In this document: positions 1-27,157 of the stretch, piece by piece
How positions within the stretch are numbered: position 1 is the first letter of the stretch
How the letters are laid out: each line of letters begins with the position of its first letter
Virus record (IMG/VR): IMGVR_UViG_3300006875_000127
Location: 1 to 27,157 of that record
Source of the DNA: a virus
Strand: one strand, 5' to 3'
Length of the DNA stretch: 27,157 nucleotides
Position numbers and translations under genes: made by a program
The notes under the pieces: model-generated
Databases searched by the model: none
Seen by the model: only the letters and a program-made list of their open reading frames with translations
What the model was told of the DNA's origin: nothing

Positions 1-548
1 CCTACAAGATATTGTGAAGGATATGTTCCATCTGCTATTGCTCTTTTTACTCTAATTTGATCACCTTGAGCTATTTGGCCTGGATCAACCATTACCAAAG
101 TACCCTTAACTAAATCTACTGTGTCTGAGTTAAAAATCTTTGGGTAGCTTGTGTGTTGACCTATTGGAAAAGAAGTATTACCGTCCCCAGTACCTATCTC
201 TAAAGTTAGATCTGTTTGATTCCACGATATACGACCTTGTGAAGGTTGAACTGTTGGACCAGTAGTATTAAAATCAATATAATCAGGAGATGCTATATGA
301 GATTGAGTTACAAGTAATGATCCTGTTAATATTACAGAGTTAGATCCACTATTAAATGTAAAATTTGTAGATCCACTAAAAACACCATTACTATTAAATT
401 GAATAGATCCATTAGGACCAGCAGGAGCAGTAGTGCCAAATGTGATTGGATTGCCTAATCCGTCAGCAAAACTAGATCCACTTACCTGAACGAGTCGGGG
501 GTAAGTTTCATCTAGGTAACTGTCTGTTAATGGTGGAATATAAGGCAT
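1..548 (-). CDS. Fibre-like structural protein, C-terminus beyond window (partial)
   Basis: Reading frame open from an ATG (complement of 546-548) to the left window edge, 182 codons seen, no stop, so the C-terminus is missing. The protein starts MPYIPPLTDSYLDETYPRLV and continues with Gly/Ser/Thr/Asn-rich, beta-type sequence (GSIQFNSNGVFSGSTNFTFN, then SVILTGSLLVTQSH). Its last visible part reads like a repeat-rich appendage or virion-surface protein. The T-G-S-L and S-G-S elements match those in the fibre gene at 1469-3166, which suggests the same adsorption apparatus. It follows the gene ending at 562 with a 13-nt gap. A tail-fibre, baseplate-appendage or capsid-decoration role is equally possible. 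The exact role is inferred; frame and start are directly seen. Confidence 0.7.
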   Translation of the reverse strand, partial: MPYIPPLTDSYLDETYPRLVQVSGSSFADGLGNPITFGTTAPAGPNGSIQFNSNGVFSGSTNFTFNSGSNSVILTGSLLVTQSHIASPDYIDFNTTGPTVQPSQGRISWNQTDLTLEIGTGDGNTSFPIGQHTSYPKIFNSDTVDLVKGTLVMVDPGQIAQGDQIRVKRAIADGTYPSQYLV

Positions 549-561
549 AGTAATTCATAAC

Positions 562-1101
562 TCATTTTAGTATTTGTTTCAACACTTTTGACTTATTCAA
601 ATTGTTTGATTCGCAAACTAAATTAAAGTACGTCTTATGTTTTTTATCTTTTATTATTGACATAAAACTTTTATATGTACCATCAAAATTACCGTTTTCC
701 ACTAAATAAAATATAATTTTTCTTATTGGTTCGTACTCTTTTTTGGCAGTCTCTTTTACTTTTACTTCTACAATCGGTTTTTTAGGAGTAGAAGACTGTT
801 CTTTTACTTCAACAGTCACTTTCTTTTCTTGATCTAGTTCGTAAGTGCTTTTGTAAGGCACAAACCATGTATCTTCAGCTATAACCTCAAGTCTAATGGT
901 TCCATTTTCTAGAAGATTTTGAAATTTTTTCATTCTTCCCAAAGGAACTATGCATTTTTCCCCATCAATTTTTCCGTCAAATGAATATTCACAGTCTTCG
1001 CCTTCTAAGAACAATCTTACAGTTGCATTTTTTGCTGATGTTCCTTCAAGTCGAATTTCGCATTGAAACTCGTTATTTTTATCCTTTAATAATCTGTACA
1101 T
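562..1101 (-). CDS. Uncharacterised phage protein, 179 aa
   Basis: Function not recognised with confidence. The N-terminal half (about residues 1-100) is a beta-rich domain with short hydrophobic strands and a conserved-looking EVIAEDTWFVPYKSTYEL stretch followed by KKVTVEVKE. A Lys/Glu/Pro-rich linker (about 100-125) leads to a helical, basic C-terminus (about 125-179). I recall similar EDT-W/Y-F-P blocks in hypothetical proteins of marine T4-like phages, from memory only. The start overlaps the end of the upstream gene (1079-1465) by 23 nt, which implies translational coupling. It lies between a probable fibre gene and another fibre-like gene, so a virion or baseplate-associated role is plausible but unproven. 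Confidence 0.7.
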   Translation of the reverse strand: MYRLLKDKNNEFQCEIRLEGTSAKNATVRLFLEGEDCEYSFDGKIDGEKCIVPLGRMKKFQNLLENGTIRLEVIAEDTWFVPYKSTYELDQEKKVTVEVKEQSSTPKKPIVEVKVKETAKKEYEPIRKIIFYLVENGNFDGTYKSFMSIIKDKKHKTYFNLVCESNNLNKSKVLKQILK

Positions 1102-1465
1102 CTTTTAAAGATATTTTTGTTTGTGTTTGTTCTTCTATCTTGTTTTGGATATCAGAAACTATTTTTGGAGATACGATATCTTTAACTTCTTTGGTTTCTT
1201 CAGATCGTAAATCTCCCATAATAAATATCAATTTTATTTTCTTACGACGCTTTTTTCTAATTCCTCCAGTTCCGTCATCAGTTGGTCCTCCTCCTTGCTG
1301 AGGAACCAATATTGTTACTTCTACAACATGATTCCATATAACTCTACTATCTATTATTGTTATTCCAAACGTTTCTTGTAGATATTGTTTATATGGACCT
1401 GGGAATTTTATATCATTCCATTTTTCATGAACTTCTTTCCATTTTAGTCGTCTAACTGAATACAT
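1079..1465 (-). CDS. Uncharacterised phage protein, 128 aa
   Basis: Not recognised. The first 55 residues look like a compact mixed alpha/beta domain (MYSVRRLKWKEVHEKWNDIK, later IWNHVVEVTILVPQ). A glycine-rich then strongly basic hinge follows (GGGPTDDGTGGIRKKRRKKIK, about 58-77), then a C-terminal segment with an amphipathic helix (IVSDIQNKIEEQTQTKISLKD). The gene starts 3 nt after the stop of the large fibre gene (1469-3166) and overlaps the next gene by 23 nt, so it belongs to the same structural operon. It could be a small fibre-associated or chaperone-like protein; nothing in the sequence settles this. Confidence 0.65.
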   Translation of the reverse strand: MYSVRRLKWKEVHEKWNDIKFPGPYKQYLQETFGITIIDSRVIWNHVVEVTILVPQQGGGPTDDGTGGIRKKRRKKIKLIFIMGDLRSEETKEVKDIVSPKIVSDIQNKIEEQTQTKISLKDVQIIKG

Positions 1466-1468
1466 TCG

Positions 1469-3166
1469 TTAAAATAGTGCGTTCCAAGAACCGTTAAAAA
1501 AGTATATTTTACAATCAGCTCCAGAACCTGATACCGCTAGTGATCCAGTTGGTTTTCCGGATGGTAAAGGATCTTGAGGAGGTAATATTAAAACATCACT
1601 TATTTGTGTAGATCCTGATACATCGAATTCGTATTGAGGATTTACTACATTAATTCCGATTCGACCATCTACTGAACCAGAATATGGATTACCACTAATA
1701 GTTGAATAAGATCCTGTTCCAAATATTATACCCCCTATATTTATAGAATTTTTTCTATTATCTTCTAAGGTTATATTAGTACCTACTATAATATTATTTG
1801 TATCTATGCCATTTGCAATTCCAATTTTTCTTCCTACATTATATCCTATTAGATTACTATATGAGGCATTATCTGCATACATTCCCGCTTGATATCCCAA
1901 AAAGTTTGAATATTCAGCATTATATGCAGAAAATCCTGCGCTGTACCCTATAAAAACAGATCGATTAGCATTATTAGCACCAGCTGCTGCCGCATATCCG
2001 ATAAAAATAGAATTATCTGTAGAAAGTATTGGTCCTGCTAAAGGATTTGTAGAGTATATTGTATCTCCAACTACAGATATTGGAGATAATGATGTGTTAG
2101 CTGTTAAAGCATTTGTTGCCCAACTTGCTGTACCATGTAATGAACCTGTTAAGTTTGGTATGTTTGCCGAACCTGTTACTTCTAAACTACCCGTTACTAT
2201 TACTCTGCCAAATAAAGATTGAGTATCATTTGCAGCGTCGCCAAATTGATTTGATCCACTTGAATATATTATTGATGCAGATTCGATATAATTTACTTTT
2301 AAATAATCTGCAGATGCCGTCCCATTTATAGTAATATCTCCTGTAATGGTTAAATTTTGATTTAGATTATTTAAATAAGATGCCGATTCTGCATTTATTG
2401 AATTATTGGCGTTTTTAGCTAAACTTGCTGTACCTTGTAATGAACCGGTAAATGATACAGCTTCTATACCCCCTGGCGCTTGCAATATTCCACTACTGCT
2501 AATAAATCTCCAACCCTGTGTTGAATCTGCTTGAATGAGTATATCTCCTGTTGATTTTATTCCAGCTTGATACGTTATACCTGGCACTTGTGGGAGTACT
2601 AAATGGCCATCATTACCAAAAGTCCATTGACGTGAATTAACTATAATATCAAAATTATCACTTCCACTTATACTTACGCCTCCTTCTAATGTTATAGAAC
2701 CAGATATGATTTGATTCCCTATAAATGTATTAGATCCTGTTGTAGCAAGCGAACTTGTATCAACAAATCCACCTCCTCCATTTAAAGCATAAGATGCAGT
2801 TAATGCATATGATGATGTTCCTTCTAGAAGTGAACTTCCTGATGTTTGAAAAGAACCAGTTGCTAGAATAATGCTAGTACCTGTAGCCGATAGTGAATTT
2901 ATGATGTTACCGGTACTGTCTATAAAATTTAATGTGTTTTGACCTACGTTTATTGTATTAACAGTAAGAGAACCCGTTATATCAACTGATCCAGTTATTG
3001 TTAGTGATCCACTTACTTCTACTGCATCATTTCTTAAATATAATCCTGTTGCACTACCGCTTCCATCAGTTACGTTTTTAAAAGCAGTAGTAATTAGACC
3101 ATTATCATCTGTTTTTAACAGAGATTGGTATGTATCTTTTATTTTTTGTCCAGTAAGTGACGACAT
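1469..3166 (-). CDS. Tail-fibre / receptor-binding-like protein with YadA-type head repeats
   Basis: A 565-aa protein of low-complexity, beta-strand-forming repeats typical of trimeric fibres. After a helical N-terminus (MSSLTGQKIKDTYQSLLK) it has S-G-S-L-T-I-T-G-S type strands (about 50-70), T-A-S-Y-A-L blocks, and two copies of a T-G-S-L-x-G-T-A-S module. Residues 386-453 form four 17-residue units of the form S-x-F-I-G-Y-x-A-G, the pattern of left-handed beta-roll heads in trimeric autotransporter adhesins (YadA type). The C-terminus has a R-I-G-I-N...Y-E-F-D-V-S-G-S element, as often seen near the end of phage appendage proteins, and ends in aromatic residues (FFNGSWNALF). This is most likely a tail fibre or host-recognition protein. 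No chaperone domain (e.g. S74 peptidase) is visible. Confidence 0.75.
   Translation of the reverse strand: MSSLTGQKIKDTYQSLLKTDDNGLITTAFKNVTDGSGSATGLYLRNDAVEVSGSLTITGSVDITGSLTVNTINVGQNTLNFIDSTGNIINSLSATGTSIILATGSFQTSGSSLLEGTSSYALTASYALNGGGGFVDTSSLATTGSNTFIGNQIISGSITLEGGVSISGSDNFDIIVNSRQWTFGNDGHLVLPQVPGITYQAGIKSTGDILIQADSTQGWRFISSSGILQAPGGIEAVSFTGSLQGTASLAKNANNSINAESASYLNNLNQNLTITGDITINGTASADYLKVNYIESASIIYSSGSNQFGDAANDTQSLFGRVIVTGSLEVTGSANIPNLTGSLHGTASWATNALTANTSLSPISVVGDTIYSTNPLAGPILSTDNSIFIGYAAAAGANNANRSVFIGYSAGFSAYNAEYSNFLGYQAGMYADNASYSNLIGYNVGRKIGIANGIDTNNIIVGTNITLEDNRKNSINIGGIIFGTGSYSTISGNPYSGSVDGRIGINVVNPQYEFDVSGSTQISDVLILPPQDPLPSGKPTGSLAVSGSGADCKIYFFNGSWNALF
1808..2011 (-). repeat. Four tandem 17-residue (51-bp) head-type repeats within the fibre gene
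   Basis: Encodes residues 386-453 of the fibre. The units are SIFIGYAAAAGANNANR, SVFIGYSAGFSAYNAEY, SNFLGYQAGMYADNASY and SNLIGYNVGRKIGIANG. Each has the aligned core S-x-(F/L)-(I/L)-G-Y. The DNA of the units has diverged, so the repeat is conserved mainly as protein. This favours selection for a beta-roll fold over recent tandem duplication. Confidence 0.8.
2122..2449 (-). repeat. Imperfect direct repeat pair (2122-2149 and 2422-2449) in the fibre gene
   Basis: Two 28-nt segments exactly 300 bp apart match at 26 of 28 positions. They encode the repeated T-G-S-L-(Q/H)-G-T-A-S module. They could reflect module duplication or provide recombination points for fibre variation. Confidence 0.7.
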
Positions 3167-3186
3167 TTTATTTTTTATATATAGTT

Positions 3187-3194
3187 ATAAATAT
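3187..3194 (-). promoter_or_regulatory. ATATTTAT intergenic octamer upstream of fibre gene
   Basis: Coding-strand ATATTTAT in the 27-nt gap before the fibre gene, 20 nt from its ATG and touching the stop codon of the upstream gene. It is one of six intergenic copies in the window (the others are at 7092, 12289, 14590, 18120 and 25806). Its function is unknown. Confidence 0.35.
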
Positions 3195-3481
3195 TAATAT
3201 TCTCCTAAATCTATTGTTCCATCATCTCCTAATTTACCCAATCCTTCTATTGATATGGAACCAGATTGATAAACGCTTTGCGTAACAAAAATAGATCCAG
3301 ATATAACAAAATCAGCTTCTCTGCTTGCGTCCCAATTACCCAATGCAGTTTCCCAAGTTTGTGTTTCTTCGTCCCAATTTAATTCTCCAGTCGGTATTCT
3401 AGAACTACTTAAAATTAATTGATCATTAATTTCATCGTAATGCAAATTAGATAATATTTGTTTAAATTTTAATCTTGACAT
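3194..3481 (-). CDS. Small acidic structural-module protein, 95 aa
   Basis: Not assigned to a family. It starts MSRLKFKQILSNLHYDEIND and is acidic overall. A Trp-containing middle (LNWDEETQTWETALGNWDAS, about 34-53) precedes a fibre-like segment (VISGSIFVTQSVYQSGSISI, about 59-78). That S-G-S/T-Q-S composition resembles the neighbouring fibre and the partial gene at 1-548, so it may be a fibre-base or adaptor protein. It is separated by 2 nt from the gp15-like gene upstream, and the octamer and the fibre gene follow. Short but clearly coding: same strand, tight spacing, and composition consistent with its neighbours. Confidence 0.65.
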   Translation of the reverse strand: MSRLKFKQILSNLHYDEINDQLILSSSRIPTGELNWDEETQTWETALGNWDASREADFVISGSIFVTQSVYQSGSISIEGLGKLGDDGTIDLGEY

Positions 3482-3483
3482 TG

Positions 3484-4743
3484 TTATGCAAATTTGCCGA
3501 TAGCAATTATTTCATCAGTGTTATCAAATGCATAACTAAGTTTGGTCTGATCAATTATCAATACGCATGATCCAATGGATTGTATAAAGCTTATTATGGC
3601 TGTTTTTTCTATTAATTGACCATTACAGAAAAATGTAAAATTATCTATAGAAGTCGAAGGGAATCCTGTTGGAGCAGATAACCATGTAGCATTAAATGTT
3701 GCTGTGTTTTGAGTCGTTAAAGATGAATCGGCAGTTACCTCTTTATTTGTATTCAGATAATTAATTACCAATTGACTTATTGTAGATGTTGTTGATCCGC
3801 CAGATGATTGAGAATCTGATGCTATTATATTAGATAATCTTTTTTCCGGCGATTTTTCTTTTTTATAAACAAATTCTTCCGTTGATGTTGCGGTTTCGAG
3901 TCCGAATACAACTTCTGATGAGGAAAATACTCTATTTATTGTTGATAAATTTTTATTCATTACGTCTGGTATTAGCCATCCATTTAAAGTAATGCTAAAA
4001 GACGTTCTTACTAATCTATCTTCACCAGCGGTTAAAGTTGTCTGATCGTCAAAGGAGTCTATGTTGCTCAAAAATTGAAATTTCGCAGGATCTCCCCAAT
4101 AAGATCTTGATGCGTAATTTATTGTTTCTACTAATTTATCCATCTGTTCTATAAAATTAGTCCAAATCATACAACTATATGTTATAGTTACATAATCAGG
4201 AGTAATAGCGACTACATATTCTTTTTGTTGAGGTTTATTACTTTGAATATTAAAACTATTGTACATATTCCTCTTTGAAAATTTCTTTTCAAAAACTTGG
4301 ATATTTTTAACACTATTACCATCTAATTTATTTCCTAAACTTCTATTTTGTGATAAATTTGTTCTTCTTATCATCAATAGAGGAGCCATTATTTTTGAAT
4401 TAGCATCTCTATAATACCCGTCTTCTTGAACGCTTTTCCAATTCTCTGAACTTCCATAAATTACAGGCACTTTTACTCGCGTATTATTCTGTATAACGGA
4501 TAATTTTAATACATTTTCAAAATAAAATAAAATAGCCTCATTTATATCTTTTATTCCAATTGAAAATTCTTTTTCAGTATCGTTTTTTAAAGATATTTCT
4601 TTTGATCTATCGTTTTCAGGTTGGCCTGCTTTATATGGTTCACTTGGAATTTGATTAGGATTTGGGTATCTTTGATCATATGGAATGATCAATTTATCCA
4701 TAAATTCTCTCTTGTTTGATGGTCTGGTTGATTGTATACTCAT
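3484..4743 (-). CDS. Putative tail-terminator / sheath-stabiliser protein (T4 gp15-like)
   Basis: A 419-aa protein, third in the gp13-like, gp14-like, gp15-like run, the order of neck and tail-completion genes in T4. The region around residues 62-100 (INEAILFYFENVLKLSVIQN then RVKVPVIYGSSENW) resembles the gp15 pattern in which a terminal helix precedes a K-V-P-I/V-x-Y strand. A conserved-looking central block follows (PDYVTITYSCMIWTNFIEQM; later WGDPAKFQFLSNIDSF and TSFSITLNGWLIPD). The C-terminal third (about 320-419) is Ser/Thr-rich and may be a lineage-specific addition; T4 gp15 is much shorter at about 270 aa. The gene overlaps gp14 by 4 nt (ATGA). The family call rests on order and motif resemblance only. 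Confidence 0.5.
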   Translation of the reverse strand: MSIQSTRPSNKREFMDKLIIPYDQRYPNPNQIPSEPYKAGQPENDRSKEISLKNDTEKEFSIGIKDINEAILFYFENVLKLSVIQNNTRVKVPVIYGSSENWKSVQEDGYYRDANSKIMAPLLMIRRTNLSQNRSLGNKLDGNSVKNIQVFEKKFSKRNMYNSFNIQSNKPQQKEYVVAITPDYVTITYSCMIWTNFIEQMDKLVETINYASRSYWGDPAKFQFLSNIDSFDDQTTLTAGEDRLVRTSFSITLNGWLIPDVMNKNLSTINRVFSSSEVVFGLETATSTEEFVYKKEKSPEKRLSNIIASDSQSSGGSTTSTISQLVINYLNTNKEVTADSSLTTQNTATFNATWLSAPTGFPSTSIDNFTFFCNGQLIEKTAIISFIQSIGSCVLIIDQTKLSYAFDNTDEIIAIGKFA

Positions 4744-5231
4744 AAGCGCTGTTGGGTTATGCCCAGAGCGTCAGGGGACGCATAGTGGCCGGTTAATACA
4801 ATAGAATACGATGAACCAAATTGATCTAATCCAGATGAATAGGAATAATTCGGATCTTTACCAACAACTAATTGATTTTGATTAAGATTATCTATTAAGT
4901 AATAAATTTCATTGTACATTACAACATCACCCACTTCAGGAACTACATTTGCATCTATTAAGTGATCTTTAAAAAATCTAAATGTTACAGATCTTTTTAC
5001 ATCTGGTCCGAAATCTGATTGATCAAATGAAAAATCTCCTCTTTCTATTAAACATGTCAATAATACAGGACCGATATAATACTTTTCACTACTTTCTCCG
5101 TATATATTTTTTTTGGTATCACCAAGCATTATTTTATAATATCCGCACTGTTGACTAATGACATTTTCAGTCAATTCACGAGTAATTCCTTTGAATGTAT
5201 TTATATCTCTATTCGATCCAAATATTGCCAT
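4740..5231 (-). CDS. gp14: Putative neck / head-completion protein (T4 gp14-like)
   Basis: A 163-aa protein directly after the gp13-like gene (1-nt gap) and overlapping the gp15-like gene by 4 nt. Motifs resembling gp14 proteins are an I-Y-G-E segment (about 43-46), a G-D-F-S-F then F-G-P-D-V-K-R-S-V-T-F core (about 70-88), and an E-V-G-D-V-V-M-Y-N-E-I-Y-Y strand pair (about 103-115). In T4, gp14 joins gp13 at the portal to finish the head and receive the tail. T4 gp14 is 256 aa, so this is a short version. Placement is supported more by gene order than by sequence; a generic head-tail connector is the alternative. Confidence 0.5.
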   Translation of the reverse strand: MAIFGSNRDINTFKGITRELTENVISQQCGYYKIMLGDTKKNIYGESSEKYYIGPVLLTCLIERGDFSFDQSDFGPDVKRSVTFRFFKDHLIDANVVPEVGDVVMYNEIYYLIDNLNQNQLVVGKDPNYSYSSGLDQFGSSYSIVLTGHYASPDALGITQQRL

Positions 5232-5232
5232 A

Positions 5233-6399
5233 TTATCCTATATAAATCATTAATGGTATTTTGTTAAGCGTATCAGCCATAGACTCGTTTTCAGATTTTT
5301 TTCTTTCTAATTGAGCTTGTCTACTCATATCAGTTAAATCTGTTCTTAATTTTTCTCTAAGTGTATTTTGCATTTCTCTACCTTTAGATGATAAATCTGA
5401 TCCATTAAGAGTAACGTTATCACCGGGAATTGGAACTGTTGTATATTTTCCTCTAATTAATCCAAGCAATTCAGTTGCTAATGCTAAAGTATACTCAAAT
5501 ATCCATTGTTTTCCTGGATGGTTTATTGTGGAATAATTTATTATTGAATATGGAACATTTGATGGATTAGTTATTAAATTTGTACTACCGCTATATGGAC
5601 TTGTTAAAAGTGCATTTGATTTTTCACTTTTCTTTTGATATTGTATATATAATTTAATACCATCTATTTCAGGTCTTGGGAATATTCTTAATTTATTATT
5701 TATCAATTCAAATGTAAATGCAGATCTCCTGACAGTATTTGACATTTCAATCTGTTGAATTCTTTGTATGTCCCAATAAACAGGAAATAATGTGAAATTT
5801 AAACCGGGAGAATATGATGCCCACCCAAAATTTTCCGTAGCGCCTTGATAATTTATTGATCCTCCTATATAAGGATCATAATATTGATTTATTGCGGGAT
5901 TTGCTTCGTAAAATATTCGTCTAACTTCTACTCTATCTCCTGCTGCTATGATGTTATTATTAATTCCCCATTCTTGTAAATCATATATCTGTTTTCCGTT
6001 TTCTAAATCTATAGATCCAGTATATGTTTCTACATATCCACCCACATTAGCTTCAGTTCCGTACGATTCAGCTAAAGTAACTATCATATTCAAATTAGGA
6101 ACTATGACTTGATTATTAAATGTAGAAGATGTAGGTGAACCTAATAAATTAATAAAATTGTCTTTTATAGCTAATTGGTAAAGTTCTTCAGAGTATACAG
6201 ATATAGCTTCTTCAAAACATGCATATATGTTTAAATCTTGTAATTCTACATCCATGACGGGGTATCCTAATTTTCTAGCAACAAAGTTTGCTACCTTTGG
6301 TCCATCAGATTGAAATTGAAAATCTAAATCATAATATCCAAATGGAGTGGATCCAGAAACAGGTCCCGGTGTTCCGTCATATATGAGTGGATTTGCCAT
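5233..6399 (-). CDS. gp13: Putative neck protein (T4 gp13-like)
   Basis: A 388-aa protein. The N-terminal region has a helical neck-protein look (VANFVARKLGYPVMDVELQD then YACFEEAISVYSEELYQ, about 36-75). The C-terminal part carries the most telling signature: a helix EYTLALATELLGLIRGKYTT followed by V-P-I-P-G-D-N-V-T-L-N-G-S-D-L and a charged helix with EMQNTLREKLRTDL. This matches the gp13 pattern of a helix, then L/I-P-G-G, L-N-G and a final helix. In T4, gp13 binds the packaged head below the portal and is needed for tail attachment. It starts 2 nt after the PhoH-like gene ends. Confidence 0.65.
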   Translation of the reverse strand: MANPLIYDGTPGPVSGSTPFGYYDLDFQFQSDGPKVANFVARKLGYPVMDVELQDLNIYACFEEAISVYSEELYQLAIKDNFINLLGSPTSSTFNNQVIVPNLNMIVTLAESYGTEANVGGYVETYTGSIDLENGKQIYDLQEWGINNNIIAAGDRVEVRRIFYEANPAINQYYDPYIGGSINYQGATENFGWASYSPGLNFTLFPVYWDIQRIQQIEMSNTVRRSAFTFELINNKLRIFPRPEIDGIKLYIQYQKKSEKSNALLTSPYSGSTNLITNPSNVPYSIINYSTINHPGKQWIFEYTLALATELLGLIRGKYTTVPIPGDNVTLNGSDLSSKGREMQNTLREKLRTDLTDMSRQAQLERKKSENESMADTLNKIPLMIYIG

Positions 6400-6401
6400 A
6401 A

Positions 6402-7076
6402 TTAATCAGCGTGTTCTTTATAAATTTCTAATATTTTTTCTACTATTGGATCTCTGTGATTTGTTTTTAATTGAACTACAGAAAATCCTTCAACTTCTTT
6501 AAAGTTATTACATATAAAATGAAAACCAGATTGTTTTTTATCTTTTAAATCTATTTGGGCAGTATCTCCACACAATATCATTTTAGATCCGTTACACATT
6601 CTACCCAACAATAGTTCCATTTGTCTGTGTGTTATATTCTGCGCTTCATCTACTACAACACAACAATTTGTTAAGTTTCTACCTCTCATAAATGCTAAAG
6701 GTATAACTTCTATTGTACCATTTTGTAATTCTTTATCTATTTTATCCTTATTATACAATCTATACATATTATCATATATAGCTGCTGTATAAGGAGCTAA
6801 TTTATCATCTTTAGAACCCGGTAAGAATCCAATTTCTTCTCCTGATGTCACAGCTGGTCTTGTTAATATTATTCTCTCTACTTGATGAGTAAATAACATA
6901 TCTAACGCTACTTGAGCTGCAACTAATGATTTTCCTGATCCTGCTTGTCCTTTTAAAACTGATATTTTACTATTTAATATAACTGATTTTGCTTGTTTTT
7001 GTTCTTCATTTAATTGCAACAAAAACTTAATTGGGTTTTTTGGTTTTCTCTTTTCAGAAAATGCATTTTCACTCAT
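6402..7076 (-). CDS. phoH: PhoH-like ATPase
   Basis: A 224-aa P-loop NTPase of the PhoH/helicase-superfamily-I-like type. It has Walker A GQAGSGKS (residues 43-50), Walker B VVVDEAQN (140-147), the sensor-like GDTAQID (170-176) and a C-terminal NHRDPIV with a likely arginine finger (206-212). PhoH-like genes are common in marine and T4-like phages; their role in infection is unsettled (RNA-related ATPase or phosphate-stress link). I chose the ATG at 7074-7076. An in-frame TTG at 7112 would extend the protein by 12 residues but lies right after the capsid-gene terminator and puts the octamer inside the gene. The gene has its own gap with an ATATTTAT motif, so it may be expressed separately from the capsid gene. 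Confidence 0.9.
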   Translation of the reverse strand: MSENAFSEKRKPKNPIKFLLQLNEEQKQAKSVILNSKISVLKGQAGSGKSLVAAQVALDMLFTHQVERIILTRPAVTSGEEIGFLPGSKDDKLAPYTAAIYDNMYRLYNKDKIDKELQNGTIEVIPLAFMRGRNLTNCCVVVDEAQNITHRQMELLLGRMCNGSKMILCGDTAQIDLKDKKQSGFHFICNNFKEVEGFSVVQLKTNHRDPIVEKILEIYKEHAD

Positions 7077-7091
7077 AGAACTATATTTAGA

Positions 7092-7099
7092 ATAAATAT
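7092..7099 (-). promoter_or_regulatory. ATATTTAT intergenic octamer upstream of phoH
   Basis: Coding-strand ATATTTAT lies 15 nt upstream of the phoH ATG and 15 nt past the U-tract of the capsid-gene terminator. This is where a new initiation signal would be expected. Its role is not established. Confidence 0.4.
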
Positions 7100-7114
7100 C
7101 GAATATAATCAAAT

Positions 7115-7138
7115 AAAAAAGCCCAACCGAAGTTGGGC
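7115..7138 (-). terminator. Rho-independent terminator after the major capsid gene (UUCG tetraloop)
   Basis: On the coding strand: GCCCAAC, loop TTCG, GTTGGGC, then TTTTTT. A perfect 7-bp stem (7121-7127 with 7132-7138) with an extra-stable UUCG loop and a U-tract at 7115-7120. It sits 26 nt past the capsid stop codon and marks the end of the head operon. Confidence 0.93.
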
Positions 7139-7163
7139 CTTTCTTTTATCTTATCTAAAAATA

Positions 7164-8822
7164 TTAGATAACGTTTGTATCGGCTACGATAACGCGACCG
7201 TAGAATTCCGGACGAACAAGCTTCATAGCGTAACGAGTCATGATACCTTTTCTAGGAGTGAAGGTATTAGGATCGTACACAAGCGGAGTCATGATCAATG
7301 GAACGTAAGGAGCGTATACAGCACCGCACTCAAGGAATTGAGTTCCACGGAAACCAAGAAGGATAACGTTCTCAGTCATATAAGGATTCTTATAGACTTT
7401 GTAACGGCTATTCAAACTACCGATTTTTTGTACACCAAAAGCATACTTCATTGTATCAGCAGCTCCGTCAGTATCAGCAGCAAATCCAGGAATTGATTCG
7501 AGGATTGTAGCGATAGTAGGAGATACTACCATGAAGTTAGCACCACCGCGTAAAGTACGTTGGTGGATTTGGTTAGAAATCTTTTGGAGTTTGATACCCA
7601 AAGTTTGGAACCAAGTCATTTGTGTGTAATAAACACCAGCAGTATTGGAATCAAACTCAGTGTATGATTTATTGATTTGGCTACCAACTTTAGCTGACCA
7701 GTATTCTGTACCGGCGCCAGCATTTTGGATCAACATATCAAGTACTTCAAGATCGATTTCCAATGAAACGTGCTCAGAAAGAAGACCTGTCAATTCAGCT
7801 TCAGCATCAAGTGCGTGATAAGCATTGAGGTCTTGAGCGAATTCTGGAGTCCACTGAGCTTTCAACTTACGAGTTTTAGCAGAAATGGTCTCAGATCTCA
7901 TACCAACGTTGATCTCAGGGATAACGATTGATGAAGGAGAGTATACATTAGGAACTGATGGAGTAGATGAACGATCTTCGAAATCGCCACGGCTATTGAA
8001 ATCAGTCTTTTTGTTATACCAAACTGTAAACGCAGAAGTCAATGTGGGGATTTCCGCAGTTGATGCAGTAACAAAGAAATTAATATATCCAGATGTGTAA
8101 GTCGCATAATCTTGATAGTTTTTAGCTACAGTTACAGATCCTGATGCTATAGCGAAAGCTCTAACACCTAGATCATTGATATCTGAAGATATGCTTGATG
8201 TAGCAACTGTTAATTTCTTAATGTTACCTGCAGCAACAGAAGCAGAAAGATCAGCATTGAATCCAACATCTGCCCAAGAAGCAGAAGCAGCAGTAACAGT
8301 GAGTAAAGAAGCGCTGAATTGGTTAAGTGAATAACCAAACTGACCAGCTCCGTAAAGACCGCCTGCAGCAGCGTTACCGAAGTTAGCAGTAGCAGTACCA
8401 TAAACTGACTGTCCAGATGTGAAATTAGGATTACCAGCAGTTCCGTATTGGAAATCCAAGAAGAATACTAAACCTGCAGGAAGATTCATTGGCTGAACGC
8501 TAACGAATTCTTTAGCTGCGATTTGTCCGAAGATCTTACGAACCAACGGAAGAGCAACACCAGCCCATTGTTCACCAGAACCAGGAGTGAAAGTTGCACC
8601 AACGCCAGTACCAAGACCAGCAGATGTTTGAGAAGACTCGACTACAAGTTGCTTTGCTTGATTTTCGAGGATAACGGCCATTGTAGAGCGATCGTGATCG
8701 CTAAGGCCTTCAAGAAGACCAGATTTTGCCCACTTTTTAGTAAGTTTAGAGGCAACGCTATACTGGTCGGAGTAAGCTGTTTGAGCTGACTCATTGAGTA
8801 GTGATTGTACTAAATTTGCCAT
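7164..8822 (-). CDS. gp23: Major capsid protein (T4 gp23 family)
   Basis: A 552-aa protein (T4 gp23 is 521). It shows gp23 landmarks: an N-terminal segment with LENQAKQLVVE (about 52-62), the F-V-S-V-Q-P-M-N-L-P-A-G block (about 106-117), TRKLKAQWTPEFAQDLNAYH with A-E-L-T-G-L-L-S-E-H, and the C-terminal VYAPYVPLIMTPLVYDP and GIMTRYAMKLVRPEFYGRV. In T4 the first 65 residues are removed by the prohead protease after an L-x-E. Here Glu62 (L-V-V-E before SSQTS) is the positional equivalent, although V-V-E departs from the L/I-x-E rule. Codons are richer in GC (about 42% in a sampled line) than in most neighbours, as expected for the most highly expressed gene. It lies 21 nt after the scaffold gene, with an A/T-only leader and no Shine-Dalgarno sequence. 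Confidence 0.95.
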   Translation of the reverse strand: MANLVQSLLNESAQTAYSDQYSVASKLTKKWAKSGLLEGLSDHDRSTMAVILENQAKQLVVESSQTSAGLGTGVGATFTPGSGEQWAGVALPLVRKIFGQIAAKEFVSVQPMNLPAGLVFFLDFQYGTAGNPNFTSGQSVYGTATANFGNAAAGGLYGAGQFGYSLNQFSASLLTVTAASASWADVGFNADLSASVAAGNIKKLTVATSSISSDINDLGVRAFAIASGSVTVAKNYQDYATYTSGYINFFVTASTAEIPTLTSAFTVWYNKKTDFNSRGDFEDRSSTPSVPNVYSPSSIVIPEINVGMRSETISAKTRKLKAQWTPEFAQDLNAYHALDAEAELTGLLSEHVSLEIDLEVLDMLIQNAGAGTEYWSAKVGSQINKSYTEFDSNTAGVYYTQMTWFQTLGIKLQKISNQIHQRTLRGGANFMVVSPTIATILESIPGFAADTDGAADTMKYAFGVQKIGSLNSRYKVYKNPYMTENVILLGFRGTQFLECGAVYAPYVPLIMTPLVYDPNTFTPRKGIMTRYAMKLVRPEFYGRVIVADTNVI

Positions 8823-8843
8823 GATTTAAAAAATTGTTTTTTA

Positions 8844-9905
8844 TTATTTGATTCCAGCTATTTTTTGCCATCTAGAAACAAACGGATCTGCTTCTATAAT
8901 AGGTTTCCTATCGGCAACGCCTACTGGTTTTGAGGCGAACCCTTTTGATTCTGAAATTTGAGACTTTTTGGGTTGGATAGTCTCTTTCAGTGTTTCGTAA
9001 ATATTTTTAGCTTCTTTTACATTAGATGCACGATCGAGAGCTGTAACAACATTTACTTTTTGAGATTCGGTAAGATTTCTAGACTTGAAAATCTTATTCA
9101 TGTAAAGAAGTTTTGCATTCAATAGATTAATTTCATTAAGTTGATCACGAAGCGCATTAATAGTTTTATTAGCTTCACTTAAACTCTTTTTCATTTCTTC
9201 CATTTTCTTGCCTTCTTCTTCTTTAGTTTTTTTCTTTTCGTTAACTATAGCTTTAGACTCTTCTTCTTTGGCTTTAGTTTCTTCAAGACTAGCTAAGATT
9301 TCATCAAGATCAATATCTTCACCTTCTTCTCCACCGCCTTCTTCGGCTGCAGGCATTTCGTCAGTAACTTCTTCGCCAGCATCCATTCCAGGCATAACAG
9401 ATTGAAGAACTTGCTTAAGATCTCCTAATGTGATATCGATTACTTTCGTATCATCATCAGGAGCTTCTTCAGTAGCTTCTTCTCCATCTTCTTCTTCACT
9501 TTCTTCTTCACCCTCTTCTTCGCCTTCTTCCTCTTCCTCTTCGTCGATTTCTTCGATTTCAGGTTTTTGTTTTCCGGCTTTGTAATCGGGTGAACCAGAC
9601 TCTTCTTCAGAATCTTCTTCTGATAAATTGTCAAGTTCGGCTAAAATTTCTTCGAGAGTAGCTTCGTCCATTTCTGAATCTCCCTCTTCCATTTTTTTGC
9701 CTTCTTCTTTTGGTTCTGCATCAGCATACTCATCAAGTTCTTTTTCTTCGTCTAATTCCTCTTCGATTTTTTCAGATAGTTTTAAACGAATCATCTCTTG
9801 AATTTTTGGTTCAAAAGCTTCTTGAAGACTTGCTTTAGCATTTGCCATCGCGCTAGCACGCACTGCTTTAGCGTCCAAAAGCGCTTGCTTGTACATTTCT
9901 TCCAT
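8844..9905 (-). CDS. gp22: Prohead core scaffolding protein (T4 gp22-like)
   Basis: A 353-aa, strongly acidic, helix-forming protein immediately upstream of the major capsid gene and downstream of the protease, the T4 21-22-23 order. It begins with a helix (MEEMYKQALLDAKAVRASAM), followed by long Glu/Asp-rich stretches (about 65-160, with near-homopolymeric E/D runs), a coiled-coil part (about 200-265), and a conserved-looking C-terminal module (ESQKVNVVTALDRASNVKEA, about 283-302). In T4, gp22 forms the core around which gp23 assembles and is then degraded by gp21. It is longer than T4 gp22 (269 aa), mainly through the acidic region. The identification rests on context and composition, not on sequence identity. 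Confidence 0.85.
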   Translation of the reverse strand: MEEMYKQALLDAKAVRASAMANAKASLQEAFEPKIQEMIRLKLSEKIEEELDEEKELDEYADAEPKEEGKKMEEGDSEMDEATLEEILAELDNLSEEDSEEESGSPDYKAGKQKPEIEEIDEEEEEEGEEEGEEESEEEDGEEATEEAPDDDTKVIDITLGDLKQVLQSVMPGMDAGEEVTDEMPAAEEGGGEEGEDIDLDEILASLEETKAKEEESKAIVNEKKKTKEEEGKKMEEMKKSLSEANKTINALRDQLNEINLLNAKLLYMNKIFKSRNLTESQKVNVVTALDRASNVKEAKNIYETLKETIQPKKSQISESKGFASKPVGVADRKPIIEADPFVSRWQKIAGIK

Positions 9906-10045
9906 AATGTGGTTGATTGTTTCGATTGCTTATTAGATAAAAGCAATATAAGTTTTTAGAATGTATAGTGTCGCAATAGAAAATCGACACATAGTACTAA
10001 TAAATACCGAGTATTTATGCAAAACGCATATTTACTAAAAACTTT
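9906..10045 (-). promoter_or_regulatory. Largest intergenic gap: two inverted repeats before the scaffold/capsid genes
   Basis: A 140-nt non-coding stretch, the longest gap in the window. It holds a perfect palindrome ATAAATAC-CGA-GTATTTAT (10000-10018) and a second inverted repeat, GTGTCG (9968-9973) with CGACAC (9985-9990) around an 11-nt spacer. The first repeat contains a one-base variant of the octamer found in other gaps. Neither hairpin has a U-tract on the coding strand, so a terminator is unlikely. A promoter, operator or mRNA-stability element for the highly expressed scaffold and capsid genes is plausible. Confidence 0.45.
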
Positions 10046-10681
10046 TTATGAGTTTACGCAACAGTATCCTCCCATGTTGCAAATTATATCTGATACTAAC
10101 CTATTAGCTCTATCATATTTACTTATGTAATTAGGAGAATAATTATATGATTCGTTTATACCTGCTACAGGTCTAACGTATGCTCCAAACGTTGATGGAG
10201 TTGATACAAAATCCCAACATATTAATTCTAAATCGTCTTCTACTTGAACAAGACCTTCGCCGATTGGCGAAGTTGATCCCATCGCTCTCGAAGAAATTCC
10301 GACAGTGATATTGTTTTCAAATAGCTGCCTAAGAATATTACCAGAAGGAGTAGGTAAAATTTCGATATCGCCGTATAAATTTTTTCCATCCCACCAAAGT
10401 TTGAGTATATTGTGAGAAACATTTTTAAGATTTATAACTGATGTTTCTGGATGATCTAATTCTCCTAAAGCCCTATTTTCAGTTACTGGTCCTTTGATAT
10501 ATAATTCTACTTGTGATTTTAAAGTTTCATATGGATATATTCTTCTATTCGCGTTTGGTTTATCACACGCTTGAACCAATCCTGACACAACCATATTATT
10601 AGATCCATTTCTAGTGGATTCTAATATTACCTTTTTTGTAGGAGTAAATAGGTTATGTTCTATTAATAGTAGTTTATTCAT
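10046..10681 (-). CDS. gp21: Prohead core protease (T4 gp21-like serine protease)
   Basis: A 211-aa protein (T4 gp21: 212) with the prohead/herpesvirus-assemblin type protease core. It has a His in GELDHPET (His77), the catalytic-serine segment TVGISSRAMGS (about 127-136, Ser130/131), and a downstream F-V-S-T-P-S-T element (about 158-164). An R-x-Y-P motif (NRRIYPYETL, about 45-54) is also typical. It cuts scaffold, capsid and internal proteins during head maturation; the T4 enzyme prefers L/I-x-E sites. That matters here because many proteins in the window carry such a site near the N-terminus. The gene itself begins MNKLLLIE, with L-I-E at residues 6-8. It sits 4 nt after the 532-aa gene and before the 140-nt gap. 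Confidence 0.92.
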   Translation of the reverse strand: MNKLLLIEHNLFTPTKKVILESTRNGSNNMVVSGLVQACDKPNANRRIYPYETLKSQVELYIKGPVTENRALGELDHPETSVINLKNVSHNILKLWWDGKNLYGDIEILPTPSGNILRQLFENNITVGISSRAMGSTSPIGEGLVQVEDDLELICWDFVSTPSTFGAYVRPVAGINESYNYSPNYISKYDRANRLVSDIICNMGGYCCVNS

Positions 10682-10685
10682 TTTA

Positions 10686-12284
10686 TTATGCTTCTATTAC
10701 GTCTATTGGTGTATCTGGGCTTACTTTTGCTTTAGCTCTTGCTTTATCTACAGCAGCTTTTTTTTGTGGATCTGTTGCGCATTTTGGTACAGTAACAGAT
10801 AGTTTTTCTTTAAGTGTTTTTTTTAAAAATTCTTTGAGCTTAGCATACTTATCTTTTTTCTCCATCATCGTAAAAAACTTCGCACTTATTTTTCTATCTT
10901 GAGGAGCGTAACGATTCCATATTTCAGTTGCTTTTTCAGCGCCTATAGATTTAGCCAATGTTTTGAGTTGATATTCCATAGATTTTTGAGCATCCCATTT
11001 TCTAGAATCATCACTCATTTCAGCATACCAATCATACTTTTTCATTAAATCTTCAAACTTAGACTCATCACCCATAGACGTTTTCATTTTTTCAAATGAA
11101 CCTCCTAAATCAATACCACTAAGATTGTTTGTTTGGTCGTCTCCCGGTAACGTGATTTCGTTTGTCGACTTATTTTTTTCTTCTGCGGCTTTATCTAGAA
11201 TATTTACCTGATAATCTTTTTCTTCGCCGTCGTCCAATTTTACTGTAATGGTACCGCCGGTGATGGATACCACTTTTCCGGGTCCATCTGGAGTAGTTAC
11301 ATCATGACCTTTTGTGTATTTAAAATGAGAATCTTCGTTTAGAGTTTTTTTTATACTAGATATAATTGATTCTAATACTTTTTCTTTGCCGGGCATATCC
11401 ATTACAGCAGAGATTCCTTTAGCTTTTTTTGGAGTAATTGCCATTTCTTTTACTCCTTTTGGTTTACCTTTTTTATTCTCTTTTTTTGATGATGGAGTAG
11501 CTTTTGCAACTTCTTGACCCTTTATTTTTTCCATCGAATTTTCTTTATCAGTATGATTTTTACCGTTAACAGGAATCATTTTTAAAGATTCATCTTGCTT
11601 AGCAATGTCGGCATAGTTAGCTATTACTAATTCTCTATAGGCATTAGGATCTTTTTTCATTTTTTTAGCAACCTTCTCTAAAAGAGCTGGTAATTCACTA
11701 TCATTCATGGTTGGATTTTGCTCGACTTCAAAAGCGACTGCTCTTAAAAATGTAGTAAAATTAACATTATCAAGATCTCTAAAACGATCGTATTCATCTT
11801 TTCCAGTAGCTTCTTTATATCTACCTTCTATTTTTTCTGCAGCTTCATTTAGCTTTTCTGTCATTCCTGGAAATCCTGCGGGATGCTTATCATCTTTATC
11901 ATCCCACATTCCATCGGTTTCTCTTCTATACGTGTCTTCATCATGAGACATTTGCTTTTCTGTCTCTGCATCTAACCAGCCATCTTTCCATAAATCTGCT
12001 TGTTCAGATCCTGGTTTAAACGGACATTGGTTTATTTTATACCCTTCATGATTTTCATCATATCCTACTGTATAAGGATCACTACGATCTAATGATTTAC
12101 GATCCATGTTAAGATCTGTATTCTCTCCAATAATTCTTTTACTCTTAAGAATCTTAATAGCGTCATCTACAGATGTTACTGGGGATACGTATTGAGGAAA
12201 CTGCATGCGAGCATTTCTAACGAAATTGTCTCTTGACATTTTTCCTTCTAATAGAGCTTGGTATTGTTTTGTTATATTTTTCAT
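10686..12284 (-). CDS. Uncharacterised head-module protein with KOW-like segment, 532 aa
   Basis: Not assigned to a named family. It starts MKNITKQYQALLEGKMSRDN, an amphipathic helix ending in L-L-E (11-13), which may be a prohead-protease site. The N-terminal region (about 20-55, FVRNARMQFPQYVSPVTSVD) looks well conserved; the centre (about 60-320) is charged and probably flexible. A small SH3/KOW-like beta segment lies at about 326-361 (GHDVTTPDGPGKVVSITGG, TVKLDDGEE). The C-terminus is helical and very basic/Lys-rich (SVTVPKCATDPQKKAAVDKA). It lies between the portal and protease genes, where T4 has its small core genes 67 and 68. A prohead-core or internal-head role is therefore plausible but inferred only from position and the L-L-E site. 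Confidence 0.7.
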   Translation of the reverse strand: MKNITKQYQALLEGKMSRDNFVRNARMQFPQYVSPVTSVDDAIKILKSKRIIGENTDLNMDRKSLDRSDPYTVGYDENHEGYKINQCPFKPGSEQADLWKDGWLDAETEKQMSHDEDTYRRETDGMWDDKDDKHPAGFPGMTEKLNEAAEKIEGRYKEATGKDEYDRFRDLDNVNFTTFLRAVAFEVEQNPTMNDSELPALLEKVAKKMKKDPNAYRELVIANYADIAKQDESLKMIPVNGKNHTDKENSMEKIKGQEVAKATPSSKKENKKGKPKGVKEMAITPKKAKGISAVMDMPGKEKVLESIISSIKKTLNEDSHFKYTKGHDVTTPDGPGKVVSITGGTITVKLDDGEEKDYQVNILDKAAEEKNKSTNEITLPGDDQTNNLSGIDLGGSFEKMKTSMGDESKFEDLMKKYDWYAEMSDDSRKWDAQKSMEYQLKTLAKSIGAEKATEIWNRYAPQDRKISAKFFTMMEKKDKYAKLKEFLKKTLKEKLSVTVPKCATDPQKKAAVDKARAKAKVSPDTPIDVIEA

Positions 12285-12288
12285 ACTA

Positions 12289-12296
12289 ATAAATAT
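12289..12296 (-). promoter_or_regulatory. ATATTTAT intergenic octamer upstream of the 532-aa gene
   Basis: Coding-strand ATATTTAT, 4 nt before the ATG of the 532-aa gene and 1 nt after the stop of the 42-aa gene. With only 4 nt to the start codon, a classical -10 box for this gene would be hard to explain, which argues for some other role. Confidence 0.35.
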
Positions 12297-12297
12297 G

Positions 12298-12426
12298 TTA
12301 ACGTCCTTGTCCTTGGTAATTTCTTTCTTTACGATCGTGCCTATTAAAACTTTTAGCTGCTTTACCTTTTTTACGTTTACCGAAAGTTATTTTGTTACTA
12401 GTAACTCCGCCTTTTGCTTTTGCCAT
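12298..12426 (-). CDS. Small, very basic protein, 42 aa
   Basis: ATG at 12424-12426, TAA at 12298-12300. The protein begins MAKAKGGVTSNKITFGKRKK and ends FNRHDRKERNYQGQGR. About a third of its residues are Lys or Arg and it contains no Cys. It fills the space between two larger genes exactly: the start codon directly follows the stop of the 431-aa gene (TAA-ATG), with 13 nt to the next gene. It may bind DNA or RNA, or be a small core protein in the position of T4 gp67/gp68, but T4 gp67 is acidic, so it is not a simple equivalent. The function is unknown. Confidence 0.75.
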   Translation of the reverse strand: MAKAKGGVTSNKITFGKRKKGKAAKSFNRHDRKERNYQGQGR

Positions 12427-13722
12427 TTACTTTAATTTTCTTACTTTTTTATTTAATTCTTTTATTTCAGCTTTGATTTTATCAATAGCCATTTGAGTGT
12501 ATTTCTTCTTTTTAAGACCCTCTTGAGTTTCGCTAAGTTCTTGTTGCATTCTTTCCATGTAACTATGCAGTTTAGAAATCTCTTGCACTTTTTTCTTTAC
12601 AAGCTTTACTGCTTGGTGATACTGTTCTGATCCTGATCTTGTTTTTGTTGAGTTTCTAAATTTAGAATAATTCTCATTTAGAGGTTTTAATTCAGATGCT
12701 TTAACTGTTTTCTTTTCTTTTTTATCGCCTATTAATACATCAACCCAATCATCTCCAGATGCTGTATCTTTATTTGAATCGAAATCATGAACAATGGCTG
12801 TATTACCAGCGTAAGTACCTTTTACTATCTTTACTTTTTGATCACGCTCTACATTTTCTTTAAGTTCACCCTTCAAATACTTATCTATTCTAACCTGACT
12901 TAAAAATCCAGTTGCTAGTGATCCTGTTTTTGGATCTGTATATTTGATAGTATATCCGTTCTTTTCTTTTTTTGCTGAAGGCTTAATTGCGCCCTTTGGT
13001 ATGTTATATATTTTAAATAGAGTTTCTTTATCTAGATCTTTACTATTACTCTCATTCATTCCCCATAAATCTTTATATTGAAATCCTCCTTTATCAGGAG
13101 TATGACCTGGTCTAAATCCGGTGACTTCTTTATAGCCTGATAATATACTTTCATAAAAATCCGTCATTTCTCCTGGTACCATATAATCTACCATTTGAAT
13201 TTGCGCTTTTTCAAATTCATCAAATAGCTCTTGAGCTACTTCCGCATCATCTATTATGAAAACATTAGACGAATATATTCGTACATTTCTAGAAAAAACT
13301 CTATCGCTTTGTATTATATCTATTGCTTTTCTTGCGTCACTGACTGCTACTTCTATTTTGTAGAAATCAAGATTTTCTCTTATAAAAGGATTTACTTTCT
13401 TTCTTTTTGCGTGTAAAGAAGGCAAAAATGCTTCGCCACCCCCAGTTACGCTGCCTTGTTCTGATATTGAATCAACTTGGTTTATATCACTATGTATGTC
13501 AAATCCTGAGGACATGGCAAAATCAATAAATCGATCATAGTCTTGTGAGCTCAAAAAATAGTATATGCCGTCATCTTTTTCAACATAATCTGCCATTGGT
13601 CCAAATTCCATATTAAAAGCATGATCTAATTTGGGATTTATTATGGAGAATATTACTTCTTGCTCCATTAAATTCTTTGTAGCAGATTGCTGATTGAATT
13701 CGTATTTAGGCTTTTTGTTCAT
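12427..13722 (-). CDS. Uncharacterised head-module protein with KOW-like segment and C-terminal coiled coil, 431 aa
   Basis: No named family recognised. Residues 20-100 look like an alpha/beta domain (QEVIFSIINPKLDHAFNMEF, YYFLSSQDYDRFIDFAMSSG) and are followed by a second mixed domain (about 120-200, YKIEVAVSDARKAIDIIQ, VRIYSSNVFIIDDAEVAQEL). A KOW/SH3-like segment lies at about 294-348 (DQKVKIVKGTYAGNTAIVHD then DWVDVLIGDK). The last about 60 residues are Lys/Glu-rich coiled coil. Near the N-terminus, L-M-E (18-20) fits the protease rule but not the short capsid-targeting pattern. It overlaps the 287-aa gene by 17 nt and abuts the 42-aa gene. It shares the KOW-like theme with the 532-aa gene, so both may be core or scaffold partners. 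Confidence 0.7.
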   Translation of the reverse strand: MNKKPKYEFNQQSATKNLMEQEVIFSIINPKLDHAFNMEFGPMADYVEKDDGIYYFLSSQDYDRFIDFAMSSGFDIHSDINQVDSISEQGSVTGGGEAFLPSLHAKRKKVNPFIRENLDFYKIEVAVSDARKAIDIIQSDRVFSRNVRIYSSNVFIIDDAEVAQELFDEFEKAQIQMVDYMVPGEMTDFYESILSGYKEVTGFRPGHTPDKGGFQYKDLWGMNESNSKDLDKETLFKIYNIPKGAIKPSAKKEKNGYTIKYTDPKTGSLATGFLSQVRIDKYLKGELKENVERDQKVKIVKGTYAGNTAIVHDFDSNKDTASGDDWVDVLIGDKKEKKTVKASELKPLNENYSKFRNSTKTRSGSEQYHQAVKLVKKKVQEISKLHSYMERMQQELSETQEGLKKKKYTQMAIDKIKAEIKELNKKVRKLK

Positions 13723-14569
13723 TAGCTCTTGTTATTTCATCTATTAAATCATAACACTGTAAAATTCCTACTACTACGTCGTCTTTTACTGATTTACTTT
13801 CGCTTATTGGTTTAATAAGTTTATTAACTTCTTGAAGCTTTATTTTAATAACCTTATCAGGAGTTATCTTTTGAAGATTTTTTAATTGAGATTTTATATC
13901 AACTATTCTTTCATTTAAGAATGAAACTAAAGATTTGGTATCAGTAATACTAGTTATGTATTGCTTTAATACGCTTTTTTGTGTTTCGCTTAAAGCGCTA
14001 TATTTCTCATTGAATTTTTCAACTAGTATTTTATATGCTAACAATCTAACGTCTTTATCTTCTTTCATAAAATCCTCCATAATTGATTTAGGAGCTTTTT
14101 TATCAAGAATCTGGTCTTTTGTTAGCTGTTCTAATATGAATATTTTGTTCAGCAGTAGTTGTTTTGTGTCAATAGATTTGCTGTATTGAGATTCAAATAT
14201 TGTATAAAGACAAGCGTATTGTTTGTAATTATCTATTTTAGCTTTGAAAAATTCTTCAAGTTCGTAATTAGATTTTATCTCTTTTATTAAGTTATATTTT
14301 AACTTATTTATTTTTTCGTAATCTAATTTTTTATATTGTTCAACAAGTGTAGAAATTAATATTTCAGCTTTTGCTTCAGTTAATTTTGTATTCGATACTA
14401 GACTATTATATAAACTATATTCTTTTCCTAATTCTGTATTAGTAAAATACTTTTTCAGTATTTTGACCGATTTAGAATCTCTATTATTAACTAAGTCTGA
14501 TGTTGTTTGTCTAACTAAGAGTTCAAATAGAACTCCAGTATTTCTATATTTACTATGTTTAATTGGCAT
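13706..14569 (-). CDS. Uncharacterised helical head-module protein, 287 aa
   Basis: No family recognised. The protein is almost entirely helical and Lys-rich (KYRNTGVLFELLVRQTTSDL, about 7-26; many heptad-like stretches after). Its N-terminus looks like the most conserved part. It directly follows the portal gene (36-nt gap containing the octamer) and overlaps the next gene by 17 nt, so it is co-expressed with head genes. The location between portal and protease suggests a core, portal-associated or assembly-factor role. No enzymatic motif, TM segment or signal peptide is visible. Confidence 0.7.
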   Translation of the reverse strand: MPIKHSKYRNTGVLFELLVRQTTSDLVNNRDSKSVKILKKYFTNTELGKEYSLYNSLVSNTKLTEAKAEILISTLVEQYKKLDYEKINKLKYNLIKEIKSNYELEEFFKAKIDNYKQYACLYTIFESQYSKSIDTKQLLLNKIFILEQLTKDQILDKKAPKSIMEDFMKEDKDVRLLAYKILVEKFNEKYSALSETQKSVLKQYITSITDTKSLVSFLNERIVDIKSQLKNLQKITPDKVIKIKLQEVNKLIKPISESKSVKDDVVVGILQCYDLIDEITRANEQKA

Positions 14570-14589
14570 GTAAAGAATTTATACTAATA

Positions 14590-14597
14590 ATAAATAT
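14590..14597 (-). promoter_or_regulatory. ATATTTAT intergenic octamer between portal and 287-aa gene
   Basis: Coding-strand ATATTTAT, 20 nt upstream of the ATG of the 287-aa gene and 8 nt after the portal stop codon. One of six intergenic copies; function unknown. Confidence 0.35.
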
Positions 14598-14605
14598 ATC
14601 AAATG

Positions 14606-16507
14606 TTATATTAAATCAGGTTGGATGTTATCTTCACTTAATAGTTCTGGTCCTTTGAATAACTTTGTTTGTCTACCCATGTGATCTAACATGTTTTTGT
14701 TTTTTACATATGTACTCATAGTATTTTCATATGCCATTGGTCCGCCTTTATATTGAACTTTAAATGCATCTTTGCTTTGTGAAGCGGCTGATCCCATTTC
14801 TTTATCTCCGAGGGGATCTCTACCAAATGGAGATTGATCTGTACCAATTTTTGATTGGTATTTTTTAGGTCTACCAGGTCCTTCTTTTGAAGTTTCGTCG
14901 TATCCTGTTGGAACATCTATTGGTCCGTCTCCTTTACCACCATATAAACTAGCTAATTGATGAGGAGTGCCAAATACTTGGCCAGTCTCTGCAGGATCAT
15001 TTCCTTCTTCTTCGATTTGTTTCAATCTAAATGCTTTCTTTTTATCTTCAGCAATTAAATCTTCCATTTCAAAATATTGATCTTCTGAGAATTGGAATAT
15101 TTTGTCGTAAATAAAATCTTTTGGTAATAAATTTCCTTCCATTGCAGATTTTGCAACTTCTACTTTTTCTTTAAATAAAGCAATTCTCTCTTGTTCGTAT
15201 ATAATTGAAGGGTTTGTTAGATCTAAACTAAAATTAGCAGCAGATTCATTTGTATATCCATGTGCATATAAATGAACAAGAGCTATTTTAGTGAGTTCTG
15301 ATAATATTATTCTTTGAATTCTTTCAATTGTTCTAGCAAATCTAATATCTTCTGCTGCTAATGTTGCTTTACCAGTTAAATCCTTTTCATAACCCATAAA
15401 TGCTTTAGGAATCTTTAAAGCAGCAAATAACTTCTCTCTAAAATATTGTACGTCTTCAATGGCATTATATTCTAATCCTTTCGCTGTATCAATTTTAGTA
15501 GTAGTATCATTTCCACGAACTGGTATAAAGAAATCTTCTAGTAAATTTTGTTGATTGTATTTTAAATTATATTGACCTGTACTAGGATCAATAAGAGGAG
15601 TTTTTTTCATCTTATTAATCATTCTCTGCATATAATTCTCTACTTCATTAGGTGGTATTGCGCCAACATTAACATAAAATGTTCTTCTTTCTGGAGCTCT
15701 TGTAATTCTATGGATTAACATGGCATCCTCAATAAGAGTATACTGTTTGAACAATTTCCTAGCAGGTTCTAGATATGATCTTCCATATGGTAAATAATTT
15801 ACGTCACCAGCTAATCTAAAATGCGCCATTTCATAATTATCAAAAAATACTCCAGGATCTTCATTATTATATGCCGAAGTAAAACCTGATGTTGTTCCTA
15901 ATGCTCCAAGTGGATCGTACTTAAATCTTACTTCATTTGGATTTTGCGGATTATATCCCTCTTGTCTAATTACATTATAAGCGCTAAATGGTATGACATT
16001 GTAAACTCCATATTTATCTGCTATTTCCAATTTTAAATAAAAATCTCCATACTTACACATATTTCTAACCCACGACCACATTGTAAATTCTATATTTAAA
16101 ACCGAATAGAATAAATTATATAATATTTTTTGTATATTCTCATCAGACGATCTAATTTGCAATACTTCTCCCTGTTCATTTTTAAGAGTACATTCATCAG
16201 CAACAATATCTAAAGCTGAGGCAACGATTGCATCTGTATCCATTGCATCATAATCAGCATATATTTGAACACGCGCTGATTGGTAATTTTGAGCTAAGTT
16301 TAAATTAACTCCGTATGATGTAGATGTTGTATATATTTTATGAAATCTATCTACTAAAGCATTAGTTTGGATTACACCGTTGTTTTGTATACGATCTACG
16401 TCTATTACTTTGAGTGCTCCGTCTCCATTATTTCTTATAATGACATCTGTAGAAAAGAGTCTTCTAAGAGCTGAAAATAAATTATCTTGTTTGTTTTGTT
16501 CTGCCAT
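14606..16507 (-). CDS. gp20: Portal protein (T4 gp20 family)
   Basis: A 633-aa protein downstream of TerL. It has the gp20-type core: RVQIYADYDAMDTDAIVASA with LDIVADECT (about 76-104), the wing/clip region (MWSWVRNMCKYGDFYLKLEI), the stem-helix part (ARKLFKQYTLIEDAMLIHRI followed by RAPERRTFYVNVGAIPPNEV), and the crown helices (YFREKLFAALKIPKAFMGYE, then FARTIERIQRIILSELTKIA). Twelve copies form the vertex through which DNA is packaged and to which neck proteins bind. It is longer than T4 gp20 (524 aa) because of a Gly/Pro/Lys-rich, probably flexible C-terminal tail (about 515-600). The gap to terL is 9 nt, so the two are co-expressed. Confidence 0.95.
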   Translation of the reverse strand: MAEQNKQDNLFSALRRLFSTDVIIRNNGDGALKVIDVDRIQNNGVIQTNALVDRFHKIYTTSTSYGVNLNLAQNYQSARVQIYADYDAMDTDAIVASALDIVADECTLKNEQGEVLQIRSSDENIQKILYNLFYSVLNIEFTMWSWVRNMCKYGDFYLKLEIADKYGVYNVIPFSAYNVIRQEGYNPQNPNEVRFKYDPLGALGTTSGFTSAYNNEDPGVFFDNYEMAHFRLAGDVNYLPYGRSYLEPARKLFKQYTLIEDAMLIHRITRAPERRTFYVNVGAIPPNEVENYMQRMINKMKKTPLIDPSTGQYNLKYNQQNLLEDFFIPVRGNDTTTKIDTAKGLEYNAIEDVQYFREKLFAALKIPKAFMGYEKDLTGKATLAAEDIRFARTIERIQRIILSELTKIALVHLYAHGYTNESAANFSLDLTNPSIIYEQERIALFKEKVEVAKSAMEGNLLPKDFIYDKIFQFSEDQYFEMEDLIAEDKKKAFRLKQIEEEGNDPAETGQVFGTPHQLASLYGGKGDGPIDVPTGYDETSKEGPGRPKKYQSKIGTDQSPFGRDPLGDKEMGSAASQSKDAFKVQYKGGPMAYENTMSTYVKNKNMLDHMGRQTKLFKGPELLSEDNIQPDLI

Positions 16508-16516
16508 AATTAAATT

Positions 16517-18115
16517 TTATATTAGCCATCTTAAATCTTCTGGTTGTTGACCTTGAGACGAAGGAATATTCATGTTCCAAGGATTTTGATTTATGTGGCT
16601 ATTAGCATTATATAATATATTATCTCCACTTGTTTTAGAATAACTATTAAGTGCGTTATATGTTAAGCTTTCTGCTGTTTTCCTATATCTCAATGATGTT
16701 TCTCTCAAATACATTCCAGTCGCAAAAGATAACACTAAATCATCATTGTATCCATTCATAGCTTGTTGACGATTATTTTTCCAAATAAAAACTCGAAGTT
16801 CTTCTAATAATCTTCTTGACTTTATATTTGCAATCTTATTTTCTATACAATCTCGCATTTTTTCTATTGCTAAAGGTCTAGTTCTTTGATTCATCGAAAA
16901 ACCTGGAACTAATCCGTTAGATTTTTCATATTTGTTTATATATGTCATAAAATCAGAATTTCCTTCTGATCTGAGACTATAATAAACATTTGTATATCCG
17001 CTTTCTACCACAGATTGAACAACGTCCCATCCAATATTATTATTTTCTACGACAAGTAGTGCCTGATTGTATTCGGTGGCTGCAGAAATTAAAACATTTG
17101 CGTATTCTCTTGTACCCAATTGTGACTGATACTCTGCAACTTGAGTCATTGTATCAATATCAATAACATGAAATGCTGAATAATCTGAACCATCTCCTCG
17201 AGCAACGTCTGCTACTACTACATAGTATTTCATCGGATCAGGATATTCCCATATCCAATAGCCTTTATCAATTCCTCGCTTTTCTTCGGGTTCGCATATC
17301 ATATTTTGTTCATACCAAGTAAGTATATCGGGTTCAATAACAGTATTACCTGAGCTTAAGAAAGAGCAATCGCACTCTTGAGCGGCATTTCGTTTACCTA
17401 GATTAACGTCCTGTTCGTCTCTCCAAGATTGATCTCTTTCTGGATGTACCGACCATGGTAAAGATATTGGTATAAAATTATTCTCTTGCTTTTGAGCTGT
17501 ACTATATGTTTTGTGAAACCAGTTACCCATACCGTTCGGAGTGGATAATGCTATACATCCACCACCTGTGGCAAGAGTCATTTTTGCAGCGGTGTAGATT
17601 GTTTCAATATTATCTATGAATGCAGCTTCATCAATTACCAATAGAGAGACAGCTTCAGAACGACCGGAGTCTCCAGCAGCTGATACGGCTTTAATCTGAG
17701 AGCCATTTGTTAGTCTTAAGCTTAACCTATTGTTTTCTATTGCAGTTGCTCCTATTCTAAGCCAGACTGGCAGGTTATCGTACGCAAACCTTACTTTTGT
17801 AACCATGTTTTTGGCTACATCTTGTTTGGTCGCTATAACAAGAACGTTCTTATCCTTGTTAAATATCATTAACCACAAAGAATAAGCTGATACGAGTGTA
17901 GATATACCTAACTGCCTAGATTTATTTATTATAGAATCAGGATACTTTTGAAAGAGTCTGAGTACTTTCTCTTGGAACGGATAAAGATCAAACAATTGAC
18001 GACCCCTAGTAGGATGCTGAATAGTGTAATACTTCTTCATGAAGTACACGGGATCCTGTGAGCACTTAATAAATTCTTCCTTTATTTTTTCTTTTAAATT
18101 TTGCTGTTCGCCCAT
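16517..18115 (-). CDS. terL: Terminase large subunit (T4 gp17 family)
   Basis: A 532-aa packaging motor with nuclease. ATPase: adenine-binding-like F-Q at 47-48, variant Walker A KSRQLGIST (65-73), Walker B LLVIDEAAF (158-166), and the coupling motif STPNG (191-195). RNase H-like nuclease: Asp303 in VADVARGDGSD, Glu357 in VVENNN, and Asp458/459 in NDDLVLSFATG. The R-Q-x-G-x-S/T Walker A and the domain layout match T4-like terminases. The small subunit (gp16) is not seen next to it. The gene begins at an ATG 4 nt from the octamer and just after a terminator that ends the envelope cassette, so it probably starts a new transcript for the head module. Confidence 0.97.
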   Translation of the reverse strand: MGEQQNLKEKIKEEFIKCSQDPVYFMKKYYTIQHPTRGRQLFDLYPFQEKVLRLFQKYPDSIINKSRQLGISTLVSAYSLWLMIFNKDKNVLVIATKQDVAKNMVTKVRFAYDNLPVWLRIGATAIENNRLSLRLTNGSQIKAVSAAGDSGRSEAVSLLVIDEAAFIDNIETIYTAAKMTLATGGGCIALSTPNGMGNWFHKTYSTAQKQENNFIPISLPWSVHPERDQSWRDEQDVNLGKRNAAQECDCSFLSSGNTVIEPDILTWYEQNMICEPEEKRGIDKGYWIWEYPDPMKYYVVVADVARGDGSDYSAFHVIDIDTMTQVAEYQSQLGTREYANVLISAATEYNQALLVVENNNIGWDVVQSVVESGYTNVYYSLRSEGNSDFMTYINKYEKSNGLVPGFSMNQRTRPLAIEKMRDCIENKIANIKSRRLLEELRVFIWKNNRQQAMNGYNDDLVLSFATGMYLRETSLRYRKTAESLTYNALNSYSKTSGDNILYNANSHINQNPWNMNIPSSQGQQPEDLRWLI

Positions 18116-18119
18116 GTTT

Positions 18120-18127
18120 ATAAATAT
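18120..18127 (-). promoter_or_regulatory. ATATTTAT intergenic octamer upstream of terL
   Basis: Coding-strand ATATTTAT between the terminator U-tract and the terL ATG, with 4 nt to the ATG and 2 nt to the U-tract. As at phoH, terminator and octamer come together. Function unknown. Confidence 0.4.
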
Positions 18128-18129
18128 AC

Positions 18130-18157
18130 AAAAAAGCCCAACCTAGTAAGTTGAGCT
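18130..18157 (-). terminator. Rho-independent terminator after the T9SS-cargo gene
   Basis: Coding strand: AGCTCAAC (18157-18150), 7-nt loop, GTTGGGCT (18142-18135), then TTTTTT (18135-18130, sharing its first T with the stem). It is an 8-bp stem with one G-U pair, which works only for minus-strand transcription. It sits about 45 nt past the stop of the gene at 18202 and ends the envelope cassette before terL. Confidence 0.88.
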
Positions 18158-18201
18158 AATTTGTGGTAAGGAAGAGGTCGTTTAATTATTTATATTTTTG
18201 C

Positions 18202-19491
18202 CTATTGTTTGAATATCCTACTACGATACCACACACCATTACAATAAATTCTCACATAGTACATTCCTGTAGGGAAGTTAGTTAAATCAATGTGGATTTG
18301 ATTACTACCCGCAATGGCTGTCATAGTGAATTGTGATACCATATGATATTGTGAGTTGTAAACATATACACGTACTGTACCACCTGTAGTCAAATTCAAT
18401 GTTACATTTGAACCTGTTGATGTTGGGTTAGGGTATGCTGTTAAATAGTTATTTGTATTTGTTGAATAGGGATACGTAGTATCTCTTGGTATTCTTACGG
18501 TATCACATTTTTCAGCAATACAATTTGGATAAACCATTCTCAAACATACTCGGTACAAACCAGGGTACATATACCTATGGTGTGGATTGTATGCACTATC
18601 TGCTGTACCGTCACCAAATGTCCACCTAACGCTTGTTGGATTTGATGTACTAATAGTTGTATTTGTAAAATGTACCAACCCTCTTGATGTGTCTCTGGTC
18701 CAAGTATAATTTGCGGGGAAGTTACAAGCGGTTGAAGAGCAAGTATTCATCACCATATACCATTGACTCCATGTCCGAGTGATACAGTTATAGTGTGCGC
18801 TGTCCTTTATGTAACCAGTAGTTCCGGCGAATGTACAATTCCTATATCTGAATGTATCTCTTTCAGTACATGGTGTAGTGTTGTTGTTTGGAATAACAAT
18901 CGAGTCACATATATCAGTAAAGCAAGAAGTGTATTGAATCCGAAGGCAAACTGCGTATATGCCAGGATGGGTGTATGTATGGTGAGTACCATATCTGGAT
19001 GCAAATGCTGTGTCCATAGTACCATCACCAAATGTCCACTTCACTTTTACCAATGTACCATTTGCGGTTGTTGGAGTTGTATTAGTAAACCAAACAGTTC
19101 TATTGTTGCTAGTGTCTAATACGGAGTAGAAACTTGCTGGCGTATTGCATGGAGTACCGGCCGTTTGAGCGATTTGAATAACGGTCCCAGTCGAATCATA
19201 ACACCACATAACACTTCCGTTGTATCTTCTAATAATATGCGATACCCAATATGTGCCATTGTTTGCGTATGTGTGAACTGGGTTTGGCAGTGATGAACTT
19301 GTACCATCACCAAATATCCAAAGGTGGTATGTGTAGAGCGAATCACCAACTACGCCTGGGAAGAATACCACTGTTGATTGAGAAGGTCTTGTAGTGGTAA
19401 ATGCAGCTGAACACCCTGTTGGTGGCGGTGTTTGAGCTAGTGAACTGATTGCCAAAGCCAATGCAACCAAAACCGAATAAAGTTTTTTCAT
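18202..19491 (-). CDS. Secreted PKD-repeat protein with T9SS C-terminal sorting domain (phage-borne)
   Basis: A 429-aa protein with a Sec signal peptide (MKKLYSVLVALALAISSLAQ, cleavage near 18-20). It has three PKD-type repeats with the W-x-F-G-D-G-T core: 58-84, 152-183 and 290-317, each ending with a Y-x-x-x-G-x-Y strand. The C-terminal about 80 residues (about 350-429) match a Bacteroidota type A sorting domain: Y-P-N-P (353-356), V-R-V-Y-V-Y-N, then L-T-N-F-P-T-G-M-Y-Y-V-R-I-Y, ending in R-I-F-K-Q. Such domains guide proteins through the type IX secretion system to the outside of the cell. It is unusual in a phage and has higher GC (about 42% in a sampled line) than its surroundings, which suggests acquisition from a host. 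It may coat the infected cell, change adhesion or block further phage. Several Cys are present, possibly disulfide pairs. Confidence 0.9.
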   Translation of the reverse strand: MKKLYSVLVALALAISSLAQTPPPTGCSAAFTTTRPSQSTVVFFPGVVGDSLYTYHLWIFGDGTSSSLPNPVHTYANNGTYWVSHIIRRYNGSVMWCYDSTGTVIQIAQTAGTPCNTPASFYSVLDTSNNRTVWFTNTTPTTANGTLVKVKWTFGDGTMDTAFASRYGTHHTYTHPGIYAVCLRIQYTSCFTDICDSIVIPNNNTTPCTERDTFRYRNCTFAGTTGYIKDSAHYNCITRTWSQWYMVMNTCSSTACNFPANYTWTRDTSRGLVHFTNTTISTSNPTSVRWTFGDGTADSAYNPHHRYMYPGLYRVCLRMVYPNCIAEKCDTVRIPRDTTYPYSTNTNNYLTAYPNPTSTGSNVTLNLTTGGTVRVYVYNSQYHMVSQFTMTAIAGSNQIHIDLTNFPTGMYYVRIYCNGVWYRSRIFKQ

Positions 19492-19525
19492 ACTATTTGT
19501 TTGTTTTTGTTTTAATTAAAAAACA
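19492..19525 (-). promoter_or_regulatory. A-rich translation-initiation leader of the T9SS-cargo gene
   Basis: Coding strand reads TTAATTAAAACAAAAACAAA and continues CAAATAGT before the ATG, with no Shine-Dalgarno sequence. Such A-rich, SD-less leaders are typical of Bacteroidota genes. This supports the host assignment and a host origin for the gene. Confidence 0.5.
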
Positions 19526-19918
19526 TTATGGGCAATTCGTGCTATCAGCCCCCTCTTTCCAGAAATTTCCTGTATAGGTTCCACCAACGCTAGTTGTGGT
19601 CAATTTCATCAGGTTGCAATTACAGCCAAATTCAACATATGATTTTACAATAGTGCTGCCACTTATCTTTACACAAAGAGAATCTCCTTCCATCCACCAT
19701 TTATGTGGGTTGGGTATGGCATCAGCAATGGTTCCGAACTGACCATTTGTCGAGTAGATGGTATATTGCAAACTATCTTTGTATTCATAAAGGGTATTGC
19801 CAAGCGGGCCAATCCATCTTCCTACAACAGTGCAGTTGGGCTGTACGGATGAGGATTTCTCACATGCGGTTAGGGCTGTCAGGAGACAAACTAATAGAAC
19901 AAAATAAACTTTTTTCAT
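19526..19918 (-). CDS. Small lipoprotein, 130 aa
   Basis: It starts MKKVYFVLLVCLLTALTAC with lipobox L-T-A-C and Cys19 as the lipidation site. The mature part (about 110 aa) looks like a small beta-barrel/lipocalin-like lipoprotein (TVVGRWIGPLGNTLYEYKDS, then SLQYTIYSTNGQFGTI), with C-N-C and a final Cys. The sequence context and GC level (higher than the phage average) match its neighbour at 18202, so the two were probably gained together. Phage lipoproteins often act in superinfection exclusion (for example T5 Llp) or as outer-membrane spanins. It lacks the short, Pro-rich look of many o-spanins, so exclusion or surface modification is the more likely role. This is inference. Confidence 0.8.
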   Translation of the reverse strand: MKKVYFVLLVCLLTALTACEKSSSVQPNCTVVGRWIGPLGNTLYEYKDSLQYTIYSTNGQFGTIADAIPNPHKWWMEGDSLCVKISGSTIVKSYVEFGCNCNLMKLTTTSVGGTYTGNFWKEGADSTNCP

Positions 19919-19933
19919 AATAATTGTTTTTAT

Positions 19934-20359
19934 TTATTTAGTTAAAATTATATATCCAGCAATTCCAATTACTAATCCGCCCCAGAATCCTACTTTGTAT
20001 ATTCTGTTAACGAATTTTTGTTTCTTGTATTGCTTATTTACGCGATCGTATTCTTTTTCTAGCCCATCGTACATTGTAATATAAGCATCTTTAGCCATTC
20101 TTTCATTACGCACTTGCTCTGTTAAATTAAGTTCCTTTTTCTTTTGTGTATCAATAACACTATCTTTTAAGGATATGATTCGATCCTGTATACTTAATTC
20201 TTCATAGGCTAAGTCCAGCATATCTCTAGCTGAATCACCTGATATTAGATCAAGCGATATTTGTCTAGCTACTGGATATGGTAAGCAAACGGAGGATGTG
20301 TCTTGGCTGTAACTATTGAGAGTCAATAAAGTTAATAGTAATATTAGTAATGATTTCAT
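19934..20359 (-). CDS. Exported coiled-coil protein with C-terminal TM helix (possible lysis/spanin component)
   Basis: A 141-aa protein with an N-terminal signal peptide (MKSLLILLLTLLTLNSYSQ, predicted cut before DTSS). A short Cys-containing start (VCLPYPVARQ) is followed by a long charged coiled coil (about 45-115), and a C-terminal TM helix at about 121-140 (YKVGFWGGLVIGIAGYIILT). Similar signal-peptide, CLP motif, coiled-coil proteins are common in Bacteroidota phages, by recollection, and are usually unannotated. Together with the N-anchored coiled-coil protein at 20587 it could span the periplasm during lysis. No endolysin is visible in the window, so a lysis role is inferred only from topology. 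Confidence 0.7.
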   Translation of the reverse strand: MKSLLILLLTLLTLNSYSQDTSSVCLPYPVARQISLDLISGDSARDMLDLAYEELSIQDRIISLKDSVIDTQKKKELNLTEQVRNERMAKDAYITMYDGLEKEYDRVNKQYKKQKFVNRIYKVGFWGGLVIGIAGYIILTK

Positions 20360-20373
20360 ATTATTTAATATAT

Positions 20374-20574
20374 TTAGAGATATTTAGAGTATTTCTTTCT
20401 AGCTTCTTTTTGATCTTCAGGACTTAATTGATTAAAGATATTTCGGAGTTTAGTCTTATCATAATAGTCACTGCCTTTTTCATATTGTTTGATAGCGGAT
20501 TCTAAATCTGATATTGGTTTAAAATTAGATTCTTTCTCTTCGGCTATCATTTTTATTATATCTTTTAATTTCAT
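20374..20574 (-). CDS. Small charged protein with capsid-targeting-like N-terminus, 66 aa
   Basis: It begins MKLKDIIKMIAEEKESN. The first 12 residues form an amphipathic helix ending in I-A-E, the same final tripeptide as the T4 internal-protein targeting peptide (MKTYQEFIAE). The rest is charged and helical (SAIKQYEKGSDYYDKTKLRN, then LSPEDQKEARKKYSKYL). It lies inside the membrane-protein cassette but has no signal peptide or TM helix, so it may be a small internal-head protein or a regulator. Gaps are 14 nt and 12 nt on either side. The function is unknown. Confidence 0.65.
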   Translation of the reverse strand: MKLKDIIKMIAEEKESNFKPISDLESAIKQYEKGSDYYDKTKLRNIFNQLSPEDQKEARKKYSKYL

Positions 20575-20586
20575 TATATATTGAAT

Positions 20587-20925
20587 TTAAAAATTGTAAC
20601 GATCTTTAAAAAAGCTATCTACTTGATTTGGTGTAAATTTTCTAGCGTTATCGCCTTTTTCTTTATACACCTCTTTAATGATAGTAGTTTTACCTTTGTT
20701 ATTATCTAATCTAGTATTCAATTCTATGATTTGTTGATCAAACTCGTATTGAAGACTATCAAATTGCAGTATGTAAAATTCTAGCTCTTTATTTTTTTCT
20801 TCTAAGCTATCAATACGACTAATCAATGCTTGATCTGGTTTGTATTCTTTTGCAGGAAATAAATCTGGTAGGAATATGTAGACTAAAATTAGTCCTACTA
20901 AACCGTATAATATATATCTATCCAT
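20587..20925 (-). CDS. N-anchored coiled-coil membrane protein (i-spanin-like)
   Basis: A 112-aa protein with an N-terminal TM helix (about 5-24, ILYGLVGLILVYIFLPDLFP), then a charged coiled coil (about 34-75, IDSLEEKNKELEFYILQFDS), and a C-terminal F-T-P-N-Q-V-D-S-F-F-K-D-R-Y motif. This topology (inner-membrane anchor, periplasmic coiled coil, no signal-peptide cleavage site) is that of an inner-membrane spanin, which works with an outer-membrane partner to fuse the membranes at lysis. The nearby lipoprotein or the exported coiled-coil protein could be its partner. No sequence identity to Rz is claimed. Confidence 0.7.
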   Translation of the reverse strand: MDRYILYGLVGLILVYIFLPDLFPAKEYKPDQALISRIDSLEEKNKELEFYILQFDSLQYEFDQQIIELNTRLDNNKGKTTIIKEVYKEKGDNARKFTPNQVDSFFKDRYNF

Positions 20926-20928
20926 ATT

Positions 20929-21657
20929 TTATTTGTTTTTAAATGTTTTTGGATTGAATTTTTTAAATGATAAACCCTTACCTGATGGATCATATATGAA
21001 TCTTCTTACTTTATCTTCGTAAAAATCAGGTTCTAGAGCAATATATATTTTATTTTTATATTCTTTTCCAAAATGTAAAATTTCTTTTTCATCGCTAACA
21101 AAAAATATTTTCAGTACCTTTGAATTTATTAAAAATTCAGTATCAGTTAAATTAGTAACTAACATTCCTTCACCAGCAAAATCTTGACCTGTTCTGTGGT
21201 CATATGTCCAACTTTGAATAGGTGATCTTGGTTTATAGTCAATCGGTTTTTTATATAACCAATAGTCTTCTTTTAACCGAGTCCAATCTTGTATTTTACT
21301 GCTTCTTAACTGAGATAGGGTTGCTTTACTTATATCTCCAACTCCTCTATACACTACAGTTCCGTTAGGAACATTGGGTTTAAATATTATAGGGTATTTT
21401 TTTTTGAGTTGAAACAGTTTATCCTTAGCTTTAGTAAGAAACTTCATTGAGTAAGAAGGCATACTTGTCCAATCATTTAAAGCATCGTATAAATCATTTT
21501 CAAATTCTGTGTTAGGTTCTGATTTGGATTTGTAACCTTGTAATTTTGCGAAAGCTGGATCGTTGTCTAAGTCAGCGAAAACAACATTACCGAGAGGTTT
21601 AGTTGCGGTAGCGTTGTCGCTCATTTCCTTTTCTGTCAATATATCTAACAGTTTCAT
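20929..21657 (-). CDS. Putative ADP-ribosyltransferase, possible internal head protein
   Basis: A 242-aa protein with the R-S-E signature of arginine-type ADP-ribosyltransferases in the right order. It has Y-R-G (Arg104 in TVVYRGVGD), then a Q-S-W-T-Y segment (Ser149 in SPIQSWTYDHRTG, the S-T-S equivalent), then E-x-E (Glu190-Lys-Glu192 in SDEKEILHFG, with the usual following I-L). In T4, Alt, ModA and ModB modify host RNA polymerase and ribosomal proteins, and Alt is injected from the head. The N-terminus MKLLDILTE ends in L-T-E, a gp21-type cleavage site, so it may be packaged like Alt, but the call rests on motif spacing alone. It overlaps the upstream gene by 1 nt (TAATG). Confidence 0.62.
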   Translation of the reverse strand: MKLLDILTEKEMSDNATATKPLGNVVFADLDNDPAFAKLQGYKSKSEPNTEFENDLYDALNDWTSMPSYSMKFLTKAKDKLFQLKKKYPIIFKPNVPNGTVVYRGVGDISKATLSQLRSSKIQDWTRLKEDYWLYKKPIDYKPRSPIQSWTYDHRTGQDFAGEGMLVTNLTDTEFLINSKVLKIFFVSDEKEILHFGKEYKNKIYIALEPDFYEDKVRRFIYDPSGKGLSFKKFNPKTFKNK

Positions 21658-22025
21658 TAGCTTTCTGTTTCTTCTGTTTCATCATCAGTAGAGGGATTTT
21701 CTACTGCATCTATTTTCTTTTTAAGATCTTTTATTTTTTGTGGAAGATTTCCAATTGCTTTTTTGTAATCTGAAATGCTACCTTTCATTTTTCTACCTGT
21801 TGGAGTATCTTCTGTGTATTTAAAAATTACGTCTTTTACTTTAGCTTGTAAAATTTTTAATTCTTGTTTATACTTATCCAGATTTCTCATATCCTTTTCC
21901 GTAGATTTCATGTCCGATTTCTTAGGTTCAGGAGTCTCATCAGGATCTACGTCTTCTATTATTCTAATCTTACTTATTAATGTAAGATTATTTTCTATGA
22001 GATATTTTTGTAAATTAAAAGACAT
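21657..22025 (-). CDS. Uncharacterised coiled-coil protein, 122 aa
   Basis: Not recognised. It begins MSFNLQKYLIENNLTLISKI, with L-I-E (9-11) and a second I-I-E (22-24) near the N-terminus, both fitting the prohead-protease rule. An acidic Pro-rich segment (DVDPDETPEPKK) follows, then a Lys-rich coiled coil (about 45-105) and an acidic tail (STDDETEETES). It is 2 nt from the 558-aa gene upstream and overlaps the putative ADP-ribosyltransferase by 1 nt (TAATG), so the two are translationally coupled. It could be a partner, inhibitor or packaging adaptor of that enzyme; this is inference. Confidence 0.65.
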   Translation of the reverse strand: MSFNLQKYLIENNLTLISKIRIIEDVDPDETPEPKKSDMKSTEKDMRNLDKYKQELKILQAKVKDVIFKYTEDTPTGRKMKGSISDYKKAIGNLPQKIKDLKKKIDAVENPSTDDETEETES

Positions 22026-22027
22026 TG

Positions 22028-23704
22028 TTATGCAAATTCTATTTCTTGTGTATAAACTTCTTCAGGAACTTCAACATCAATTCCCATTGCAGTTAGCAAA
22101 CCATTAATTCCTGATTTTATCAATTCTATAAAGTATTCAATTTTTTCAAGTATCCACTTATATAGATTTTCTATTTTCTCTTTAATAAAATTTATTGCTT
22201 TATTAAACCAATTTTCATATAATTCTATTTTATCTTCATTTAACAATCCTTTATTTTTTTTAGATTCAAATGCATTATACGCTTCTCCTAATTTTGATGT
22301 CTTATTAATTATATCTTCTAAGCCTATTCTTAGTGATGAATAGAAAGAATATCCTACTTTTTCACCACCTTTTTTATAACTAGTACTTTTCATTGTGACA
22401 GCGAATTTGACTTTTCCGAGTATAGAATCTATTGCTACACTTTTTTTACTTGTCATATCTTTTAATACAGCAGTAGAAGCATCTCCGGAAATCGCTAGAA
22501 CATAATTCGCTTCTGCTGGGGATTTTTTACCAAATTTAGTGAATCCCGATGCCGCTTCGTACACAAACGCTCTTTTAAATTCAGGACTCTTATTGAATTG
22601 CTTTTCGATATATTCCATAAACTCTTTATGTGCAATTTGAGCGTCGTCATATATTTTTCGCGCTTTTTTATTCGTTGCGTCTAATTCTGCTTTTGGAGAT
22701 TTTGATAACTGTTTAGTATTTAAATCGCTTGTTCTTGTTTTTCTTGCAAAACTTTGTATTATATCAATAGCCTTATTTTCAGCTGTTTTTGAAATACCCG
22801 ACATTTCTGCAGCCGCCATGACAGTAGCTATTGCTTCTTTTGGTTCTGGGCTCATTAACTGAGAAGCTCCTTTTTTTACTGAAATCCTAAAAGAACTGTC
22901 TTCTGACTTTATGTCGGTTTTTGGCTCATCAACTTTTTTAGTACCATGTGCATCGTGCCAAAATTCTGTTACTGCGTCTTTTCGTTGTGAATATTTCGCT
23001 AATTTTTGTTTTGTTTTTAGTTGATTTTTAACTATTTTTTTTATCGATTGAAAAAGATTTTCATATTGTTTATATCCTTTAGGCGCATTTTCACTTCCTG
23101 CGATTGCTGCGTTCCATAAATCAACTGAGATCTGTTCAAATTTAGATGCGCCCTCTTTTCCTTCTATTAGTTGCGTTAATATTTTTTTAGATTCTTCTAA
23201 AGTCTCAGTTTCTTCTTCACCGCCCCCTTCTTCACTCCCCGTTTCAGAAGTTTCTGCTGGTGGTATTTCTTCTGCTGATCCTGTTTCTGCTTCTCCCGCT
23301 TCTTCAGCTCCTTCCCCGCCCTTTGTTTTAAGCGGACTTCCCCATCTAAGCAATCTACTAATTGCCAGCATTGCTCTTTGTTTTTCTCCAGCCATAAATA
23401 ACAAGTAATTCTTTCCTCCGATTGTTGCTTGATAAGTTTCTCCCATATATGTCATAAAAAAGTATTGTCCATTATGCAATACTATTTTAAACATTGTGGG
23501 TTTAGGCGCTATTATGTATATCGCAGTTAAATATTCTTCAAAATTGTCTCCAAGTAAATATTCTAAATTCTCTCGTAAACTTTGATACTTCTTAAGGATA
23601 AATCCCATAGGATCATCCTCAAAAGTTTTTGGAGGCGTTTTCATAACCTCCTCCTGATCTTCGTTTATTAATTTCTTTAATATTTCTAATTCATCAAAGT
23701 TCAT
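22028..23704 (-). CDS. 558-aa protein with PD-(D/E)XK-like motif and acidic linker, possible internal head protein
   Basis: A multi-part protein. The N-terminus (MNFDELEILKKLINEDQEE) has an L/I-x-E site (I-N-E, 13-15). Residues about 40-120 form a small alpha/beta domain (MFKIVLHNGQYFFMTYMGET); 128-172 are Glu/Gly-rich and probably disordered. Residues about 190-460 contain PKTDI (261-265) followed 10 residues later by ISVKKG (274-279). This P-D/T-D...S-x-K arrangement is that of PD-(D/E)XK nucleases, with Asp264 and Lys277 as candidate catalytic residues. A second conserved-looking block follows (AFVYEAASGFTKFG, 379-392). The C-terminal about 80 residues are amphipathic helices. Similar proteins are, from memory, present but unannotated in marine T4-like phages. 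Nuclease activity is unproven. It overlaps the upstream gene by 11 nt. Confidence 0.7.
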   Translation of the reverse strand: MNFDELEILKKLINEDQEEVMKTPPKTFEDDPMGFILKKYQSLRENLEYLLGDNFEEYLTAIYIIAPKPTMFKIVLHNGQYFFMTYMGETYQATIGGKNYLLFMAGEKQRAMLAISRLLRWGSPLKTKGGEGAEEAGEAETGSAEEIPPAETSETGSEEGGGEEETETLEESKKILTQLIEGKEGASKFEQISVDLWNAAIAGSENAPKGYKQYENLFQSIKKIVKNQLKTKQKLAKYSQRKDAVTEFWHDAHGTKKVDEPKTDIKSEDSSFRISVKKGASQLMSPEPKEAIATVMAAAEMSGISKTAENKAIDIIQSFARKTRTSDLNTKQLSKSPKAELDATNKKARKIYDDAQIAHKEFMEYIEKQFNKSPEFKRAFVYEAASGFTKFGKKSPAEANYVLAISGDASTAVLKDMTSKKSVAIDSILGKVKFAVTMKSTSYKKGGEKVGYSFYSSLRIGLEDIINKTSKLGEAYNAFESKKNKGLLNEDKIELYENWFNKAINFIKEKIENLYKWILEKIEYFIELIKSGINGLLTAMGIDVEVPEEVYTQEIEFA

Positions 23705-24158
23705 GATATCCTGTATTAGCTTGATCTATATAATTTTGTGCTTGAGAAATGTGATCTTGAATCCATCCTGGAAGGTTAATTTCATTAGTTCCAATTTTTT
23801 GGGATAATTCTGTTGCATTTTTTATTATATCTTGAAGCAGATTTTGCGCCATGCCAACTTCATGATCTTGCGATTGTTGATTCATATCGTCAAATCCACA
23901 TTCGGTACATATTCCTTTTTCCATTATTGATCCACATTCAGCACATATACCTTCATTTTCTTTAATTGGAACGCATTTATCTTTTCCATTTTCTGTACCT
24001 GCATATCTATATCCTCTCCAACATGGTTTACCATCAATGCCTTTTTTCTTTTCGCTTTCGTTTTGAGAAAGTTTCGGTTTAGAGGTTTTATACGTTTTCA
24101 TACCTATATTATAGGCATCTCCCATATTTTCTTTAAGTAGCTCTTTTAGTTTTATCAT
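23694..24158 (-). CDS. Zinc-ribbon protein with capsid-targeting-like N-terminus, 154 aa
   Basis: It begins MIKLKELLKENMGD, an amphipathic helix ending in L-K-E (8-10). A Cys-containing motif (GIDGKPCWRGYRYAGTENGK, 40-59) resembles a block that recurs in phage structural proteins. A zinc ribbon follows with C72, C75, C84 and C87 (CxxC-x8-CxxC). The C-terminal part is helical (NATELSQKIG, then GWIQDHISQAQNYIDQAN). The order is targeting-like peptide, C-W-R-G-Y block, zinc ribbon, helical tail. The function is unknown, but virion association is plausible. It overlaps the previous gene by 4 nt (ATGA) and the next by 11 nt. Confidence 0.7.
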   Translation of the reverse strand: MIKLKELLKENMGDAYNIGMKTYKTSKPKLSQNESEKKKGIDGKPCWRGYRYAGTENGKDKCVPIKENEGICAECGSIMEKGICTECGFDDMNQQSQDHEVGMAQNLLQDIIKNATELSQKIGTNEINLPGWIQDHISQAQNYIDQANTGYHEL

Positions 24159-24454
24159 GATCCATAATAGTTTTTTATATACTCTGGATATTTGGTTTGT
24201 AGAGTGTTTAGCAGCGTTGCTTTTGTGGATCTCAATGCTTTTAGACTCATTAAAATGTCTTTATCTTTTATAGAATGCTTTTTTACAGCGCTATTGAGAT
24301 CACTAATTAGATCATTAATATTTTCTATGATGCCAGAAAAATCTGGATAGTATTCGACATCCCACGATATTTTTCCAGTTTCAGGATCAACACCTGTTTG
24401 TGTTGTCTTGAATTCTGTACCAGACATTTCTAATAATTCTTTAAGACTTTTCAT
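24155..24454 (-). CDS. Uncharacterised small protein with capsid-targeting-like N-terminus, 99 aa
   Basis: It starts MKSLKELLEMSGTEF, sharing the M-K-x-L-K-E-L-L core with the next gene and ending its first helix in L-L-E (7-9). A short beta-type stretch (TGVDPETGKISWDVEYYPDF) is followed by helices (NINDLISDLNSAVKKHS, LMSLKALRSTKATLLNTL). No catalytic or metal motif is seen. Start and stop are well placed: a 3-nt gap upstream and a 4-nt overlap (ATGA) downstream. It is likely a small internal or core protein if the targeting model is right; otherwise unknown. Confidence 0.65.
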   Translation of the reverse strand: MKSLKELLEMSGTEFKTTQTGVDPETGKISWDVEYYPDFSGIIENINDLISDLNSAVKKHSIKDKDILMSLKALRSTKATLLNTLQTKYPEYIKNYYGS

Positions 24455-24457
24455 ATT

Positions 24458-24784
24458 TTACCATTTTCTACATGACCAATATCTTGGTGTAGTTCTATCT
24501 TTTGCTGTATGACATTTGTGTCTTGCTCTAAATGACTTTCTTCTTTTTGGATTACTCTTTTTTATTTTTACACCCTTTTGTCCAAAGTTAACTTTTACTA
24601 CATTACCTTTTTTGTTTTTAACATATACTTTGAACTTTTTTACATCACCTGCCATTGGTTTACCTAATGGAACATCTCTTCCTTGATATTCGGCCTCTTC
24701 TAATTTATTCCAACGCTCAATTATATATTCAGCCAAACAGGCTGGGCAGAATTCTCCTTCATTTATTTCATGGATATGATCCAT
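24458..24784 (-). CDS. Cys-containing basic protein with SFRARHKC...RYWSCRKW ending, 108 aa
   Basis: The N-terminus has F-C-P-A-C (12-16), a possible half zinc site, and I-N-E at 7-9. The middle is Lys/Gly-rich and beta-like (VKKFKVYVKNKKGNVVKVNF, then GQKGVKIKKSNPKRRKSFRA). The C-terminus, H-K-C...Y-W-S-C-R-K-W, gives two more Cys and a His. This R-A-R-H-x-C...R-Y-W-S-C ending is a feature I recall from hypothetical proteins of marine T4-like phages. The four Cys plus His could bind one metal across the chain. The protein is strongly basic, so contact with DNA is plausible. It is spaced 2-3 nt from its neighbours. Confidence 0.7.
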   Translation of the reverse strand: MDHIHEINEGEFCPACLAEYIIERWNKLEEAEYQGRDVPLGKPMAGDVKKFKVYVKNKKGNVVKVNFGQKGVKIKKSNPKRRKSFRARHKCHTAKDRTTPRYWSCRKW

Positions 24785-24786
24785 TA

Positions 24787-25158
24787 TTAATGTAAAAATT
24801 TAAGTTTATATTTAGTACTTTCTATTAATTCTACAACTGTATCTATTTGATTTTGTAAAAATGAATCTTGTGGTACTTGCTGTCTAGTAGATTCTACAAA
24901 TTTACAAAGTGCTTCAAAATACATTTCATAATTTTGATCTTCTCTAATACTAGCTGCCATTTTATATCCAGTTAATATTCCGTATCTACCTTGATAAGAT
25001 TCTACTAGTCCATCAATAAGAGGTATTATGCCATCATAATATGCATTTAGAGCCATGTGTGCAGCGTATGCTCCAGGTCCTTGCGCTTGTAAATGATATA
25101 TGTGCGCCTGATTTCTGGATTGCATTAGAGTTCCTACAAGTGTTGCAAATTGTTCCAT
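24787..25158 (-). CDS. Dps/ferritin-like protein with complete ferroxidase-site spacing, 123 aa
   Basis: An all-helical, small protein. His22, His34, Asp49 and Glu53 stand in H-x11-H-x14-D-x3-E order, the exact spacing of the Dps ferroxidase site (E. coli Dps H51, H63, D78, E82). Surrounding sequence also lines up: HLQAQGPGAYAAH with HWNMRGANFIAVH, and LIDGLVESYQGRYG with HLDTMAERAVQLGG. Dps proteins oxidise and store iron and protect or bind DNA. At 123 aa it is shorter than Dps (about 150-170) and lacks the Lys-rich DNA-binding N-terminal tail, so the fourth helix may be short. It may instead be a structural phage protein that kept the fold. The gap to the next gene is 2 nt. Confidence 0.6.
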   Translation of the reverse strand: MEQFATLVGTLMQSRNQAHIYHLQAQGPGAYAAHMALNAYYDGIIPLIDGLVESYQGRYGILTGYKMAASIREDQNYEMYFEALCKFVESTRQQVPQDSFLQNQIDTVVELIESTKYKLKFLH

Positions 25159-25791
25159 TTATTTTTTATTTTTATCCTTTTCTTTAAATTCTTTTTTCAT
25201 GTCTTTTTTAGATTTTTCTATCTTTTCTAATTTTGACATGAGATCGTCTACTTTATTTACGATAACTGCAACTTTTTCTCTATGAGATCCTGCTGATTTT
25301 GGATCTTCTTTAGCCATTTCCATGTGCTCTTTTCTCTTTTTTTCTAGAGTATCTATTGCTTTTTTTATTTTATTTACTACATCATCTTTTTTCTCTTCTA
25401 AAGCGTATGATTTTTTCTTATATTCTTCAAATAAATCATTTGCTACATCATTTGCTAGATCTTTGTCAGGGTAAACTGCATGAATTTGATCTCTCTGTAT
25501 TTGATGATCTGGTCCCAGTCCTACTAATGGATCAATTGGTTTTACTAATGATGTTAATTGACATCCAGTATACGGTTTTTGAACAGCATATAAAGTATTC
25601 AAAGATCCTGGGATAGTTTTTTGCATTTCGATATCTTCTTTCATTACTTTTTTGTTTTCGTCTGCGTGGATATGAAGAGCCGCTAAATAATCGTCTATAT
25701 CTCCTTTCGTACAACCAACTTTTTTTCCTCTTGTTCCATCAGATTTTTTCTTATATATACATTTATTTTTACGGTCTATAGAATATGGCAT
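25159..25791 (-). CDS. Uncharacterised Lys/Glu-rich protein, 210 aa
   Basis: Not recognised. The N-terminal about 40 residues (MPYSIDRKNKCIYKKKSDGT, then GCTKGDIDDYLAALHIHADE) include two Cys and look like a small compact module. A middle part follows (QKTIPGSLNTLYAVQKPYTG, VGLGPDHQIQRDQIHAVYPD). The C-terminal half is a very charged coiled coil (about 120-210, ending in KKEFKEKDKNKK). It lies 0 nt from the Dps-like gene (25158/25159), with the octamer 14 nt before its ATG. A structural or internal role is possible; no enzyme motif is seen. Confidence 0.7.
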   Translation of the reverse strand: MPYSIDRKNKCIYKKKSDGTRGKKVGCTKGDIDDYLAALHIHADENKKVMKEDIEMQKTIPGSLNTLYAVQKPYTGCQLTSLVKPIDPLVGLGPDHQIQRDQIHAVYPDKDLANDVANDLFEEYKKKSYALEEKKDDVVNKIKKAIDTLEKKRKEHMEMAKEDPKSAGSHREKVAVIVNKVDDLMSKLEKIEKSKKDMKKEFKEKDKNKK

Positions 25792-25805
25792 ACCTTTTTT
25801 TATTA

Positions 25806-25813
25806 ATAAATAT
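25806..25813 (-). promoter_or_regulatory. ATATTTAT intergenic octamer upstream of the 210-aa gene
   Basis: Coding-strand ATATTTAT in the 23-nt gap, 14 nt before the ATG and just past the stop codon of the zinc-ribbon gene at 25815. One of six intergenic copies; function unknown. Confidence 0.35.
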
Positions 25814-25814
25814 T

Positions 25815-26384
25815 TTAAACTTCAGTGTTTTTCATTTTATCTAAATAACTCTTTATTTCTTCGTACATTTTCTTTTTATCTCCGCCTGCCCAGTTCTCAA
25901 TATCTCCTCCTTCAGTGACTATAGTATCTCTATCTTTATACCATTGTTCTAATGCCATCTCGATATCGCTTAAATTTGCATTTTTATTTTTATTAATCAT
26001 CTGTTTTTCATAATCTTCCCATTTACCTGAAATTTTCATCTGCGTTTCTTCTTTAATTACGCAATCGAAACATTTTTTATGCGTTGAATACATCTTTTTA
26101 TTAATTTCGTTAACTTTCATAGCTTTTGCACACGATGGACAAGTTATCGGTAATACTACTAACTTTTTTATAGAATCTAATTTTGTAATTGTTTGCTTAA
26201 TACCATTTTTTATAGTCCACGTTTTACCCGATTCTTCCCAAACATCTCCTTCTACATGATCAGAATAGTGCTTATCCCAACCAGACTGTGTCTTGGTTTT
26301 ATCCCCAGACTGTCCAGTTAAAATATTTCTCATTCTTTGTACTGTACTTTTAGAGAATTCTTTTTTTAATGTTGATTCTTTCAT
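25815..26384 (-). CDS. Zinc-ribbon protein, 189 aa
   Basis: The N-terminal half is basic and contains W-E-E-S-G-K-T-W-T-I-K-N-G (about 49-61), a small beta-hairpin-like element. A zinc-binding pair follows, C82-x2-C85 (ITCPSCAKAM) and C105-x2-C108 (HKKCFDCVIKE), spaced 19 residues apart, in a knuckle-like arrangement. The C-terminus is helical and charged (YEKQMINKNKNANLSDIEMA, then EQWYKDRDTIVTEGGDIENW). Such proteins occur in T4-like phages as hypothetical, from memory. It overlaps the HAD-fusion gene by 4 nt (ATGA), which points to coupled translation. It is likely nucleic-acid or protein binding; no catalytic domain is visible. Confidence 0.75.
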   Translation of the reverse strand: MKESTLKKEFSKSTVQRMRNILTGQSGDKTKTQSGWDKHYSDHVEGDVWEESGKTWTIKNGIKQTITKLDSIKKLVVLPITCPSCAKAMKVNEINKKMYSTHKKCFDCVIKEETQMKISGKWEDYEKQMINKNKNANLSDIEMALEQWYKDRDTIVTEGGDIENWAGGDKKKMYEEIKSYLDKMKNTEV

Positions 26385-27157
26385 AATCGAAACTTTTGTA
26401 ATATTGATATTGTTTTATCTACACTTTTGTGCGTTATTCCTATCGCGCCCATTTCTTTCCAAGGCGCTATATTTTTGTAAAAATCGTCTATTAATATGCA
26501 CTTAGAAATCTGTTCTTTTGGCATATTAGATAATATTTCGTGTTTTGCTCCTGTTTGTTTAAAAATAATATCTTGAGGCTCAGGATTTAAATGTTTTTTT
26601 ATCCACAAAAGCTTTCCTTTTTGCGCGTATTTAAAAGTACTTGGACTTGATAATATAATCGGATTGTATTTTGATATATAACTCCATAATTCTTTTGCTC
26701 CTGGAAAATATGGCATATCTGACCAAAATGTTATACCCACATCATCTATTGCTTTCTTAAGCATTATCGATCCCTTTTCTTTATAATATTCTTGAGGAGT
26801 TACTCCAAAAAAATGATCAAATTGAGCATCAAAGTCAGTTAATACTCCATCCATATCACAAAAAATCTTCATTTTTGATGATAAAACTTTTTGTAGTGTA
26901 TTAGTTAAATTAGATTCATATATTAATTCATTTCTTTTGCCATAGTTTCTCATAATAACTCCTGATATAGCATTAGCTTCATTTTCAATATCTGATCCTG
27001 CTGATCCTGCGTGAGGATACATTTTACCGAGTTCATTTTGTCTATGATGCACTAATTCATGAGAAAGAGTTCTTAGTATATCAGCTAAATTTCTATTTCC
27101 AATATAAACTTTTAATGATTTAGGAGTATTTTTATATTCACCAAAACTATGAATATC
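26381..27157 (-). CDS. Metallopeptidase-like / HAD phosphatase fusion, N-terminus beyond window (partial)
   Basis: The frame is open to the right edge (258 residues visible), so the N-terminus is missing. Residues 33-37 are H-E-L-V-H, a zinc-peptidase HExxH motif, with a downstream Glu (E58 or E60 in I-E-N-E-A-N-A) as possible third ligand. From about residue 95 a HAD domain begins: motif I D-M-D-G-V-L-T-D (101-108), motif II region L-S-S-P-S, a Lys-containing motif III, and motif IV I-D-D (223-225). The layout resembles C-type 5'(3')-deoxyribonucleotidases. A GTG at 27052 lies inside the HExxH motif and cannot be the true start. The HAD part could act in nucleotide salvage; the peptidase part is less certain. 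A separate HAD start at the internal Met before K-I-F-C-D is possible. Confidence 0.75.
   Translation of the reverse strand, partial: DIHSFGEYKNTPKSLKVYIGNRNLADILRTLSHELVHHRQNELGKMYPHAGSAGSDIENEANAISGVIMRNYGKRNELIYESNLTNTLQKVLSSKMKIFCDMDGVLTDFDAQFDHFFGVTPQEYYKEKGSIMLKKAIDDVGITFWSDMPYFPGAKELWSYISKYNPIILSSPSTFKYAQKGKLLWIKKHLNPEPQDIIFKQTGAKHEILSNMPKEQISKCILIDDFYKNIAPWKEMGAIGITHKSVDKTISILQKFRL

Follow-up and report, generated by a model that had tools for sequence, protein, structure and literature searches.

Tagged N-termini and head genes of the window

The window, 27,157 nt of DNA from a T4-like phage of Bacteroidota, contains six minus-strand ORFs between 20374 and 24454 that start with a short peptide ending in [LI]xE, at the very genes for which the initial annotation had listed such peptides. 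These genes and their features are as follows (here and below, a stroke marks a candidate cleavage site).

20374–20574, minus: 66-aa protein; tag MKLKDIIKMIAE at 20539–20574
20929–21657, minus: putative R-S-E ADP-ribosyltransferase (ART); tag MKLLDILTE at 21631–21657; motifs YRG at 21343–21351, QSWT at 21205–21216 and ExE (residues 190–192) at 21082–21090
21657–22025, minus: 122-aa coiled-coil-like protein; tag MSFNLQKYLIE, extended tag MSFNLQKYLIENNLTLISKIRIIE at 21954–22025
22028–23704, minus: 558-aa protein; tag MNFDELEILKKLINE at 23660–23704; constant module running down from 23623; LIE motif inside the protein (residues 174–181) at 23162–23185; C-terminal MspI-like nuclease domain (about residues 186–460), with KTD at 22913–22921 and SVK at 22874–22882
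23694–24158, minus: 154-aa protein; tag MIKLKELLKE at 24129–24158; C-terminal DHEVxMAQ domain
24155–24454, minus: 99-aa protein; tag MKSLKELLE at 24428–24454

The tags have the anatomy of a T4-type capsid-targeting (CTS) peptide, with about 10–19 residues, hydrophobics at −6 and −3, L/I at −2 and Glu at 0. A pattern derived from T4, h..h[LI]xE, is found in all of them except that of gene 24155, which has LLE only. The same interval also holds a membrane-type protein (20587–20925) without a tag.

Tags extend beyond this interval, and the tagged set is larger than the six genes to which the cluster had been confined. A further gene with a candidate site lies near the window edge.

26381–27052, minus: metallopeptidase-like segment followed by an NT5C-type nucleotidase, with LIYE/S between them; start uncertain

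The NT5C match of this protein (E 1.1e-4) is below the curated cut-off; its relatives carry HELVHHRQ upstream, and the nucleotidase of Flavobacterium phage immuto has the tag MKKVMGNLADLLLE. In the same block of related phages, tags are also present on a zeta-toxin-like kinase, a cytidylyltransferase and a nucleotidase, which are mutually unrelated enzymes.

A gp21-family prohead protease is encoded in the same genome as the tags, at the position previously proposed, and matches the PHROG head maturation protease family with E 4.6e-49. It lies among other head genes.

7164–8822, minus: major head protein gp23 (PHROG E 3e-70); N-terminus MANLVQSLLNE/S at 8790–8822
8844–9905, minus: gp22-like scaffold, assigned by its position between the protease and gp23; conserved SLQE/A at 9819–9830
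10046–10681, minus: gp21-like prohead protease; start MNKLLLIE at 10658–10681; second site VILE/S at 10619–10630, directly before the protease domain
10686–12284, minus: head-region protein; start MKNITKQYQALLE/G at 12246–12284

The head genes begin like the tagged genes, gp23 with MANLVQSLLNES and the protease with MNKLLLIE, and the gp23 N-terminus resembles the start of T4 gp24 (MAKINELLRE/S). Orthologues of the protease retain both LxE motifs, those of the putative scaffold, for which a PHROG search gave no family match, retain AL/SL-x-E-A, and the immuto counterpart of the 10686 protein begins MRTLQEKYNAIQE/G.

Enrichment and conservation of the motif

In related phages, h..h[LI]xE occurs at 19–28 per 1000 positions over the N-terminal 20 residues of proteins that the block upstream of terL encodes, compared with about 1 per 1000 positions elsewhere. 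The expectation that the motif would exceed both internal and shuffled backgrounds was borne out in the window itself, where h[LI]xE falls within residues 1–16 in 5/12 genes of the block, while internal stretches predict 0.3 and shuffled N-termini 0.9 (0/300 shuffles reach 5). The corresponding block of immuto gives 11/20, with 0.6 (internal) and 1.6 (shuffled) expected, whereas the remainder of that genome is near background (13/187 vs 10.7 and 7.7; block vs rest, p=9e-8). When 54 families upstream of terL were weighted by family, h..h[LI]xE was observed in 27%, compared with 1% for internal stretches and 2% for shuffled N-termini. We conclude that the excess of the N-terminal motif, which is restricted to the block and the head genes, is not due to chance.

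The peptides could nevertheless be ordinary amphipathic starts, or docking helices for another complex such as the baseplate or replisome, and be unconnected with the head. The pattern does produce false positives, namely HTVC008M UvsX (MANFLKQIIKE), a putative baseplate-region protein (MAKIDLLRKLIREE) and a 5′-3′ exonuclease, and when four shorter records are considered individually, the block-versus-rest comparison reaches only p=0.09–0.14. Given the family-weighted excess, the near-background remainder of immuto and the tagged enzymes present in cyanophage virions (see below), we regard such a reading as very improbable.

The tag motif is retained among orthologues even though the remaining N-terminus diverges. 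Homologues of the 23694 protein differ in their N-terminal sequences but keep h[LI]xE, and the 24155 orthologue in L011 begins MKLKDLLE. The 21657 protein has >40 relatives, and its type of N-terminal block is also found on four immuto proteins. The 20374 protein is the weakest of the six because no homologue was found among the related loci compared. The C-terminal 59 aa of the 23694 protein match cyanophage proteins; a link from there to S-CREM2 gp160, detected by mass spectrometry (MS), runs through a chain of partial matches and was set aside as evidence. Depletion of LxE inside tagged cargo, a possible sign of exposure to the protease, was seen in pooled sequences (0.84 vs 1.16 and 1.21) but was rejected, since it was absent once families were weighted (p=0.36).

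Domains carried by the tagged proteins

In the family of the 22028 protein, the tagged module is constant and the C-terminal domains behind it are interchangeable; among 45 relatives these domains fall into five multi-member classes and one singleton. A scan of GTDB returned no relative of this family. The nuclease-like protein suggested by the initial annotation is supported by a tentative match to a restriction-endonuclease fold: a Foldseek search with a model of the 22028 C-terminal domain (pLDDT 63.8) ranked MspI (1sa3) first, with E 6.8e-3 and prob 0.97. The candidate active-site residues KTD...SxK, with SxK as a variant form of (D/E)xK, are conserved in the family and in Kyanoviridae homologues. 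The domain may resemble MspI-type restriction endonucleases (PD-(D/E)XK fold) in predicted fold, and does so in its conserved D...SxK; it differs from them in having no sequence-level match and in being fused to a putative head-targeting module; no methyltransferase partner was seen within the window. Profile comparison detected no similarity between the C-terminal classes, and the D...SxK common to them is only suggestive because the loose pattern occurs in 42% of shuffled sequences. In Kyanoviridae-like phages the nuclease-like domain itself starts with a tag (MQGFKTFLSE/A, MKTFKQYLSE/G or MYTLRQYITE/A), at the position occupied by the internal ILKE/A of the window family.

The proposal that the 20929 protein is an ART stands as far as its conserved residues are concerned. 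Among its 7 homologues (BLAST identity 31–39%), those of full length retain the tag (MIKLKDILSE, MIKLKSILQE), and R104, S149, E190 and E192 are invariant across the family (A1), with a spacing of R, S and ExE that we take to be that of ART families. Profile and fold searches did not confirm the assignment: Pfam gave no match, a PDB profile search gave no significant match or no ART, Foldseek against PDB and BFVD returned no ART among its matches, and hhalign to T4 ModA/ModB/Alt gave prob 0.8% and E 0.068, although YRG and ExE do align. From these residues, we suggest that the protein is probably an ART cargo similar to T4 Alt.

Proposed head targeting, processing and injection

What is known of the T4 CTS derives from a few proteins of that phage. 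The T4 CTS is MKTYQEFIAE/A, and T4 IPI–III and Alt carry a CTS and are processed by gp21; the window tags have in common with theirs hydrophobic residues at −6 and −3, an L/I at −2, a Glu at the cleavage position and a gp21-like protease in the genome, and both phages have an ART-like cargo, putative in the window. The window tags are Leu-rich where those of T4 are aromatic. Mutagenesis of the T4 IPIII CTS showed that residues 4 and 7 matter for targeting and residues 8 and 10 for processing (PMC9026906), and the window tag residues correspond to those important in IPIII.

Enzymes from the virions of distant T4-like phages provide independent support for reading the tags as CTS. There, unrelated enzymes (cytidylyltransferase T4-GC190, SAM lyase and APH-like kinase) were detected in purified virions of phages with cyanobacterial hosts, unlike the window phage. 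We find that they begin with T4-type CTS peptides, of which the available text of those papers makes no mention. In the S-CREM2 virion proteome (PMC10665884), the MS-detected SAM lyase, kinase and cytidylyltransferase start MKDFDSFLEE, MKRFDAFLTE and MKNFSSFLTE/A, respectively. The cytidylyltransferase is also reported as a virion protein by MS in PMC3037559, and further cyanophage copies start MKKFSAFLNE/A, MKSFGQFLTE/A and MKSFLNFLFE/A. By annotated starts, 4/28 of the non-structural proteins detected in S-CREM2 virions have h..h[LI]xE, compared with 5/167 undetected proteins (p=0.026); we prefer this count to one from our own gene caller, which misplaced some starts (p=0.07). Requiring E at residue 10 gives 4/28 vs 1/167 (p=0.0016), in a register picked after seeing the data. 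The cyanophage authors caution that proteins present in abundance may be purified along with the virions. For immuto, no virion proteomics was found in the literature searched.

Taken with the statistics, the motif conservation and the T4 CTS anatomy, these tagged virion enzymes, whether homologous or analogous, support well the targeting part of the earlier proposal that the proteins are packaged and injected. We strongly infer head packaging in the window phage; targeting, cleavage and injection there, together with the enzyme activities, we infer. We consider it probable that the six peptides are CTS that lead to core docking, cleavage by the gp21-like protease and ejection of the cargo with the DNA. 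Each tag would dock its protein onto the prohead core through the hydrophobic residues that stand at −6 and −3 relative to the terminal Glu. Cleavage behind [LI]xE by the protease (10046–10681) would release the cargo within the head, and in the following infection the cargo would be ejected together with the DNA. The second LxE of the 22028 protein, directly before its C-terminal domain, would release the MspI-like nuclease domain. The window would encode a set of such cargo proteins, with 22028 the largest.

At P1′, window-type tags mostly have N, A, M, V or I, where T4 and cyanophages have A, and therefore cleavage may differ. This would fit tags that are prohead-core docking helices and are not removed, their LxE only resembling a protease site, as would the finding that Asp at position 10 of the T4 CTS stops processing but not targeting (PMC9026906). 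However, the terminal E is retained across very divergent tags, and the core proteins (protease, scaffold and gp23) carry the same [LI]xE; we therefore judge permanent docking helices improbable.

Rather unlikely, in our view, is that the proteins are packaged but serve head assembly or DNA condensation and remain in the capsid, as suggested for T4 IPIII, which influences head morphogenesis (PMC9026906). The 21657 and 24155 proteins, small and with no recognisable enzyme domain, would suit such a role. The enzyme-like domains (nuclease, kinase, NMN adenylyltransferase and ART) would seem to have no obvious use in a capsid, and they are variable, unlike assembly factors.

Window-type phages differ from T4 in having many more tagged proteins, which cluster beside terL and include nuclease, kinase and nucleotide enzymes. 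Among phage effectors, the polyvalent and MuF-fused ones (PMC5512222) are likewise capsid-packaged and thought to be delivered with DNA; they form one multi-domain polypeptide, whereas the window cargo would be a series of individual proteins carrying one effector and one tag apiece. More tentatively, and at somewhat short of even odds, the CTS may serve T4-like phages at large as a label by which changing sets of host-takeover enzymes are loaded, with 22028 a head-packed polymorphic effector whose interchangeable nuclease domains would be released at the internal prohead-protease site and injected against host or competitor DNA.

If the label marks dozens of unrelated enzymes in T4-like phages of Bacteroidota, cyanobacteria, SAR11 and methylotrophs, it would become possible to predict injected cargo from the sequence. 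An explanation would also be at hand for the repeated presence in cyanophage virions of NMN adenylyltransferase, SAM lyase and kinases, which the authors could not tell from co-purification. Swappable nuclease-like domains would indicate an arms race during the first moments of infection.

N-terminal tags upstream of terL

The window, a virus record of 27,157 bases, covers part of the genome of a T4-like phage; PHROGs recognise gp23, prohead protease, portal and terL in it. The six N-terminal peptides ending in [LI]xE that the initial annotation placed between 20374 and 24454 are all real, in the minus-strand genes 20374, 20929, 21657, 22028, 23694 and 24155. A motif search against shuffled sets had been proposed beforehand; we used two controls, internal parts of the proteins concerned and shuffled N-termini, and found an N-terminal excess over both. 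In the block of genes upstream of terL, h[LI]xE (h, hydrophobic) occurs within the first 16 residues of 5 of 12 window genes (expected: 0.3 internal, 0.9 shuffled). The nearest isolates by terL identity are Flavobacterium phage immuto (55.5%) and Microcystis phage Mel-JY01 (50.9%). The immuto block has the motif in 11 of 20 genes (expected: 0.6 internal, 1.6 shuffled), whereas the remaining genome is near background (13 of 187; expected: 10.7 internal, 7.7 shuffled). Block and rest differ in immuto (p=9e-8); each short record taken singly gave no significant difference (p 0.09-0.14).

In the 10-residue capsid targeting sequence (CTS) of T4, residues 4 and 7 govern packaging, and 8 and 10 processing (PMC9026906). 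These roles supplied an independent pattern, h..h[LI]xE, with hydrophobic residues at -6 and -3 from the Glu. From many IMG/VR relatives, the best 80 were kept (terL 71-91% identical). Weighted by family, 27% of the 54 families upstream of terL show the pattern (internal 1%, shuffled 2%), as do 20% of the 22 downstream families, head genes included (1% for either control). Its density per 1000 in upstream-block proteins is 28 at residues 1-10, 19 at 11-20 and ~1 beyond, with small extra peaks at 151-160 and 171-180. Given false positives such as UvsX of Pelagibacter phage HTVC008M, the pattern by itself is no proof of packaging. A depletion of internal [LI]xE sites in tagged cargo failed once tested at family level.

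Head proteins are similar in style (a slash marks the predicted cut): gp23 begins MANLVQSLLNE/S, the scaffold carries SLQE/A, and the prohead protease has LLIE at its start and a second [LI]xE ahead of the protease domain. T4 controls are consistent with this (gp24 MAKINELLRE/S, gp22 LIAE-9, gp21 LIE-9).

Tag conservation and virion enzymes

Among orthologues the N-terminus varies both in sequence and in length, yet the motif is kept. Tags of 23694 orthologues include MIKLKEILTE, MSIKLSSLLKE, MNSISFFKALLMKE, MENSLSYYRNILLQE, MKHNVSYYRERLLAE and MINITELKKRLLSE; for 22028 they include ILKKLINE, ILKTILLQE, ILKRLIAE and ILEILLE. Two longer tags recur, FDLKKFLVENKLTxNSxLLxE on four immuto proteins and window 21657, and EIKRMQKLAGIIxE on several unrelated proteins. 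Phage contigs L085 and L086 have MKLSSRKQLLSEA and MEMTKQRMMKLAGLLTES tags on several neighbouring unrelated genes, alongside tandem ART-like paralogues. A protein from a compared locus (L072:317-1345), tagged MIKLINLLIEGG, looks nucleotidyltransferase-like by eye (GSSAYF...DVDMM) and has no Pfam match.

Homologues of the 22028 C-terminal domain occur in Methylophilales phage Melnitz, HTVC008M and Mel-JY01. Melnitz-type starts (MQGFKTFLSE/A, MQSFNQFLTE/A, MKTFKQYLSE/G and MYTLRQYITE/A among others) nearly equal the T4 CTS, MKTYQEFIAE/A, and align with the internal ILKE/A motif of the window family. The HTVC008M homologue begins MLSFTGYSNLSE/A; that of Mel-JY01 lacks a tag. Neighbouring genes encode a tagged zeta-toxin-like kinase (MIPFILKE/G), a cytidylyltransferase (MKKFSEIIE/A) and an NT5C-type nucleotidase, all corresponding to genes of the Bacteroidota-phage block.

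Mass spectrometry of CsCl-purified virions of cyanophage S-CREM2 detected a SAM lyase, an APH-like kinase and a cytidylyltransferase (PMC10665884), which begin MKDFDSFLEE, MKRFDAFLTE and MKNFSSFLTE/A. Of the 28 non-structural proteins detected, 4 have the pattern, as against 5 of the 167 ORFs that went undetected (p=0.026); with the Glu fixed at residue 10, a register picked after inspection, the counts are 4 of 28 and 1 of 167 (p=0.0016). The cytidylyltransferase T4-GC190 is likewise a virion protein (PMC3037559), and starts MKKFSAFLNE/A, MKSFGQFLTE/A and MKSFLNFLFE/A in the three cyanophages examined. The searched text of these two papers does not mention a targeting sequence. S-CREM2 gp12 (L148:7704-10313), detected in virions and annotated Cas9, has a CTS-like LRFASFMAE/A near residue 24; the annotation is doubtful, since a Pfam search gives no Cas9 domain.

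Proposed cargo proteins

The 22028 protein comprises an N-terminal module conserved family-wide, an acidic linker and a C-terminal domain. Among 45 relatives this domain falls into five multi-member classes and one singleton, with no detectable similarity between classes. The proposed nuclease-like character of 22028 gains support for the window class: with a model of pLDDT 63.8 as query, MspI ranks first in Foldseek (E 6.8e-3, prob 0.97; next E 1.2), and KTD...SxK is conserved. Each remaining multi-member class conserves D...SxK, and these classes may also be nucleases.

For 20929, suggested to be an ADP-ribosyltransferase, R104, S149 and the E190-x-E192 pair do not vary among eight sequences, and their spacings resemble those of R-S-E ARTs; fold and profile searches did not confirm this putative assignment. 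In relatives the slot is occupied by another tagged protein, one that carries RGQGIGKLLY, a GNAT-like motif, and has no Pfam match, so the slot looks exchangeable, as T4 internal-protein loci are. At 26381-27052, a metallopeptidase-like segment is fused to an NT5C-type nucleotidase, with LIYE/S between the domains; the fusion is complete in relatives, where HELVHHRQ is present.

Proposed route, host and implications

The motif, its enrichment and conservation, and the domain homology are direct findings, and the presence of tagged enzymes in cyanophage virions is published. By analogy with T4, a tagged protein of the window's phage would dock onto the prohead core and be cut after [LI]xE; cutting at a second site would free the 22028 nuclease-like domain, and the cargo would be ejected together with the DNA. 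Whereas T4 and cyanophages have Ala at P1', the tags of this clade mostly have N, A, M, V or I there, which makes cleavage less certain than targeting.

Adjoining terL, 18202-19491 encodes a protein that has a signal peptide, PKD domains and, at its C-terminus, a type IX secretion sorting domain (Por_Secre_tail, E 6.7e-8). It is apparently a phage protein directed to a secretion system of the host that is specific to Bacteroidota; the sorting domain points to a Bacteroidota host. GC is raised around this gene (0.37-0.40), and a lipoprotein-like ORF (19526-19918) comes next.

The CTS and internal proteins are already known from T4. Four things are new: tags of the leucine type in Bacteroidota phages, a tagged set of this size and variety, the tie to cyanophage virion enzymes, and a tagged protein whose C-terminal domains are interchangeable. 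No description of these four was found in the literature searched, which lay mostly outside subscription journals. In immuto, queuosine-type 7-deazaguanine DNA modification genes are annotated (QueC/D/E/F, FolE and DpdA; 18607-37015 of its compared locus, L091), and this modification could shield phage DNA against a packaged nuclease.

What the first reader, a model, noticed from the sequence alone, without database searches (positions are those of the whole stretch)
20929..21657. Putative injected ADP-ribosyltransferase with R-S-ExE signature
The order and spacing Arg104 (Y-R-G), Ser149 (Q-S-W-T), Glu190/Glu192 (E-K-E-I-L) fits R-S-E class ADP-ribosyltransferases, and an L-T-E site at the N-terminus would allow packaging like T4 Alt. 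I know of no obvious name for this protein in Bacteroidota phages.
Basis: partly seen in the sequence, partly recalled or inferred. Interest (0 to 1): 0.68.

Follow-up and report, generated by a model that had tools for sequence, protein, structure and literature searches.

The report
Phage-injected ADP-ribosyltransferase with packaging tag
This gene of a large virus of Bacteroidota-type bacteria most likely encodes an enzyme that attaches ADP-ribose to host proteins, and it begins with a short tag, shared by dozens of unrelated virus proteins, that probably loads them into the virus head for delivery into the host cell.

Summary
The 242-aa minus-strand ORF at 20929-21657 has Arg104 (YRG), Ser149 (QSWT) and Glu190/Glu192 (EKEIL). 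In 16 distinct homologues from uncultured virus contigs all four are among only 11 invariant columns. No Pfam, PHROG or PDB sequence match identifies it. An AlphaFold2 model (pLDDT 82) gives a structural list in which all 50 rows shown are ADP-ribosyltransferase-fold enzymes, led by Vis, ExoT and ExoS; Z is modest, at most 5.6. The window carries T4-type head genes, including a gp21-like protease. The ART starts MKLLDILTE, and 15 of 16 family members have [LI]xE in their first 12 residues. The related octapeptide MIKLKDIL opens 52 unrelated protein bodies in virus contigs. Residue 10 is Glu in 80 of 89 although it was not part of the search; a permuted control behaves like chance. Its register matches the T4 gp24 and IPIII N-termini. 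Best reading: a new family of head-packaged, injected, probably arginine-directed mono-ADP-ribosyltransferase, one cargo of a tag-defined injectome in T4-like phages of Bacteroidota. Catalysis, packaging and cleavage are inferred, not shown.

The parts
20929..21657 (-). ART gene (242 aa), new family of putative head-packaged mono-ADP-ribosyltransferase
21631..21657 (-). N-terminal putative capsid-targeting tag MKLLDILTE with LxE cleavage site after Glu9
21346..21348 (-). codon of invariant Arg104 (Y-R-G)
21211..21213 (-). codon of invariant Ser149 (Q-S-W-T)
21082..21090 (-). codons of E190-K191-E192 (ExE)
23694..24158 (-). second ORF with the exact tag register, MIKLKELLKE; unrelated body
21657..22025 (-). 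ORF with a second N-terminal tag class (FNLQKYLIENNLTLISK), shared over only 19 residues with immuto gp076
10046..10681 (-). gp21-like head maturation protease, expected to cut after [LI]xE
   Evidence: phrog_207, E 7.5e-49
7164..8822 (-). T4-type major capsid protein; its own N-terminus MANLVQSLLNE also fits the tag pattern
14606..16507 (-). portal protein
   Evidence: phrog_213
16517..18115 (-). terminase large subunit, one border of the variable cargo interval
26381..27052 (-). 5'-3' deoxyribonucleotidase; together with 25815-26384 forms the other conserved border

Best explanation
The gene encodes a new family of R-S-ExE mono-ADP-ribosyltransferase. The nascent protein is drawn into the prohead by its N-terminal tag. 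The phage's gp21-like protease cuts after the LTE glutamate, leaving the mature enzyme packed with the DNA. It is then injected and, using host NAD+, modifies host protein(s), probably on arginine, before phage genes are expressed. Shown here: the ORF, the invariant residues, a predicted ART-like fold, the tag and the protease gene. Inferred: catalytic activity, packaging, cleavage, injection and target.
For: Invariance of R104, S149, E190 and E192 in 16 of 16 distinct sequences. AF2 model pLDDT 82.2, pTM 0.77. VIA-align: 50 of 50 listed rows are ART-fold, best Vis 4xzj Z 5.6, rmsd 3.6, 133 residues; ExoT 6gnn Z 5.5, rmsd 4.1, 136 residues. T4 ModA and Alt carry SDEQEVM and SNEMEVI where this protein has SDEKEIL, and ModB has YRG; hhalign against ModB pairs R104 with its YRG arginine and S149 with its DSFT serine. 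Packaging: gp21-like protease, MCP, portal and terminase in the window. Tag: 80 of 89 MIKLKDIL starts have Glu10, and 87 of 89 open an ORF of at least 60 aa or one cut by the locus end, against 2 of 18 and 1 of 18 for the permuted control. The register agrees with T4 gp24 (MAKINELLRE) and IPIII (MKTYQEFIAE). In T4, IPIII residues 4 and 7 target and 8 and 10 are needed for processing (PMC9026906, passage), and Alt is cut at ITE-6 (PMC5694885, passage).
Against: Structural Z scores stay under 8, a range in which unrelated folds can score. Foldseek alone gave no PDB match at E<=0.001, and none in its viral library. No Pfam or PHROG model for ARTs matches any of the 16 members. hhalign against Alt and ModA finds no convincing relation, and the ModB match has only 9% probability. 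Eight of 16 family members do not fit the strict T4-like tag register. Only 15 of 33 tag-bearing records of 25 kb or more show the protease; most are fragments. Some tagged proteins are lysozymes and peptidases, which need not act inside the host cytoplasm.
Confidence: 0.72

Rival explanations
1. It is an active ADP-ribosyltransferase but made after infection (like T4 ModA/ModB); the N-terminal sequence is only a conserved leader helix with another role.
For: T4 itself has two further ARTs deployed later in infection (PMC9503650, passage). In several homologue loci the gene is flanked by other kinds of genes and no head gene was identified beside it (by reading; not profiled). Tagged lysozymes are hard to fit to cytoplasmic injection.
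Against: The tag is shared by unrelated bodies and ends in the protease site LxE; T4 gp24 and IPIII match in register; the gp21-like protease is present in the window and in 8 of 8 tag records of 100 kb or more.
Confidence: 0.15
2. ART fold but not a protein-arginine transferase: it hydrolyses NAD+ or modifies nucleic acid or a small molecule.
For: Tpt1/KptA and a guanine-specific ART also appear among the structural neighbours. The linkage chemistry cannot be read from sequence.
Against: The ExE pair is invariant; in ARTs that pattern usually goes with arginine specificity (established knowledge, not tested here). The top neighbours Vis, ExoT and ExoS are R-S-ExE toxins (classification recalled).
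Confidence: 0.1
3. The R-S-ExE match is a coincidence in an unrelated phage structural or scaffold-associated protein.
For: No profile library recognises it and the structure Z scores are modest.
Against: All four predicted catalytic residues are invariant at 26-40% identity to the query. The secondary-structure order is that of an ART. 50 of 50 listed structural neighbours share one fold.
Confidence: 0.05

Closest known systems
T4 Alt (head-packaged, injected RNA polymerase ADP-ribosyltransferase)
   Same: T4-type phage with gp21-like protease; N-terminal [LI]TE site (Alt ITE-6); ExE motif of the form SNEMEVI versus SDEKEIL
   Different: Alt is 682 aa with a long extra region and a second C-terminal cleavage site; no sequence relation detected by hhalign; this protein is 242 aa
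T4 ModB/ModA
   Same: Size about 200-240 aa; YRG or WRG, S-x-[ST] and ExE; weak hhalign with ModB pairs R and S
   Different: ModA and ModB are not known to be packaged (recalled); probability of the profile match only 9%
Vis, ExoT/ExoS toxins
   Same: Best structural neighbours, Z 5.2-5.6; R-S-ExE class (recalled)
   Different: Sequence identity 11-15%; secreted toxins rather than phage head cargo
T4 capsid-targeting sequence (IPII/IPIII; gp24 propeptide)
   Same: About 10 residues, hydrophobic at 4, 7 and 8, acidic at 6, Glu at 10; followed by unrelated bodies
   Different: Here a near-fixed octapeptide MIKLKDIL on 52 different bodies in the virus contigs examined; T4 has a handful

Membership tests
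R-S-E class ADP-ribosyltransferase | Arg at the end of the first core strand | tested here: met
   R104 invariant in 16/16, at the end of strand 101-105 in the model
R-S-E class ADP-ribosyltransferase | S-x-[ST] on a following core strand, with a helix after it | tested here: met
   S149-W150-[ST]151 in 16/16; strand 147-151, helix 154-160
R-S-E class ADP-ribosyltransferase | ExE at the start of a late core strand | tested here: met
   E190 and E192 in 16/16; strand 192-196
R-S-E class ADP-ribosyltransferase | ART fold | tested here: inconclusive
   50 of 50 listed VIA-align rows are ART-fold but best Z is 5.6; Foldseek alone had no PDB match at E<=0.001
R-S-E class ADP-ribosyltransferase | catalytic residues gathered around an NAD-binding cleft | not testable with these tools
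   no model coordinates are returned
R-S-E class ADP-ribosyltransferase | NAD-dependent ADP-ribosyl transfer | not testable with these tools
   needs biochemistry
T4 Alt family | sequence homology to Alt | tested here: not met
   hhalign of A3 with T4 Alt: 0.2% probability over 10 columns
Head-packaged phage protein with capsid-targeting sequence | N-terminal tag of about 10 residues with [LI]xE | tested here: met
   MKLLDILTE; 15/16 family members have [LI]xE in the first 12 residues; the strict T4-like register fits 8/16, the window protein among them
Head-packaged phage protein with capsid-targeting sequence | T4-type prohead protease encoded by the same phage | tested here: met
   window 10046-10681, phrog_207 E 7.5e-49
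Head-packaged phage protein with capsid-targeting sequence | present, cleaved, in virions | not testable with these tools
   needs virion mass spectrometry

The most novel reading that the evidence does not exclude
MIKLKDILxE (and degenerate forms such as MKLLDILTE) is a portable head-loading barcode of T4-like phages of Bacteroidota. It lets the whole set of injected proteins, including several kinds of ART, Nudix, zeta-toxin-like kinase, exonuclease and ATP-grasp enzymes, be read off genome sequence by the first ten residues alone.
Probability: 0.6. Interest if true: 0.8.

Novelty: new variant of a known kind. Interest (0 to 1): 0.62.

Why it matters
Head-packaged ARTs are known from T4 Alt and were inferred in many phages from gene context (PMC9503650, passages). 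If the tag is what it looks like, injected effectors of uncultured phages, which act before any phage gene is expressed, could be listed by sequence alone, and the tag could be tested for loading cargo into heads of Bacteroidota phages.

Tried and rejected
Sequence-profile identification failed. Pfam and PHROGs on all 16 members gave only weak hits to families without a link to ARTs. HMM searches of PDB sequences gave nothing credible. tblastn in annotated phages gave no match for the window protein or the L015 homologue. The single genome contigs pattern scan I ran found 64 pattern matches but no relative.

The first AF2 model (8 sequences, pLDDT 61.9) was too weak to rely on. Its best Foldseek hit was the RHS2 toxin domain 6aqk, E 0.0099, probability 0.89. 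The better model (16 sequences) did not return that hit in the listed Foldseek rows. Foldseek on the viral library gave no match at E<=0.001; its first rows include a Tenacibaculum phage PTm1 protein and a Mycobacterium phage protein named ADP-ribosyltransferase, not followed further.

I looked for the tag in cultured relatives. In the Flavobacterium phage immuto stretches read (13,000-159,000 of 160,410 bases) the close forms are gp231 (MIKLIDLLTE) and gp082 (MRLLELLREA); the exact octapeptide MIKLKDIL was not seen. For Microcystis phage Mel-JY01 I read the N-termini of 30 annotated proteins of its first 50 kb and saw no clear tag by eye. A second stretch of it was fetched but not read for tags.

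The idea that tagged 'YHFT' or 'YHYT' proteins (L039, L077, L070, L097) are further ARTs is not established: Pfam gave nothing above cut-off for them (L070 had a sub-threshold Tpt1/KptA hit, E 0.044). Only L015:11762-12244 is supported (Tox-ART-HYD1). Papers were searched; no description of this tag or ART family was seen in those listings, which is not proof of absence.

Full report
Observation. The ORF at 20929-21657 lies on the minus strand (242 aa; ATG at 21657, overlapping the upstream gene's stop by one base).

Setting. The window is a virus record of 27,157 bases. It carries a T4-type head module: terminase, portal, gp21-like maturation protease (phrog_207, E 7.5e-49), major head protein and PhoH-like protein. 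The closest cultured relative by major head protein is Flavobacterium phage immuto, 55.8% identical. Head genes are in the same order and 39-57% identical in the aligned parts. A PKD protein at 18202-19491 ends in a Por secretion-system sorting domain, above its Pfam cut-off, which also points to a Bacteroidota host (inference). Between terminase (16517-18115) and the gp086 homologue (25815-26384) the window's ORFs share little with immuto. Of those from 18202 to 25791 only three had a match at E<=0.01, two of them short stretches to gp079 and one the 19-residue N-terminus shared with gp076. The ART sits in this variable interval.

Family. Three scans of viral contigs gave 8, 10 and 23 loci, with overlaps. 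From these I aligned the window protein with 15 further distinct proteins (A3); identical copies were dropped, and the near-identical L022 was left out in favour of L023 because of an ambiguous base. L023 has no tag at its called start. Eleven columns are invariant: P89, R104, G105, Y141, P143, Q148, S149, W150, F160, E190 and E192. No relative was found in annotated phages or in the one genome-contig scan.

Fold. With 16 sequences AlphaFold2 gives pLDDT 82.2, pTM 0.77. R104 ends strand 101-105, S149 lies in strand 147-151 followed by helix 154-160, and E190/E192 begin strand 192-196. VIA-align compared 998 chains; 9 reached Z 5 and none reached 8. All 50 rows shown are ART-superfamily entries by their titles or by established knowledge: Vis, ExoT, ExoS, Tpt1/KptA, TreX, C3bot, C2-I, Certhrax, VahC, Arr-2, Scabin, SpvB, pertussis and heat-labile toxins, and a guanine-specific ART. 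The uniform list is strong for a shared fold; the low Z values are the main caution. Foldseek alone found nothing at E<=0.001 in PDB or in the viral library. Against T4 proteins, hhalign gave a weak match to ModB (9% probability) that pairs R104 with its YRG arginine and S149 with the serine of DSFT, and no useful match to ModA or Alt. The ExE contexts are alike: SDEKEIL here, SDEQEVM in ModA, REQEWM in ModB, SNEMEVI in Alt.

Tag. The family starts MIKLK-IL-E or a near form. They hold 89 starts, of which 80 have Glu at residue 10. 87 open an ORF of at least 60 aa or one that runs off the locus. The permuted pattern for MKDLIIKL, with the same degeneracy, hit 18 stretches in the whole collection; 1 of 18 opens such an ORF and 2 of 18 have Glu10. 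83 distinct tagged proteins of 60 aa or more fall into 52 single-linkage clusters when the first 12 residues are removed. Pfam on 48 of the 52 representatives (the ART cluster and three others left out) recognised, among others, zeta toxin, NUDIX, RNase T-type exonuclease, RimK ATP-grasp, phage lysozymes, peptidase M23 and DUF5824. In 10 loci chosen for the ART family, 10 of 220 ORFs not matched by the family HMM fit a tag pattern anchored at the start, against 7 of 5473 internal positions. That sample is not random, since the loci were fetched for a tagged gene.

Tag versus T4. The fetched T4 sequences read gp24 MAKINELLRE, IPII and IPIII MKTYQEFIAE, Alt MELITE. Position by position MIKLKDILxE has a hydrophobic residue at 4, acid at 6, hydrophobics at 7 and 8, and Glu at 10, as in gp24 and IPIII. 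In T4, IPIII residues 4 and 7 are the main targeting positions and 8 and 10 the processing positions (PMC9026906, passage read), and Alt is cut at ITE-6 and LTE-619 (PMC5694885, passage read). IPI (MKTFKEFTST) does not have Glu10. The window's own MCP starts MANLVQSLLNE. The window ART's MKLLDILTE is one residue shorter, with the same spacing back from the Glu.

Protease. phrog_207 was found in 15 of 33 tag-bearing records of 25 kb or more, in 8 of 8 of those of 100 kb or more, in 2 of 4 ART-homologue records, and in 1 of 7 control-pattern records (1 of 2 of 100 kb or more). Fragmentary records limit this test and the control group is small.

Mechanism. Most likely the tag draws the ART into the prohead, the protease removes it after LTE, the enzyme is injected with DNA and modifies host protein on arginine early in infection. 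Only the sequence features, the predicted fold and the presence of the protease gene are shown. The target is unknown.

Known versus new. Head-packaged phage ARTs are an established theme: a survey reports ARTs in 30% of myoviruses and over 40% of jumbo phages (PMC9503650, section 3.3.1 read), and about 44% of phage ARTs in contexts suggesting packaging (passage). That the CTS may serve T4-like phages to bring various proteins into their heads has been proposed (PMC9026906, passage). What is new here is the family and the near-fixed tag on many unrelated cargoes; the literature searches listed showed neither.

Noticed in passing
L015:9774-13215: Seven consecutive small ORFs in a 181.6-kb phage contig each start MIKLKxIL-E or a near form (MIKLELLLKE), mostly with different bodies; a dense block of presumed head cargo.
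   Followed up: partly
L015:11762-12244: Tagged ORF (MIKLRDILNE) matching Pfam Tox-ART-HYD1 just above its cut-off: a second, different ART type with the same tag.
   Followed up: partly
window 18202-19491: Phage-encoded PKD-domain protein with signal peptide-like start and a Por secretion-system (type IX) C-terminal sorting domain, next to the terminase gene; L015:850-4527 has a CHU_C type IX signal. Phage-encoded surface or secreted proteins that would use the host's secretion pathway.
   Followed up: partly
window 21657-22025; immuto gp076, gp077, gp092: A second N-terminal tag class (xFxLxKFLxENKLTxNS-like) shared by proteins with otherwise different bodies.
   Followed up: partly
L015:5904-6233, 6240-7151, 13247-13663; immuto gp080, gp094, gp095: A third recurrent N-terminal form (MKKSELxxIIKEEIxxVxxE-like) on different proteins.
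   Followed up: no
L014:7284-7961 and 7998-8666; L012:683-1387 and 7998-8732: Two different paralogues of the ART family within one phage contig, adjacent in L014.
   Followed up: no
L150:11570-11995 (immuto gp231): A cultured Flavobacterium phage gene starting MIKLIDLLTES, the tag in exact register; a handle for virion proteomics.
   Followed up: partly
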